Source: Selenomonas timonae
Lineage (GTDB): Bacteria > Bacillota > Negativicutes > Selenomonadales > Selenomonadaceae
DNA: 64,000 bases
Direction: 5' to 3'
Assembly (NCBI RefSeq): GCF_014250475.1
Contig: NZ_CP060204.1
Location: forward strand, 1,315,001 to 1,379,000
A program made the position numbers and the translations under genes. Numbering within the stretch: position 1 is the first letter of the stretch; each line of letters begins with the position of its first letter. Positions 1 through 64,000 of the stretch are shown here, in pieces. The notes beneath the pieces are model-generated. The model did no database searches. It saw only the letters and a list, made by a program, of their open reading frames with translations, and was not told the origin of the DNA.

Positions 1-3000
1 CCGGTGTTCCGACCAATGGCTATCGCATTTCCTACAGCACGATCAATGACGTGTTGGACGGATTTGGCGGCTTCGATGTCGCAGGTGAGAAGCATGTCTA
101 CTTCTACGGCGGTTCGGTCAAGAAGTCCATCAATGCGTCGGGCAAGCTCGGCGTTGTGGTGGAAGAGAACCTTACGCTGAATGGGGAAGGCGCAAAGCTC
201 ACGATCGGTGCAGATCCGACACAGACAGGTCATGCCCCTGCCTCCGTCATCACGGGTGGCTTCACCGTAAAGACCGGCAAGAGCGTCACCGTCAATGGCA
301 AGGGCTCGGGCATCAGCGTCAACACCGCAGGGGCGATCACGCTGGAAAATAACGCCCACTTCAACGTCGCGGGCGACGAAGCGAACGTCCGTCTGCACTC
401 GCGCGGAGGCAAGGTCGTCTTTGGCGACGATGCCGCCCTTGCCATCTCCGGCGGCAAGGCGGATGTGCGGGCAACGGGAACAGAACTCGACCTTGGCGCG
501 CGCGCGAAGATCGACCTCGGCAATGACCGCGAGGGCTATCTCGCCCTCAATGTCGATAAGGTCAATGAAACTGCGGGCGAAGACAATACGACAAACATCA
601 CGGGCAGCGGCAGGCTTGACCTCGCTCCGCGCACCACGGGCAGGGCGATGACCGTCGATAACAATGCGTCGGGAGCAGGTCTCCATATCACGGGCGACCA
701 GCTCAACGGAAAGCTCTTTGGCAGTAATTTCGGCGCGCTGAGTCTCGGCAACGAGGCGACGGGCGACGTCACGATCGACGGCATCACGGCGAACAACAGC
801 GTCACGATCCGCACGAAGGATACGAATAAGGTCACCATCGGCACGAACGGCCTGACGGTCGGCGGCAATCGCCGTGTGACGCTCAAGACCGGCTCGATTG
901 AGAACTCGAGCGGTGCGGGCGCGATGGCGGTCGGTACGGGCAGCACCCTGAACCTCTATACGAACAGCATCACGAACCTTATGGACAATAGCGGGGCTGC
1001 CACTGTCAACGGCACGGGCACGCTCGGCATCGCGACCTACGACGGCACGAAGACCATCGGTCTCGGCAACACGGCGACGGGCGATCTTCTCCTGCCTGAC
1101 GCGAAGTTCGGCACGGTGTTCGGTTCGGGGTTCACGCATTACGCCATCGGCAACGGTACGCAGGGCACGATCAACGTGGCAAATTCTTCTCTTGCGAAGG
1201 ATGTGACACTCCAAGCGGATACGATCAACTTCGCGGGGGATATGACGCTTGCAGCGAACAAGACGCTCGTTGTCAACGCCAAGACAGCGGCGAACCAGAC
1301 GACGGGCAAGATCAAGACGGATAAACTCGCTCTCCTCGGCGGCAATATTGCGCTCGAAAAGAACAATGAAATTGGCACCCTTGCGGCAGACGTGCTCTCC
1401 GTCAAGGTAAAGTCGAATGCGCTGACCATCGGGCAGATCACGACGCCTGCAGGTGCACCTATCGCTTCGCGTACCATCAAGGGCGTGAAGTCGGGCGAAG
1501 CTGGCGGTACGGCGGGCGACATCGCGCTGTCCGCCGATGCCATGACCTTTACCGAGGGCGTCGAGGGTAAGGGCAATCTCACTGTACAGCAGGCAAATGC
1601 TGCCACGAATTTGAACGTCGGTACGACAGGCACGGGATTGAATCTGCCCGCAAACCTCTTCGGCGGAAATAAAATCAAGGACGGCTTCAAGCATGTTTAC
1701 CTCGGCCGCGACGATGCGACGGGCGCGACGAATGTCGGCGGCAATCTGAACTTCGTCGATCCGACGACGATTCGTTCAGGGAAAACCGCAGGAACGATGA
1801 CGGTTGACGGCTCGGCAAACATTCGAACGAATGGCAACGACTTCGCACTCGAATCGAAGGATTTGACGACGGTGGCTGGAAGCTCCGTCGATACGGGCAC
1901 GGGCGTACTCACGCTCAAGACCGATGCGATGAACTTGAATGGCAAGATGAAGGGCAAGAAGGCGCTCAATATCCTGCCGATCTCGGGTAATCGGGACATC
2001 AAGCTCGGCGGCGAAGTGAACGATCCGACGAAGCTTTCCCTGCTCGACAAGTATTTCAACGGCAACAACCGTCAGTTCTGGGAATACGAAGTTGTCAACA
2101 TCGGCGATCATGGGGGCACCGGACGTCTCTATCAGAGCGGTGTGATCAACATGCCGTTCCGCGTGAACATCCAGCAGGCGGTTTCGAGCGGACAGGGCGG
2201 CGTCAACCTTTCGGGCACGATCAATACACACGGTCAGGACTATACCGTCGCCAGTCGTGAAGTCAATCTCGATGATGCGCATATCAATGCGGACGGTGCT
2301 GATCGCGATCATGACGGAAATGTCGCCATCCATACGGATAATCTCAACACGGCGAACGGCAGCACGATCACAGGTCACGGCGACGTCTCCTTCGACACCT
2401 ATACGCCGGGCAAGACGATCAACTTCGGCACGCCCGGCTCGGGCGGCTCCGCCTCCGATCTTACACTTCCGTCCGATATTTTCAGCGGCACAGGTCTTCT
2501 GCGGAAGAATCCCGACGGCAAGGGCTTCAAGAAGATTCGCATCGGCGGACAGAACGCGGGCAATGTCAAGGTCGGCAACGTCGACCTGCCCGAGGGGCTT
2601 GCCGATGCCGTCGCCATCAAGACGAACGGCGCAGTCACCTCGACAGGCGTCCTGAAGTCCGTGCCGACGCTCGAAGTCGAAGCGAACTCCGTCAATCTCA
2701 CGGGTCCGAACGAGATCAAGAATCTCGGCAATATCACGTCCGCCACAGGCCTGACCGTCGAGACGAAGGGCGGCACGACGGTCACGGGGGTTATCAAGGG
2801 AAATAATGCGCCGATCAATATCACAAACAAAAATGGTGGCAATGTCACGATTGCGCCCGGCGGGAAAATCATCGGCACGGGCACGTCCGATGTCGTCATC
2901 GAAGCGCAGGGCGGCGCCTTCAAGAACAAGGGGGGCGCAAACGCCATCAAGACCGCGCCCGGCCAGCGTTATGTCGTGCATACGGAGGACTCTGTCGAGA

Positions 3001-6000
3001 ATGAGATCGACGGGCTTGTATTCCAGTTCCGTAAATACGGCGTGGACTACAGCAATCGCAGTTCTTTCCCCATTCCTGCGGGTCAGAACGCCATGTTCTA
3101 CAAGTATCAGCCGGAACTCAAGCTGTATTCGACCCGTGCCTATGGCGATGCGAACGGCGCATTCTTTGGCGCGGCATCGGGCTTCCAGATCGTTGATGAC
3201 GGCAATGCGAAGCGCCGTGCGCTCGACAAGACGGAGGTAGATTACATTCGCGCTCATGTAGGTGATTCGGGGACGCATAGTTTCGGTACGACGGTTCATA
3301 CGAACGTCAATGCTGATATCAATACAACGAATGGCGAGGTCAAGAAGGCATCGACCGATGTCAATATGCGTTCGGGTGCGCATACCTACGGTTCAGATTC
3401 GACCATTCCCAATGAGAAGATCACTTATCAAGGGCACAATGACCTCAACTACAAGATCACAGTCGACTACCGCATCGTGCCGCGCGTCGTCACGGTCACG
3501 GGCAAGACCTCGACCGTAAATTACAACGGCAATCCGCACAGCTACACGGGCAACGCGGGGGTCACGTTCTCAAACTTCGCGAACAGCCAGACGGAAAATA
3601 CAACGGGACTTCTCTCGGGTGCTGTTTCCTATACCCCGATTGCGGATGCGACGAAGACGACGGGCTATGCGCAGGGCGTTGTCCATGCGGGCGAGTACAG
3701 TGTTGACCTGAAAAACAGCACGCTCTCCGCGACAAACTACAAATTCAAGTACGTTCCAGGCAAGCTCACGGTGAAGCCCATCGACATCCACTTCACTGCG
3801 CCGAGCGGCGAGCGCATTTATGGCACATCGAACGACAACGTGACCATGACGTCGAGCACGACGCATACGGGCACGCTCCTTACGGGCGACAGTTTTGCGA
3901 AGTATACAGTCACGGCGGCGGATGGCGGCGGCAACGCCGTCACGGAGCGCACGGGCGTCGGCACTTACACGATGACCTTAAATGGTGCGGCGCTCGCCAC
4001 GGGAAGCCGCAGCCTTGCGACGGACTACCATATCACGTCCGATCCCGGCACGCTCACGATCAAGAAGCGTCCGCTCACCATTACAGCGGGCGATAAGAGC
4101 CGCATCTACGGCGATGCCAATACGACGGCGGGGTATATTAACAACACGGCGAAGGTCAACGTCGCTGCAGCTACCGCGACGACGGGACTTGTGGGCGGCG
4201 ATGCGATCGACGATGTGACGGAGACGATTGACCCGACGGCGACCGTCACGACGAATGCGGGCACGGCAGGTCTTTGGACAAAGGCAAGCGCGGCACACTT
4301 CTCGTCGGGTACGGCAAACAATTACAACATCACCTACGTTGACGGACACTTCAACATAACGAAGCGGCCGCTGACGCTCGTCGCAGGCGACAAGAACCGC
4401 ATCTACGGCACGGCGAACAGCACCGCAAACTATGTGAACGGCACGAATCTCTTCCGCGTCAAGGCGGGCACGAACCTCGTCAACGGCGATACGGTTTCGA
4501 CGGTCACGGAGACGATTGATTCGCGTGCGACCGTCACGACGGACGCAGGCACGGCAGGACTCAAGACGAAGATTGCAAATGCCGTCTTCGGCACGGGAAA
4601 TGCCAATAACTATGACGTTCGCTACGAGGACGGCAATTTCGCCATCACGCCGCGCGACTTGACGCTTCATGCGGGCAGCAAGACGCGCATCTACGGCACG
4701 GAGAACTCGACCGCCGTCTATACGGGCGGCACGACAAAGTTCCGTGCCGACGCCGCGACCGCCACGACGGGACTCGTGAACGGTGACGCGGTCGCTGACG
4801 TCGATGAATCGACGGACGCCCTCGTTACGACGAACGCCGGCACGGCGGGACTCAAGACGCAGATTACAAATGCACGCCTCGCAGGCAATCGTAAGGCGTC
4901 GAACTACAACATCACCTATGTCGACGGTGGGTTTGCCATCACGAAGCGCGACCTCTACATCACGGCGGGTGACAAGAGCCGCGCTTACGGCGCAGCGAAC
5001 AGTCTGGCGCACTATGTGAACGGCACGCGTCTCGTCAACGTGCGTCCGACAGATGCAGTAAGCGGACTCGTGGGCGGTGATGTGGTTTCTTCCGTTACGG
5101 AGACAATCGACCCGACCGCAACGGTTACGACCAACGCAGGTACTACGGGGCTTTGGACACGTTCCTCTGCGGCGCAGTTTGCGTACGGCACAGATGCCAA
5201 CTACAATATTCACTACGCAGACGGTAGGTTTATCATCACTCCGCGCGAGGTGCTGATCACGGCGGGCAGTGCCTCCCGTGACTACGGTGCACCGAATCCC
5301 GCCATAACCGCATACATGATCGAGCGTGGCGACCACACATCGCAGCGCGGTCTGCTCGCGGGCGACGACATCAGCGGCATCACATCGCACTATGATGCGG
5401 GTATGAACGCGACGACGCGCGGCGGCATCTATCGGGGCGTGATCCATGTCGATCCTGCTTCCGTTGAAAGTGGCTATGCAGGTGCGTCGGCACGTTCCAA
5501 CTATCGCTTTAACTACGCACCCGGTAATTTGACGATTGCTATGCGCGGATTTGATATGAGTACGCCCGAGGGGGCTGCCGTAACGACGAGCAGTGCTGCT
5601 GCTGCGCAAGTAACGGCGGGAACGACGAACGGTGGAAGCGGCGTGACGACCGCAGCCGTTCCGACTGAGAATCGCACGGGCAGCAATCCGCCCGCCGAGG
5701 GAGTAACTGTTCAGATGCCGCAGGATGCGGCACCGACGAACTGGGCAAATCGTGTTGTCGTGACGAATGGCAGCACGCCCGAGGCGCATGATTTCGTCGA
5801 GCACAAGGACGGCTCGTTCGGCTTTGACCTCGGCAGGACGCGCGGTGACCGCGGGTTCCATCCTGAGAATCCGGCACACAATACATCTGAGGCAATCCCT
5901 GTTCTCTTTACGGATGGCGGATCGCGCGACCTTGACGGCATCTATACGGTCAACTACTCGCCGGATAAGCTGGCGATCAAGCCGTCCTCGAAGAAGGTTG

Positions 6001-6284
6001 ACATTCCGGATCCAAAGGAGATTCGCAATACGTCCGAGCAGGCACTTCGCTTCCTCTATCAGACGGCGGACGGCTCCTTTGAGGTGACGTTTGGCAATGG
6101 CATTGTGACGCTCTATCCGCAGGATGAGCCGGCACTCTCGATCATCACAGCAGAGGATCGCAAGGCGGAGCGCGCCGTGCTCTCCTCGGGGCTCCTCACG
6201 GCGATTGAAGACCTCGGCGTGACGCCTGTAGAGATTCGCGCCGTCTACATCTTCAATGTATTGGATGGGCAGAGCGAAGAGTAA
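1..6284 (+). CDS. Giant surface exoprotein with beta-helix and MBG repeats, 5'-truncated
   Basis: The reading frame is open to the left edge of the window (from base 3, GVPTNGYRIS...), so the GTG at 51 is probably internal and the start lies upstream. More than 2,090 residues are visible. The first ~1,150 residues are Gly/Asn/Thr-rich short beta-strand repeats, as in filamentous-haemagglutinin-like exoproteins. A degenerate motif (hydrophobic-Leu-Pro, Phe-Gly, Gly-Phe, then an IGxxxxTG strand) recurs near bases 50, 700, 1090, 1640, 2050 and 2460. From about base 3780 there are tandem MBG-type (YGX) domains. No C-terminal autotransporter barrel, sorting signal or hydrophobic anchor is visible, which suits a two-partner-secretion passenger whose transporter lies elsewhere, but that is inferred. 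Likely role: adhesion or biofilm. A strong terminator follows. Confidence 0.8.
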   Translation, partial: GVPTNGYRISYSTINDVLDGFGGFDVAGEKHVYFYGGSVKKSINASGKLGVVVEENLTLNGEGAKLTIGADPTQTGHAPASVITGGFTVKTGKSVTVNGKGSGISVNTAGAITLENNAHFNVAGDEANVRLHSRGGKVVFGDDAALAISGGKADVRATGTELDLGARAKIDLGNDREGYLALNVDKVNETAGEDNTTNITGSGRLDLAPRTTGRAMTVDNNASGAGLHITGDQLNGKLFGSNFGALSLGNEATGDVTIDGITANNSVTIRTKDTNKVTIGTNGLTVGGNRRVTLKTGSIENSSGAGAMAVGTGSTLNLYTNSITNLMDNSGAATVNGTGTLGIATYDGTKTIGLGNTATGDLLLPDAKFGTVFGSGFTHYAIGNGTQGTINVANSSLAKDVTLQADTINFAGDMTLAANKTLVVNAKTAANQTTGKIKTDKLALLGGNIALEKNNEIGTLAADVLSVKVKSNALTIGQITTPAGAPIASRTIKGVKSGEAGGTAGDIALSADAMTFTEGVEGKGNLTVQQANAATNLNVGTTGTGLNLPANLFGGNKIKDGFKHVYLGRDDATGATNVGGNLNFVDPTTIRSGKTAGTMTVDGSANIRTNGNDFALESKDLTTVAGSSVDTGTGVLTLKTDAMNLNGKMKGKKALNILPISGNRDIKLGGEVNDPTKLSLLDKYFNGNNRQFWEYEVVNIGDHGGTGRLYQSGVINMPFRVNIQQAVSSGQGGVNLSGTINTHGQDYTVASREVNLDDAHINADGADRDHDGNVAIHTDNLNTANGSTITGHGDVSFDTYTPGKTINFGTPGSGGSASDLTLPSDIFSGTGLLRKNPDGKGFKKIRIGGQNAGNVKVGNVDLPEGLADAVAIKTNGAVTSTGVLKSVPTLEVEANSVNLTGPNEIKNLGNITSATGLTVETKGGTTVTGVIKGNNAPINITNKNGGNVTIAPGGKIIGTGTSDVVIEAQGGAFKNKGGANAIKTAPGQRYVVHTEDSVENEIDGLVFQFRKYGVDYSNRSSFPIPAGQNAMFYKYQPELKLYSTRAYGDANGAFFGAASGFQIVDDGNAKRRALDKTEVDYIRAHVGDSGTHSFGTTVHTNVNADINTTNGEVKKASTDVNMRSGAHTYGSDSTIPNEKITYQGHNDLNYKITVDYRIVPRVVTVTGKTSTVNYNGNPHSYTGNAGVTFSNFANSQTENTTGLLSGAVSYTPIADATKTTGYAQGVVHAGEYSVDLKNSTLSATNYKFKYVPGKLTVKPIDIHFTAPSGERIYGTSNDNVTMTSSTTHTGTLLTGDSFAKYTVTAADGGGNAVTERTGVGTYTMTLNGAALATGSRSLATDYHITSDPGTLTIKKRPLTITAGDKSRIYGDANTTAGYINNTAKVNVAAATATTGLVGGDAIDDVTETIDPTATVTTNAGTAGLWTKASAAHFSSGTANNYNITYVDGHFNITKRPLTLVAGDKNRIYGTANSTANYVNGTNLFRVKAGTNLVNGDTVSTVTETIDSRATVTTDAGTAGLKTKIANAVFGTGNANNYDVRYEDGNFAITPRDLTLHAGSKTRIYGTENSTAVYTGGTTKFRADAATATTGLVNGDAVADVDESTDALVTTNAGTAGLKTQITNARLAGNRKASNYNITYVDGGFAITKRDLYITAGDKSRAYGAANSLAHYVNGTRLVNVRPTDAVSGLVGGDVVSSVTETIDPTATVTTNAGTTGLWTRSSAAQFAYGTDANYNIHYADGRFIITPREVLITAGSASRDYGAPNPAITAYMIERGDHTSQRGLLAGDDISGITSHYDAGMNATTRGGIYRGVIHVDPASVESGYAGASARSNYRFNYAPGNLTIAMRGFDMSTPEGAAVTTSSAAAAQVTAGTTNGGSGVTTAAVPTENRTGSNPPAEGVTVQMPQDAAPTNWANRVVVTNGSTPEAHDFVEHKDGSFGFDLGRTRGDRGFHPENPAHNTSEAIPVLFTDGGSRDLDGIYTVNYSPDKLAIKPSSKKVDIPDPKEIRNTSEQALRFLYQTADGSFEVTFGNGIVTLYPQDEPALSIITAEDRKAERAVLSSGLLTAIEDLGVTPVEIRAVYIFNVLDGQSEE
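3780..5560 (+). repeat. Six tandem MBG (YGX-type) domain repeats
   Basis: The signature hexapeptide-like core recurs as RIYGTSN, RIYGDAN, RIYGTAN, RIYGTEN, RAYGAAN and RDYGAPN near bases 3815, 4099, 4398, 4687, 4981 and 5279. The period is about 285-300 bases (95-100 residues). Each unit also carries a GDxxxxVTE-like strand and a closing NYNITYxxGxF-ITxR strand. The middle units are closest to each other, which suggests recent internal duplication and possible copy-number variation between strains. Confidence 0.85.
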
Positions 6285-6297
6285 TATGCCGTAATGC

Positions 6298-6331
6298 AAA
6301 GCCTCCTCCGTATCATCGAGGGAGGCTTTTC
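6298..6331 (+). terminator. Rho-independent terminator after the exoprotein gene
   Basis: GCCTCC (6301-6306) pairs with GGAGGC (6321-6326). The stem is extended by AAA/TTT and followed by a T run. It separates the exoprotein gene from the heat-shock operon. Confidence 0.85.
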
Positions 6332-6368
6332 GCATGAAAAAATATTTGACTTTTTGTCATTTTTGCTC

Positions 6369-6397
6369 TTGACTTTTTGCTTTTTACCGTGTATATT
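6369..6397 (+). promoter_or_regulatory. SigA-type promoter of the hrcA operon
   Basis: TTGACT (6369-6374), a 17-base spacer and TATATT (6392-6397). The predicted start lies about 10 bases before the CIRCE element, so HrcA bound there would block transcription. A second TTGACT about 20 bases upstream has no good matching -10. Confidence 0.75.
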
Positions 6398-6412
6398 CAG
6401 TATAGATTTTGA

Positions 6413-6439
6413 TTAGCACTCAGTTTTAGAGAGTGCTAA
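6413..6439 (+). promoter_or_regulatory. CIRCE operator (HrcA binding site)
   Basis: A perfect TTAGCACTC-N9-GAGTGCTAA inverted repeat between promoter and hrcA start. This is the consensus HrcA operator and indicates autoregulation and heat induction of hrcA-grpE-dnaK-dnaJ. Confidence 0.97.
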
Positions 6440-6468
6440 CAGAGATTGAAAGGAGAGGAGAGGGGTGA

Positions 6469-7503
6469 ATGTCGGACGATCTGGACGCACGCAAGAGTCA
6501 GATCCTGTGGGCGGTCGTCGATGACTACATCGCATCGGCAGAGCCGGTCGGATCGCGGACACTCGCGCAGAAATACAATCTCGGCATCAGCCCTGCCACC
6601 ATTCGCAATGAGATGGCGGATCTCGAGATGCTCGGCTATCTGGAGCATCCTCACACATCCGCCGGGCGTATCCCTTCATCGAAGGGGTACCGCTTCTACG
6701 TCGATGGTTTGCAGCCCGTCGCTCCGGTGACGGATGCTGAGAAAAAGAAGATACGCGATTGGTACCACAGGCGCGTGCGGCGCCTTGACGAGGTGTTTCA
6801 GGAGACGGCGCGTCTAATTGCGGACGTGACGCACAATGTTTCGCTTGTGCTCGCACCGCAGGCCGCGCAGTCGACGTTCCGCATGCTGCAGTTCCTGCCT
6901 CTCGATCTGAACCACGCGATTGCCGTCCTCATGACGGACGCGGGCTTCGTCGAGAACCGCATTGTCGAGATTCCCGACGGTGCAACATTCGCAGATTTTC
7001 AGCGGATGGCGGGGGCGGTCAATCAGGCGTTATCGGGCAAGGCTCTTAGCGCCGTGACGAAGACGGATATGCGCCGCGTGCGCGATGCAATCGGCGATGA
7101 GTCGATCTTCGTCGCCGCCGTGGAGGTCATGCACAGGGCGCTCGAAGGGCGCTCGGAGGATCGTCTCTACCTCGGCGGTACGGCACAGCTGCTCGGCAAT
7201 CCCGAGTTCCAGGATCTCGAGCGCGTCCGTGCGATGCTGCTCGTCCTCGAGCGTGAGGATCTCGTGAAGGATATCCTGCACACGCATGCGGGCGAGGGGC
7301 TCGAGGTCACGATTGGGCGCGAGAACAAGAGCAGTACGTTCTGGGACAGCAGTTTTATCACGGCGACCTATCATGTCGACGGCAGGCTGCTCGGGACGAT
7401 TGCGGTGCTCGGCCCCACGCGCATGGAATACGCGAAGGCGATGCGCATACTCGACTATGTGAACACGAATCTAACAGAGATGATCTATCAGCTGAAATGG
7501 TAG
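6469..7503 (+). CDS. hrcA: Heat-inducible transcription repressor HrcA
   Basis: This 344-residue protein has normal HrcA length. The N-terminal winged-helix region contains the family-typical segments VGSRTLAQKY, SPATIRNEMADLE and HTSAGRIPS (about residues 25-75), followed by the GAF-like dimerisation domain. It represses its own operon by binding the CIRCE element just upstream, and in known systems GroEL modulates its activity. No groES/groEL lies in this window. The ATG at 6469 is preceded by a strong GGAGAGGAGAGGGG purine stretch. It is the first gene of hrcA-grpE-dnaK-dnaJ and its 3' end overlaps the possible start of grpE. Confidence 0.97.
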   Translation: MSDDLDARKSQILWAVVDDYIASAEPVGSRTLAQKYNLGISPATIRNEMADLEMLGYLEHPHTSAGRIPSSKGYRFYVDGLQPVAPVTDAEKKKIRDWYHRRVRRLDEVFQETARLIADVTHNVSLVLAPQAAQSTFRMLQFLPLDLNHAIAVLMTDAGFVENRIVEIPDGATFADFQRMAGAVNQALSGKALSAVTKTDMRRVRDAIGDESIFVAAVEVMHRALEGRSEDRLYLGGTAQLLGNPEFQDLERVRAMLLVLEREDLVKDILHTHAGEGLEVTIGRENKSSTFWDSSFITATYHVDGRLLGTIAVLGPTRMEYAKAMRILDYVNTNLTEMIYQLKW

Positions 7504-8069
7504 GAGAGGTGAACGGCTTGCAGGAGAAGGAAGAGATGACGGCAGAGGAGCAGCCCGTGGAGGATGTAACTGACACGGAGGCGGAATCTGCGGATGTAAC
7601 CGTGGAAGATGTGCCCGCAGAGGAGGACAAGACGTCCGAACTCGAGGCACAGCTTCAGGAAAAGAACGACCGCATCCTGCGTCTTCAGGCGGATTTTGAA
7701 AACTTCCGCCGCCGCACGGCGAAGGAGAAGGAGGAACTTGCGGCCGTTATCACGCAGAATATCCTCACGGATTTCCTGCCGCTCCTCGACAATTTCGAGC
7801 GGGCAATGGCGGTGGAACAGACGGATGGGGAGGCGTTCCAAAAGGGCGTGGAGATGATCTTCACGCAGCTGCGCGAGGTGATGGAAAAGCACGGGCTTGA
7901 AAACATCGAGGCAGAGGGCGCGCCCTTTGATCCGAATGTGCATCAGGCGGTCATGCGCGTCGAGAATCCCGATGTGGAGGACGGCACGATCACGCAGGTG
8001 CTGCAAAAGGGCTATCAGGCCAAGGGCAGGGTCATCCGCCCAGCCATGGTGCAGGTAGCAGGCAACTAA
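7497..8069 (+). CDS. grpE: Nucleotide exchange factor GrpE
   Basis: GrpE releases ADP from DnaK. An acidic N-terminal tail (about residues 1-45) leads into a long coiled coil (ELEAQLQEKNDRILRLQADF) with the family segment FENFRRRTAKEKEE. The beta-wing domain ends GRVIRPAMVQVAGN. The ATG at 7497 overlaps the hrcA stop and has no clear ribosome site. In-frame GTG 7509 and TTG 7518 lie behind AGGAGAGG, and TTG 7518 has the best spacing, so the true protein may be 183-190 residues. It is the second gene of the heat-shock operon. Confidence 0.95.
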   Translation: MVGEVNGLQEKEEMTAEEQPVEDVTDTEAESADVTVEDVPAEEDKTSELEAQLQEKNDRILRLQADFENFRRRTAKEKEELAAVITQNILTDFLPLLDNFERAMAVEQTDGEAFQKGVEMIFTQLREVMEKHGLENIEAEGAPFDPNVHQAVMRVENPDVEDGTITQVLQKGYQAKGRVIRPAMVQVAGN

Positions 8070-8108
8070 GAATACAACATCTTATAAAGAGTTTTGGAGG
8101 AATATAAA

Positions 8109-9968
8109 ATGGCTAAAGTAATTGGTATTGATCTTGGAACGACGAACTCCGTTGTGTCGGTCATGGAGGGCGGAGAGCCCGTCGTTATTACGAACCCTGA
8201 GGGCAGCCGCATCACGCCGTCCGTCGTGGGCTTTACGAAGGACGGGCAGCGCCTTGTCGGCCGCCTTGCAAAGAATCAGGCGGTCTCGAACCCCGACCGC
8301 ACGATCTCGTCGATCAAGCGTCATATGGGTGACCCGAACTATCACGTGACGATTGACGGCAAGAACTACACGCCGCCCGAGATCTCGGCGATGATCCTGC
8401 AGAAGCTCAAGAGCGATGCAGAGGCGTATCTCGGCGAGACCGTTACGCAGGCGGTCATCACGGTTCCTGCGTACTTCAACGACAGCCAGCGTCAGGCGAC
8501 GAAGGACGCGGGCAAGATTGCAGGCCTCGAGGTGCTTCGTATCATCAACGAGCCGACGGCGGCAGCGCTCGCATACGGTCTTGACAAAGATCAGGATGAA
8601 ACGGTGCTCGTCTTCGACTTGGGCGGCGGCACGTTCGACGTCTCCATCCTCGAGCTGAGTGAAGGCGTCTTCGAGGTCAAGGCGACGAACGGCGATACGA
8701 TGCTCGGCGGCGACGACTTTGACAAGAAGATCATGGACTGGATGGTCGAGGAGTTCAAGAAGGAGAACGGCATCGACCTCTCGCAGGATAAGATGAGCGC
8801 ACAGCGTCTCATCGAGGCGGCGGAGAAGGCGAAGATTGAGCTCTCGAGCATGAGCCAGACGAATATCAACCTGCCGTTCATCACGGCGGATGCGACGGGT
8901 CCGAAGCATCTCGACCTCACGCTCTCGCGTGCAAAGTTCGATGAGCTGACGGCGGATCTCGTGGAGCGCACGATGGTTCCGACGCGCAAGGCGATGGAGG
9001 ATGCGGGGCTCTCGAGCAACGAGATCGACAAGATCATTCTCGTCGGCGGTTCGACTCGTATTCCTGCGGTGCAGGATGCGATCCGCAAGATCCTCGGCAA
9101 GGAGCCCTCGAAGGGCGTCAACCCGGATGAGTGCGTCTCCATCGGCGCAGCAATCCAGGGCGGCGTGCTCGTCGGCGAGGTCAAGGATGTGCTGCTCCTC
9201 GACGTTACGCCGCTCTCGCTCGGCATCGAGACGCTCGGCGGCGTCTGCACGAAGATCATCGACCGCAATACGACCATCCCAACCTCGAAGAGTCAGGTGT
9301 TCTCGACTGCAGCGGACAATCAGCCGGGTGTTGAGATCCATGTCCTGCAGGGCGAGCGCGAGATGGCGGCGGGCAACAAGACGCTTGGACGCTTCCAGCT
9401 CACGGATATTCCGCCCGCACCGCGCGGCGTGCCCCAGATCGAGGTCAAGTTCGACATCGATGCGAACGGCATTGTCAACGTGTCGGCGAAGGATCTCGGC
9501 ACGGGCAAGGAGCAGAAGATCACGATTCAGTCCGATAGCGGCATGAGCAAAGAAGACATCGAGCGCATGGTGAAAGAGGCGGAATCGCACGCTGCTGAGG
9601 ACAAGAAGCAGAAGGAAGCCGTCGATGCGCGCAACGCGGGCGACTCCCTCGTCTATCAGGCGGAGAAGGCGATCAAGGATCTCGGCGAGAACGCAGATCA
9701 GGCGCTTGTCTCCAAGACACAGGCTGCCATTGACAAGCTGAAGGAAGCGCTCAAGGGCTCGGATATCGAGGCGATCAAGGCGGCGACCGAAGAGGTGCGT
9801 CAGCCCCTCTACGAGCTCTCTGCAGCAGCCTATCAGCAGGCACAGCAGGCGGCGGGTGCCGCAGGTGCAGCGCCGGGCGCAGATGCAAATGCGGGCGCAC
9901 AGAGCGGCGCGCAGGATGACAATGTTGTCGATGCGGAGTTCACCGAAGTCAAGGATGATAAGAAGTAA
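8109..9968 (+). CDS. dnaK: Molecular chaperone DnaK (Hsp70)
   Basis: This is a 619-residue Hsp70. The nucleotide-binding domain (about 1-360) begins [13 protein letters not shown] and contains [11 protein letters not shown] and [12 protein letters not shown] substrate-binding domain and helical lid follow, and the acidic tail [14 protein letters not shown] is typical of bacterial DnaK. I start it at ATG 8109, which is placed correctly after GGAGG (8096-8100); the frame is open upstream to a TTG that lies within the ribosome site. Loop length is that of the shorter Firmicutes form. It works with the adjacent grpE and dnaJ products in cytoplasmic protein folding. Confidence 0.98.
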
Positions 9969-9977
9969 GGTGGTATC

Positions 9978-11129
9978 GTGAGCGAGAAACGCGATTACTA
10001 CGAAGTCCTGGGCGTCCAAAAGGGCGCCTCGGACGATGAAATCAAAAAAGCATATAAGAAACTCGCGCGCAAGTACCATCCCGATCTCAACCGTGACGAC
10101 CCTAAGACCGCCGAGGAGAAATTCAAGGAGGTCAATGAGGCGTACGATGTGCTGAAGGATCCGCAGAAGAAGGCGGCGTATGACCAGTTCGGTCACGATG
10201 CCTTCGACCCGCGACGCGGGGGCGGCGCCGGAGGGGGGAACCCCTTCGGCGGTGCCGGCGGATTCGGCGGCTTTGACATGGACGACATCTTCGATATGTT
10301 CGGCATGGGCGGCGGAAGCCGCCGTGCACGCAGACAGGGTCCCGAACGCGGGGCTGATCTGCGCTATGACCTCGAGATTTCGTTCGAGGAAGCAGCGTTT
10401 GGCAAGGAGGTTGAGCTCTCCATCCCGCGTGAGGAGAACTGTCCGACCTGCGGCGGTTCGGGCGCGGCAAAGGGCTCGAGTGCCGAGACCTGTTCGACCT
10501 GTCATGGGTCGGGGCAGGAGCAGGTCATGCAGCGGACGATGTTCGGCAGCATGATGACCTCGCGTACGTGCAGCCAGTGCCATGGCACTGGCAAGATCAT
10601 CAAGAATCCGTGCGGTGACTGCCACGGCACGGGACGCAAGCGCGTCACGAAGACCATCAAGGTCAACATCCCGCGCGGCGTGGACGACGGACAGCGTGTC
10701 CGCGTCTCGGGCGGCGGCGAGGCAGGCGTGCGCGGCGGAGCGAACGGTGATCTCTACGTCTACATCTTTATCCGTCCGCATGAGCTCTTTCAGCGACGCG
10801 GCAACGATGTCCTCATCGAGATTCCGATCACCTTCGTACAGGCATCGCTCGGTGATACGGTACAGGTGCCGACCCTCGACGGCGCAGTCGACCTCAAGGT
10901 GCCTGCGGGCATCCAGACAGGCACGGTGCTGCGCGTCAAAGGCAAGGGCATACCGAATCTGCGCGGCTCCGGACGCGGCGATGAGCACGTCCGCGTCAAG
11001 GTCACGACGCCGCAGAAGCTCTCGTCGAAGCAGAAGGAACTCCTCAAGGAGTTTGCTGCGCTCAGCGGGGATGCGGTCAATCCCGAGCAGAAGAGCTTTA
11101 CTGAGAAATTCAAGGATCTGTTTGCGTAA
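9978..11129 (+). CDS. dnaJ: Co-chaperone DnaJ (Hsp40), type I
   Basis: This 383-residue protein has all type I DnaJ parts: a J domain with HPD in [13 protein letters not shown] (about residues 30-45), a Gly/Phe-rich linker (about 70-110), and four zinc-binding repeats [24 protein letters not shown] and CGDCHGTG (about 155-220). The C-terminal substrate-binding beta domains follow. It stimulates DnaK ATPase and delivers clients. The start is GTG 9978 after AAGGTGG, nine bases beyond the dnaK stop. It is the last gene of the operon, closed by a near-perfect terminator. Confidence 0.98.
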
Positions 11130-11132
11130 TAG

Positions 11133-11170
11133 AGCGGCTGCGGCTTCATCTTGCCGCAGCCGCTCCTTTT
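11133..11170 (+). terminator. Terminator of the hrcA-grpE-dnaK-dnaJ operon
   Basis: A perfect 12-bp stem, AGCGGCTGCGGC (11133-11144) with GCCGCAGCCGCT (11153-11164), an 8-base loop and a following CCTTTT. Confidence 0.95.
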
Positions 11171-11175
11171 GTGCA

Positions 11176-11204
11176 TTGACATTGCTTCGTACATTTGTTA
11201 GGAT
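11176..11204 (+). promoter_or_regulatory. Promoter of the uncharacterised 516-aa gene
   Basis: TTGACA (11176-11181), a 17-base spacer and TAGGAT (11199-11204), immediately after the dnaJ terminator and about 50 bases before the next start codon. Confidence 0.65.
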
Positions 11205-11255
11205 AAGCCGTATTGGTTTTGTTTAGGAAAAAAGCGTGTAGGCTTGGAGGGCTGG

Positions 11256-12806
11256 ATGGAAAATGTCTACGCATTAGTCAAGCGTTTCTATCTGGCGCAT
11301 GGGCGTGCGAATATCTTTGTGGCGCACACGCTTGTCGAGCGCTATCTTCGCGCGGCAGCATGGCGCGGGCGGAGCAATGAGGATCTCTGTGCGGACTGGT
11401 ACTGCATCGAGGATTTTCTCACGGTCGTTCAGCGGCGCGATGATTCGCTTGCGCGGCTCTTCATCCGCATCGACTACCTTGCGCTCTTCTTCCGCTATGC
11501 GGATGCGCATATTGACCGACGTCCGCTCAAGCGACACGCAGAGGATTATTTTGCGCGCATGCGCGCCTTTCTGACCTATCTCGAGGATACGGGCGACTAT
11601 GACATCGACATCGGCGAGCTGGATGCCGATCTTGAGATGTTCTACATCACGGGGCGGTTCCGCTTGCCGGAGCGCGTCACCTGGGAGGAGATCGAGGGGC
11701 TGACGATCGAGGATATCGAGGAGGACGAGCGGATCGAGATGGAGGAGCTGAATATTCAGCTCAATGATCTCCTGCACCGCATCGGCGAGTATTTCCGGTG
11801 TTCCGCCTATCAGCTCGACATCGGCCGTGCGGCGACGATCTACACGGGCGGCCTCTACGATATGAACGAGTACGAACACGCGAGCGAGGAGGAAAAGGAA
11901 ACCTTCTGGCTGCGGTTCTGGGACTATTTTTTCTTCGACTATCATCTCATTGCGACGGATGAGACGCCGATTGCGCACTACAGCGAGCATATGTGGAAGA
12001 AGCTCGGCTACGATGACCGCGAGATCATCGGCGATCTGCTGGCGGCGCGCTTTGCCGTACTCGCCGTGACGGAGGAGTACGACGATCACGTTGTCTGCCG
12101 CGATATTCTGCGCGATGAGGAGGTCGTGCTGCCGCATCCGGATATTCCGGGCTCGCTTTCAAAGAGCATTCTCTTCGGGCATATCTGCGACGAGGGGATG
12201 ATGATGCTCAATTACATCACGGCAATCTCGGCGAGCAAGCGTCTGCAGAAGCGGATTGGCGACACGATTCAGCGCGAGTACAAGCTCTTCCGCATGCAGG
12301 CGCCTGAGGCAACGATGGACGATTTCCTCGAACGGGAAGCGGCGCTCGTGCGCCATACGATCCACGTCCTCTCGACGCTCGCGCAGCTCGATGTGCTGCC
12401 GCGCCGTCTGCTGCCGGCTGCCATTCCCCGCACGATCGACCCGCATGTGTGCGCAGAGGAACTCGGCGCACTTCAGATCATTGCGGACAAGATCGGCTTT
12501 AGCCGTCACTCACAGGTGCTTATGTGCGAGCTGTTTCTGGACTACGCGCAGTCCGATCTTGCGCGTGCACAGACAGCGGAGACGCTGACGGCAACGATAT
12601 TCCTTTTTGCGGAGATCAATGATATCGACCTTTCGCCGATCACGGAGCTCTATCATGTGCTCGGTTCGGATCAGAAAACGGTGCGTGCTGCTCTTGCGCG
12701 CATGCGTACGGCGCTGCACTGTGTGACCTACGATCCCCGTTACCTCGGGGAGGAGGGCTTTGTGACGATGCTCTACAGCGTTGTTCACGGAGCAGCGAGT
12801 TTTTAA
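11256..12806 (+). CDS. Uncharacterised 516-residue helical protein
   Basis: I do not recognise this gene. ATG 11256 follows GGAGG (11246-11250) with normal spacing; an upstream TTG at 11244 would fall inside the ribosome site. The product is predicted soluble and mostly helical, rich in Asp, Glu, Arg and aromatic residues, with no signal peptide or membrane segment. A central very acidic stretch (about residues 145-175, EEIEGLTIEDIEEDERIEME) divides it. The last ~110 residues (CAEELGALQIIADKIGFS ... ETLTATIFLFAEINDIDLSP ... KTVRAALARMRTAL) resemble in layout a cyclin/TFIIB-like helical repeat ending in a helix-turn-helix. That likeness is by eye only. It has its own promoter and is followed by a small membrane protein gene. 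Confidence 0.6.
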   Translation: MENVYALVKRFYLAHGRANIFVAHTLVERYLRAAAWRGRSNEDLCADWYCIEDFLTVVQRRDDSLARLFIRIDYLALFFRYADAHIDRRPLKRHAEDYFARMRAFLTYLEDTGDYDIDIGELDADLEMFYITGRFRLPERVTWEEIEGLTIEDIEEDERIEMEELNIQLNDLLHRIGEYFRCSAYQLDIGRAATIYTGGLYDMNEYEHASEEEKETFWLRFWDYFFFDYHLIATDETPIAHYSEHMWKKLGYDDREIIGDLLAARFAVLAVTEEYDDHVVCRDILRDEEVVLPHPDIPGSLSKSILFGHICDEGMMMLNYITAISASKRLQKRIGDTIQREYKLFRMQAPEATMDDFLEREAALVRHTIHVLSTLAQLDVLPRRLLPAAIPRTIDPHVCAEELGALQIIADKIGFSRHSQVLMCELFLDYAQSDLARAQTAETLTATIFLFAEINDIDLSPITELYHVLGSDQKTVRAALARMRTALHCVTYDPRYLGEEGFVTMLYSVVHGAASF

Positions 12807-12838
12807 GGAAGCATTGCTTTCTTGGAGAGGAGGCTTTT

Positions 12839-13207
12839 ATGGAACAGGATTCGCGTGTACGGCCGATGAGCCGTGAGGAAAATGCCGCCTATCGTGGGGT
12901 GACGGTGGACGAGAGCGGCGCAGAGCCGCACGGGGAAGAGGGACAGGCGTGGGGCTCTGCGTACGGCGGTGCTCCGCACAGCTCCGTGCGCTATATCCGC
13001 ATTGGCGGTGTGTCGCGGCGTCCCTCGCTCCTTACGAGCCTCCTCTGGGCGCTCGGCCTCGGGGCACTGCTTGCGCTCTTCATCTTTGTTGCGCTGCCTG
13101 CGATTGCGATGATTATCGTCGGCGTCCTCGTGCTCGGCGCAATCGTCAGCCTCATCGGGCGCGGTCGGATCCTTTCGTGGGTCATGCGGCGGTTGTATGG
13201 ACGGTGA
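12839..13207 (+). CDS. Small membrane protein, unknown function
   Basis: The product has 122 residues. The N-terminal half is hydrophilic and acidic. The C-terminal half has two closely spaced hydrophobic stretches (about residues 62-85 and 88-108, LLWALGLGALLALFIFVALP and AIAMIIVGVLVLGAIVSLI) and ends with basic residues, which suggests a cytoplasmic N-terminus and a membrane hairpin. The start ATG 12839 follows GGAGAGGAGG. It lies 32 bases after the preceding uncharacterised gene and is probably cotranscribed with it. No family recognised. Confidence 0.6.
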   Translation: MEQDSRVRPMSREENAAYRGVTVDESGAEPHGEEGQAWGSAYGGAPHSSVRYIRIGGVSRRPSLLTSLLWALGLGALLALFIFVALPAIAMIIVGVLVLGAIVSLIGRGRILSWVMRRLYGR

Positions 13208-13232
13208 GACGGAAAATTTCCAAAAATGAACG

Positions 13233-13260
13233 GCGGGGCTTTACAAAAGTCCCGCTTTGT
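13233..13260 (+). terminator. Probable terminator before rimP
   Basis: GCGGGGCTT (13233-13241) pairs with AAGTCCCGC (13247-13255) around a 5-base loop, followed by TTTGT. The T run is weak. The -35 box of the rimP promoter lies inside the hairpin. Confidence 0.55.
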
Positions 13261-13268
13261 GCTATACT
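13240..13268 (+). promoter_or_regulatory. Promoter of the rimP-nusA-infB operon
   Basis: TTTACA (13240-13245), a 17-base spacer and TATACT (13263-13268). It overlaps the upstream terminator hairpin. Confidence 0.7.
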
Positions 13269-13291
13269 TCAAGAAATTCATTTGAAATCTG

Positions 13292-13319
13292 GAAAGAGTG
13301 GGTGGAAGCCCACTCTTTC
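13292..13319 (+). promoter_or_regulatory. Leader hairpin upstream of rimP
   Basis: A perfect 11-bp inverted repeat, GAAAGAGTGGG and CCCACTCTTTC, with a 6-base loop, inside the predicted 5' leader and 24 bases before the rimP ATG. No T run follows, so it is more likely an mRNA-stability or regulatory hairpin than a terminator. Confidence 0.6.
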
Positions 13320-13343
13320 ATTGCGTATGAGAAGAGGGAGAGC

Positions 13344-13793
13344 ATGAGCGCGAAGATCGAGGAGCGCGTTGAGGAGATTGTGCGCGGTCTCCTGACCACT
13401 GTGCCGGAGTTAGAGCTGGTCGATGTCGAGTATGTGCGCGAGCGTGACTACTATCTGCGTGTCTACATCGACAAGGAGGGCGGAATCGATATCGATGACT
13501 GCCAGGCACTGAGCGAGCGGTTGGAGGCGATTCTCGACCGCGAGGACTTCATCCCCGATACCTATATTTTGGAGGTGTCCTCGCCGGGGATCGACCGCGT
13601 GCTGCGCAAGCCGCGCGATTTCGAGCGCGAACGCGGCAAGCAGGTCGATGTGACGCTCTATGCGCCCTTTGATGGAAAGAAACAGTGGACGGGCGCACTC
13701 ACGGACTGCGACGGCAAGATACTGACCCTTGACGGCGGGATTCAAATCCCCATGGAACAGGTCTCACAGATACGTCTGCATATCGACTTTTAG
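13344..13793 (+). CDS. rimP: Ribosome maturation factor RimP
   Basis: RimP assists 30S subunit assembly. The 149-residue protein shows the family hallmarks LELVDVEYVRERDYYLRVYID (N-terminal domain), a central GGIDIDDCQALSE and the conserved LEVSSPGIDRVL, then an SH3-like C-terminal domain. The ATG at 13344 follows GAGGGAGAG; the frame is open further upstream but that part would overlap the promoter and leader hairpin. It is the first gene of the conserved rimP-nusA-ylxR-ylxQ-infB-rbfA operon, and nusA follows after 13 bases. Confidence 0.95.
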   Translation: MSAKIEERVEEIVRGLLTTVPELELVDVEYVRERDYYLRVYIDKEGGIDIDDCQALSERLEAILDREDFIPDTYILEVSSPGIDRVLRKPRDFERERGKQVDVTLYAPFDGKKQWTGALTDCDGKILTLDGGIQIPMEQVSQIRLHIDF

Positions 13794-13806
13794 GGAGGAT
13801 TGGGTT

Positions 13807-14937
13807 TTGGCAAGAAAAAGCACCAAGGAGACGAACGGCGGAAAGGAGTTTCTGCAGACATTGCAGGAGCTTGCGTACGAGAAGGGCATCGATGAGGAAA
13901 AGCTCTTCCAGACCATTGAGGCGGCGCTGATCTCGGCATATAAGCGCAATTTCAGCTGCTCGGATCAAAACGTTCGCATCTCTCTGTCGCGTGAGACGGG
14001 CGCATTTCACGTCTTTGCCCGCAAGACGGTTGTCGAGGAGGTTGAGAGTGACATCACGGACATCTCCCTCGAACAGGCGCGTGCCATCAATCCGGACTAC
14101 GATGTCGATGATGTGGTCGAGATCGAGATGACCCCTGCGAACTTCGGACGAATTGCGGCGCAGACGGCGAAGCAGGTCGTCATGCAGCGCCTGCGTGAGG
14201 CGGAGCGCAGCAATGTCTATGACGAGTACAAGGATCGCTCAGCGGATATCGTCACGGGCATTGTGCAGCGTGTCGAGGGGCGCAACGTGTTCGTCGACAT
14301 CGGGCGTGCAGAGGCGCTGCTCATGGCGACGGAGCAGCTGCCGACGGAGGAATACAACTACGGCGACACGCTACGCGCCTATATCATCGAGGTGAAGAGT
14401 ACGGCGCGCGGTCCGCAGATCATGCTTTCTCGCACGCATCCGGGGCTCCTCAAGAAGCTCTTCGAGCTGCAGGTGCCTGAGATGCAGGAGGGCGTGGTCG
14501 AGATCAAGTCGATTGCACGCGAGGCGGGCAGCCGCTCGAAGGTGGCCGTCTACTCGTCTGAGGAGCGCGTCGATCCGATCGGCGCCTGTGTCGGCCCACA
14601 CTATATGCGCGTACAGGCAGTGGTCGACGAACTCGCGGGCGAGAAGATCGACATTGTGAAATGGAGCGATGATCCCGCGACCTACATTGCGAACTCACTG
14701 AACCCCGCCAAGGTGATCTCGGTCGCCGTAAATGAGGTAGAGAAGGTCTCACGTGTGATCGTTCCGGACTACCAGCTCTCGCTTGCCATCGGCAAAGAGG
14801 GGCAGAACGCTCGCCTCGCGGCAAAGCTGACGGGCTGGAAGATCGACATCAAGAGCGAGTCACAGGCAGCGGAGCTGATGGCGGAGGAAGCGGCGGAAGA
14901 TACCGCTGTGGAGGAGCCCGCCGAAGAGGAGGCATAA
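13807..14937 (+). CDS. nusA: Transcription termination/antitermination factor NusA
   Basis: NusA binds RNA polymerase and nascent RNA to control pausing, termination and antitermination. The 376-residue protein has the N-terminal polymerase-binding domain, an S1 RNA-binding domain ([19 protein letters not shown], about residues 135-200) and tandem KH domains ([39 protein letters not shown]). The short tail is very acidic. The TTG at 13807 follows AGGGAGG at good spacing and gives the sensible N-terminus [12 protein letters not shown]. The stop codon overlaps the ylxR ATG (TAATG), which implies translational coupling. Confidence 0.96.
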
Positions 14938-15215
14938 TGGCAGAGGCGAGACAGCCCGAGCGGCTGTGCGTCGGCTGCCGTACACTGCATCCGAAGCGTG
15001 AACTCCTGCGCATTGTAAAGAGTCCTGACGGGATGGTCGCCATTGACCCGACGGGCAAGAGCCCCGGGCGTGGTGCATATCTCTGTCCCTCGCCCGAATG
15101 CCTCCGCAAGGCGCGCAGACAGAACGGCCTATCGTGGTCGTTCAAGGGGCGGGTTGTCCCGGCCGTCTATGACGCACTTGAGGAGATTGTGCAGCACGAG
15201 GAGGATGGGACATGA
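14937..15215 (+). CDS. ylxR: YlxR/RnpM family RNA-binding protein
   Basis: This 92-residue DUF448 protein contains the diagnostic segments [20 protein letters not shown] and [11 protein letters not shown] near the N-terminus. Members are small cytoplasmic RNA-binding proteins; the Bacillus homologue has been linked to RNase P modulation. The ATG overlaps the nusA stop and the 3' end overlaps the next gene by four bases, a compact coupled arrangement typical of this operon in Firmicutes. Confidence 0.92.
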
Positions 15216-15543
15216 ACGCAGGGATAGAGCAGCGCGCAATGAACCTCCTCAGCATGGCGGCACGCGCACGGCGCATCCTATCCGGTGCGTTCGTTGTGGA
15301 AGAGGCACTGAAGCGCAAGCAGGGTACATATCTCTTGCTCGCAGTTGATGCTTCGGAGGAGACCAAGGCGAAATTTACCCGCATGGCGGCGCAGCTGAAT
15401 GTGCCATCGGCGGAATTACTGACTATGCAGCAGCTCGGGCACTGTCTCGGTAAGGAGTATCGTGCGGTTGCTGTGCTGATAGATAGAGGATTTGCGGACA
15501 GGCTCAGTGCCTATTTGCAGGATATACCGACGGGGGTGGATTG

Positions 15544-15544
<1 letters not shown>
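15212..15544 (+). CDS. ylxQ: L7Ae/YlxQ-like ribosomal-associated protein
   Basis: This 110-residue protein has the L7Ae/L30e fold pattern: [15 protein letters not shown] at the start, then [15 protein letters not shown] and a final [13 protein letters not shown] segment. YlxQ relatives bind kink-turn-like RNA. The start ATG 15212 overlaps the end of ylxR, and the stop TGA overlaps the infB ATG. Its place between ylxR and infB is the conserved Firmicutes order and supports the name. Confidence 0.88.
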
Positions 15545-18156
<2,612 letters not shown>

Positions 18157-18244
18157 ATACTTGTGTGATACAGAGGTGCAGTCCATCGTCCCGCCGTGCG
18201 GGGCGGAGGGCTGTGCCCCTTTGTATAGAGAGAGGAGGCGTACC

Positions 18245-18619
18245 TTGGCAAAGGTTCGCGTTGAAAAACTACAGGAACTCATCAAACAGGAAGTCAGCGA
18301 CATCATTTTCAACGAACTGAAAGATCCGCGCATCGGTTTTGTGACCGTGACCTCCGTCGCGTGCACGGAGGATCTGCGCGAGGCGAAGATCTACGTCAGC
18401 GTCATGGGGGACGAGAAGAAGGCGCGCGACACGCTGTACGGGCTCGAGAGCTCGCTCGGCTTTGTGCGGCGCGAGGTCGGAAAGCGCATCCGCCTGCGCT
18501 TCACGCCCGAGATCAGCTTTGCGCTCGACACCTCGCTGAACTACAGCGACCACATTCAGAGGCTGCTGAACGAGATTCACGAGGATAAGCCCGCAGGGGA
18601 AAAGGGGGAGGACGCATGA
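18245..18619 (+). CDS. rbfA: Ribosome-binding factor A
   Basis: RbfA acts in late 30S assembly by binding near the 5' helix of 16S rRNA. The 124-residue product shows the KH-like fold pattern: RVEKLQELIKQEVSDIIFNEL, KDPRIGFVTVTSVACTEDL and RRLRFTPEISFALDTSL-like segments. The start is TTG 18245, eight to ten bases after AGAGAGGAGG; the frame is open through the infB-rbfA gap but that part has no ribosome site or homology. It overlaps the next gene by four bases. Confidence 0.94.
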   Translation: MAKVRVEKLQELIKQEVSDIIFNELKDPRIGFVTVTSVACTEDLREAKIYVSVMGDEKKARDTLYGLESSLGFVRREVGKRIRLRFTPEISFALDTSLNYSDHIQRLLNEIHEDKPAGEKGEDA

Positions 18620-19563
18620 AGATCACATTGGACGAAGCCGCAAAGATCATTGGCGATGCGCAGACCATCATCCTCACCTCGCACATTCGACCCGATGGGG
18701 ACTCCATCGGCTCGACGCTTGGGCTCATGCACTATCTGAGAGCGCAGGGCAAGGACGCGCGCGTCCTGATTGACGATGACCTGCCGCGCATCTTCAAGGT
18801 GCTGCCGGGGCTTGAGATGATCGAGCGCCCTGCAGAGGGCGTGCGCTATACCGCTGATCTCCTCATCGTCTGCGATGTCGAGCTGAAGCGTACAGGAAAT
18901 GTTGTTTCCTCCGTGGATGCAGTGCGCGTGCTGAACATCGACCATCATGTGACGAATGACGAGGAGGCAGAGTACCTCTATCTGAATCCGGACTACGCCG
19001 CAACCTGCGAGATCATGCACGACCTGATCGGCGCGATGGGCGGCACGTTCTCGCTCGATGTTGCGACCTGCCTCTATACGGGCATGGCGACTGATACGGG
19101 CTTCTTCCGCTTCTCGAATACGACGCCGCATACGATGCGCGCGGCGGCCGATCTCATCGAGGTGGGTGTAAAGCCGAATATCATCTCCGTTGCAATGGAG
19201 CTCAAATCCTACGATGAGGTCATGGCACAGGTGCGCGCGATCCGCAACCTCGAGATGTTCCATGACGGCATGGTTGCGGCGGTCTTCATCGACGAGGAAA
19301 AGGCGAAGGAAGTCACGACGACGGAGGGGCTGCTCGACAAGCTGCGCGTGATCGAGGGGACGCAGGTCGTCTTCTTCATGAAGTGGCTCGAGAAGGATAC
19401 GTATCGCGTCAGCATGCGCTCGAAGGGCACGAATGTCTCGCGCATCGCGCAGGGATTCGGCGGCGGCGGGCACGTCCGCGCGGCGGGCTGCACGATTTAC
19501 GCGCCCTTTGACGAGGCGAAGAAAAAGATCCTCGCGGCAATCGGGGAGGAGCTGAACCGTTAA
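18616..19563 (+). CDS. nrnA: DHH-family oligoribonuclease/pAp phosphatase NrnA
   Basis: NrnA-type enzymes degrade nanoRNAs and dephosphorylate 3'-phosphoadenosine 5'-phosphate. The 315-residue protein has the DHH phosphoesterase motifs: HIRPDGDSIGS (His23, Asp27, Asp29), CDVE (about 86) and DHH at residues 109-111. The DHHA1 domain ends with the glycine-rich FGGGGHVRAAG (about 285). Metal ligands look intact. It is coupled to rbfA by an ATGA overlap and sits just before truB, the usual Firmicutes order. Confidence 0.94.
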   Translation: MKITLDEAAKIIGDAQTIILTSHIRPDGDSIGSTLGLMHYLRAQGKDARVLIDDDLPRIFKVLPGLEMIERPAEGVRYTADLLIVCDVELKRTGNVVSSVDAVRVLNIDHHVTNDEEAEYLYLNPDYAATCEIMHDLIGAMGGTFSLDVATCLYTGMATDTGFFRFSNTTPHTMRAAADLIEVGVKPNIISVAMELKSYDEVMAQVRAIRNLEMFHDGMVAAVFIDEEKAKEVTTTEGLLDKLRVIEGTQVVFFMKWLEKDTYRVSMRSKGTNVSRIAQGFGGGGHVRAAGCTIYAPFDEAKKKILAAIGEELNR

Positions 19564-19566
19564 GAC

Positions 19567-20442
19567 GTGGACGGATTTATCAACGTATTAAAACCCACAG
19601 GGCTTTCGTCGCACGATGTCATCGACATTGTGCGGCGTATTTTTAAGCAGAAGCGCGTGGGGCATGCGGGCACGCTCGATCCAGCGGCGGCGGGCATCCT
19701 GCCCCTTGCACTCGGACGCGCGGCGCGCCTCGTGGAGTATATGGAGGGGGCGGACAAGTCCTATCGCGCGGAGATTGCGTTTGGATATGCGACGGATACG
19801 GGGGATGTGTATGGCGAAGTGATCGAGAGTGTCCCGCATCCGACACTGCCCACGGAGGAGGAGATGCGCGCCGTGCTTGCGCGCTTTGTCGGGGAGATCC
19901 AGCAGCGTCCGCCCGCCTACTCCGCGATCAAGATCGGCGGACAGCGTGCCTACGATCTTGCGCGTCAGGGCGCAGAGGTGGAGATTGAGGCGCGCACGGT
20001 TACGATTCACCGTCTGGAACTTGTGCATGTCGATGCCGTACGTCGACGCATTCTTATCGATGTGGACTGCGCGAAGGGGACATATATCCGCTCGCTTTGC
20101 ACGGATATCGGCACGGCGCTCGGACTGCCCGCGACCATGCACTTCCTCCTGCGTACACGCGTCGGCGGCTTTGTGCTCGCGGATTCGTATACGCTTGAGG
20201 AACTTGCGGAGGTGCGGGAGACAGCTCTGTGTGCTCCTGACACTGCCCTCGATCTGCCTGTGTATGAGCTCGCCCCGCAGCGCGTGAAGGCGTTCTACAG
20301 CGGGCTTTCGACCTCGGAGCGGCGCATGGAGCTTGCCGAGGGCTGCTACCGTGTGTATGCTGAGGGCGTTTTTCTGGGCATCGGCCATTATGATGCGGCG
20401 GCGCAGGAGATGTACCCCGCAAAGGCATTTCCGCCGGTGTGA
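19567..20442 (+). CDS. truB: tRNA pseudouridine-55 synthase TruB
   Basis: TruB converts U55 of the tRNA T-loop to pseudouridine. The 291-residue protein has the catalytic motif GHAGTLDPAAAG with Asp38, plus KSYRAEIAFG, YSAIKIGGQRAYDLAR and the thumb region. The start is GTG 19567, three bases after the nrnA stop; no other start gives the conserved GFINVLKPTGLSSHD N-terminus. It is the last gene of the operon: ribF, which often follows truB, is absent, and a terminator comes immediately. Confidence 0.96.
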   Translation: MDGFINVLKPTGLSSHDVIDIVRRIFKQKRVGHAGTLDPAAAGILPLALGRAARLVEYMEGADKSYRAEIAFGYATDTGDVYGEVIESVPHPTLPTEEEMRAVLARFVGEIQQRPPAYSAIKIGGQRAYDLARQGAEVEIEARTVTIHRLELVHVDAVRRRILIDVDCAKGTYIRSLCTDIGTALGLPATMHFLLRTRVGGFVLADSYTLEELAEVRETALCAPDTALDLPVYELAPQRVKAFYSGLSTSERRMELAEGCYRVYAEGVFLGIGHYDAAAQEMYPAKAFPPV

Positions 20443-20452
20443 ATGAAATATT

Positions 20453-20484
20453 GGACTGTTGCTATGGCGACAGTCCTTTTGTTT
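20453..20484 (+). terminator. Terminator of the rimP-truB operon
   Basis: GGACTGT (20453-20459) pairs with ACAGTCC (20470-20476) and is followed by TTTTGTTTT. Confidence 0.85.
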
Positions 20485-20511
20485 TGAGAAATTCATTCTC
20501 TATGCTATAAT
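20484..20511 (+). promoter_or_regulatory. Promoter of the M16C protease gene
   Basis: TTGAGA (20484-20489), a 16-base spacer and a consensus TATAAT (20506-20511), about 30 bases before the start codon. Confidence 0.65.
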
Positions 20512-20541
20512 GGCAGGAATGACAGAAGGAGGAACACATAC

Positions 20542-23463
20542 ATGAAGATAGATGACGTAATACACGGCTTTCGCCTCGTTCGCTTGGAGGAAATCGCAGA
20601 AGCAGAAGGGCGTGCGTATACATTTGTGCACGAGAAGACGGGCGCGCGGCTCTTCTTCCTTGAGACGGCGGACGACAACAAGGTTTTTTCGATCAGTTTC
20701 CGCACGCCGCCCGTCGATGATACGGGTGTGGCACACATTGTCGAGCACTCCGTGCTCTGCGGCTCGCGCAAATATCCGTTGAAGGAGCCGTTCGTCGAGC
20801 TTGTGAAGGGCTCGCTCAACACTTTCCTCAACGCAATGACATTCCCCGACAAGACGATGTATCCCGTCGCGAGCCGCAATGACCGTGATTTTCAGAATCT
20901 CATGGACGTGTACCTCGATGCGGTCTTCTACCCCGCGATGCGCACGAATCCGCAGGTGCTCATGCAGGAGGGCTGGCATTACGAGCTGGACGATGCAGAC
21001 GCGCCTCTGCGCTACAGCGGCGTTGTCTACAACGAGATGAAGGGCGCGCTCTCGGCGCCCGATGATCTCCTCGGCAGCCGCATCATGGCGGCGCTCTATC
21101 CCGATACGACGTATGGCTGCGAGTCGGGCGGTGACCCCGATGCGATCCCCGGGCTCACGCAGGAGATGTTCCTCGACTTCCACGCGCGCTACTATCACCC
21201 GTCGAACAGCTATATCTACCTCTACGGAGACCTCGATATCGAGGAGAAGCTTGCCTACCTCGACAGTGCGTACCTTTCGCATTTCGAGCGGATTCCCGTA
21301 CCTTCGCGCATCGACCGTCAGCAGCCGTTTGCGGGGCAGGTCAAAGCGGAGTATTTCTATCCCATCGGGACGGAGGAGCCACTCGAGGAGAACAGCTTCC
21401 TCTCGCTGAACTGGGTAATTGGCGACACGAGCGACCGCAAGCGCGTCATGGCACTGCAGATCCTCGATCATGCACTTCTCAGGATGCAGGGCGCGCCGCT
21501 GCGTCAGGCACTCATCGACGCGGGGCTCGGGCGCGATGTCGACTCGAACTACGAGAGCGACGTGCTGCAGCCGTTTTTCAGCATTGTTGTGAGCAAGTCG
21601 GAGACGGGGCGTGCGGATGAATTCGTGCGCGTTGTAAAGGAGACACTGCGGAAACTCGCGGACGGTGGTCTGGATCATACACTCGTACAGGCATCGCTCA
21701 ATACGCTCGAGTTCCGTCTGCGCGAGTCGGACTTCGGCTCCTCGCCGAAGGGACTCATTTACGGAATCCGTATGATGAAGACATGGCTCTACGATGGCAC
21801 GCCCGAGGACTATCTGCGCTATGAGGATGTCCTCGCTGCACTCAAGGAGGGACTGGAAAGCGGCTACTTCGAGCAGGTGATTCGGGAATCCTTCCTCGAA
21901 AATCCGCATGAGGCGCTTGTGACGCTCACCCCGAGCCGCACCCTTGGCGCGGAGCGCGAGGTGGCGCAGGAGAAGATTCTCGCGGAGAAAAAGGCTGCAA
22001 TGTCTGCGGATGAGATTGCGGCGGTTATGGACTCCTGCGCGGCACTGCGGGCGGCACAGGAGGAACCGGACACGGAGGAGGCGCTTGCGTCGATTCCGAT
22101 TCTCGCGCGCTCCGATATCCGAAAGGAAGCGGAGCAGCTGCCGCTCGATGTGCGCGACTGCGCGGGGACGAAGGTGCTGTTCTCCGATCTTGAGACGAAC
22201 GGCATTGTCTATCTGAATTTCTACTTCCCGATGTCGGCGGTTGCGCAGGAGGATCTGCCCTATGCCTATCTCCTCGCGGAGATGTTCGGTGCGGTCGATA
22301 CCGCGCGGCACAGCTACGCCGAGCTCGCCATGCTCCGCAGCCTCTATACGGGCGGCATCGGGGCGGACATTGTCGCTTATACGCGCGCGGGTGAGCCGGA
22401 CTCCCTCGCACCGCGTTTCAAGCTACGCGCGAAGGTGCTGAAGGAAAATCTGCCGCGCCTTTTCGATCTGCTCGCAGAGATCATGACGGAGAGCGATTTC
22501 TCGGGCGCAAAGCGCATCCGCGAGATCGTGGACGAGGAAAAGACGGGTATGGAGCTCTCGCTCCAGCGTGCGGCGAATCAGGTTGTTGCCGCGCGCATTG
22601 CGGGCTATCTGATGCCCTCGGGTTGCTATACTGAGGTCGGCGGTCTGCCGTTCCACGATTTCCTGCGCACATTCAAGGACGATTTCGCGGCACGCCATGA
22701 GGAGATGCAGGCGGCATTTGCGCGGATTATCCCGCAGATCTTCAACCGCAACGACCTCATGGTGAGCATCACGGCACCTGCGGCGGACTATGAGACAGTT
22801 GCAACGGGGCTCGCGGATTTCCAGTCGAAGCTGTCGGGTGCAGAATTCCCCGTAGCGTCGTACACATGGGAGATTGCCGCGCGCAACGAGGGGCTGATGA
22901 CGCAGAGCCGCGTGCAGTATGTGGCGAAGGGCGCGAATTTCATCAAGCTCGGCTACAGCTATACGGGTGTTCTACGCGTGCTTGAGACACTTCTGCGCTA
23001 TGATTATTTCTGGACGCGCATCCGCGTGCAAGGCGGCGCGTATGGGGCGATGACGCAGTTCAACCGCAACGGCTTTATGGTATTCGCCTCCTACCGCGAC
23101 CCGAATCTTGCGGAGACATTCGCCGTACTTGATGAGACGCCAGACTATGTGCGCACATTCGATGTGTCCGACCGTGAGATGGACAAGTTCATCATTGGCA
23201 CGATGAGCAATGTAGATGCACCGCTGACATCGCAGATGAAGGGCGATATGGCGGCAACGTTCCATCTGCGCGGCATCACGTGGGAGGATCGCCAGCGTGC
23301 GCGTGAGGAGATTCTCACGGCACAGCAGGCGGATGTGCGTGCGCTTGCGGATATGATCGAGGCGGCGATGCGTGCGGATGTGCGCTGCGTGCTCGGCGGC
23401 GAGGAGAAGATCCGCGCAAATGAGGCGCTCTTCGGCGGGATTCGCCCTGCGTTGCGAACCTAA
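20542..23463 (+). CDS. M16C (PreP/Cym1-like) zinc metalloprotease
   Basis: This 973-residue protein belongs to the insulinase superfamily, subfamily M16C (presequence-protease type), which digests peptides inside a closed two-half chamber. The inverted zinc motif HxxEH is intact (HIVEH, residues 65-69), and the distal glutamate is in the conserved VVYNEMKGALS about 90 residues later. A helical hinge with many charged residues lies near the middle. There is no signal peptide, so a cytoplasmic peptide-clearing role is likely. The ATG at 20542 follows AGAAGGAGG. It has its own promoter and is monocistronic: dapA has a separate promoter. Confidence 0.92.
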   Translation: MKIDDVIHGFRLVRLEEIAEAEGRAYTFVHEKTGARLFFLETADDNKVFSISFRTPPVDDTGVAHIVEHSVLCGSRKYPLKEPFVELVKGSLNTFLNAMTFPDKTMYPVASRNDRDFQNLMDVYLDAVFYPAMRTNPQVLMQEGWHYELDDADAPLRYSGVVYNEMKGALSAPDDLLGSRIMAALYPDTTYGCESGGDPDAIPGLTQEMFLDFHARYYHPSNSYIYLYGDLDIEEKLAYLDSAYLSHFERIPVPSRIDRQQPFAGQVKAEYFYPIGTEEPLEENSFLSLNWVIGDTSDRKRVMALQILDHALLRMQGAPLRQALIDAGLGRDVDSNYESDVLQPFFSIVVSKSETGRADEFVRVVKETLRKLADGGLDHTLVQASLNTLEFRLRESDFGSSPKGLIYGIRMMKTWLYDGTPEDYLRYEDVLAALKEGLESGYFEQVIRESFLENPHEALVTLTPSRTLGAEREVAQEKILAEKKAAMSADEIAAVMDSCAALRAAQEEPDTEEALASIPILARSDIRKEAEQLPLDVRDCAGTKVLFSDLETNGIVYLNFYFPMSAVAQEDLPYAYLLAEMFGAVDTARHSYAELAMLRSLYTGGIGADIVAYTRAGEPDSLAPRFKLRAKVLKENLPRLFDLLAEIMTESDFSGAKRIREIVDEEKTGMELSLQRAANQVVAARIAGYLMPSGCYTEVGGLPFHDFLRTFKDDFAARHEEMQAAFARIIPQIFNRNDLMVSITAPAADYETVATGLADFQSKLSGAEFPVASYTWEIAARNEGLMTQSRVQYVAKGANFIKLGYSYTGVLRVLETLLRYDYFWTRIRVQGGAYGAMTQFNRNGFMVFASYRDPNLAETFAVLDETPDYVRTFDVSDREMDKFIIGTMSNVDAPLTSQMKGDMAATFHLRGITWEDRQRAREEILTAQQADVRALADMIEAAMRADVRCVLGGEEKIRANEALFGGIRPALRT

Positions 23464-23469
23464 AATTTT

Positions 23470-23498
23470 TTGACTTTTCACGCCGCGCGTGGGATAAT
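23470..23498 (+). promoter_or_regulatory. Promoter of dapA
   Basis: TTGACT (23470-23475), a 17-base spacer and GATAAT (23493-23498), 33 bases before the ATG. Confidence 0.7.
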
Positions 23499-23530
23499 AG
23501 CAGAAGACGAATTTGAAGGGGGAACCTGCC

Positions 23531-24418
23531 ATGAAAAAGATAATTTTCCGTGGAGCGGGCGTTGCCATCATTACGCCGTTTACGGAGACGGGCGTGAACT
23601 ATCCCGAACTTGGACGCATCATTGAGGATCAGATTGCGGGCGGAACGGATGCCATCATCATCACGGGTACGACGGGCGAGTCTGCAACGATGACGGATGC
23701 GGAGCACCGTGAGGCGATTCGTTTTACGGTGGAGCAGGTGAAGGGGCGCATTCCCGTCGTGGCGGGCACGGGCTCGAATGAGACTGCCTACGCCGTCGAA
23801 CTCTCGCAGTATGCGGAGCAGGTCGGCGCGGACGCGCTGCTCCTCGTGACGCCGTACTACAATAAGTGTACGCAGAATGGTCTCGTTGCGCACTATACGA
23901 AGATCGCGGACAGCGTCAATATCCCTGCGATTCTCTATAATGTGCCCTCACGCACAGGTGTGAATATCAAGACGGAGACATACGTTGCGCTCGCAAAGCA
24001 TCCGCGTATTGTTGCGGTGAAGGAGGCGAGCGGTGATCTCTCGGCAATCCTGCGCCTGCGCGCGGCGGTCGGCGATGAGCTGGCGGTCTACTCGGGCAAC
24101 GACGACCAGATTGTGCCCATCCTCTCGCTCGGCGGTCTGGGGGTGATCTCCGTTCTGTCGAATGTTGCACCGCGTGCGACCCATGACATCTGTCAGCACT
24201 ACTTTGATGGAAATACAGCGGAGGCAGCGCGACTCCAGATCGCATACTCTGATCTCATCGATGCGCTCTTCTGCGAGGTCAATCCGATCCCCGTCAAGAC
24301 GGCAATGCGCCGCCTGGGCTACGATGCGGGCTCCCTGCGCATGCCGCTCTCGGAGATGGAACCGGCGAATGCGGCGAAGCTCGACGCAGCATTGCGGGCA
24401 CATGGTCTGCTGAAATAA
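23531..24418 (+). CDS. dapA: 4-hydroxy-tetrahydrodipicolinate synthase
   Basis: DapA condenses pyruvate with aspartate semialdehyde, the first committed step to diaminopimelate and lysine. The 295-residue TIM barrel has GTTGESATM near the N-terminus, YNVPSRTG with the proton-relay Tyr (about 135) and the Schiff-base lysine in VAVKEASGD (about 160). ATG 23531 follows GAAGGGGGAAC; the in-frame TTG at 23513 is too close to the promoter and lacks a ribosome site. It is probably monocistronic, with its own promoter and another promoter directly downstream. Confidence 0.96.
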   Translation: MKKIIFRGAGVAIITPFTETGVNYPELGRIIEDQIAGGTDAIIITGTTGESATMTDAEHREAIRFTVEQVKGRIPVVAGTGSNETAYAVELSQYAEQVGADALLLVTPYYNKCTQNGLVAHYTKIADSVNIPAILYNVPSRTGVNIKTETYVALAKHPRIVAVKEASGDLSAILRLRAAVGDELAVYSGNDDQIVPILSLGGLGVISVLSNVAPRATHDICQHYFDGNTAEAARLQIAYSDLIDALFCEVNPIPVKTAMRRLGYDAGSLRMPLSEMEPANAAKLDAALRAHGLLK

Positions 24419-24423
24419 AATAT

Positions 24424-24452
24424 TTGACATAGACCCTCATTTCATGTAAGAT
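24424..24452 (+). promoter_or_regulatory. Promoter of the amino-acid-binding lipoprotein gene
   Basis: TTGACA (24424-24429), a 17-base spacer and TAAGAT (24447-24452). The palindrome at 24434-24475 covers its spacer and -10. Confidence 0.75.
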
Positions 24453-24475
24453 ATGCAAAACATATGAAATGAGGG
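24434..24475 (+). promoter_or_regulatory. 12-bp perfect inverted repeat over the promoter, probable operator
   Basis: CCCTCATTTCAT (24434-24445) and ATGAAATGAGGG (24464-24475) form a perfect inverted repeat with an 18-base centre. The left arm lies between -35 and -10, and the right arm ends in the GAGGG of the ribosome site. If the promoter call is right, the left arm is not transcribed, so this is better explained as a repressor site than as an RNA hairpin. Confidence 0.6.
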
Positions 24476-24484
24476 TGATTTAGT

Positions 24485-25264
24485 ATGAATTTGAAAACAT
24501 ATCTTTTGGGTGCCGTGCTTCTCGGCGCTTCCGCGCTGGGACTTACAGGCTGCGGCGGCTCTGATGCAGCAGGCACGCAGAATGTGTGGCGTGTCGGTAC
24601 GGATGCAAGCTATGCGCCGTTCGGTTTTCAGGACGAGAAGTCGTATGAGTATGTCGGCTTTGACATCGACATCATCCGCGCGATTGCAGAGGCGCAGGGG
24701 CATGAGGTCACGATCAAGAATCTCAATTTTGACGGGCTGATTCCTGCACTGCAGACGGGCGATCTCGACATCGCCATCTCCGACATGACGATCAACGAGG
24801 ATCGTGCAAGGACGGTGGACTTCACGGACTCGTACTATCGGGCGGGGCTGAGCATGGTCGTGCGCGCGGATGAAACGCGCATCAACAGCTTTGACGATCT
24901 GAAGGGGCTGCGCGTCGGTGTGACGATTGGATCGACGGGCGCGGAGGTGGCGCGCGGGATTCCAAACGCCGATCTGCATGAGTTCAGCACGATCTCGGAT
25001 GCCTTCCTCGATCTCTACAACGGAGGGGTCGATGCGGTCGTGAACGATACGCCCGTCGATGAGTACTATGTTGAGAACAAGGGCAAGGGCATCGCGAAGG
25101 TTGTGCCCGCGCAGATCAATCAGGAGGATTTGGGCATCGCTGTCAAAAAAGGAAATGCGGAGCTGCTTGGACAGCTGAATGCGGGACTGCGCACAATCAA
25201 GGAGAACGGCAAATATGCCGAGATCTACCGCAAGTGGTTTGGGAAGGAGCCGCCGACGGAGTGA
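24485..25264 (+). CDS. Amino-acid ABC transporter substrate-binding lipoprotein
   Basis: This 259-residue protein has a lipoprotein signal (hydrophobic stretch then LTGC, Cys23) and the SBP_bac_3 fold of polar amino-acid binders: WRVGTDASYAPFGFQD, YVGFDIDIIRAIAEAQG, DIAISDMTINEDRARTVDFTDSYY and GVTIGSTGAEVA. It captures an amino acid for import. No permease or ATPase is adjacent; the polar amino-acid permease/ATPase pair at about 57-58.4 kb lacks its own binding protein and could be the partner, which is inference. The start ATG 24485 follows GAGGGTGATTT. A likely operator covers its promoter. Confidence 0.9.
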   Translation: MNLKTYLLGAVLLGASALGLTGCGGSDAAGTQNVWRVGTDASYAPFGFQDEKSYEYVGFDIDIIRAIAEAQGHEVTIKNLNFDGLIPALQTGDLDIAISDMTINEDRARTVDFTDSYYRAGLSMVVRADETRINSFDDLKGLRVGVTIGSTGAEVARGIPNADLHEFSTISDAFLDLYNGGVDAVVNDTPVDEYYVENKGKGIAKVVPAQINQEDLGIAVKKGNAELLGQLNAGLRTIKENGKYAEIYRKWFGKEPPTE

Positions 25265-25295
25265 AGTGGGGTGCATTGCGTGAGGAGACAGGAGA

Positions 25296-26228
25296 TTGAA
25301 TGTAATTGAGGAGCGCCTTGCGGCGCAGGATCTGATCGTGCTGGACGGCGCGTTTGCAACGGAGCTTGAGGCGCGCGGCTTTTCCGTGAATGATGCACTG
25401 TGGTCGGCAAAGGCTCTCTTTGAGCGTCCCGACCTCGTGCGCGATGTTCATCTCGACTATCTGCGTGCGGGGGCGGACGTCGTTACGAGCGCGAGCTATC
25501 AGGCAACCGTCGAAGGCTTTATGAAGCGCGGCTTCTCTGAGGCGGAGGCTGCGGCGCTCCTTCAGAAGTCCGTGCATCTGGCGCAGGAAGCGCGCGATCT
25601 CTATCTCGCTGAGCGCGGCACGCATGACCCCGCACCGCTCGTTGCGGCGTCGGTCGGCCCCTATGGGGCATATCTCGCGGACGGCTCGGAGTATCGCGGC
25701 GACTATGATGTTGACGAGGATGCGCTTACGGAATTTCATGCAGGGCGCCTCCGACTCCTCACTGCGGCGCAGCCGGATCTGCTCGCCTGTGAGACACTGC
25801 CGTGCCTGAACGAGGCGCGCGCCATTGTGCGCGCCCTGCGTGCCGAGAAGATTCGCATCCCTGCATGGTTCTCGTTTTCCTGCCGTGATGCGGCACATAT
25901 CAGTGACGGGACGGAGATCGCGGAATGTGCACGCTTCCTAGACGGCGTACCGGAGGCTGCAGCGATTGGGCTGAACTGCACGGCACCGCAGTATGTGGAG
26001 GAGCTGATTCGGACGATCCGTCAGGAAACAGCGAAACCTATCATCGTCTATCCAAACTCCGGTGAAAGTTACGATGCATCGGATAAGACATGGCACGGTG
26101 CTGCGGAGGACTTCGGCGCACTTGCGTGCCGCTGGCGCAGTGCAGGGGCACGACTCATCGGCGGCTGCTGCAGAACATCGCCGCGCGAGATTGTGGAGAT
26201 TTCCACATGGGCAAAGAATGCAGAGTGA
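25296..26228 (+). CDS. mmuM: Homocysteine S-methyltransferase
   Basis: MmuM-type enzymes transfer a methyl group from S-methylmethionine or S-adenosylmethionine to homocysteine, giving methionine. The 310-residue single-domain barrel shows LDGAFATELEARGF at the N-terminus, TSASYQAT, and the zinc-binding cysteines in GLNCTAPQ (about 228) and GGCCRTSP (about 293-294). No cobalamin or folate domain is attached, which distinguishes it from MetH. The start is TTG 25296, with GAGGAG (25282-25287) at good spacing. It precedes folE by only 10 bases and may be cotranscribed with the folate genes. Confidence 0.88.
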   Translation: MNVIEERLAAQDLIVLDGAFATELEARGFSVNDALWSAKALFERPDLVRDVHLDYLRAGADVVTSASYQATVEGFMKRGFSEAEAAALLQKSVHLAQEARDLYLAERGTHDPAPLVAASVGPYGAYLADGSEYRGDYDVDEDALTEFHAGRLRLLTAAQPDLLACETLPCLNEARAIVRALRAEKIRIPAWFSFSCRDAAHISDGTEIAECARFLDGVPEAAAIGLNCTAPQYVEELIRTIRQETAKPIIVYPNSGESYDASDKTWHGAAEDFGALACRWRSAGARLIGGCCRTSPREIVEISTWAKNAE

Positions 26229-26238
26229 GGTGACGAAG

Positions 26239-26838
26239 ATGGAGAAGGGGCGTTCAACGGTCGACCTTCCGCGTGCGGAGCGCGCCATGCACGAATTCCT
26301 CACGGCTGTCGGCGTCGATCTTACGGCGCAGGGGATGGAGGAGACACCTGCGCGCGCAGCGCAGCTCTACGCAGAGCTCTTTGCAGGGCTGCATGAGGAG
26401 GTCGGGGAACTCTGGGCGGATGTGATGACGGAGGAGATGGATGGCCTCATTGCCGTGCGTACGATTCCGTTTCACTCCATCTGTGAACATCATCTGCTTC
26501 CGTTCTTTGGGACGGCACATATTGTCTATTGCCCGCACGCAGGACGCGTGGCGGGCTTTGGCGTTTTCACGCGGCTCGTTGACCGCATGGCGCGCCGTCC
26601 CCAAATTCAGGAGCGTCTGACCTCGGATATTGCAGATGAAATCGAGCGCGGGCTCGACGCGGAGGGCGTGCTCGTCGTTGTCGACGCACAGCAGCTCTGC
26701 ATGACGATGCGCGGTGCACGCGCGCACGGCACACGGACGACAACCTCCGCCTGCCGGGGCGTGTTTCTTGCAGATCCGGTGATGGCGATGCAGGCTTGGC
26801 AGATGCTTGGTATTGTACATGATACGGAGTCTTGCTGA
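26239..26838 (+). CDS. folE: GTP cyclohydrolase I
   Basis: FolE converts GTP to 7,8-dihydroneopterin triphosphate, the entry to tetrahydrofolate synthesis. In the 199-residue product the zinc ligands are Cys82 and His85 in ICEHHLLPFFG and Cys154 in QQLCMTMRG, so this is the zinc-dependent type IA enzyme. HGTRTTTSACRG near the end is also conserved. ATG 26239 follows GAGGTGACG; an ATG shortly upstream overlaps the mmuM end and has no ribosome site. It heads folE-folP-folB-folK. Confidence 0.95.
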   Translation: MEKGRSTVDLPRAERAMHEFLTAVGVDLTAQGMEETPARAAQLYAELFAGLHEEVGELWADVMTEEMDGLIAVRTIPFHSICEHHLLPFFGTAHIVYCPHAGRVAGFGVFTRLVDRMARRPQIQERLTSDIADEIERGLDAEGVLVVVDAQQLCMTMRGARAHGTRTTTSACRGVFLADPVMAMQAWQMLGIVHDTESC

Positions 26839-26857
26839 TGGGGCATAGGTGAGTGGA

Positions 26858-27706
26858 ATGATAGCAGAGAGAACATATCTCTTTCGTGACGGGAAGGAAC
26901 TGCGGCTTGGTGCGCGGACACTCGTCATGGGGATTCTGAACGTGACGCCGGATTCGTTTTCAGACGGCGGGAAGTGGAATCGACGGGACGATGCCCTGCG
27001 CCATATGGAGGAGATGGTGCGGGACGGCGCGGACATCATCGACATCGGTGCGGAGTCGAGCCGCCCGGGCTTCGTGCCGATGAGTGCTGCGGAGGAAATC
27101 GAACGGCTTCTTCCGTTTCTCGAAGCCGTTCTGCCGGAGTGCCCTGTGCCCGTCTCTGTGGACACGTTCAAGGCAGACACGGCGCGTGCGGCGCTTCGTG
27201 CGGGGGCGCATCTGCTGAACGATATCTGGGGCTTGCAGTATACAGAGGAGCCGGGGGCAATGGCGCAGGCAGCGGCAGAGGCGGATGTGCCCGTCGTCGT
27301 TATGCACAATCAGAACGGGACGGCGTATGATGGGGATGTGATTGCCGCCATGCGCGGCTTTTTCCTGCGTTCGTTTGAGATTGCGGATGCGGCGGGGCTT
27401 TCCCGTGAGAATATCATCCTCGATCCCGGCATCGGCTTCGGCAAGACGGCGGCACAGAATATGCACGTTATGCGGCGAATGGATGAGCTCATCTCATACG
27501 ATGGCGTCGATTATCCCGTCCTCCTTGGGGCGAGCCGCAAGAGCTTCATCGGGGCGGCGCTCGATCTGCCCGTGGAGGAGCGCATGGAGGCGACGGGGGC
27601 GGCGTGTGTTCTCGGCATCATGCGCGGTGCGTCCATTGTGCGTGTGCACGATGTGAAGCCGATTGCACGCATGTGTCGGATGACGGACGCGATACTGGGA
27701 GCTTGA
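26858..27706 (+). CDS. folP: Dihydropteroate synthase
   Basis: FolP joins p-aminobenzoate to the pterin pyrophosphate. The 282-residue TIM barrel has both signatures: MGILNVTPDSFSDGG and DIGAESSRPG (Ser in place of the more usual Thr), plus LNDIWG, VVVMHNQN, DPGIGFGKT, LGASRKSFIG and a final VRVHDVKP. It is the sulfonamide target family. ATG 26858 follows AGGTGAG at good spacing; a GTG at 26849 lies inside that site. Its stop is one base before folB, so coupling is likely. Confidence 0.95.
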   Translation: MIAERTYLFRDGKELRLGARTLVMGILNVTPDSFSDGGKWNRRDDALRHMEEMVRDGADIIDIGAESSRPGFVPMSAAEEIERLLPFLEAVLPECPVPVSVDTFKADTARAALRAGAHLLNDIWGLQYTEEPGAMAQAAAEADVPVVVMHNQNGTAYDGDVIAAMRGFFLRSFEIADAAGLSRENIILDPGIGFGKTAAQNMHVMRRMDELISYDGVDYPVLLGASRKSFIGAALDLPVEERMEATGAACVLGIMRGASIVRVHDVKPIARMCRMTDAILGA

Positions 27707-27707
27707 T

Positions 27708-28076
27708 ATGGACAAAATTTTTTTGCGCGGCATGACATTTGCGGCGGCACACGGCGTATTGCCGCATGAGCACGGGGTGCGCCAGCGTTTCATCGTGGAT
27801 GCGGAGCTCCTGCTCGATTTGCATGGTGCAGGTGTGCACGACAATCTTGCGGAGACGGTGAACTATGCCGAGGTCTACGAGATCGTGCGCAAGACCATCG
27901 AGGGCGAGACGAAGAAGCTGATCGAATCGCTCGCCGAGGACATCGCGGGTAGGGTGCTTGCTGCGTTCTCCACGATTCAGAGCATCCGCATTACCGTACA
28001 CAAGCCGGCGGCGCCCATTCCAGGGATCTTTTCGGACGTGGGTGTCTCCATCACGCGGGAGCGCGAAGAGCCGTGA
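27708..28076 (+). CDS. folB: Dihydroneopterin aldolase
   Basis: FolB cleaves dihydroneopterin to 6-hydroxymethyl-dihydropterin and glycolaldehyde. The 122-residue product shows the family segments GMTFAAAHGVLPHE, the NYAEVYEIV strand-helix with the conserved Tyr, KLIESLAEDIA and the C-terminal strand IRITVHKPAAPIPG. It is tightly packed: it starts one base after folP, and its TGA overlaps the GTG of the next gene. Confidence 0.94.
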   Translation: MDKIFLRGMTFAAAHGVLPHEHGVRQRFIVDAELLLDLHGAGVHDNLAETVNYAEVYEIVRKTIEGETKKLIESLAEDIAGRVLAAFSTIQSIRITVHKPAAPIPGIFSDVGVSITREREEP

Positions 28077-29041
28077 GACGGACTGCCTATATCGGGCTTG
28101 GAGCAAATCTCGGCGATCGCGGGGAGACGATGCGTGCGGCATTACGGCGCGTGGCGGAGCTTCCTTCTGTAAATGTGGAGCGAGTCTCTGCGTTCTACGA
28201 AACGCCGCCGTGGGGTAAGACCGATCAGCCTCCCTTTCTCAATGCGGCGGCGCGCATTGCGTTTGACGGTACGCCGTATGAGCTTCTTGCCGGTTTCCAA
28301 CGGATTGAGCAGGAGCTCGGGCGTGTGCGTTATGAGCACTGGGGTGCGCGCACGATCGACCTCGACATCCTGCATATCGAGGGGCTGACCTGTGCGGATG
28401 AAGCACTGAGCCTGCCGCATCCCTATCTGACGGAGCGCGCCTTTGTGCTTGTACCTCTCTATGAGATTGCGCCGGAGCTCTGTATTCATGAAAAATCCAT
28501 CGTCTCATATTATGATGAAATCGACCGTACGGGCATTGTACGTGCACCAGAGCTCTCCGCGCCGTATCCGCTCATGCTTATCGCCGCTAGCGACGCGGCA
28601 GGCGGCATCGGGCGAAACGGACAGCTGCTCACGCACTGCGCAGCGGATATGGCATATTTTCGCGAGATGACGATGGGCGGCATTGTCATCATGGGGCGGC
28701 GCACAATGGAGAGCCTGCCCGCACGGCGCGCGCTTGAGGGGCGGGAGAACATCGTCCTCTCGCGTACGATGGAGCGGGCGGATGGCTTTCAGATTGTCCG
28801 AGACCTCGCGGAGCTGTGGACGCTGCTCGGACGGCTCGTGTACGATGCGGAGCGTCCGATTTTTGCAATCGGCGGTGAGGAATGCTATCGTCTGCTCCTG
28901 CCCTATGTGCATCGCGCGTATGTGACGTGTCTTGCGGGGACGTATGAGGCGGATGTCTTTTTGCCGCCGCTGACGGACTTTGTGCGTACAGGATGTCGGC
29001 GCAGAGAAGACTGTATTTTTGAAATTTACGAGAGAGTTTAG
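28073..29041 (+). CDS. folK: FolK-DHFR fusion: pterin pyrophosphokinase plus dihydrofolate reductase
   Basis: Two folate enzymes are fused in 322 residues. Residues 1 to about 160 are HPPK ([19 protein letters not shown], and [12 protein letters not shown]), which activates hydroxymethyl-dihydropterin. Residues about 163-322 are a DHFR domain ([55 protein letters not shown]). The usual LPW of DHFR is replaced by LLT, while the following Asp in AADMAYF is a candidate for the catalytic acid. The frame is continuous, with no internal stop or ribosome site between the domains. The start GTG overlaps the folB stop. The product could do the first pterin activation and the last reduction of the pathway. 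Confidence 0.9.
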
Positions 29042-29042
29042 C

Positions 29043-29738
29043 ATGGCAAAGGAAATCTTTCACAACGACTGGCAGGAACTTCTCGCCGATGAGATGGCAC
29101 AGCCGTACTATCGCGAACTGCGGCAGTTTCTCATCGAGGAGTACCGGACGAAGCGCATCTATCCCGATATGTTTGCGATCTTCAATGCGCTGCACTACAC
29201 GAGCTTTGCGGATACGAAGGTCGTTATTCTCGGACAGGATCCGTATCATGGGGACGGACAGGCGCATGGACTGTCGTTCTCCGTGCAGGTTGGCATCGAT
29301 CCGCCGCCGTCGCTGCTCAACATCTACAAGGAACTGCAGGATGATCTCAGCATTGCGCCACCAGCACATGGATGCCTTATCCCGTGGGCAAGGCAGGGCG
29401 TACTCCTTCTCAACACCGTACTCACCGTGCGTGCTCATACAGCGGCGTCTCATGCGGGGCATGGCTGGGAGCGGTTCACCGATCACATCATCCGCCTCCT
29501 TGGTGCGCGTGAGCGTCCGCTCGCCTTTATCCTCTGGGGCAGCCCCGCCCGGAGGAAGCGCAGCCTCATCACGAATCCACGCCACCTCATCATCGAATCG
29601 CCGCATCCAAGCCCTCTTTCGGCGCATCGCGGCTTTTTCGGCAGCCGCCCCTTCTCGCGCGTCAACGATTTTCTCGTGCAGGCGGGCGAGACTCCGATCA
29701 CATGGCAGCTGCCGCCGGCGGAGGAGATTGAGGCGTAA
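29043..29738 (+). CDS. ung: Uracil-DNA glycosylase, family 1
   Basis: Ung removes uracil from DNA. The 231-residue protein has the catalytic water-activating motif GQDPYHG (residues 64-70, Asp66), [12 protein letters not shown], the uracil-binding [10 protein letters not shown] and the leucine loop [13 protein letters not shown] near residue 190. ATG 29043 begins one base after the FolK-DHFR stop, with only a weak ribosome site, so translation may be coupled to the upstream gene. The frame is open upstream but that part overlaps the DHFR domain. Its coupling with folate genes may be only transcriptional convenience. Confidence 0.95.
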
Positions 29739-29765
29739 TATTGATACATACATAGGAGAAATATC

Positions 29766-30893
29766 ATGAAAATCCCATCGTTACGAAACATCTGTGCGCT
29801 TGGTCTCGTCGCCTGTCTCGGCGGCTGCGGTTCGCCTGCAGTATCCTCGGCGGAGATGCCGCACGAGATCGTGCAGGAGCATATACCGACGGACGGTCAG
29901 AAGGAAATCTATCTCGCGGGTGGCTGCTTCTGGGGAACGGAGCTGTATACGAGCCTCGTGTACGGCGTCGTCTCGGCAGAGAGCGGCTATGCGAACGGTG
30001 CGACCTCGCATCCGTCCTACCGCGAAGTGTGCAGCGGCAGCGGTCATGCGGAGACGGTGCATATCGTCTACGATCCCGCAAAGGTCAGCCTCGATCAACT
30101 GCTCCTTGCTTTCTATGACTCCATCGATCCGACGGCGAAGGATCGGCAGGGCAACGACATCGGACGTCAGTATCGCTCGGGCATCTACTACGTACCGAAT
30201 GCAGACGGCAGTGAGAGTGCCGATGCCGCCGTGATCCGCAGCTCGCTTGACGCCCTGCAGCAGCGCATTGGAAAGCCGATTGCGATTGAGATGGGGCCGA
30301 TTGTGAACTTCTACCGCGCCGAGGACGATCATCAGGAATACCTCGTGAAGAATCCGAACGGATACTGCCATATCTCGCCCGCACTCATCGCGCAGATGCG
30401 TGAAAAGCGTGCGGCGGCGGAGCGGGCAGCAGCGGCGAAACCCACACGCACATTTGAAAAACCATCGGACGAGGAGCTGAAGGCACGTCTGACGGGAATG
30501 CAGTACGCCGTCACGCAGCAGAAGGCGACGGAGCCCGCTTTCCGCAACGAATACGATCATGAATTCCGTGAGGGCATCTACTGCGACATCACGACAGGCG
30601 AGCCGCTCTTCATCTCTGCGGACAAATACGACTCGGGCTGTGGCTGGCCGGCGTTCTCACGCCCCATCGACAGCGCTCTCATCGCCGAGCATGAGGATCG
30701 CTCCTACGGCATGGTGCGCACGGAGGTCACGGCCGCGGGCAGCGGCGCGCATCTCGGACACGTATTTGACGATGGCCCTGCTGCGACGGGCGGTCTGCGC
30801 TACTGCATCAACAGCGCCTCTCTGCGCTTCATCCCAAAGGAGGACATGGAGGCGGAGGGCTATGGTGACTATCTCTATCTGTTGGAAAAATAA
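29766..30893 (+). CDS. msrAB: Bifunctional methionine sulfoxide reductase MsrA-MsrB lipoprotein
   Basis: This 375-residue fusion repairs both methionine sulfoxide epimers. A lipoprotein signal ends at LGGC (Cys21), so the enzyme acts outside the cytoplasm. The MsrA domain has GGCFWG (Cys54) and GHAETV; the MsrB domain has [13 protein letters not shown] and the catalytic Cys in [12 protein letters not shown] near residue 350. The two zinc-binding CxxC pairs of one MsrB class are not present ([13 protein letters not shown]), so this is the zinc-free type. Methionine sulfoxide repair at the cell surface fits an anaerobe exposed to host oxidants. ATG 29766 follows AGGAGAAATATC. A 507-base gene-free stretch follows, holding the cobalamin riboswitch. 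Confidence 0.93.
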
Positions 30894-30946
30894 ATTTGAA
30901 AAAGTACTGGGATGTGAGAGAATTCGTAAAATATCTATTTCTCGTA

Positions 30947-30974
30947 TTGACAAGCACTTCTTCCAGTGTTATCT
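30947..30974 (+). promoter_or_regulatory. Promoter of the riboswitch-controlled cluster
   Basis: TTGACA (30947-30952), a 16-base spacer and TTATCT (30969-30974), about 35 bases before the riboswitch aptamer. Confidence 0.65.
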
Positions 30975-31009
30975 TTAGCAAAGTGTTTTGAGAAAACTTT
31001 ATAGGAATT

Positions 31010-31323
31010 GGATCAGGTATCGAGAGATTTAATAGAAAATCCGGTAAAGGAGTATCTCCATAAGCCGGAGCGGTCCCGCCACTGTATCAGTGAGTAAGCC
31101 TGCATGGAAATGCACTGTCATTTCCGAGAACGTCACTGGGGGAATTCCCTTGGGAAGGCGCAGGTCTGCGATGAACTGGAGCCAGGAGAACTGCCTGATT
31201 GACAATCGCCGTTTGACCTGCGAGTGATGGGGATGGGGATTTGCGTGCTGTTACGCCGCTTTGAGCCCCTTTGATTGAGAGCCTATGAGCCCTTTTCTGC
31301 TGTTGCAGGAAGGGGCTTTTCGT
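31010..31323 (+). promoter_or_regulatory. Cobalamin riboswitch with terminator expression platform
   Basis: Class-defining elements occur in order: GCGGTCCCGCCACTGT (31070-31085), GGGAAGGCGCAGG (about 31152-31164) and the B12 box AGCCAGGAGAACTGCC (31180-31195). Downstream, AGCCCTTTTCTGC (31288-31300) pairs with GCAGGAAGGGGCT (31305-31317), followed by TTTT, which makes an intrinsic terminator. CGCAGGTC (31159-31166) is fully complementary to GACCTGCG (31215-31222), and an upstream GAGCCCCT (31263-31270) can compete for the 3' arm of the terminator; both are candidate switching helices. High adenosyl- or other cobalamin is expected to stop transcription before the TonB-dependent receptor gene. 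The region from 30894 to 31400 holds no gene. Confidence 0.93.
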
Positions 31324-31400
31324 TTTCCTCTATACCTAAAAGTTTTCAAAATATGATTATGGTGCATGGAGAGCACTTCACAAGAAAGGTGACAAAGGAT

Positions 31401-33344
31401 ATGACAAGAGAGAAGAAGTGGACACTGGCGGTGCTTGCGGCATTTGCGGGAGTAAGTTTTGTTGGAACGGCATATGCCGCAGAAAGTGCAGATGCCCCAT
31501 CCGAGGAGACACACGCGCTTACCGATACGGTGGTTACGGCACAGCGCCGTGAGAAGCGCGATCTCGACACGCCGGCAACGACAACGATCATCACGGCGAA
31601 GGAAATCGAGAAGGCCGGCTACCGCAACGTATTCGAAGCCATCGACCAGCAGATCGGATCAACGAGCACATCCTACGGCGAGGCGGGGCAGGACTTCGGG
31701 CTTGCTGCGGGGCGTCTCACATTACGCGGCTATGACCGCGGAACCCTCGTCATGGTGAACGGCGTTCCAATGAATCTCAAGAACTATCCGAGCACGGAAA
31801 ACATTCCGGCAAATATGGTCGAGCGCATTGAGATTGTTAAGGGCGCGGCGTCAACGCTTTACGGTGCTGAGGCGATGGGCGGTGTCGTCAATATCATTAT
31901 GAAGCAGCCAAAGCCGGAAGAATCAGAGTTCCAACTCAGCCAAACCGTCGGAAATTATTTCAAGAAAAGTGAGGCAACCTATACAGGTGACCGTATCATC
32001 GTGGATGTGAGTCGCGAATGGTCGAAGGATCTCCCGCACTCCAACGGGTTTGGCATTGATAAGATTTCCTGGGTTGACTGGTGGGTCGGCAAGGGAAAAA
32101 AGAGCCGTGTTGGCGTGATTGCGCAGCTGACAGATGAACTCTCCCTCAACTACAATTATATGGAGGGAGATATTACACGCGGCGGGGTTCAATACAAGAA
32201 ATCAGGGAATAGTCTTGTTCCGACGGGGACAAAGTACAACTACCGCTACAATGACCTCCGCCATACGGCAAGCCTTGTCTATCAGGGCAAGGATAATGGA
32301 ATTCATGCTGTTCTCGGCTACAACTATCGCAAGGTTGACGGATATGACTATATTGCGAACAGCAAGGGGAAAAGCAATGCAGTGATGGACGGGCAAATCC
32401 TTGATGTACAGAAAAACTGGCAGCTCGGTAAAGACTCGGTGGTGCTGGGATATTCCTACAAACGCGAGGCATATGATGCTACCACGCCGGATACTAAGAG
32501 GTTTCGTGATTCGGCAGTGCGTACGAGCAACTCGCTCTATACGTCCTATTCCAAGCAATTCACGCCGCAGTTTAACCTGACGCTCGGTCTGCGCGGAGAA
32601 TTTATCAACGACCCCGAGGAGGATCAGCGCGTCTTTATGCCGCAGTTCCAGACGAACTATCAGTTTGACCGCAATACAGCGTGGTATATCAATATCGGCA
32701 AGGCATTCCAGATGCCGACGGTAGATGACAGTTTCCGTTATAAGAATTTCAATCCGACGGGCTTAAAACCTGAGAGTGGCTGGACCTATGAGACAGGCGT
32801 CAAGATTCGGCGTGGAAACGATACGTGGAAAGCCGCAGTCTATCATATGGATATGAAGAATAAGATCGGATGGCGGTATGATGCAGGAACAGAGCAGCAT
32901 TATGCAGTCAATACAGGACAGTTTCGCAATACGGGAATTGAGCTTGAGTATGCAAAGCGGTTTAATGATACATGGAGTCTGACACTGGGCGGAAGTGTGT
33001 CCAATCCGGAGATACAGAATCCGCAGGGTACGAACAATGCATGGGTGCAGGATGCAGGCCGTCTGCAGGGTCTTGTACGTCTCGACTATCAGATGGCAAA
33101 ATGGCAGGGGAATCTGAACCTCAAATATCTTGGCGATCGTGAGTACATTGCGCAAAAACTCGGCGCTGCGCAGGATGTGCCCGATAAGATTCAGCTCAAC
33201 ATGAATGTCATCTACACGGCGGGCAAGGATGACACAGTGTCGCTCGGCATCTACAATCTGCTCAATCGTGAAAACTACTCCAACCGCTATGGCAATCTCG
33301 ATCTTTCGAGGAACTTCCGCCTGACCTATACGCATGCGTTCTAA
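31401..33344 (+). CDS. TonB-dependent outer-membrane receptor 1, BtuB-like
   Basis: This 647-residue protein has a signal peptide (residues 1 to about 25, ending GTAYAAES) and a TonB-box-like DTVVTAQRR. The plug domain has TIITAKEIEKAGYRNV, LTLRGYDRGTLVMVNGVPM and RIEIVKGAASTLYGAEAMGGVVNI, and a 22-strand-type barrel ends in an aromatic residue (LTYTHAF). It would carry a large chelate across the outer membrane. The cobalamin riboswitch just upstream points to a corrinoid or related tetrapyrrole. ATG 31401 follows AAGGAT; the frame opens earlier but those codons lie in the terminator. Its stop overlaps the start of the next gene. Confidence 0.93.
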   Translation: MTREKKWTLAVLAAFAGVSFVGTAYAAESADAPSEETHALTDTVVTAQRREKRDLDTPATTTIITAKEIEKAGYRNVFEAIDQQIGSTSTSYGEAGQDFGLAAGRLTLRGYDRGTLVMVNGVPMNLKNYPSTENIPANMVERIEIVKGAASTLYGAEAMGGVVNIIMKQPKPEESEFQLSQTVGNYFKKSEATYTGDRIIVDVSREWSKDLPHSNGFGIDKISWVDWWVGKGKKSRVGVIAQLTDELSLNYNYMEGDITRGGVQYKKSGNSLVPTGTKYNYRYNDLRHTASLVYQGKDNGIHAVLGYNYRKVDGYDYIANSKGKSNAVMDGQILDVQKNWQLGKDSVVLGYSYKREAYDATTPDTKRFRDSAVRTSNSLYTSYSKQFTPQFNLTLGLRGEFINDPEEDQRVFMPQFQTNYQFDRNTAWYINIGKAFQMPTVDDSFRYKNFNPTGLKPESGWTYETGVKIRRGNDTWKAAVYHMDMKNKIGWRYDAGTEQHYAVNTGQFRNTGIELEYAKRFNDTWSLTLGGSVSNPEIQNPQGTNNAWVQDAGRLQGLVRLDYQMAKWQGNLNLKYLGDREYIAQKLGAAQDVPDKIQLNMNVIYTAGKDDTVSLGIYNLLNRENYSNRYGNLDLSRNFRLTYTHAF

Positions 33345-34302
33345 GAAATTACAGCTCTGCACGCTTCTCTTCCTCCTCATCGCAGTCGCTTTTGTCGGTG
33401 GCTGTGGAGGAGAGCAGGAGAAGGCGGCAGAGCATTCTGTGTTCTATCGCGGAACAGACGGCATGGGCGTGGAGGTCGTTTTGCCGGAGAAGCCTCAACG
33501 TGTTGTCTCGCTTGGGCTTGCGACAGATGAGATCCTCCTCGCCATTGCTCCACCCGAACAGATTGCGGCGCTCACGGCCTACGCGGATGATCCCGGGCTC
33601 TCCTCGATGACGGAGGCGGCAAAGGCGGTTCCCGTGAAGCTCAAAGATCGGAGTCCGGAGCGCGTCCTTGCACTTCATCCCGATCTCGTCTTTACCACGG
33701 ACGGTGTGCCGAAGGAGCTCGTGGAGAGTCTACGCGATCTTGGGTTGACGGTCTATGCCTCGCGCACGCCGAAGCGTGTCGAGGGGATCTTTACACGCAT
33801 TGAGGAGATCGGAAGGCTCGTCGGACAGGAGGAGAATGCTGCCGCACTCATCGCCGAGAAGCGTGCACGCCTCGCAGATGTGGAGCGTCGTGTTGGGGAC
33901 ATCCCCGAGGAGGAGCACCCCATTGTCGTCGCGTTTGCGTTCAGCGGCGTGTTCGGGCAGAAGGACGGGCTCTTTGACGATATGTGCCGCCATGCCTCGC
34001 TGCGCAACGGTGCCGCAATGGTCGGTCTGACAGCAGACACGCCCGTTTCGATGGAGCAGATTGTTGCGCTCGACCCTGACGTTTTTTTACTGCCGACATG
34101 GAGTGCAGAGGGGGAAAAGACGGAGGAGTTCCGTGCAAAGCTGCGCAGCGATCCGCTCTTCATGCATGTGAAGGCTGTGCGGGAGAACCACCTCTATACC
34201 GTGCCCGATACCTACCGCTATAGTGCGGGGCAGAATGCGATTGAGTGCGTCTATGAGCTGTCGCGCGCGGTGTACCCCGAGCGCTTTGCAGACGTGAAGT
34301 AG
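33334..34302 (+). CDS. Substrate-binding lipoprotein 1 (BtuF/FepB-like)
   Basis: This 322-residue periplasmic-binding protein has a lipobox VGGC (Cys24) and the class III binding-protein pattern: KPQRVVSLGLATDEILLAI, ERVLALHPDLVFTTDG, LRDLGLTVYASRT, a long connecting helix and a C-terminal lobe ending in YSAGQNAIECVYELS. Class III proteins bind corrinoids, haem or ferric chelates. It overlaps the receptor gene by 11 bases, so the two are coupled. It is clearly less similar to the other two binding proteins of the cluster than those are to each other. It would hand cargo to the BtuCD-like transporter at 47.4-49.3 kb. Confidence 0.9.
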   Translation: MRSKKLQLCTLLFLLIAVAFVGGCGGEQEKAAEHSVFYRGTDGMGVEVVLPEKPQRVVSLGLATDEILLAIAPPEQIAALTAYADDPGLSSMTEAAKAVPVKLKDRSPERVLALHPDLVFTTDGVPKELVESLRDLGLTVYASRTPKRVEGIFTRIEEIGRLVGQEENAAALIAEKRARLADVERRVGDIPEEEHPIVVAFAFSGVFGQKDGLFDDMCRHASLRNGAAMVGLTADTPVSMEQIVALDPDVFLLPTWSAEGEKTEEFRAKLRSDPLFMHVKAVRENHLYTVPDTYRYSAGQNAIECVYELSRAVYPERFADVK

Positions 34303-34306
34303 GGCG

Positions 34307-35338
34307 ATGAAGATGAATCCGCTGCGCATGATGGTACTGAGCCTCACGGGGGCATGCAATCTCGCATGTCGCTATTGCTACGCATCGGAGCAGGACGCGC
34401 GCACAATGTCATGGGACACGGCACGACGTGCCGTTGATCTTGCAGCGGAGGGCGGCGGTCCTTTCATCCTCCAGTTCTCGGGCGGTGAGCCGCTGCTCGC
34501 ACTGCCGCTCCTCGTGCAGATTGCGGACTATATTCGCGGGAATCGCATACGGGCGCGCATGGATATTCAGACGAACGGGACGCTCATCTCCGATGAGGCT
34601 GCGGATGTTCTCTGCGATGCGGGAATTGGTGTCGGTGTCAGCCTCGACGGCAGACCCGATGTGCACGATGCGCTCCGACGTTTTCCAGACGGGCGCGGGA
34701 CATCCTCTGCTGTGATTACGGGGATACAGCGCCTCACGGCGCGCGGGAAGGAGATTGGACTGACCACAGTCGTTACAGCTGAGAATGTGGCGGCGCTCCC
34801 CGGTGTCATTGAGATGGCATACTATCTCGGCAATGTGCGCATAGTTGGCTTTGACCTTCTGCGCGGACAGGGGCGCGGTGTCAGTGTGAGACCTGCGCGG
34901 GAGGAAGATGTTGCCCTTGCGATGGAGCGTGTCTTTGCACTGTGCAGGAAGCTCGAGCGGCTTACCGGTCGACACATTGTCATCGCACAGGCAGAGCAGG
35001 CATCATGCCTTGCCCAGCGCACGGACGGCGGATTCTCCCACTGTCATGCAATGAGCGGCGCGGGCGTTCATGTCGATGCGCTTGGGCGCATCTATGCGTG
35101 CTCCTCCTTTGTCGGCGATGAACGCTTTTTGCTCGGCGATGTCGCGCATGGCATTGATGCGCGTCGGCAGGAAGAACTGGCGCATGAAATGCAGCGGACA
35201 ATGGCGTTTTGCTGCACCTGTACGGATTTCCTCCGCTGCGGCGGCGCGTGCTATGCGCGCATGACGGGAGAGCATGCCATCTGCACGGCGGAGTGCGCGC
35301 TTAAACGCGCGGCGATCAAGGAAGCCACATCTAATTAA
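34307..35338 (+). CDS. Radical SAM/SPASM-type protein
   Basis: This 343-residue protein has the radical SAM motif CxxxCxxC at Cys17, Cys21 and Cys24 ([12 protein letters not shown]), the GGEP-type SAM-binding segment [10 protein letters not shown] and a QTNGTLI strand. The C-terminal third has a SPASM-like cysteine array (GRIYACSSF, then [18 protein letters not shown], then CTAEC), so one or two auxiliary iron-sulfur clusters are expected. Relatives modify peptides, sulfatases or tetrapyrrole side chains (e.g. NirJ, AhbD). The neighbours argue for a tetrapyrrole substrate, but this is inference and no precursor-peptide gene is visible. It starts four bases after the binding-protein gene; ATG 34313 is an alternative start. 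Confidence 0.88.
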
Positions 35339-35355
35339 CAACAAGGACTACACGA

Positions 35356-36384
35356 ATGAAAACGAAAGCAATATACCCGTTTACGGCGATTGTCGGACAG
35401 GAGGAGATGAAGACTGCGCTCCTCCTCAGTATCATCATGCCCACGCTTGGGGGCGTGCTGATTAAGGGGGAGAAGGGCACGGCGAAATCCACCGCCGTGC
35501 GTGCCGCTGCGGCGCTCCTGCCCTATCTTCACGCAGTGCGAGGCTGTGCCTGTCACTGCGATCCGTCCGTCCCCGAGCTCTACTGCGATGCCTGTTGCCG
35601 GCGCGCGGCGGAGGGATCGATCACCGCAGAGGAGATGCCGATGCGCGTGGTGGAACTTCCCGTCAGTGCGACCGAGGATCGCGTGGTCGGGACGCTCGAC
35701 ATGGAGGCGGCGATTCAGCACGGGCGCAAGGAGTTCGAGCCGGGCATTCTGGCGGCGGCGAACCGTAACATCCTCTATGTGGATGAGATCAATCTGCTCG
35801 AGGATCACATTGTGGACATTCTCCTCGACTCTGCAGCAATGGGCGTGAATACCGTCGAGCGCGAGGGGATTTCCTATGTGCATCCCGCGCGCTTCGTGCT
35901 CGTCGGTACGATGAATCCAGAGGAGGGGGATATTCGTCCGCAGCTGCTTGACCGCTTTGCGCTCTCGGTCACGGTTGCGGGGGAGGCTGCCCCTGAGACC
36001 CGCGTCGAGGTCATCCGTCGGCGAATCGCCTACGAGCGCGATCCCGATGCCTTTACCGCCGCTTACACAGGGGCGCAGGAGAAGCTGCGCGCGCAGATTA
36101 TCGAAGCGCGTGACCGTATCGCCTCTGTGGAGGTGCCGGATGCCGCGCTTGATCTGGCGGCGCAGATCTCGCTTGCGCTTGGCGTCGACGGGCATCGTGC
36201 CGACATCACGCTCATCAAGGCGGGGATTGCACACGCCGCGCTCGTGGGGCGCACGACGGTCACGGCCGAGGACTTGCAGCGCGTGAGTCGCCTCGTTCTC
36301 GCGCATCGCCTGCGCCGTCGCCCCTTCGAGGAGGGGGCGGCCGATTGGAGCGCCGTGGATGAAATTCTTGGAGCGGCACTGTGA
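35356..36384 (+). CDS. ChlI/BchI-like AAA+ subunit of metal chelatase
   Basis: This 342-residue protein belongs to the Mg-chelatase I-subunit family of AAA+ ATPases. Walker A is GEKGTAKST (residues 38-46), Walker B is [13 protein letters not shown], and a family-typical insertion [18 protein letters not shown] (about residues 61-80) is cysteine-rich. Sensor regions [20 protein letters not shown] and the C-terminal helical domain are present. With D and H subunits it would power metal insertion into a tetrapyrrole. The upstream ribosome site is weak (AAGGAC). Its TGA overlaps the GTG of the D-like gene, so a fixed stoichiometry is likely. Confidence 0.93.
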
Positions 36385-38249
36385 ATACGCCGCATTTCCC
36401 GCTGACTGCTATTGTCGGGCAGGAGTCTGTAAAGCGTGCGCTCATGGCGGCACTCGTCAATCCGCGCGCGGGCGGTCTCCTGATCTCGGGCACGCGCGGC
36501 ACGGCAAAGTCCGTACTCGTTCGTGCGGCGACTCCCTTTACGCAGACGGGGCGCATTGTGGAGCTCCCGCTCGGTGCGTCCGAGGATATGGTCTTCGGGA
36601 CGATTGATGTGGAGGCGGCTCTGCAGCACGGCACGCGCCGTCTGCGTCGTGGGATTCTGCATCGTGCCCGCAATACCGTGCTCTACATGGACGAGGTCAA
36701 TCTCCTGCGCGAGGATCTGCTTGCCGCCGTACTCCGCTGTGCGGCGGACGGACTGCTTCGCCTCGAGCGCGACGGGCTTTCGTATACCGAGGCCATTTCC
36801 TATACGCCGATCGGCACGATGGATCCCGCAGAGGGGGCACTTCGTCTTGCGCTCTTGGATTCCTTCGGCATGTTTGCGGCGATGGACGAGGAGCAGGATG
36901 CAGGCCTGCGGCGCGAGATCGTGGCGCGCGTTCTTGCCTACGAGCGCGACCCGCTGGCATTCTGTTCCGCCTATGCCGCGCAGGAGGCGGAACTTTTGGA
37001 GCAGATTCGCAATGCGCGCAATCGTCTGCCTGCAGTTGAGGCGCCGTCTGCGATCCTACATTTTGCAGCGGCATGTGTCCTGCGGGCGCGCTGTGCCGGA
37101 AATCATGCGGAGATTTATTTGATTGAGGCGGCGCGCGCCCTTGCGGCGCTTGCAGGACGGGACTATGTATTGCCCGCAGACGTGGAGGAGGCGGCGGCGT
37201 TTGTGCTCGTGCACCGCATGAGCCGCCCGCGTGAGGAGGAGCAGTCACACGTACCGCAGGAAAATCGTGAGGGCGATGATCTGCCCGATGTCTCCGCGCC
37301 CTCCTCGGCGGAGGCCGGGAGCGGAGCGGGGGCGTCGGAGACGCAGCAGGAGGGAGAGGACGCGGGTGCGTCCTCCGAGGAGATGCCGAGCGCCGATGAT
37401 GAGCGTGTCGCTGCGCCGCTTGAAAATATCATGGCGAGCCTCTCACTCCTCCATATGAAGATGCGCGTGCAGGGCGGCAAGAGCGGCAGACGGGATATTG
37501 TGCAGCTGCGCACGGCGAGTGGACGGTGTCTGCGCACGGAGCTGCCGCATGGCGATGCGCATCCTGACCTCGCTCTCGCGGCAACCCTGCGCGCAGCTGC
37601 GCCGCATCAGTGCCGTCGAAGGGAAGCACAGGCGGTTGTGATCCGCACGGAGGATGTGCGCGTCTGGGTGCGTGCGCAGCGCTCGGCGGCAAACATCCTC
37701 TTCCTTGTCGATGCCAGCGGCTCGATGGGGGCACGCGAGCGCATGCGCACGGTCAAGGGCGCGATCCTCGCCCTCCTGCAGGAGGCGTATCAAAAGCGCG
37801 ACCGCGTGGGGCTCATCGCCTTTCGGCGTGAGCGTGCGGAGACATTGCTGCCGATGACGCGCAGCGTGGAGCTTGCGGAGAAGCTGCTGCGCGACCTGCC
37901 GACGGGCGGGCGCACGCCGCTCGCCGAGGGGCTTGCCCATGCATGGAAGACCGTGCGCGAACTCGAGCATAGAGGTGCAGAGAAGACTGTGCTCATCCTG
38001 ATTACGGATGGGCGTACAAATCCCGTGCGCAATGGGGGTGATGCCGTGCAGCGCGCGCTGCGTGCGGCGGAGGAGCTCGCGGGGACGGATGCGCTCACGC
38101 TTGTACTCGACACGGAGCGCGCCATGCCGCGCGTCGGCATTGCACCCGAGATCGCGCGGCGCATGAGGGCGCGCTATTACACCTTGGAGCAGCTGACGGC
38201 AGAGGGCGTGCTCGAGATTGTTCGCACATCGCGCAGAATGCAGGAGTAA
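36381..38249 (+). CDS. ChlD/BchD-like AAA+ and VWA subunit of metal chelatase
   Basis: This 622-residue protein has an N-terminal AAA+ domain, an acidic Ser/Glu-rich linker (about residues 275-345) and a C-terminal von Willebrand A domain with the metal-ion-dependent adhesion motif DASGS at residues 444-448 ([15 protein letters not shown]). This is the layout of the chelatase D subunit. Unlike many BchD proteins, its P-loop looks intact (GTRGTAKS, residues 37-44) and Walker B reads [10 protein letters not shown]. The start is GTG 36381, overlapping the I-subunit stop. It ends 22 bases before the CobN-like gene. Confidence 0.93.
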
Positions 38250-38271
38250 CCCTGCAGCAAAGGAGCAGAAG

Positions 38272-41200
38272 ATGAAGATTGCAGTCTATACGAATATCCT
38301 GCGCGTTCGCGTGCTCGCACGCCGTTGCGCCGCACAGCTGAAAGATCCTGCGGTATCCGTGTGTCCAGCAGACGGGGTGGCTGACTGGGAGCAGGTGCGC
38401 GCGGAGGCGGATCTGCATCTCTTCCTCTGGATGGGGACGGGGCTGGACAATGCCTTTTTGAAAAAGGCTTCGCACTTCCTTCAGCAGCGCCGCATTCCGC
38501 ATCTGATCGTCGTGGACAATGCAGAGCATGACAAGGTGAGCTGCGGCTTTTCCGAGGAGCAGATTCAGACGGCGTGGTCATACTTTCGTTATGACGGCGA
38601 GGAGAATATGCGGAATCTCTTCCTCTGGCTCGGCGCTGAGTTCGGACGTCTCCCTGTGCATGCGGAGCCGCCAGCTGCGCTCGCGTGGAACGGCGTCTAT
38701 CATCCGGACTGGGTAGGGAATCCCGAGGATGCGGCGGGCTATCTCGCCGCGCACTACGATGCGGGGCGCCCGACCGTCGGCGTGATCTTCTACCGCTCGG
38801 AGTGGATTACGGGGGATTTCACCTATCATGCGGCACTCGTCCGCGCCATCGAGGCGGCGGGGATGAATGCGATCGCCGTCTTCTCGAACTCGTATCGGGA
38901 CGAGCGCGTGGAGTCTCCGACGCTGATGGAGGCGATCGAGAAATATTTCTGCCCACGCGGGCAGTGCATTGTCGACGTGATCGTCAGCACGATGAAGTTC
39001 TCCATCAAGGCAGGTGGTACGCGCATCGAGGATCTCTGCGAACTCGGTGTCCCCATACTCGAGGCGTATACGGTGCTCGCGCCGAAGGAGGAGTGGGAGC
39101 GCTCTCCCGCAGGGCTCGACCCGATGGAGGTCTCGATGAGCGTCGCAATGCCCGAGTTCGACGGCGTGATTCACGCAGTCCCGCTTGCGGCGAAGGTGCG
39201 CGACGAGAGCGGAGAGGTCTGTTATGCCTCGCTTGAGGAGCGCATGGCACGGATTGCGGCAAAGGCGCGGAAATGGGCGGCGCTGCGCCGAAAATCGAAT
39301 GCGGAGAAGAAAATTGCCGTCGTCTTTCATAACTATCCGCCGACGAATGCGAACATCGGCAGCGCGGCGGGGCTCGACTCGCCCGAGAGCGTGCTCCGCC
39401 TGCTGACGGCGATGCGGGCGGCGGGCTATGTGATCGACGAGATTCCCGAGAGCAGCAAGACTTTTATGAAGCTGCTGACGGATCACGCGACGAACGACCG
39501 CCACTTTATGAGTGCACAGCAGGCAAGAGATGCCGACGGACATCTGACGGCGGAGCAGTATCGCGCATTTTTCAAAGAGCTGCCCGACAGGGTGCGCGCA
39601 CAGCTCGAAAAGGACTGGGGGGATGCGCCCGGCGATGTATTCAACTACGACGGAACGCTCCTCATCCCCGGCACGCTGAACGGCAATCTCTTCATCACGG
39701 TGCAGCCGCCGCGCGGCTTCGGCGAAGACCCCGGCAAGCTCCTCCACTCGCCTGATGCTGCGCCCACGCATCACTATATCGGGTACTATCACTGGCTGCG
39801 CGATATCTGGCGGGCGGACGCCGTCATCCACGTCGGGACGCATGGCTCTCTCGAGTGGCTGCCGGGCAAGGGGACGGGGCTCTCGAATGCCTGCTATCCC
39901 GATGTGTCGCTCGGCGATCTGCCCGACATCTATCCCTATTGGATCACGATTGTTGGGGAGGGGCTTCAGGCAAAGCGGCGTGGGGCAGCGTGTCTCATCA
40001 GCCACCTCTCGCCGCTGATGGAGCTGGCGGGCGGCTTTGAGGAACTGGGGGAGCTCGAGCAGGCGCTCGATGAATACGTCCACTTCCGCGCGTCCCAGCC
40101 CGACAATCTCGAGGCGGCAGAGGCACTTGTGCGCGAGAAGGCTGCCGCATGTCATTTCGAGGGGGAAATCGACGAAGGGGAGGATTTCTCCGATTACGCT
40201 GCTGCGCTTCACAACTATGTGACAGACATCAAGAACATGCAGATCCGCACGGGACTGCACATCCTCGGACGTGCGCCCGAGGGCGAGCGCCTCATCGACT
40301 TCGTGTGCGCCCTTGTTCGCATGGAACACGGCGGGGAGGCTTCGCTCGTACGCCTTATCGCCGCGCAGGCGGGCTATGACTATGAGGAGCTCTTGACACA
40401 CAGCGAGCGCATGACGGCGGACGGCATGACCTACGGCAGGAAGCTCGATGCGATCGAGTCGGAGATGCGGGCAATCATTGCCTTTCTTGCGGAGCGTGAT
40501 TATACGACGGAGGCTGCGGAGGCGGCGATGGCGCTGCCCGTTATCGCTGCTGCTCCGGCGGAGAGCCGTGCGGCGTTTTCGCATGCGCTGCGTGAGATTA
40601 CAGAGAACATCGTTCCACGTCTGCAGAAAACGGAGCAGGAGATCACGGGAACGCTGCGGGCGCTCACGGGCAGATACATCGAGCCGAGCGCTGCGGGGGC
40701 GCCGACGACAAACGGCACCGATGTACTTCCGACGGGGCGGAATTTCTACGGGATTGACCCGCGCTGCATGCCGACACCTGCCGCATGGGAGTACGGACGG
40801 CAGCTGGGCGACGCCCTCATCGAGCAGTATATCAGCGACGAGGGGCGTTACCCCGAGGCGGTCGGCATCGTCTTCTGGGCGGGCTCGAATATGCGCAGTC
40901 ACGGGCAGTGCATTGCCGAGCTCTTCTACCTCATGGGCGTGCGCCCCGTCTGGCGGCGTCCCTCGCAGCGCGTCGCGGGGCTCGAGATCATCCCGCTCGC
41001 AGAGCTGAAACGCCCGCGTATCGACGTGACGGCACGTATCAGCGGGCTGTTCCGCGATGCTGTTCCGAATGCCGTGCATTGGGTCGATGAGGCGGTGCGC
41101 ATGGTGCGCGATCTCGACGAGAGCGATGAGGAGAACTATGTGCGCAAGCACGTTCTTGCAGATGCCACATGGCTCGAGGAGCAGGGCGAGGCACGGGAGA

Positions 41201-41955
41201 GTGCGTGGGAGCGTGCCTCCGTGCGCATCTTTGGCGATCCGCCGGGTGCATACGGTGCGGGCATCGGCGATCTCCTCGAGTCAAAGGCATGGGAGACGCT
41301 GGATGATCTGGCGGCGGTCTATACGCGCTTTTCCGGCACGGCATACGGCGGCGACGGCCTCGCACGCGGCTACGATCCCGAGGTTTTTCAGCGGCGGATG
41401 GCGGGGCTCGATGTCACGGTGAAGAACGAGGACACGCGCGAGACGCATATGTTCAGCTCGGACGACTACAACGCGTACCACGGCGGCATGATTGCAACCG
41501 TGCGAGCGCTGACGGGCAAGGCGCCGCGCTCCTACACGGGCGACTCGAGTGATCGTCAGCGCATTGTGCTGCGCAGCGTGGACGAGGAGGCGGCGCGCCT
41601 CTTTCGTGGAGAGGCAATGAATCCGAAGTTCATCGAGGGGATGAAGTCGCACGGCTACAAGGGTGCCTCTGACCTCGCGAACTACCTCGCACACAGCTAT
41701 CAATGGGACGCGACAAGCGCCGTGATGAAGGACTGGATGTACGAGGGCTATGCGCGCAAATACGTGCTCGACGCGGGGATGCAGGAGTGGATGCAGGATG
41801 TCAATCCGTGGGCGCTTCACCGCATGGCGGAGACTCTGCTCGAGGCGCAGCAGCGCGGGTTCTGGAATGCCTCCGAGGAAACGCTCGCGGAGCTGCGCAG
41901 CCTCTATCTCTCCATCGAAGGCGATCTCGAAGAACGGGCGGAGGGCGCACAATGA
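38272..41955 (+). CDS. CobN/BchH-like large subunit of metal chelatase
   Basis: This 1,227-residue protein is the substrate- and metal-binding subunit family of class I chelatases. Typical segments are FHNYPPTNANIGSAAGLDSP, ESVLRLLTAM, VFNYDGTLLIPGTLNGN, the signature HVGTHGSLEWLPGKG (from residue 520), YPYWITIVGEGLQAKRRG, and MRSHGQCIAELFYLMGVRP and the C-terminal MYEGYARKYVLDAGMQEWM. It is closest in style to CobN (hydrogenobyrinate diamide cobaltochelatase), but the metal and ring cannot be told from sequence: Co, Mg or Ni are possible. ATG 38272 follows AAGGAGC. Its TGA overlaps the ATG of the next gene. Confidence 0.92.
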   Translation: MKIAVYTNILRVRVLARRCAAQLKDPAVSVCPADGVADWEQVRAEADLHLFLWMGTGLDNAFLKKASHFLQQRRIPHLIVVDNAEHDKVSCGFSEEQIQTAWSYFRYDGEENMRNLFLWLGAEFGRLPVHAEPPAALAWNGVYHPDWVGNPEDAAGYLAAHYDAGRPTVGVIFYRSEWITGDFTYHAALVRAIEAAGMNAIAVFSNSYRDERVESPTLMEAIEKYFCPRGQCIVDVIVSTMKFSIKAGGTRIEDLCELGVPILEAYTVLAPKEEWERSPAGLDPMEVSMSVAMPEFDGVIHAVPLAAKVRDESGEVCYASLEERMARIAAKARKWAALRRKSNAEKKIAVVFHNYPPTNANIGSAAGLDSPESVLRLLTAMRAAGYVIDEIPESSKTFMKLLTDHATNDRHFMSAQQARDADGHLTAEQYRAFFKELPDRVRAQLEKDWGDAPGDVFNYDGTLLIPGTLNGNLFITVQPPRGFGEDPGKLLHSPDAAPTHHYIGYYHWLRDIWRADAVIHVGTHGSLEWLPGKGTGLSNACYPDVSLGDLPDIYPYWITIVGEGLQAKRRGAACLISHLSPLMELAGGFEELGELEQALDEYVHFRASQPDNLEAAEALVREKAAACHFEGEIDEGEDFSDYAAALHNYVTDIKNMQIRTGLHILGRAPEGERLIDFVCALVRMEHGGEASLVRLIAAQAGYDYEELLTHSERMTADGMTYGRKLDAIESEMRAIIAFLAERDYTTEAAEAAMALPVIAAAPAESRAAFSHALREITENIVPRLQKTEQEITGTLRALTGRYIEPSAAGAPTTNGTDVLPTGRNFYGIDPRCMPTPAAWEYGRQLGDALIEQYISDEGRYPEAVGIVFWAGSNMRSHGQCIAELFYLMGVRPVWRRPSQRVAGLEIIPLAELKRPRIDVTARISGLFRDAVPNAVHWVDEAVRMVRDLDESDEENYVRKHVLADATWLEEQGEARESAWERASVRIFGDPPGAYGAGIGDLLESKAWETLDDLAAVYTRFSGTAYGGDGLARGYDPEVFQRRMAGLDVTVKNEDTRETHMFSSDDYNAYHGGMIATVRALTGKAPRSYTGDSSDRQRIVLRSVDEEAARLFRGEAMNPKFIEGMKSHGYKGASDLANYLAHSYQWDATSAVMKDWMYEGYARKYVLDAGMQEWMQDVNPWALHRMAETLLEAQQRGFWNASEETLAELRSLYLSIEGDLEERAEGAQ

Positions 41956-42938
41956 AGATGAACACGATATGCACCGCTTTTCTTGCGGCGCTCCTTTCCA
42001 TCCTGCTTCTCAGCGGCTGCATTGACCTCTCCCGGAATCAGGCGGGCGGCTACGAGGTCACGGATGTGGAGGGCACGGTCGTCAAAATCCCGCACAAGCC
42101 GCAGCGCATCCTGACGGTCAGTGCAGGCACGGACGAGCTGATGCTCGGCCTCGTCGAGCCGGAGCGCATGGCGGCGATCAATGAGTCGCTCGCCGATACG
42201 GAGCATACGAATATCCCGTGGGTGCGCGAAAGGATTCCGACGGTCATCGTTCGCAGTCCGTCCGTCGAGCAGATCGCGGCGCTGCGTCCCGATCTCGTCG
42301 TCGTGACGCCGTGGATGCCGCGCGAGAACATTGACGCGATCCGCGAGCTGAATGTGCCCGTTCTCGTCTGTAAGTCCGCCGCGACGATGGAGGACATTCA
42401 CGGCAACATCCGCCTCTTTGCGGCGGCGGTCGGAGAGCCCGAGCGCGGGGAGAAGCTCATCGGCATGATGGAGGAAAAGCTCGCGGAGATTCGGGCAAAG
42501 GTGGCGGATGTGCCCGAGGAGAAGAAGCACAAGAGCATTGCGCTCATCTCAATCATGGTGAACTACGGCGGCGCGGGCTGCACATTCGACGAGCTCTGCC
42601 GCTACACGGATTCGATCAATGCCAAGGCTGCGGCGGGCAACCGCATGGGGCAGGAGATGACGAAGGAGCAGCTCGTCGCGGCGAATCCGGACTACCTCTT
42701 TTTCCCGAGCTATGAGGACGGGGCGACGAACGAGGAGAACTACGGACGGCAGTATCTCGAGGACCCCTCGCTCGCGCAGATGACTGCCGTGCGGGAGCGG
42801 CAGATCGGGCATCCGTGGGCGCGCTACGTCTACAATCTCTCGCAGAACATTGTGTATGGTATTCAGGAGACGGCGTGGATTCTCTACGGCGACGCGTTTC
42901 GGCAGTCGCGGCACGAGTTCCTCACCGCCGTGGAATAA
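41952..42938 (+). CDS. Substrate-binding lipoprotein 2
   Basis: This 328-residue class III binding protein has a lipobox LLSGC (Cys23). It contains YEVTDVEGTVVKIP, KPQRILTVSAGTDELMLGLVEPERMAAI, EQIAALRPDLVVV and a C-terminal lobe with VNYGGAGCTFDELCRYTD. It is a clear paralogue of binding protein 3 (46.4-47.4 kb): many blocks match almost residue for residue. The two copies flank the nifHDK-like genes. The start ATG overlaps the chelatase stop (ATGA), so it is coupled to metal-chelatase synthesis. The likely cargo is a tetrapyrrole. Confidence 0.9.
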   Translation: MKMNTICTAFLAALLSILLLSGCIDLSRNQAGGYEVTDVEGTVVKIPHKPQRILTVSAGTDELMLGLVEPERMAAINESLADTEHTNIPWVRERIPTVIVRSPSVEQIAALRPDLVVVTPWMPRENIDAIRELNVPVLVCKSAATMEDIHGNIRLFAAAVGEPERGEKLIGMMEEKLAEIRAKVADVPEEKKHKSIALISIMVNYGGAGCTFDELCRYTDSINAKAAAGNRMGQEMTKEQLVAANPDYLFFPSYEDGATNEENYGRQYLEDPSLAQMTAVRERQIGHPWARYVYNLSQNIVYGIQETAWILYGDAFRQSRHEFLTAVE

Positions 42939-42947
42939 GGTGGTACA

Positions 42948-43760
42948 ATGAAGAAAATTGCGTTCTACGGCAAGGGCGGCATCGGCAAGTCCACCACGGC
43001 GGCGAATGTGTCCGCCGCATTCTCGCGCATGGGGCGGCGAGTCTGTCAGATCGGCTGCGATCCGAAGAACGACTCGACGCGCCTCCTGCTCGGGCGCATT
43101 GCGCCCTCCACGATCCTTGACCTTGAGCGCGAGAAAAAGGGGGCGGGGCTTACCTTGGACGACCTCGTGCACGAGGGATGGAACGGCGTGCGCTGTATCG
43201 AGGCGGGCGGCCCCGACCCCGGCGTCGGCTGCGCGGGGCGCGGCATCATCGTCTCGCTCGAGCGGCTGAAGGCACTGCACGCCTTTGACGATCTCGACGT
43301 CGTGCTCTACGACGTGCTCGGCGACGTGGTCTGCGGCGGTTTTGCCGTGCCCATACGCGAGGGCTATGCCGCAGAGATCTACATTGTCTCATCGGGTGAG
43401 CTCATGTCGCTCTATGCAGCGAACAATATCGCAAAGGGCGTGCAGCGCTTTGCCGCGCGCGGTGCGGTGAAGCTTGGCGGGATCATCGGCAACGGGCGGG
43501 ACGTACTGCGCGAGCAGGAACTCCTCGCCGCCTTTGCTGATCGCATTGGCACGCAGCTCATCGCCTACATTCCGCGTTCGCGCAGCGTGCACGAGGCGGA
43601 GATTCATCGGCAGACGCTCATCGCCTACGCGCCGGAGTCGGAGCAGGCGCAGCACTACGTTGCGCTCGCACAGGCAATCGATACGAACGAGATGCTGACC
43701 GTGCCGACGCCGATGGAGTTCGAGGAGCTCGAGGAGCTGGTGGAGCGCTATGGGAATTGA
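42948..43760 (+). CDS. NifH-like ATP-dependent reductase iron protein
   Basis: This 270-residue member of the NifH/BchL/CfbC family passes electrons to a NifDK-like partner with ATP hydrolysis. The P-loop is GKGGIGKST (residues 8-16). Both [4Fe-4S] ligands are present: Cys95 in GVGCAGRG and Cys129 in [12 protein letters not shown], with Arg98 at the nitrogenase Arg100 position. The segment after Cys129 ([14 protein letters not shown], then [11 protein letters not shown]) reads like NifH and CfbC rather than the BchL/BchX type. It begins nine bases after binding protein 2 with GGTGG upstream. No nifB, nifE or nifN is visible, so nitrogen fixation is not indicated. Confidence 0.93.
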
Positions 43761-45201
43761 GGTTAAGCGCGTCGGCATACGCCGCACAAACTGCAGCTGC
43801 AGCATGCCGGGCGTTTGGCGTGCGCTGTCCTTTGTGCGCGGCGCCGTCGTCATCTTTCACAGTCCGCGTCCGTGCGCGCACATCGCGCACGGCATGGACG
43901 TGAGCAGCTTTCACCGCCTGACTGCGGCGGGGACATCCGTGCGGCTTTCGCCCGTGCCGCTCCTGACGAGCGGGCTTGGGGAGAGTGAGGCGATCTTCGG
44001 CGGGGAGGAGCGGCTGCGCGAATGCATCCGCTTTGCCGTGGACAAATACCATCCGCAGGCCGTATTTATTGCAAACTCCTGCGTCAGCGGCGTGATCGGC
44101 GATGACACAAAGGCGATTGCCGAGGAGATGGAGGCGGAGCTCGGTCTGCCCATCACGGCGGTGTCGGCGCATGGATTTCTCGACGGCGAGTACTATGCGG
44201 GCTATCTCGATGCCGCGAGGGCGCTTGTCGACCGTTTCATGCAGCCCGCCGAGCGCAGGGAGGGCACGGTTGTCCTGCTTGGTGACTGCGGCGGCATGCA
44301 TGGAGCATATGTGCGCGAGCTGCGGCGTCTGCTCTCCCTCCTCTCTCTGCGTGTTACGGCACAGTTCCCGTCCTACCTCAGCCTCGATGAGATGCAGGCG
44401 GTGCCGGAGGCGGGGCTCGTCATCCTGCTTGGGCGGCGTATGGACGACGAGAAACAGGCGCAGCTGATCGCACTCGCCGCGCACATGAAGGAGCGCTTCG
44501 GCACGCCGTATCTCGCCGATATCTATGCGGTCGGGGCGGAGGAGACGAAGCTCTGGCTGCGGCGTGTCGGTCTGCTCTGTCACCGTGAGGAAGAAGCGGA
44601 ACATGCCATCGCAGCGGAGGAGGAAGCCTTTGCCGCCGCCGTGGAAAAGGTACGCACGGAGCTTGCGGGGCGCAGATGTGCGCTTGCCATCGGACGCGAC
44701 CTCTCATGGTTCCAGCCGGAGATTGTCCTGCGTCTATTGAAGAAGGTTGGTATCATTTTGTCCGGCATCGTCCTGCTCGACTGCTTTCTACCTGCGCGAC
44801 GTGAAGTGATGGAGGAGGAACTGCACCGCCGGACAGATGTCCCCATCCATCACGAGGGAGATGCTGCGGCAGAGGAATTACTGCACAGTGTGGACTTTGT
44901 CCTCACGACGCATGAGCTCGTCGATGCAAAGCTGCGCCAGCTCTTCCTCGCGCTCCTGCCATCGGTCGGCTGGTCGATGGAGCGGCGGCTGCTGGACGAT
45001 ATGCGGCAGATACTGCACCGACACGAGAGCAGGGGAGGGCTGATCTATGGGGGAGCGGGAAAAATCCTTCGACGATGTCTGCATGTATACCGACACCTGT
45101 GCGCTCGCGGGTGCGTCGGCGTTCTTCGCGGGGATCCGAGATGCCGTCATTGTGGTCAACGGTCCCCTCTGGTGCTATTACTTTGCCATGCGGCACATTG
45201 A
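43750..45201 (+). CDS. NifD-like catalytic subunit, nitrogenase-like reductase
   Basis: This protein of 483 residues as the frame reads belongs to the oxidoreductase/nitrogenase component 1 family. Cysteines sit where P-cluster-type ligands are expected: Cys15 or Cys17 ([13 protein letters not shown]), Cys42 ([12 protein letters not shown]) and Cys111 ([11 protein letters not shown]). I see no obvious equivalent of the FeMo-cofactor Cys/His ligands, as in DPOR and CfbD. The start overlaps nifH-like by 11 bases. The last ~52 residues are read out of frame across the start of the nifK-like gene and are Arg/Cys-rich, unlike a natural C-terminus; the functional domain probably ends near base 45050. 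A late frameshift in the genome or assembly is possible. Confidence 0.85.
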
Positions 45202-46324
45202 GCACAGTCAGAGTACGATCTCGCATCGCATGGTCTGCACGCAGCTCGACAACGACGCGATTGTATTCGGTGCGGAGGAGTATCTGCAGGAAGCGCTTGC
45301 ACCGTATGTGGAGCAGCCGCCCGCCCTGCTTGCGATTGTGAGCAGCTGTGCGGCGGGGCTGATTGGCGACGACATCGCGGCGATTGCGCGCGGGGCGGGG
45401 CTCGCCTGTCCCGTTGTCGCGCTCGACAGCAGCGGACTTGCAGGGAGCTTTGCCGACGGCTGGGATAAGGCGGCGCGTGCGGCGCTTCAGACGGTTCCTT
45501 TGGAGCGTACTGCGGCACAGTCTCATGCAGTCAATCTGATCGGGATGACGGATGCCTATTACAACGGCGCGAATGACGCGCGTGAGCTTGTGCGGCTCCT
45601 TCAAATCGCAGGCTATACGGTGAATGCTGTTCTCGGCAACGATATGAGTGCGGAAGACTTTCCGCATCTGACACAGGCGGCACTGAACATCGTTGTGCAC
45701 GCAGAACTGGGGCGCGGCAGCGCGCAGCTGCTCGAAGAGATGTACGGTATGCCGTGGATTGCGCCGTTCCCGCCCTATGGGCGTGCGGGCACGCGGCACT
45801 GGATGCAGGAGATTGCAGATGTGTTGCCGTCACCGCACGCCGAGGCGGCGGAGACAGAGATTGACCGCGTCACGCGCGAGGATTTCCTGCGCATCAATGA
45901 GTGCAAGATGCTCTGGGGAGAGCTCCGCTATGACACGGCTGTCGTACGTGCGCCCGACTCCATGGCATGGGGGCTGGCGCAGGCATTGCGTACGGAGTGG
46001 GCAGACGTCTGCCATCTTGCCGTTGCGGCAGAAGCGGAGCGCGCAGAGGATGTCGCCCGTATCGCGGATGAAATTCTGGGCGAGACGGATGCCCTGCGCA
46101 TACAGCAGCTGCTCGGCGAGATGGAGAACGGGCTCCTACTCGGCAGCAGCAACGAGTCCGCGCACATCCATCCGCAGCACGCTCAGTATCTGCCCGTTGC
46201 CTATCCCGCGCAGGACTTCCTGCGTCTGACAGACAGTCCCTTCATGGGACTGCGCGGCGCACGTCATATCGAGGAGCAGCTGTGGAACGGAAATATTCTG
46301 CGTCGAAAAATCTTGCTTTCATAG
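45047..46324 (+). CDS. NifK-like partner subunit, nitrogenase-like reductase
   Basis: This 425-residue second component-1 family member has Cys12 and Cys18 ([12 protein letters not shown]), Cys43 (NGPLWCYYF) and Cys101 (VSSCAAGLIGDD) in the spacing of nitrogenase P-cluster ligands. Other family marks are TQLDNDAIVFGAEEYL, VVALDSSGLAGSF and GRAGTRHWMQEIADVL. With the NifD-like protein it should form a heterotetramer reduced by the NifH-like protein. ATG 45047 is preceded by GGGAGGGCTGATCT, a usable ribosome site inside the nifD-like frame. A 62-base gap with a promoter-like -10 follows. Confidence 0.9.
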   Translation: MGEREKSFDDVCMYTDTCALAGASAFFAGIRDAVIVVNGPLWCYYFAMRHIEHSQSTISHRMVCTQLDNDAIVFGAEEYLQEALAPYVEQPPALLAIVSSCAAGLIGDDIAAIARGAGLACPVVALDSSGLAGSFADGWDKAARAALQTVPLERTAAQSHAVNLIGMTDAYYNGANDARELVRLLQIAGYTVNAVLGNDMSAEDFPHLTQAALNIVVHAELGRGSAQLLEEMYGMPWIAPFPPYGRAGTRHWMQEIADVLPSPHAEAAETEIDRVTREDFLRINECKMLWGELRYDTAVVRAPDSMAWGLAQALRTEWADVCHLAVAAEAERAEDVARIADEILGETDALRIQQLLGEMENGLLLGSSNESAHIHPQHAQYLPVAYPAQDFLRLTDSPFMGLRGARHIEEQLWNGNILRRKILLS

Positions 46325-46345
46325 AGTTCGTCATCAATCATTTTG

Positions 46346-46354
46346 TGATATAAT
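46346..46354 (+). promoter_or_regulatory. Extended -10 promoter element upstream of binding protein 3
   Basis: TGATATAAT: a consensus TATAAT (46349-46354) with the extended TGn, 32 bases before the GTG start. The -35 is weak (GTTCGT at the expected place). It may give a second, riboswitch-independent transcript for the ABC/TonB half of the cluster. Confidence 0.5.
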
Positions 46355-46386
46355 TCAAAGATGATTAATGGAAAGGAAGAACGCTC

Positions 46387-47370
46387 GTGATTCAGAAAAG
46401 AATTGCCCTGCTTTTCCTCTGCGTGCTCTGCGCCGTCCTCACCGCCTGCGGCGTACCGAATGCCGCAGAGGAAAAAACTGCGGCGTACACGGTCACGGAC
46501 ATCGAGGGCACCGAAGTCGCCTTCCCTGCGCCGCCGAAGCGTATCATCACGCTCTCGATGAGCACGGACGAAACGATGCTCGGGCTCGTCGAGCCGGAGC
46601 GCATGGCGGCGGTCAATACGCTGCTTGATGACCCCGTGAGCTCGAATGTGACGGGGCTCGTCAAGGCAATCCCGCAGCGCATCGGAAACCCAACCGTGGA
46701 GGAGATCATAGCGCTGCAGCCCGACCTCGTCGTCGTTCCGGACTGGGGCGACCTCACGATGGTGCCGTCTCTGCGCGAGGCGGGGCTGAAGGTTGTCGTC
46801 TGCAAGGGCGCCCGGAATCTCACGGAGATTCGCGAGACAGTCACGCTCCTCGCAGCGGCGGCAGGGGAACCGGAGCGCGGGCAGAAGCTGCTCTCCATGA
46901 TGGATGCAAAGCTCGCGGAGATTCAGGACAAGGTTGCACAGATTCCGCAGACGGAGCGCAAGACCGTCGTCCTCATCTCGCTCATGAGCGGCTACGGTGG
47001 GCTTGGCAGCAGTTTCGACGAGGCATGCCGCTATGCAGGTGTCATCAATGGACGTGCGGAGCTCGGTATCCGTGATTTTCAGGTGATGACGAAGGAGCAG
47101 CTCGTGCAGATCGATCCCGACATTCTCTTTTTGCCGACGTACAACGACCACGGCAACTACGATGTGCAAAAATTCCGCAGGGAGTATCTGGACGATCCGT
47201 CCCTGCAGACGATGAAGGCAATCCGCACGAAGGCGTTCGCCGAGCCGTTCGAGGGATATATCTACAACTGCTCACAGGATTTTGCCTTCGGTGTTCAAGA
47301 GATTGCCTACCGTGTCTACGGCGATGCATTTAAGCAGTCCGAGCACGAGCATCTTTCGGCAGTCGAGTGA
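46387..47370 (+). CDS. Substrate-binding lipoprotein 3
   Basis: This 327-residue class III binding protein has lipobox VLTAC (Cys21). It reads YTVTDIEGTEVAFP, PKRIITLSMSTDETMLGLVEPERMAAV, EEIIALQPDLVVVPDW and SGYGGLGSSFDEACRYAGVING, so it is a close paralogue of binding protein 2, including the C-terminal YGDAFKQSEHEHLSAVE matching YGDAFRQSRHEFLTAVE. It lies directly upstream of the ATPase and permease and is the most likely dedicated partner of that transporter. The start is GTG 46387, with GGAAAGGAAG upstream. Confidence 0.9.
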   Translation: MIQKRIALLFLCVLCAVLTACGVPNAAEEKTAAYTVTDIEGTEVAFPAPPKRIITLSMSTDETMLGLVEPERMAAVNTLLDDPVSSNVTGLVKAIPQRIGNPTVEEIIALQPDLVVVPDWGDLTMVPSLREAGLKVVVCKGARNLTEIRETVTLLAAAAGEPERGQKLLSMMDAKLAEIQDKVAQIPQTERKTVVLISLMSGYGGLGSSFDEACRYAGVINGRAELGIRDFQVMTKEQLVQIDPDILFLPTYNDHGNYDVQKFRREYLDDPSLQTMKAIRTKAFAEPFEGYIYNCSQDFAFGVQEIAYRVYGDAFKQSEHEHLSAVE

Positions 47371-47389
47371 TGAAGAGGGGAGGTTCCAT

Positions 47390-48241
47390 TTGAGTGAAAT
47401 GATCCGCGCGGAAGCACTCTATGCGGGCTACAACAGGAACGTCATCCTCGCAGATGTATCGTTCACCGTGCGCGCAGGTGAGATGGTCGGACTGATCGGG
47501 CCGAACGGCGCGGGCAAGAGCACCCTGCTCAAGACATTGCGCGGCATCCTCCCAAAGCTCTCCGGTTCTGCCGCACTCATGGGCGAGGATATCGAAGTAC
47601 TCGAAGCAAAGGCATTTGCACGCCGTGCGGCATATTTGCAGCAGCATGTGGAGATGACGTTTGACTATACGGCGCGCGACATCGTGCTCGCGGGGCGCTA
47701 TCCATATCTCTCGTGGTGGCGGCAGGAAAAGGCAGACGATCTTGCGATTGCCGAGGCATGCATGGCATATACAGGCGTCCTGGAGCTTGCGGAAAAGCCT
47801 CTGCACGCCATGTCGGGGGGACAGCGTCAGCGCGTTCTGCTCGCAAAGGTGCTTGCCCAGCAGACGCCAGTGCTCTTTCTCGATGAGCCGGCGACGGGGT
47901 TGGACATCATCTATCAGGAGGAGATCTTTTGGTTCTGCCGCGAGCTCTGTGCAGCGGGCAAGACTATCCTGCTCGTTGCGCATGAGCTGAGTCTTGCGGC
48001 ACGCTTCTGCTCACGGCTTCTCCTCATCGGACGCGGCACGCTTCTTGCGGACGGCATTCCGCAGGAGGTGCTGACGGATGCGCTCCTGACCCGCGCGTAT
48101 GGTGCACCCGTGCGCGTGGTGGAGAATCCCGTGACGCATCACGCAGAAGTCTATACGGAGGCAGAGGAGGGCGGGGCGGAGAAAGCTCAGCTGCTCTCCG
48201 TGATTCTTGGATCTGCAGATGAGAGGGGGGCGTTGCGGTGA
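47390..48241 (+). CDS. ABC transporter ATPase (BtuD/FecE-like)
   Basis: This 283-residue ATPase has Walker A GPNGAGKST (about residues 37-45), signature MSGGQRQRVLLAKVL, Walker B VLFLDEPATGLDI and the H-loop VAHELS. It resembles ATPases of vitamin B12, haem and siderophore importers. The last ~40 residues extend beyond the usual domain (VTHHAEVYTEAEEGG...). TTG 47390 has the best spacing from GGGGAGG (47377-47383); ATG 47399 is an alternative. Its TGA overlaps the GTG of the permease gene. Confidence 0.93.
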   Translation: MSEMIRAEALYAGYNRNVILADVSFTVRAGEMVGLIGPNGAGKSTLLKTLRGILPKLSGSAALMGEDIEVLEAKAFARRAAYLQQHVEMTFDYTARDIVLAGRYPYLSWWRQEKADDLAIAEACMAYTGVLELAEKPLHAMSGGQRQRVLLAKVLAQQTPVLFLDEPATGLDIIYQEEIFWFCRELCAAGKTILLVAHELSLAARFCSRLLLIGRGTLLADGIPQEVLTDALLTRAYGAPVRVVENPVTHHAEVYTEAEEGGAEKAQLLSVILGSADERGALR

Positions 48242-49272
48242 AACGAATCTACGGTACACGGCTCTTTCTCTGCACGCTTGTCGGCACACTCCTCTTTGCT
48301 GTCGTGCTCTCCATGAGTTCGGGGCAGTATGACATCCCGATGGAGGCGGTCATCGCCTCCTTTGCTCATGCGGCAGGGCTGCCGATCCTCACAGATGTCG
48401 TTGTAACACCCGAGCAGGAGGCGGTGCTCTGGCACATCCGTCTGCCGCGCACGCTCGTCGGCATGATGGTCGGCGCGGGGCTTGGTGTCTCGGGCGCTGT
48501 CCTGCAGGGCATCTTCAGCAACCCGCTTGCCGATCCCGGCATCATCGGCGTGTCGAGCGGTGCCTCGGTCGGAGCCGTGCTCGCGATCGGCATCGGGGTG
48601 ACGGCGGGCAGCGTGCTCTCTCTGCCCGCCTTTGCCTTTGCGGGCTCCATGCTTGCAGTGAGTCTTACTGTATCCCTGTCGATGCGGCACGGGCGCATTC
48701 CCGTCATGACACTCCTGCTCTCGGGCGTTGTTGTGGGCATGTTTCTCGCCGCGTGTACGGCGGCCATCCTCACGGTGATGAACGAGCAGAAGATGCAGCA
48801 GTATCTCTTCTGGACGATCGGCGGCCTTGACTACCGCCGCTGGGATCACGTGCTACTCGGCATCGGGCCGATCGGCATCGGTGCCTCCATCATGATACTC
48901 CTCGCGCGGCATCTCAATATGCTTGCGTTTGGTGAGGTGGAGGCACGCGCGGCAGGGATGCCTGTGACTGCATTCCGCCTGCTCTTCCTTGTACTTGCTT
49001 CACTCACAACGGCAGCGGGGGTCTGCATCAGCGGCAACATCGGCTTTGTGGGACTCGTCGTACCGCATATGATGCGGCTCGTCATCGGCCCCGATCATCG
49101 GAGGTTGCTTCCTGCGAGCCTCTTGGCGGGAGCGGTCTTCCTCGTGCTCTGTGATTCTCTCGGGCGCATTCTGCTCCCCGGCATGGAGATCCGCGTCGGC
49201 ATTATGACCGCATTCATCGGCACACCCTACTTCCTGTATCTCTTGCGCAGGCACATGAAGGCGGCGATGTAA
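48238..49272 (+). CDS. ABC transporter permease (BtuC/FecCD-like)
   Basis: This 344-residue FecCD-family permease has about ten hydrophobic helices. Family blocks are RLPRTLVGMMVGAGLGVSGAVLQGIFSNPLADPGIIGVSSGAS and, near the end, FVGLVVPHMMRLVIGPDHR. It moves a chelate across the inner membrane with the preceding ATPase. Only one permease and one ATPase are present for three binding proteins, so the transporter may accept more than one cargo or delivery route. The start GTG overlaps the ATPase stop. Confidence 0.94.
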   Translation: MKRIYGTRLFLCTLVGTLLFAVVLSMSSGQYDIPMEAVIASFAHAAGLPILTDVVVTPEQEAVLWHIRLPRTLVGMMVGAGLGVSGAVLQGIFSNPLADPGIIGVSSGASVGAVLAIGIGVTAGSVLSLPAFAFAGSMLAVSLTVSLSMRHGRIPVMTLLLSGVVVGMFLAACTAAILTVMNEQKMQQYLFWTIGGLDYRRWDHVLLGIGPIGIGASIMILLARHLNMLAFGEVEARAAGMPVTAFRLLFLVLASLTTAAGVCISGNIGFVGLVVPHMMRLVIGPDHRRLLPASLLAGAVFLVLCDSLGRILLPGMEIRVGIMTAFIGTPYFLYLLRRHMKAAM

Positions 49273-50004
49273 ATGGAAGAGAATATGATCGAAAACGACG
49301 GGCAGAGGAAGGCGTTCGGACTTTCCCTCGGGCTGCATTTCATCCTCTTCCTGATTGCGGCGGCAATGGGGCTATTCTCTGCCGCAGAGCCAACCACTGT
49401 GCATCGTCCGCCGATCGACGTTTTCTTCTATGATGGGGGCGGAGATGCGGGCGGTTCGGCGGGTGATGATCTTGTGCCTGCCGCACCTGCTGTGAGCTTC
49501 CCCGATGACATCGTCTTACAGGATAAAACTGTCGTGCAGGAGGAACGGCAGGAGCAGCGTCCTGTGCAAAACGCATCGCGTGCCGTGCAGAGCAGAGTGA
49601 CGGGTGCATCCACCGGTCAGGCAGCAGCGGAAAGCAATGGCGGCGGCAGCACTTCCTATGCCGGTGCAGGCAGTGCCTCCGGTGCAGGTACAGGCGGAGA
49701 CGGTGGGGGCGCCTCCGGGCTCGGTGCCGCTCCGCCGAGAGAACGCGTCGAGGCGAGTCTGCGCGCAGAGGCACGGCCGGAGTATCCACAGGAGCTGATT
49801 GACGATGATGTCGAGGGGGCGGTCACGATCAAGATCCTCGTGGCGGCGGACGGCTCTGTCGAGGATGTCTCTGTTCTCTCGTCGTCGGGCTTCCGTGCAA
49901 TGGACAGAGCGGCTGTTGCCGCAGGATGGCGATTCCAATTTAATCCAGGGGATAACGGGCGGCGAGGTGTTTGGACAAAGACCTTCCATTTTCAGTTGAA
50001 TTAA
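49273..50004 (+). CDS. tonB: TonB family energy-transducing protein
   Basis: The 243-residue protein has one N-terminal membrane anchor (about residues 14-37, FGLSLGLHFILFLIAAAMGLF), a Gly/Ser/Ala-rich middle instead of the usual Pro/Lys spacer, and a C-terminal TonB domain (ARPEYPQELIDDDVEGAVTIKILVAADGSV... ending GVWTKTFHFQLN). It would energise the three receptors of this cluster. ExbB and ExbD are not encoded in the window, so they must be shared from elsewhere. The ATG directly follows the permease stop (TAAATG). Confidence 0.9.
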   Translation: MEENMIENDGQRKAFGLSLGLHFILFLIAAAMGLFSAAEPTTVHRPPIDVFFYDGGGDAGGSAGDDLVPAAPAVSFPDDIVLQDKTVVQEERQEQRPVQNASRAVQSRVTGASTGQAAAESNGGGSTSYAGAGSASGAGTGGDGGGASGLGAAPPRERVEASLRAEARPEYPQELIDDDVEGAVTIKILVAADGSVEDVSVLSSSGFRAMDRAAVAAGWRFQFNPGDNGRRGVWTKTFHFQLN

Positions 50005-50022
50005 TTTTTTGGGGATGATTTC

Positions 50023-52035
50023 ATGAAAATATGGGCTAAAAAATGGCTTGCGGCAGCAGTCGCACTCTCTGCGATGACAGGCGAGGTCTATGCAGCGGAC
50101 GCAGTGAGCGAAGCCGCAGATGACACGATGCAGACCTACGACCTCGGTGAGGTTGTTGTGACGGCAACGCGCACGGAGAAGCGTGATGTCGATGTGCCCG
50201 CCGCGACCACGGTCATCACGGCAGAGGAGATCAAGGCGAGCGGTGCAGCGACGGCGGCGGATGCACTCGCAAAGGCTGACGGCTTTGTGTATAACTCCTT
50301 TGGACCGAATGGGGCAGCAATGGCGACGATGACCAATGAGCTGAATGTGCGCGGCATGAAGGGCAGCGTCCTCGTGCTCATGAACGGGAATCCGATTGCA
50401 TGGCGTGGGAAATACAATCTCGACCAATTTCCTGCAAGCAGCATCGAGCGCATCGAGGTCGTGAAGGGGAGCGGTGCCGTCCTCTATGGCAGCGAGGCGG
50501 TCAGCGGCGTTGTCAACATCATTACAAAGAAGACGAGCACGAATGAGGTGCACGTCGGCTTTGGGAATTATGGTCAACGCAGTTACGGTGCGAGCGTCGG
50601 CGACGAGCGTTTCGGCTTCTACTACAATTACGATAAATGGGGGCAGAGGGACGGCATCAGCGACACAGAATATAGGCAGAGCAGCTTCTATGGAACCACG
50701 CGGACGGATATCAACGACATTATCAAGCGAAACACGGGGATGACCTATCATATCAATCCCCGTCTGGATTTCCAGCTTGGGTACTACGAAACAGAGGGGA
50801 CATACAGCCGCTATATCACGTCGGTGGACAATACGCATACTGCCACTGCGGCTCAGCATATTCGTGCTGGGGAGCAGTATAATCGGCGCAAGTATGAGAC
50901 AAAGCAGTATATCACTCAGCTGAATTACCATGACACGGACTGGAAGGGCAGCCTTTACTTCAATACGGGGACGCTCGAATATGAGGGTCTCGTTCATTTC
51001 AATGGGAATACAGGAGCGCGGACACCGAATAGCCCATACCATACGCGCGAGAAGAATGCGGCATATGGTGCAGATGTCCAGCGTACGTGGCAGCTTGGGT
51101 CAAAGGCGAACGCCATTGTGGGAATGCGGCTCGAACACGAAATGTATGCGGCTTTGCCGACGCCTGCAAGCACGAGGAATGAACGATATACGCGCAATAA
51201 TTGGGCACTCTTTGGACAGTGGGAGCAGCAGTTTGACGAGCGGAACACTGGTATCTTTGGTCTGCGTGAGACGTGGACGACGGGGGCGATGCGCCGCCAG
51301 AACTACAACAACCTCAGTGCCTCGGCGCAGTGGCTGCACAAGCTCGATCAGGAGAGCAGCGTCTATCTGAACATCAGTCAGTCCTTTGTTATGCCGACCT
51401 TTGCGCAGATGTACAATGACAACGGTCGACAGCAGGCAGCGCCCGATCTGCGCCCGCAGAAGGGAATCAACTATGAAATTGGGTGGAAGAAGTATCACGG
51501 CGGACACATGTGGAAGGCATCGCTCTTCCATATGCGCGTCAGGGACAACATCACGGCAAAGATGACATCGAGGCGCGCCATGTATCAATATACGAATGAG
51601 GACTTCCGCAATACGGGACTGGAACTCTTGGGAGAGATACAGGGATTACACGGCTTCTCCTACAACTGGGGCGTGACATGGCAGAATCCGCAGACGAGGA
51701 GTACAAGTGCCAAGAAACAGTCACTCGGTTGGGAGCGCACCTTTGGAAAGATTCAGCTCACGGGTGGCGTACGCTATCAAAAGGATAAGTGGTCATCTTC
51801 TCTCACGGCATCCTATCTGGGCGGGCGTGTGCAGCAGCCGTCCTCAGAACCGGCATACCGCACGAAACCCTATCTGCTCACCACGTGGAATACGACTTAC
51901 GCGCCCGATGAGAACAGTGAGATCAGCCTGCGAATTGACAATGTACTGGATCGCGATGACATCACATCGCATGCGGGAACGGAGTACTATACAGCGCCGA
52001 TCAACTATCTCCTGAGCTATACCTATCGGTTCTGA
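50023..52035 (+). CDS. TonB-dependent outer-membrane receptor 2
   Basis: This 670-residue receptor has a signal peptide ending at VYAAD (about residue 26), TonB-box-like GEVVVTATRTEKRD, a plug (TTVITAEEIKASGAATAADAL, ELNVRGMKGSVLVLMNGNPI, RIEVVKGSGAVLYGSEAVSGVVNIITKK) and a barrel ending in an aromatic residue (LLSYTYRF). It begins 18 bases after tonB with GGGGATG upstream. It is a BtuB/FhuA-type importer by layout; cargo unknown. Pairing with its own TonB suggests a functional unit. Confidence 0.92.
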   Translation: MKIWAKKWLAAAVALSAMTGEVYAADAVSEAADDTMQTYDLGEVVVTATRTEKRDVDVPAATTVITAEEIKASGAATAADALAKADGFVYNSFGPNGAAMATMTNELNVRGMKGSVLVLMNGNPIAWRGKYNLDQFPASSIERIEVVKGSGAVLYGSEAVSGVVNIITKKTSTNEVHVGFGNYGQRSYGASVGDERFGFYYNYDKWGQRDGISDTEYRQSSFYGTTRTDINDIIKRNTGMTYHINPRLDFQLGYYETEGTYSRYITSVDNTHTATAAQHIRAGEQYNRRKYETKQYITQLNYHDTDWKGSLYFNTGTLEYEGLVHFNGNTGARTPNSPYHTREKNAAYGADVQRTWQLGSKANAIVGMRLEHEMYAALPTPASTRNERYTRNNWALFGQWEQQFDERNTGIFGLRETWTTGAMRRQNYNNLSASAQWLHKLDQESSVYLNISQSFVMPTFAQMYNDNGRQQAAPDLRPQKGINYEIGWKKYHGGHMWKASLFHMRVRDNITAKMTSRRAMYQYTNEDFRNTGLELLGEIQGLHGFSYNWGVTWQNPQTRSTSAKKQSLGWERTFGKIQLTGGVRYQKDKWSSSLTASYLGGRVQQPSSEPAYRTKPYLLTTWNTTYAPDENSEISLRIDNVLDRDDITSHAGTEYYTAPINYLLSYTYRF

Positions 52036-52078
52036 GGCGGTCGAAATACGGCTAAAATGTTTTCGGAGGCGGAACGCC

Positions 52079-53047
52079 GTGCTTGAATTGATAAATCTCT
52101 CCAACGCAGACTGTGATGTGGAGAACCTGCTTCAAAATAATGCGGAGTCGCTTCCGTCCATCCTGCGCGAACATGGGCTGGACGGCATCGAGTTTATGCG
52201 TTGCGGAGCGTGGGATCGCAAGATGTACCCCGAGGATCTCATCAAGGGCGTGCATCTCCTGTTCTGGCCGTCGTGGCTGGATTTTTGGCGCGGGGATCGC
52301 GCGGCGCTCTTGGAGGAGTTCGGTAGCGAGGAGAATATCCGCGCCTGTTATGGCTCTCTGCATGTTGCCGATTGGGTGGAGGCGTGGAAGGAAAATCTGC
52401 GGCAGGCGGCAGAATGTACGCCGCATTATGTCGTCTTCCACGTTGCCCACAATCGCACGTCCGAGATGTATACGCGGACGTTTTCTGCGTCGGATGAGGA
52501 TGTCATTCGTGCGACGATTGAACTTGTCAACGAGATTGCCATCGAAATCCCGCAGGGATGCAGACTCCTCTTTGAAAATCTATGGTGGCCGGGACTGACC
52601 TTCCGTCAGCCGTATCTTGCTGCGTTGCTGCTCGAGCAGGTGAACTATGCCGATACGGGCTTTATGCTGGATACGGGGCATCTGATGAACACAAACCTCA
52701 ATCTGAAGAGCGAGGCGGAGGGGGCTGCCTATGTGCTGAAGGTCTATCGTGAACTCGGCGAGGTGGGCAGGCGCATCTATGGCGTTCATCTGCACCAATC
52801 ACTCTCCGGCGTGTATACACGCGAGATGATGCGCCGCCATCAAGGCACGCATCGCTCCCTTAGCTGGAGAGAGGGGATGGACTATGTCCTGCACGTGGAT
52901 CGGCATGAGCCATTTCGGACAGAGGCGGCACGGTGGATTTTGGACACAGTTCAGCCGGACTATCTCGTCCACGAGTTTTTGCAGCACTCGCGCGTGGACT
53001 TGGATCAGAAAATGCGCACACAGCGTTTTGCCTTGGGGTATTTGTAA
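52079..53047 (+). CDS. TIM-barrel sugar isomerase/endonuclease-IV-like protein
   Basis: This 322-residue protein resembles the AP-endonuclease-2/xylose-isomerase-like barrel family. Candidate metal ligands are Glu in LLFENLWWPG, Asp/His in FMLDTGHLMN, His in IYGVHLHQS and Glu in YLVHEFLQHS. The region HGLDGIEFMRCG matches the first catalytic strand. It has no signal peptide, so it is cytoplasmic. It lies between two receptor genes, which is unusual. A role in processing the imported ligand (side-chain or sugar chemistry) is possible but unproven. The start is GTG 52079 after GGAGGCGG. Confidence 0.75.
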   Translation: MLELINLSNADCDVENLLQNNAESLPSILREHGLDGIEFMRCGAWDRKMYPEDLIKGVHLLFWPSWLDFWRGDRAALLEEFGSEENIRACYGSLHVADWVEAWKENLRQAAECTPHYVVFHVAHNRTSEMYTRTFSASDEDVIRATIELVNEIAIEIPQGCRLLFENLWWPGLTFRQPYLAALLLEQVNYADTGFMLDTGHLMNTNLNLKSEAEGAAYVLKVYRELGEVGRRIYGVHLHQSLSGVYTREMMRRHQGTHRSLSWREGMDYVLHVDRHEPFRTEAARWILDTVQPDYLVHEFLQHSRVDLDQKMRTQRFALGYL

Positions 53048-53129
53048 ATGCTTTTGTCTGTTGGAGTCCATGCCGACAGTGACATAAGAATGGATTCGTA
53101 GTAGGACGAAACTTTAGGAGGAGTTCAAG

Positions 53130-55022
53130 ATGAAAAAGAGTATCCGTTTGGCTGTAACAGCGGCGCTCACCCTTGGCACATTGTCCGTGGGGTGGGGACA
53201 AACGTACGCCGCAGATCAGGATCTCAGTGCAGATGAGCATTCGCTCGGAGAGACCGTCGTCACGGCAACGCGAACGCCTAACAAAGAACTGAAGGCGAAT
53301 GCAAATATTACGGTGATTACCGGAAAGGATATTGAGCGCCGTCACTATACCGATCTGACACAGGCTCTGCGCGATGTACCGGGCGTCACGGTCAACCAGT
53401 ATGCTCCGGCGGGATATAATAACAGTAGTACAATATTTATTAATGGTTCGAAGGATGTTGTTCTTCTGATCGATGGGGTTCGGCAAAATTATGTAGGTGA
53501 CCCGCTTGGAAGCACTGCGACAGCTCTTTCATCAATAATGAAGGATCTCGGGGGGATTGATCGCATCGAGGTGCTGCATGGCTCGGCGTCAACGCTCTAC
53601 GGGTCGGATGCAAAGGGCGGTGTCATTAATATCATCACGAAGAAGGCGCAGGGGATGAAGACGACACTTGGCGTCGGCTATGGCAGCTATGGTCGTCAGC
53701 TTTACAGCATCACTAGCGAAGGTGCTGAGTCTGGATGGGATTGGCGCGTTAAGTACCAGAAAGACAAAAGCGGGGACTTCAAGGATGCGCACGGGAATAA
53801 GACCCCGTCAAAACTGGATGCGGACTCCGTTAGCGCACATGTTGGCAAACAGTTGAGCAAGGCGTCCTATCTTGGCTTGAATTTCCGCACCTATAAGGAT
53901 AACAGCCAATACCAGGGGCTATGGGAATCCCTGAAATATGGCGATACGGATTATGCCGATACCAATTTGATTTGGAATGTGCAAGTTAATGACACTACGA
54001 ATAATCAGATGAGTGTGTCTCGTACGAGTTATGAATATCGTCTTATTACAGAGCATAATAGGGCAGAAGATGAGAGTTGGAAGTTCAGCGATCAGTTTGA
54101 TAAAAAAATTGGTGACCATCTACTGACAGTGGGACTTGACTTTACAAAAGATAAAGTCACCGCTGAGTCAGGAGGTGCGGTTGCCCCAGATGGTCGAACA
54201 CTTATAAATCGCTCAGTTTACCTGCAAGACCAGTGGCAGATAATACCTTCGCTGAAGCTTACGGCAGGCATTCGACATGACAGCAATTCTGCATTCGGTA
54301 GTCACAATAGCCCGAGTGTCAGTCTCGGTTACGACATTGATCCGATGACGCATGCTTATGCTTCTTATAGTGCTTATTTCCTGCCCCCGACTCCCGGAAA
54401 ACTTTACGGATTGTGGGGAGCCAACCCAAACCTTAAACCGGAGGTCGGCAACACAAAGGAAATTGGAATTGCACGGGACTTTGGAAGGGGGCTGAGTATA
54501 ACTGCAAGTTATTTCAAACGCCATTCAGAGGACTGCATAAGGTGGGTAAACCTCGGAGGATGGACTGGACAGTATCGGAATGTTGGGGATGAGGACGCAC
54601 ATGGATGGTCACTCCAACTTGTGAAAAAAATAGATTCCCATGTACGTGCACGAATTGGTTATACCAAGACCCATGTTGATGCGGTGGGAACAGGGATGAA
54701 GAATAATGACGGATATTTGCCAGAGGATCAGTGGAATATCGGTGTGGATTACCGCAACCGGGATTTCGATTCCTCGCTCCTTGTCCGCGGCATTATCGGA
54801 CGCCCGGGTCCTGTGAGCGGTGCATTCCCGACCAATAACTATTGGGTTGTCGATCTTGCAATGAACTATCAGGTTGCTGACGCGACAAAGATTTATCTCA
54901 AAGCGAACAATATCTTCAACCAGTTCTATGCCGAGCATTCCAATGTGAAATACGGAGCCCCCGAACAGTGGTGGACGGCGCCTGGCCGCAACTTCATGAT
55001 CGGCGTTGAGCAGAGCTTCTAA
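53130..55022 (+). CDS. TonB-dependent outer-membrane receptor 3
   Basis: This 630-residue receptor has a signal peptide ending QTYAAD (about residue 28), GETVVTATRTPNKE, plug segments (ITVITGKDIERRHYTDLTQALRDVPG, VLLIDGVRQNY, RIEVLHGSASTLYGSDAKGGVINIITKK) and a barrel ending FMIGVEQSF. The coding stretch at about 53.9-54.7 kb is visibly richer in A+T than the rest of the window, which suggests diversifying loops or transferred sequence. ATG 53130 follows TAGGAGGAG. It is the last gene of the cluster and is closed by a terminator. Confidence 0.92.
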   Translation: MKKSIRLAVTAALTLGTLSVGWGQTYAADQDLSADEHSLGETVVTATRTPNKELKANANITVITGKDIERRHYTDLTQALRDVPGVTVNQYAPAGYNNSSTIFINGSKDVVLLIDGVRQNYVGDPLGSTATALSSIMKDLGGIDRIEVLHGSASTLYGSDAKGGVINIITKKAQGMKTTLGVGYGSYGRQLYSITSEGAESGWDWRVKYQKDKSGDFKDAHGNKTPSKLDADSVSAHVGKQLSKASYLGLNFRTYKDNSQYQGLWESLKYGDTDYADTNLIWNVQVNDTTNNQMSVSRTSYEYRLITEHNRAEDESWKFSDQFDKKIGDHLLTVGLDFTKDKVTAESGGAVAPDGRTLINRSVYLQDQWQIIPSLKLTAGIRHDSNSAFGSHNSPSVSLGYDIDPMTHAYASYSAYFLPPTPGKLYGLWGANPNLKPEVGNTKEIGIARDFGRGLSITASYFKRHSEDCIRWVNLGGWTGQYRNVGDEDAHGWSLQLVKKIDSHVRARIGYTKTHVDAVGTGMKNNDGYLPEDQWNIGVDYRNRDFDSSLLVRGIIGRPGPVSGAFPTNNYWVVDLAMNYQVADATKIYLKANNIFNQFYAEHSNVKYGAPEQWWTAPGRNFMIGVEQSF

Positions 55023-55046
55023 TTATCCGTCGAAACTTACAAAATG

Positions 55047-55084
55047 AGGGCAGCTGCATGTAAATTGATGTGGCTGTCCTTTCT
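55047..55084 (+). terminator. Terminator closing the tetrapyrrole-type cluster
   Basis: AGGGCAGCTGCAT (55047-55059) pairs, with three wobbles, with ATGTGGCTGTCCT (55068-55080), followed by TTCT. It marks the end of the transcription unit that begins at the cobalamin riboswitch. Confidence 0.7.
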
Positions 55085-55121
55085 CGTTCAATATAAAATG
55101 CAATAAATTCTCAAGTCGCGC

Positions 55122-55149
55122 TTGCATATGTGTCCTGATATGGTACAAT
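55122..55149 (+). promoter_or_regulatory. Promoter of the chemoreceptor gene
   Basis: TTGCAT (55122-55127), a 16-base spacer and TACAAT (55144-55149), about 40 bases before the ATG. Confidence 0.55.
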
Positions 55150-55189
55150 AAAGCCAATATTGGGAGTTAGTTTACTTGGAGGGAATGCA

Positions 55190-56293
55190 ATGCTTGACAA
55201 GAATATGGGCGGTGCAGAAGGCGCACAGGATGTGTCCAGCACGATTCAGGAGATCGTTGCAGGACATGAGAAGAATGAGCTCTTTGCGAAACTGCGTGGC
55301 AGCGAGCCGTATGCAGCTGAGCTGAATGCTCTGATCGACTGCGTGAACGAGGAGCTCGAGTATCAGCGCTTCCGTCTGCGTACGGTCAATGAGGCCGTCA
55401 AATCCGGCATGTGGTATATGAAGATCAATCCGGACTTCAGCATCGCGTATGCGATCTGGTCGGATGAGTTCCGCCGCATGGTTGGTTTCCGTGGGGAGTC
55501 CGACTTCCCAAATACGATCGAGTCGTGGAGCTCGCGCCTCCATCCGGATGATGTGGAGGGGACGTTCAGCTCCTTCACGGCATGCATCAAGGATCTCAGC
55601 GGGCACACGCCGTACGATGTGGACTATCGCCTGAAGGTGCACGACGGCAGCTACCGTTGGTTCCATGCGTCCGGCAATGTCGTGCGTGACAAGAGCGGAC
55701 ATCCCGAGGAGATCATCGGCGTATTTGTCGATATCGATGCGGATAAGAAAAACAAGGAAGAGCTCGAGGTGAATGCGCAGCGCAAGGAAAAGTTCTACGG
55801 GGAACTCGAGACGATGCTGAGCAGCCTGTACGAGTCGATCGACGCAATCACGACGAGTGTGAGCCAGACGACGGAGCGTACGGTTGAGATCGCAAATGTG
55901 CAGGAGGAGATCACGCAGGCGGCGGAGGATACACGCAGCCAGACGGAGAACACGCTCAAGATGTCCGAGCTTGTCATGACGATCTCGAAGCAGACGAATC
56001 TCCTCGCACTGAACGCCTCCATCGAGGCGGCGCGTGCGGGCGAGGCGGGGCGTGGATTCTCTGTCGTCGCGGAGGAGGTCGGCAAGCTCGCCGACAGCAG
56101 CCGCGATGCTGCGAGCAAGATCCTCGAGGCACTCGGTTCGATGGAGAAGGCCTCGACGCACATTGCAGAGCGCATCAAGTCGATCAACGGTCTGATCGAG
56201 AATCAGGCGGCGAATATGAAGGAGATCAGCGCCTCGGTCGAGGAGGCAAAGGCGATGTCCGATAACATCGAAGAGCTGTCGAAGAAGCTGTAA
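55190..56293 (+). CDS. Soluble PAS-domain methyl-accepting chemotaxis-type protein
   Basis: The protein has 367 residues. Residues about 68-185 form a PAS/PAC sensory domain ([46 protein letters not shown]). The rest is helical coiled coil with the chemoreceptor hairpin ([18 protein letters not shown], about residues 270-287, then [13 protein letters not shown]). There is no membrane segment or signal peptide, so it is a cytoplasmic receptor, perhaps sensing redox or a bound ligand. The signalling arm is shorter than in typical receptors. ATG 55190 follows GGAGGG at good spacing. It has its own promoter and terminator. Confidence 0.88.
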
Positions 56294-56314
56294 TCGCTTT
56301 GATTGATTTGTATA

Positions 56315-56362
56315 TTGCCCCCCATAAGTCGGTTATAAAAACCAGCTTATGGGGGCAATTTC
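56315..56362 (+). terminator. Terminator after the chemoreceptor gene
   Basis: TTGCCCCCC-ATAAG (56315-56328) pairs with CTTATGGGGGCAA (56346-56358), with one bulged C, followed by TTTC. Confidence 0.8.
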
Positions 56363-56392
56363 ATTCATTTTTGAATTGGAATGGGAGTTGGG

Positions 56393-56884
56393 ATGATGAA
56401 GCAGGAGATTTTATTGCGTACGTATCAGGCGGGAGATCCGAGCAAAATTTGCTATTTTCAATACAAGCTGTATGAGCGGCAATATCAGTTCAACGGTTTA
56501 TACGAGCAGGAGATGCTGCGCGGTATGGCGGAAATCTATGATGATTTAGAAGGGAATCAAATGTGGATTGCCGAATTGGATGGGAAGATTGTCGGCGATA
56601 TTGCCGTCATCAAAAAGGGTGTGGACAGGGCGCAGCTGCGCTGGTTCGGTGTGGATATGGATGTGCAGGGGCAGGGGCTCGGGAACAAGCTGCTGACAGA
56701 GGCAATCCATTTTTGCAGAGAAAAGGGATATGCTCATCTCTTCTTGGGTACGCTTGATATTTTGAAACCGGCACGTCATCTCTATGCCAAGTTTGGCTTT
56801 CATTTGGTGGAGAGCGAACTCTATAATGAGTGGGATACCAGCAGAGAGATGTATCATGAGGTTTGGGAATGTGAACTAAAATAA
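56393..56884 (+). CDS. GNAT-family N-acetyltransferase
   Basis: This 163-residue protein has the acetyl-CoA-binding motif region VDMDVQGQGLGNKLLTEAI and the downstream LFLGTLDILKPARHLYAKFGFHLVES, typical of GNAT enzymes. The substrate is unknown. ATG 56393 follows GGGAGTTGG; ATG 56396 is equally possible. Its base composition is visibly more A+T-rich than its neighbours, which could mean recent acquisition. It stands alone between a terminator and a strong promoter. Confidence 0.85.
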   Translation: MMKQEILLRTYQAGDPSKICYFQYKLYERQYQFNGLYEQEMLRGMAEIYDDLEGNQMWIAELDGKIVGDIAVIKKGVDRAQLRWFGVDMDVQGQGLGNKLLTEAIHFCREKGYAHLFLGTLDILKPARHLYAKFGFHLVESELYNEWDTSREMYHEVWECELK

Positions 56885-56913
56885 TATAGCGGATGACAAA
56901 GAGCCTGAATTTA

Positions 56914-56942
56914 TTGACAGCGCTCTGTGATTGAAATATAAT
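56914..56942 (+). promoter_or_regulatory. Consensus promoter of the amino-acid ABC operon
   Basis: A perfect TTGACA (56914-56919), a 17-base spacer and TATAAT (56937-56942), which predicts strong basal transcription. Confidence 0.85.
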
Positions 56943-56991
56943 ATGAAGAACGGCTATTTATGCAAGATAATCATAAATTCTTACGGGGAGA

Positions 56992-57663
56992 ATGGATGGA
57001 CTTATGACTTTTGATATGAATCTCGTCGTCAACTCATTCCCGTTGCTGCTCATCGGCGCGGGGGTCACGATACAGATCACGGTGCTGTCGACGGCAATAG
57101 GCTTTGTGATCGGTCTGATCGTGGGGGTGGCGCGCATCTCGAATCTGCGCGTGCTGCGCATGCTTGCGGAGGTCTATGTAGAGTTCTTCCGCGGGACGCC
57201 GCTGCTCGTGCAGATCTTTCTGTTCTACTTCGCGCTGCCTGTCATCACGGGACAGCGCATCGATCCGTTCATCGCGGCAATCTCGGCCTGCGGCATCAAC
57301 TCCGGCGCGTACGTGGCGGAGATCTTTCGCGCGGGCATCCAGTCGGTTGACGATGGACAGATGGAGGCGGGGCGTTCGCTCGGCATGACGTGGCTGCAGA
57401 CCATGCGCTACATCATTGTACCGCAGGCGTTCAAGCGCGTCATTCCGCCGCTTGGCAACGAGTTCATCGCCATGCTCAAGGATTCGTCCCTGGTCTCGGT
57501 CATCGGCTTCGAGGAGCTGACGCGCCGCGGGCAGCTCATCATCGCAAAGACGTACGGCTCGTTTGAAATCTGGATGAGCGTCGCCGTCATCTATCTCGTG
57601 ATGACGCTGACAATCTCGCGCTTTGTCGCATATCTGGAGCGGAGGTATCGCGTTCATGATTGA
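56992..57663 (+). CDS. Polar amino-acid ABC transporter permease
   Basis: This 223-residue HisM/GlnP-type permease has about five hydrophobic helices ([39 protein letters not shown]) and the cytoplasmic EAA-type loop ([37 protein letters not shown]). It imports polar amino acids with the ATPase that follows. ATG 56992 lies too close to GGGGAG, while ATG 57004 gives a 219-residue protein with a standard MTFDMN start; the true start is uncertain. It overlaps the ATPase gene. No binding-protein gene is adjacent. Confidence 0.92.
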
Positions 57664-58375
57664 AATTAAAGGTCTGCGCAAGGCGTTCGGTGCCGATGAG
57701 GTGCTGAAGGGCATCGACCTCTCCATTGCGGAAAAAGAAGTTGTCGTTATTATCGGTCCCTCTGGCTCGGGCAAGAGCACACTCCTGCGCTGCATGAATC
57801 ATCTTGAGGAGCCGACGGCGGGCGAGGTCGTCGTCGACGGCATTACGCTCTCAAGTGAGGCAAATATCAACAAGGTGCGCGAAGAGGTCGGCATGGTCTT
57901 CCAGCGGTTCAACCTCTTTCCTCATATGACGGTGCTCGAGAATATCATGCTCGCACCGATGAAGGTGAAGCACGTCGCCCGCGATGTGGCGGAGAAGACG
58001 GCGCGTGAACTGCTCATGCGTGTGGGACTTGCGGAAAAGGCGGATGCCTACCCCGATAATCTCTCGGGCGGGCAGCAGCAGCGTGTAGCAATCGCGCGTG
58101 CGCTTGCTATGCACCCGAAGGTCATGCTCTTTGACGAGCCAACCTCGGCACTCGATCCGGAGATGGTCGGTGAGGTGCTGGATGTCATGCGAGCACTCGC
58201 AAATGATGGCATGACGATGGTCATTGTCACACACGAGATGGGCTTTGCCCGTGAGGTAGGCGACCGTCTGCTCTTTGTCGATGAGGGACGCATCATCGAG
58301 TCAGGCGTGCCGCGCGAGGTGTTTGAACATCCGAAGGAGGAGCGTACGCGCAGCTTCCTGTCGAAGGTGCTTTGA
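57656..58375 (+). CDS. Polar amino-acid ABC transporter ATPase
   Basis: This 239-residue ATPase has Walker [10 protein letters not shown], the signature [15 protein letters not shown], Walker [14 protein letters not shown] and the His switch in [10 protein letters not shown], and matches the GlnQ family closely. It powers the preceding permease. ATG 57656 is chosen because [12 protein letters not shown] is the standard N-terminus; GGAGG lies about 11 bases upstream. Its stop is three bases before the next start, so the EamA gene is in the same operon. Confidence 0.95.
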
Positions 58376-58378
58376 TTG

Positions 58379-59266
58379 ATGCACCTTCGCGGGACTTTGA
58401 TGCTGCTGGCAGCATCGTTTTTTTGGGGCACGACCTTTGTCGCCCAGATTCTCGGTATGGAGGGTCTTGGCCCATATACCTATGCGGCATGCCGCTTTGC
58501 ACTTGGCACGCTCTTCATGTGGGCGCTCTGGTATGCCTATCGCGGCAAGCGCGCCGATCAGCGGCGCGCGGGGACATTCCGCTCGGGCTTTCGTGCGGGG
58601 CTTCCCGTCGGGCTTGCGATGTTCGTTGGCGTGACCCTGCAGCAGGTCGCGCTCCTCTATACGACAGCGGGAAAGACGGCGTTCATCACGACGCTCTATA
58701 TCGTGCTTGTTCCGCTCGCTGCCGTCCTGCTTGGACAGCGCGTTCGCGTGCTCCAATGGTGCGGTGCATTCCTTGCCTTTGCGGGTGTCTACTTCCTCTC
58801 TGCACATGGAGAGATGACGATCAATACGGGCGATCTGCTCGTATTGATCTGCTCCTTCTTTTGGATGGCGCAGATTCTGCTCATCGACCGCTTTGCGCGG
58901 ACGGTGGACGCCATCGAGCTGTGCTTTGTGGAGATGATTGTCTGCACGCTTGGCAGTGCTGTTCTCGCCGCGATCTATGAGAGCTTTGCGTGGGCGGATG
59001 TATGGCATGCGTCTGTACCGATTCTCTACGCGGGCATTCTCTCCTGCGGCGTCGCATACACCTGCCAGATCCTCGGACAGGCGTATGTAGAGCCGACGCA
59101 GGCTGCGATCCTTATGTCGACAGAGGCAGTGTTTGCCGCCGTGGCGGGGTGGATTGTCCTCGGGGAGACGATGAGCGGCGTTCAGATGCTGGGCTGCGTG
59201 CTCCTCCTCGGCGGTGCCCTGATGACGCAGATGTCGGAACGTACAAAATTTCGGTCGGGGCAGTAG
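58379..59266 (+). CDS. EamA/DMT-family transporter
   Basis: This 295-residue drug/metabolite transporter has ten predicted helices in two EamA repeats. The first repeat begins GTLMLLAASFFWGTTFVAQ; the second has LVLICSFFWMAQILLIDRF and the C-terminal PTQAAILMSTEAVFAAVAGW motif. Members usually export amino acids or other small metabolites. ATG 58379 starts three bases after the ABC ATPase stop and is probably coupled to it. Substrate unknown; the neighbourhood suggests amino acids. Confidence 0.9.
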   Translation: MHLRGTLMLLAASFFWGTTFVAQILGMEGLGPYTYAACRFALGTLFMWALWYAYRGKRADQRRAGTFRSGFRAGLPVGLAMFVGVTLQQVALLYTTAGKTAFITTLYIVLVPLAAVLLGQRVRVLQWCGAFLAFAGVYFLSAHGEMTINTGDLLVLICSFFWMAQILLIDRFARTVDAIELCFVEMIVCTLGSAVLAAIYESFAWADVWHASVPILYAGILSCGVAYTCQILGQAYVEPTQAAILMSTEAVFAAVAGWIVLGETMSGVQMLGCVLLLGGALMTQMSERTKFRSGQ

Positions 59267-59311
59267 CTTTTCAGAAGATTTATGTGTTGGTACTTCGATA
59301 AGGAGTTTTCC

Positions 59312-60292
59312 ATGCCAGCAGCTGAAATTATCAAACCGAAAATCACGATCAAGGTGGTCGGCGTTGGGGGCGGCGGCAACAATATCGTGCGCTGTGTGCG
59401 CGAGAAATACGATCTCGATATCACGCTTGTCGGAATCAACTCCGATATGCGCCAGCTGAATACCCTGCACAAACAGGGGATCACAGTGCTGCCCGTCGGT
59501 GAGAAGCTGACGAACGGCCGCGGCACGGGCGGCAGGGTCGAGATTGCAGAGCAGGCGGCGCGCATGGAGGAGAAGGCAATTCGTGCCATGCTGGAGGGCT
59601 CGGATCTCGTCATCATCACGGCGACGATGGGCGGAGGTTTCGGCACGGGCGCTGCACCTGTTGTTGCAGAGATTGCGCGTGATATGGGTATTCTCTCCAT
59701 TGGCGTGGTGACGATGCCGTTCCACTTTGAGATGGCACGCAAGATACAGACAGCGCAGGCAGGCATTGCGCAAATGCAGGGATATACGGATGCCTTTATT
59801 ACAATACGCAACGATAACTTGCTCAAGATCGCACCCGACCGTAATCTGTCCTTCGTCGACGCCTTCTCCCTCGCGGATGAGGTGCTGCGACAGACGGTGG
59901 GATGCGTGGCGGAGCTGATTCTCACCACGGGCATCATCAACGTGGACTTCTCCGATGTGACGACGATCTTCCGTCAGAGCCCGTCCAGTGACGCGCTGCT
60001 CGCCATTGGCGTGGACGAAACTCCGCAGAAGGCGGTGCGCAAGGCAATCGAAAGCCCGCTGATCGACCGCGATGTGACAGGCGCGCGCGGTGTCGTGCTG
60101 AACCTCACGGGCGATCCTACGATGAATCTGCGTGACGTCGATGAGGCGGTGCACTACATCCATAAAACGGCACATCCCGAGGTCAACGTTATCGTTGGAC
60201 TCGTGGTACAGGAGAAGATGGCGGGCTCTGTGCAGGCGACACTCATCGCAACGGATTTTGACGACAGCTATGTGCCCGCATCGCAGGGGTGA
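59312..60292 (+). CDS. FtsZ paralogue lacking the C-terminal tail
   Basis: This 326-residue protein has the FtsZ/tubulin fold: IKVVGVGGGGNNIV (residues 13-26), a GTP-binding loop GGGFGTGAAPV (107-117) in which Phe110 replaces the usual Thr of GGGTGTG, and a T7 loop NVDFSDV (210-216) that keeps the catalytic aspartates. The frame ends soon after the second domain (LIATDFDDSYVP), so the variable linker and conserved tail that bind FtsA, SepF or other partners are missing. It lies next to an EamA transporter and an HD hydrolase, not in a division cluster, so it is likely a second, specialised FtsZ. ATG 59312 follows AAGGAG. Confidence 0.9.
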   Translation: MPAAEIIKPKITIKVVGVGGGGNNIVRCVREKYDLDITLVGINSDMRQLNTLHKQGITVLPVGEKLTNGRGTGGRVEIAEQAARMEEKAIRAMLEGSDLVIITATMGGGFGTGAAPVVAEIARDMGILSIGVVTMPFHFEMARKIQTAQAGIAQMQGYTDAFITIRNDNLLKIAPDRNLSFVDAFSLADEVLRQTVGCVAELILTTGIINVDFSDVTTIFRQSPSSDALLAIGVDETPQKAVRKAIESPLIDRDVTGARGVVLNLTGDPTMNLRDVDEAVHYIHKTAHPEVNVIVGLVVQEKMAGSVQATLIATDFDDSYVPASQG

Positions 60293-60374
60293 TGCGCAGC
60301 CTCCTGCGGGGGTCTTGCCGAGGCAGGATGAACAAGGCGTATGAAGACGATAGTATGTGAAAGGAGGAACGCAG

Positions 60375-61163
60375 ATGAACGAACTCCTACATGAAATGCA
60401 TGCATGGATGAACGATTATATGCGTTCCTTCCGTACAGATGACCCCGACGTCATGCTCGGGATTCGCCTCAAAGAGATTCATACGGGCTATGTCACGACG
60501 AATGCGCGTGCGCTTGCGAAGCATCTCGGATGCAACGCGCATGACACGGCACTTGCCGAGATCATCGGCCTCTTTCACGATGTGGGGCGGTTTCGACAGT
60601 ATGCCCTCTATCAGACGTTCAACGATGCGGTGTCGGAGGATCATGCGGAGCTCGGGCTGAAGGTGCTCGCGGAGGAAGTCGACTTTTTGGAGCGGCTCAC
60701 GCCTGCGGATGCCGATGTTGTGCGCTTTGCCATCAAGCACCATAACAAGAAGGAAATTGCGCCGACGGACGATGACCGAAAGCTGTTTTTCGCGAAGCTT
60801 ATCCGCGACGCGGATAAGCTCGACATCTACCGCGTGCTGCTGCCGTTCCTCGCACCCGATGGGGCGGAGAAAGCACCGAACTTTGTACCGTCGGATGCGG
60901 CGCAGGAGGTCAGCCCCGAATTTGTGGCGGACTTCGCGGCGGGACGACAGGCGGATTACTATCGTCTGCGTACGCACGGTGACCGTAAGATTGTGCGGCT
61001 CATGTGGATCTATGACATCAATTTCATGTGGACGCTACGCCGTATTGTGGAACGCGGCTATGTGGACGCCTTTATTGAGAGCCTTCCGGCGCAGGATGGA
61101 ATTGCCGAGGGTGTCGCGCGTTTGCGCGCCTATATCGAACGGCTCTGTGCACAGAACGATTGA
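60375..61163 (+). CDS. HD-domain phosphohydrolase
   Basis: This 262-residue protein has an HD domain: His in KEIHTGYV, the His-Asp pair in GLFHDVGRFRQY, paired histidines in IKHHNKK and Asp in IRDADKLDIYR. It is expected to be a metal-dependent phosphohydrolase or phosphodiesterase acting on a nucleotide; the substrate is unknown. ATG 60375 follows AAGGAGGAAC. It ends 30 bases before glnS and could be cotranscribed with it. Confidence 0.85.
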   Translation: MNELLHEMHAWMNDYMRSFRTDDPDVMLGIRLKEIHTGYVTTNARALAKHLGCNAHDTALAEIIGLFHDVGRFRQYALYQTFNDAVSEDHAELGLKVLAEEVDFLERLTPADADVVRFAIKHHNKKEIAPTDDDRKLFFAKLIRDADKLDIYRVLLPFLAPDGAEKAPNFVPSDAAQEVSPEFVADFAAGRQADYYRLRTHGDRKIVRLMWIYDINFMWTLRRIVERGYVDAFIESLPAQDGIAEGVARLRAYIERLCAQND

Positions 61164-61193
61164 TTGGAATTATACGGATCGAGGGATAGGGAC

Positions 61194-62861
61194 ATGGCGG
61201 ACGTAAAGACATCGAATTTTATCCGAAATATCATCGACGAGGATCTGCGTGCGGGACGGCACGCGGAAGGGATTCACACGCGCTTCCCGCCCGAGCCGAA
61301 CGGCTACCTGCACGTCGGGCACGCGAAGTCCATCTGTCTCAACTTCGGCGTTGCCGAGGACTACCGTGGCCTCTGCAATCTGCGCTTTGACGACACAAAT
61401 CCGACGAAGGAGGATGTCGAGTATGTGGACTCCATTCAGGAGGATATTCGCTGGCTCGGCTTCTCGTGGGACGACCGCTGTTTCTACGCATCGGATTACT
61501 TCGAGCAGATGTATGAATATGCAGTAACATTGATAAAGAAGGGGCTTGCCTATGTGGACGACCTCTCGGCGGATGAGATCCGCGCCCATCGCGGAACGCT
61601 GACTGAGGCAGGTGTGGAGAGTCCGTACCGCAACCGCTCCGTGGAGGAAAATCTCGATCTCTTCACGCGTATGCGTGCAGGTGAGTTCCTCGACGGTGCG
61701 CGTGTCCTGCGGGCAAAAATTGACATGGCATCGCCGAATCTCGTGATGCGCGACACGGTGATCTATCGTATCGCCCATGTGCCGCATCATCGGACGGGGG
61801 ATGCGTGGTGCATCTACCCGATGTATGATTTTGCGCATCCGATCTCGGATGCAATCGAGGGCATTACGCACTCGCTCTGCACGCTTGAGTTCGAGGAGCA
61901 CCGTCCGTTCTATGACTGGCTGCTCGAGGTACTCGGCTTTCCTGCGGGTGAGCGTCCGCGTCAGATCGAGTTTGCACGTCTCAACCTCTCGGGGGCGATC
62001 ACGAGCAAGCGCAAGCTGCGCCAGCTCGTCGAGGAGGGACATGTGCGCGGCTGGGACGATCCACGTATGCCGACCATCTCGGGGATGCGCCGCCGCGGCT
62101 ATCCGCCTGCGGCAGTGCGTGCGTTCTGCGAGGAGATCGGCGTCGCCAAGAGCAACAGCACGGTGGACAGTGCCATGCTTGAGCACAGTGTCCGTGACGA
62201 GCTGAACCGCAACGCGCCGCGCGTGATGGCGGTGCTGCGCCCACTGAAGCTGGTCATCACCAACTATCCCGAGGGTGAGACGGAGTATCTGCTCGCCGAA
62301 AACAGCCCGACCCACGGCGGACAGCATTATGTGCCGTTTGCGCGTGAGCTCTATATCGACCGCGAGGACTTCATGGAGGATGCACCGAAGAAGTTCTTCC
62401 GTCTGAAGCCGGGCGGCGAGGTGCGTCTCAAACATGCTTACATCATCAAATGTGAGGAAGTTATAAAGAATGCTGCGGGAGAGATCACAGAGCTGCGCTG
62501 TACATATGACCCCGAGACGCGGAGCGGCGGTGCTGCGGCGAACCGCAAGGTGAAGGGTACGATCCAGTGGGTTGCGGCAGATCACGCACTCACGGCGGAG
62601 GTACGCCTATACGAGAGCCTCCTGTGCGATATCCCCGAGGGCGAGGAGGAGCCGGAGAATTTCATCGATGCGCTCAATCCGCGTTCGCTTGAGATTCTGA
62701 CGGACGCAAAGGTGGAGCCAAGCCTCCATCTCACGGCGGCGGGGGCGCACTACCAGTTCCTGCGCGTCGGCTATTTCGTCGTTGACCCGGACACCACGCC
62801 GGATCATATAGTGTTCAATCGCATCGTCGGTCTGAAGGACTCATGGAGCAAGGTGAAGTAA
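61194..62861 (+). CDS. glnS: Glutaminyl-tRNA synthetase
   Basis: GlnRS charges tRNA-Gln directly. The 555-residue protein has the class I HIGH-type motif in [16 protein letters not shown] (HVGH at 40-43) and a KMSKS-type loop [11 protein letters not shown] (about 267-277), both in the GlnRS rather than GluRS form. [18 protein letters not shown] and the anticodon-binding beta barrels are also present. The direct route is not universal in Firmicutes, many of which use GatCAB. ATG 61194 follows AGGGATAGGGA; the open frame upstream lacks homology. Confidence 0.96.
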
Positions 62862-62919
62862 GTCCTTTTTCGAGGGCGTGCGTATACGCCGCACAAGCGG
62901 CAGCATAAGGAGGTTTGCC

Positions 62920-63216
62920 GTGGCAAAGATACCGAAGAACAGATCCGACAAAGACATGATGCAGGGCTTTGAGGAGGAGGAAACGCTCTCCGAGGTCTTG
63001 CTGAGAAAGGAGCGGCAGGCAGAGGAACGCGCCCGCGTGGAAGCGGCGCAGGAACCTCCTGCTGATCTTGCCCGCGCGGGGCTGACCTCTGCGCAGGTTG
63101 ACGAACTCGGCCTTGCGCTCTTGGAGCTGAAACTCTCGCTCGCGCAGGAAGGCGTGCAGCAGTACAGACTCAAGATTCAGCACAAGGGCCGGCAGGTAAT
63201 CATCACGGCGACGTGA
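62920..63216 (+). CDS. Small uncharacterised protein
   Basis: This 98-residue soluble protein has a charged, probably helical N-terminal two-thirds (KNRSDKDMMQGFEEEETLSEV, KERQAEERARVEA) and a short C-terminal segment ending in strands (QQYRLKIQHKGRQVIITA). The start is GTG 62920 after AAGGAGG; the frame is open earlier but without a ribosome site. It lies between glnS and a transporter gene. No family recognised. Confidence 0.65.
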   Translation: MAKIPKNRSDKDMMQGFEEEETLSEVLLRKERQAEERARVEAAQEPPADLARAGLTSAQVDELGLALLELKLSLAQEGVQQYRLKIQHKGRQVIITAT

Positions 63217-63248
63217 TGGATTTCTCGTAATGAGAAGAAGGATGTGTA

Positions 63249-64000
63249 ATGATGGAAAATGCAACGATTGTGGCGATTGTCATCTTCGTCGTCGCATACG
63301 CGCTCATCATCTCCGAAAAGGTGCATCGCACCATCGTCGGACTGTTCGGCGCAATGCTCATGATACTCTTTGGCATCATCGATCAGGAGACCGCAGTCCA
63401 CCATATTGACTTCAACACGCTCGGGCTGCTCATGGGCATGATGATTATTGTGAACATCACGAGCGAGACAGGGCTGTTTAACTTCCTCGCCATCTGGGCG
63501 GCGCAGAAGGTAAAGGCTCGGCCGATTGCGCTCCTCGTCGTCCTCTCGACGATCACAATGGTCTGCTCGGCTCTCCTCGACAACGTCACAACGGTTCTGC
63601 TGACCGTACCCATCACCTTCAGCATCACCTCGCAGCTCAAGGTCGATGTCATGCCGTACCTCATCTCGCAGATACTGGCTTCGAATATCGGCGGTACGGC
63701 GACCCTCATCGGTGACCCGCCGAACATCATGATCGGTAGCGCCGTCGGACTCGACTTCATGGCGTTTGTGGAAAATCTGACCTTCATCTCGATAATTATC
63801 TTTATCTTGGTGCAATTCATACTTATCGGCATCTATCACAAGGGACTGCACACGCAGCCGGAGCTGCAGGATAAGATCATGCGTCTGCCTGCTGATGCGC
63901 AGATCACAGATCATGCGCTGCTGAAGAAGTGCCTCGCGGTCATCTTCCTCACGATTACCTTCTTTGTCCTGCACGGCAGCCTCGGGCTTGAGTCCGCAAC
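63249..64000 (+). CDS. ArsB/NhaD-superfamily ion transporter, 3'-truncated
   Basis: The frame runs from ATG 63249 (or 63252) to the window edge without a stop, showing the first 250 residues. Several hydrophobic helices are visible, with the family blocks SALLDNVTTVLLTVP and SNIGGTATLIGDPPNIMIGSAVG, which mark the ArsB/NhaD/SLC13 anion-permease superfamily. The substrate (arsenite, Na+/H+, dicarboxylate or other) cannot be told from this part. AGAAGAAGGATG lies upstream. There is no arsR or arsC nearby in the window. Confidence 0.88.
   Translation, partial: MMENATIVAIVIFVVAYALIISEKVHRTIVGLFGAMLMILFGIIDQETAVHHIDFNTLGLLMGMMIIVNITSETGLFNFLAIWAAQKVKARPIALLVVLSTITMVCSALLDNVTTVLLTVPITFSITSQLKVDVMPYLISQILASNIGGTATLIGDPPNIMIGSAVGLDFMAFVENLTFISIIIFILVQFILIGIYHKGLHTQPELQDKIMRLPADAQITDHALLKKCLAVIFLTITFFVLHGSLGLESA

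Follow-up and report, generated by a model that had tools for sequence, protein, structure and literature searches.

Organization of the locus

The window, i.e. the whole stretch of 64,000 nucleotides of Selenomonas timonae DNA that was analyzed, contains an operon in which the third gene encodes a radical SAM/SPASM enzyme (Table 1). No intergenic gap larger than 82 bp was found from the TonB1 gene through the gene for TonB-dependent receptor 3. The radical SAM/SPASM gene is separated from the preceding SBP1 by 4 bp and from the following chlI by 17 bp, confirming the position between the first binding protein and chlI given in a sequence-only reading of this DNA. The Rfam search of the window resulted in one RNA only, the cobalamin riboswitch, which is located upstream of the radical SAM/SPASM gene in the same operon, 22 bp after the end of the promoter-like site. 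A fold z-score of -3.65 was obtained for positions 31190-31330, which cover the terminator-like hairpin. Newly recognized here is a predicted cobalamin riboswitch with its own putative promoter and terminator (30947-31318) at the head of a tightly packed operon.

Table 1. Predicted features of the operon and its leader region (positions in the window)
Feature	Position	Strand	Evidence
Sigma-70-like promoter, TTGACA-17-TATCTT, TG before -10	30947-30975	+	consensus scan only, 10/12 matches
Cobalamin riboswitch aptamer	30998-31212	+	RF00174, 80.8 bits, E 2.6e-18, full model 1-189
Terminator-like hairpin, 14 pairs, T-rich tail; probable riboswitch expression platform	31287-31318	+	scan
TonB-dependent receptor (TonB1), first operon gene	31401-33344	+	Pfam Plug and beta-barrel
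Periplasmic binding lipoprotein SBP1	33334-34302	+	PF01497; 11-bp overlap with TonB1
Radical SAM/SPASM enzyme, 343 aa, two predicted auxiliary clusters	34307-35338	+	ORF, Pfam/NCBIfam profiles, alignment, AlphaFold
ChlI-like AAA+ chelatase subunit	35356-36384	+	TIGR02442/TIGR02030 matches
ChlD-like AAA+/VWA chelatase subunit	36381-38249	+	TIGR02442 550 bits, VWA
CobN-like large chelatase subunit	38272-41955	+	TIGR02257 937.6 bits (cut-off 822); best solved relative CobN 7c6o
Periplasmic binding protein SBP2	41952-42938	+	PF01497
NifH/CfbC-like reductase	42948-43760	+	PF00142; TIGR01287 390.8 bits, just under cut-off
NifD/NifE-like subunit 1	43750-45201	+	PF00148
NifD/NifE-like subunit 2	45047-46324	+	PF00148
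Periplasmic binding protein SBP3	46387-47370	+	PF01497
ABC ATPase, BtuD/heme-type	47399-48241	+	profile matches
FecCD/BtuC permease	48238-49272	+	best NCBIfam match BtuC 269.8 bits, below cut-off
TonB	49273-50004	+	PF03544
TonB-dependent receptor 2	50023-52035	+	profile match
Xylose-isomerase-like TIM barrel, superfamily of cobamide-remodelling CbiR	52079-53047	+	PF01261; recurs beside the radical SAM family
TonB-dependent receptor 3, best model TonB-B12	53130-55022	+	TIGR01779 203.7 bits, below cut-off

The whole 2.35-Mb genome contains six cobalamin riboswitches, another of which is found upstream of the gene for CbiK. The radical SAM/SPASM gene very likely belongs to the B12 regulon, and it is probably switched on together with the chelatase and the B12-type importers when vitamin B12 is scarce. 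The two NifD-like open reading frames, which are in different frames, share 155 bp (45047-45201). A similar overlap was seen in two other loci (L118 and L037); either the genes overlap over a long, conserved stretch or a start has been wrongly set.

Cysteine motifs and predicted structure

The product of the 34307-35338 reading frame matched the Pfam Radical_SAM model (PF04055) with 68.6 bits. It is not a chance reading frame, because it is conserved in 13 of the 14 genomes of the genus and in 68 of the 380 genomes of the class. The SAM cluster motif is C17-x3-C21-x2-C24, and these three cysteines were invariant in an alignment of 35 family sequences. The canonical seven SPASM ligands are C246, C265, C302, C305, C311, C315 and C330, with the spacing C-x13-G-x4-C ... 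C-x2-C-x5-C-x3-C-x14-C. The full ten-cysteine motif was present in 34 of the 35 aligned members, the lone exception being a fragment that ends before the last cysteine. The seven-cysteine motif was found in all 37 family sequences of the tree described below, in three of three anaerobic sulfatase maturases (anSME) and in the ScfB; every NirJ/AhbC/AhbD-type sequence tested lacked it. The CxxxCxxC motif and SPASM-like cysteine array noticed in the sequence-only reading were therefore borne out by Pfam, the ten-cysteine motif and the family alignment. By its cysteine pattern, the protein is assigned as a canonical SPASM protein with one SAM cluster and two predicted auxiliary [4Fe-4S] clusters.

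The AlphaFold model of the enzyme had a mean pLDDT of 95.1 and a pTM of 0.92. The closest solved structures were CteB (TM 0.82) and anSME (TM 0.80), together with ChlB, SkfB and SuiB; this ChlB is a RiPP maturase, unrelated to the chlorophyll gene of the same name. The CteB/ScfB SCIFF maturase (PDB 5WHY/5WGG) and anSME (4K37) resemble the enzyme in fold (TM about 0.8), in the seven-cysteine SPASM domain and in the two auxiliary clusters. However, the enzyme is only 20-24% identical to them and no sulfatase or SCIFF gene adjoins it. It is also about 100 residues shorter than CteB and has no RRE-like N-terminal domain. We know of no solved NirJ or AhbD structure in the library searched, so the fold search cannot count against a relationship to these enzymes.

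Family placement

All NCBIfam family matches of the enzyme were far under their cut-offs. The highest score was obtained with the model for PapB-family ranthipeptide maturases (NF047865), 138 bits against a cut-off of 340. This model aligned from end to end, over radical SAM core and SPASM domain, and matched all 35 family members. It was followed by the nif11 maturase (119), QhpD (114) and ScfB (105) models, and the anaerobic sulfatase maturase model TIGR03942 gave 83.7 bits (cut-off 349). Scores for AhbC, NirJ1, AhbD and NirJ were 84, 82, 75 and 74 bits, respectively (73.5-84.4 against cut-offs of 500-650), and covered the core only, the alignment ending at about residue 200.

A midpoint-rooted tree was made of 88 SPASM and NirJ/Ahb-type proteins. 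The family of the enzyme formed one side of a branch with 97/70 support and was monophyletic in 98% of the bootstrap trees. The NirJ/Ahb-type set formed a separate clade (100/100), and the anSME-, ScfB- and QhpD-like sequences were found elsewhere in the tree. The family and the NirJ/Ahb-type clade were on the same side of the root, with weak support. The genome has its own NirJ/AhbC/AhbD-type pair at 785.7-788.0 kb and an ScfB-like gene at 278 kb.

Membership of the NirJ/AhbD group, to which kinship had been guessed from the sequence alone, was rejected because of the subthreshold core-only scores, the separate clade and the lack of the seven-cysteine motif in the NirJ/Ahb-type set. With NirJ, AhbC and AhbD the enzyme shares a radical SAM core and a tetrapyrrole setting, but it has another C-terminal cysteine pattern and a corrinoid rather than a heme context. 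Membership of a sulfatase-maturase or known peptide-maturase family was likewise rejected, as all scores were far below the cut-offs, the clade is its own and no conserved small reading frame was found beside the enzyme in 33 loci. Compared to PapB, the nearest family by profile, the enzyme has no precursor peptide beside it and is found in a cobalamin-riboswitch setting. Profile scores and phylogeny place the enzyme as the founder of a family of its own, apart from NirJ/AhbC/AhbD and anSME/ScfB/QhpD.

Distribution and gene neighbourhood

Carriers of the gene were recognized by a clear gap in E-value, from 1e-62 to 1e-31, before other SPASM proteins; the one match below the gap was treated as a non-orthologue. 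In the class, a CobN homologue was found in 66 of the 68 carriers compared to 45 of the 312 non-carriers (Fisher p 5e-41, with no correction for kinship, so that the value overstates the evidence from these related genomes). CobN and the radical SAM/SPASM gene were within 25 kb of each other in 59 carriers and within 100 bp in 28. NifD-like genes were less tied to the enzyme, being present in 57 of the 68 carriers, and nine carriers had CobN but no NifD match. Outside the class, the gene was found in Desulfovirgula, a Clostridiaceae genome, a Treponema MAG, an actinomycete MAG and proteobacterial (deltaproteobacterial)/desulfobacterial MAGs, in most cases beside CobN and FecCD/ABC genes. In several phyla, the family thus accompanies chelatases of the CobN type and importers resembling BtuFCD.

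A cobalamin riboswitch was present in 21 of the 32 radical SAM loci examined, the window included, and one locus (L048) has the order riboswitch, radical SAM gene, CbiK homologue. Recurrent neighbours of the family were CbiZ, CbiK and CbiC (all three confirmed by Pfam), a nitrilase-like hydrolase and a TIM barrel; no metallophore or lower-ligand gene family was recognized among them. The tetrapyrrole setting proposed in the sequence-only reading thus held, but cobalamin riboswitches, CobN, CbiZ, CbiK and BtuFCD-like importers point to corrinoids and cobalt and not to heme.

The nitrilase-family (PF00795) hydrolase was found near the radical SAM gene in seven loci (L127 11144-11917 and six others), and may be an amidase with corrin side chains as its target. 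The TIM barrel type of the window recurs in 11 compared loci and is a candidate cobamide-remodelling enzyme of the CbiR type. A further NifD-like pair was observed at L117 8543-11108 (own genome, about 1561-1563.6 kb). It shares 57-59% identity with the pair in the window, and no NifH, CobN or radical SAM gene adjoins it.

Search for a precursor peptide

A total of 1513 small reading frames outside known genes and within 6 kb of the enzyme were compared across 33 loci. No conserved precursor-peptide reading frame was found beside the radical SAM/SPASM gene in these loci, the scan being confined to linked peptides that do not overlap genes. The only recurrent groups were riboswitch sequence, a proline-rich TonB linker and permease antisense. 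A conserved precursor peptide next to the gene was therefore rejected, in agreement with the earlier remark that none is visible nearby. An RRE-like N-terminal extension was not found either, the core starting at about residue 8, although some maturases have no RRE or a separate one.

Loss of the enzyme and its relation to CobN

In genome G004 the radical SAM gene (L147 3820-4320) is a pseudogene, interrupted by a stop in the GGEP motif and shortened by an internal deletion. The rest of the cluster is kept at 50-93% identity, making this a natural knock-out. In genome G305 (L161 10056-10480), most of the radical SAM gene and of ChlI/ChlD was observed to be deleted beside a CobN match without its N-terminal part. 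In genome G101 (L136 10558-14842), the radical SAM gene, ExbB/ExbD, the ABC importer, the TIM barrel and a riboswitch are present, and no CobN was detected anywhere in this genome. The TIM barrel of G101 is followed by a gene that is presumably related to methylmalonyl-CoA mutase.

The CobN tree required at least six changes in presence or absence of the radical SAM gene among the sampled loci. No cysteine or other residue cleanly separating CobN of carriers from that of non-carriers was found in the comparison. C542 of CobN was present in 93% of carriers and 44% of non-carriers, but it lies in a stretch that we take to be conserved across the superfamily and was therefore not counted as carrier-specific. 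CobN as an obligate substrate was rejected, as it persists in non-carriers, is missing in G101 and showed no residue that cleanly marks carriers; CobN is thus probably not an obligate substrate of the enzyme. Since CobN outlives the enzyme in some genomes, the enzyme is accessory.

Possible substrates

The main rival to a corrinoid substrate is a protein of the same regulon, since the closest relatives known are enzymes that modify peptides. The enzyme would then be a maturase of the PapB/ScfB/anSME type and would crosslink or oxidise a residue either in an unlinked peptide or in a B12-regulon protein, be it a binding protein, a TonB receptor or a subunit of the chelatase. The whole-length PapB match common to all 35 members, the CteB and anSME folds and the canonical seven-cysteine SPASM domain argue for this. 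It was nevertheless judged rather unlikely, considering the scores far below every family cut-off, the missing RRE-like extension, the flanking gaps of 4 and 17 bp with no conserved small reading frame in 33 loci, and the comparison of CobN with and without the enzyme. Heme or heme d1 side-chain chemistry by a member of the NirJ/AhbC/AhbD family is highly improbable: weak core-domain matches and a shared, weakly supported side of the tree are outweighed by the separate clades, the different cysteine pattern and the presence of such a pair elsewhere in the genome.

Small molecules are the substrates of some SPASM and SPASM-like enzymes, and the operon has several TonB receptors and binding proteins, so a different compound of this kind within the B12 regulon, such as an imported metallophore (via TonB/ABC transport) or a lower-ligand precursor, was considered. 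With no gene family for either among the recurrent neighbours, this is very unlikely. A porphyrin substrate, in an HmuS-like cluster for obtaining iron from heme or for porphyrin breakdown, would fit the receptors and importer ATPase, which also match heme-type models. In addition, the CobN-like BtuS1 and BtuS2 of Bacteroides fragilis influence the use of heme iron (PMC6460266), and HmuS de-chelates heme, most CobN-family homologues not being reliably annotatable (PMC12583661). This explanation was considered improbable and an HmuS-type heme system was rejected, because cobalamin riboswitches, CbiZ and CbiK are found at the loci and CobN of the window is nearer to CobN than to HmuS (768.6 against 387.8 bits). 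Furthermore, it has ChlI/ChlD partners and no obvious signal peptide, whereas HmuS is membrane-bound.

The gene context favors a corrinoid, and an imported corrinoid-type tetrapyrrole acted on by radical chemistry was judged about evenly balanced as the substrate. The assignment is weakened because PapB, nearest by profile, and CteB and anSME, nearest by fold, represent families with peptide or protein substrates, because the seven-cysteine array differs from that of the tetrapyrrole-acting NirJ/AhbC/AhbD-type enzymes tested, and because the gene is present without CobN in G101 while the cluster persists with a dead gene in G004. To our knowledge, no corrinoid-modifying SPASM enzyme has been described.

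Proposed role in corrinoid salvage

The genome encodes a CbiT-like methyltransferase, two corrin/porphyrin methylases, CbiG, CbiJ, CbiC, two CobB/CobQ-type amidases, CobU, CbiB and the riboswitch-linked CbiK. By annotation, it holds most of the pathway that makes corrins de novo and inserts cobalt early. With this pathway and CbiK present, CobN should not be needed for de novo synthesis. The late-insertion pathway is where CobN classically acts (PMC7689651), and CbiK inserts cobalt early, so CobN and its partners, the radical SAM/SPASM enzyme among them, probably serve salvage.

A possible, tentatively proposed role of the SPASM family is to edit the ring or side chains of corrin or another imported tetrapyrrole, in an undescribed anaerobic pathway of corrinoid salvage and re-metallation with CobN-ChlI-ChlD and the nitrogenase-like reductase. 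When corrinoids are scarce, the riboswitch would allow expression of the operon. A corrinoid-type tetrapyrrole, perhaps damaged, incomplete or wrongly metallated, would be taken up by way of the TonB receptors, the binding proteins and the ABC importer. The enzyme would cleave SAM, and the 5'-deoxyadenosyl radical would alter the macrocycle or a side chain, the reaction itself being a guess. CobN-ChlI-ChlD might then insert or exchange the metal (the order of steps is also a guess), the NifHDK-like reductase, where present, could reduce the ring, and the product would join the corrinoid pool.

Loci of CobN and CobN-like chelatases (BtuS, HmuS) are similar in having a CobN-type subunit and TonB/BtuFCD-like transport. 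PMC6460266 cites Rodionov (2003) for an earlier prediction that CobN relatives of the BtuS type serve metalloporphyrin salvage, and for the B12 regulation noted at some loci of CobN and CobN-like chelatases. Compared to the BtuS and HmuS loci, the locus in the window has ChlI/ChlD and the SPASM enzyme, and NifHDK is often found in loci of the family. A likeness to cobamide remodelling by CbiZ or by the remodelling enzyme CbiR (PMC7733943) is seen in CbiZ and the CbiR-superfamily TIM barrel that recur beside the enzyme. However, CbiZ and CbiR remove the lower-ligand part of cobamides, and no radical SAM enzyme was found in the described pathways. No paper describing a SPASM component of CobN-type loci was found in the open-access papers searched, and novelty is therefore provisional.

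An uncharacterised SPASM family is linked here to vitamin B12 by its regulation and by its gene company across phyla. This bears on why a chelatase of the CobN type is retained in anaerobes with early cobalt insertion by CbiK. Should a corrinoid prove to be the substrate, the enzyme would be the first corrinoid-acting SPASM enzyme known to us, and would represent a new salvage or repair step that is testable in gut, oral and rumen bacteria.
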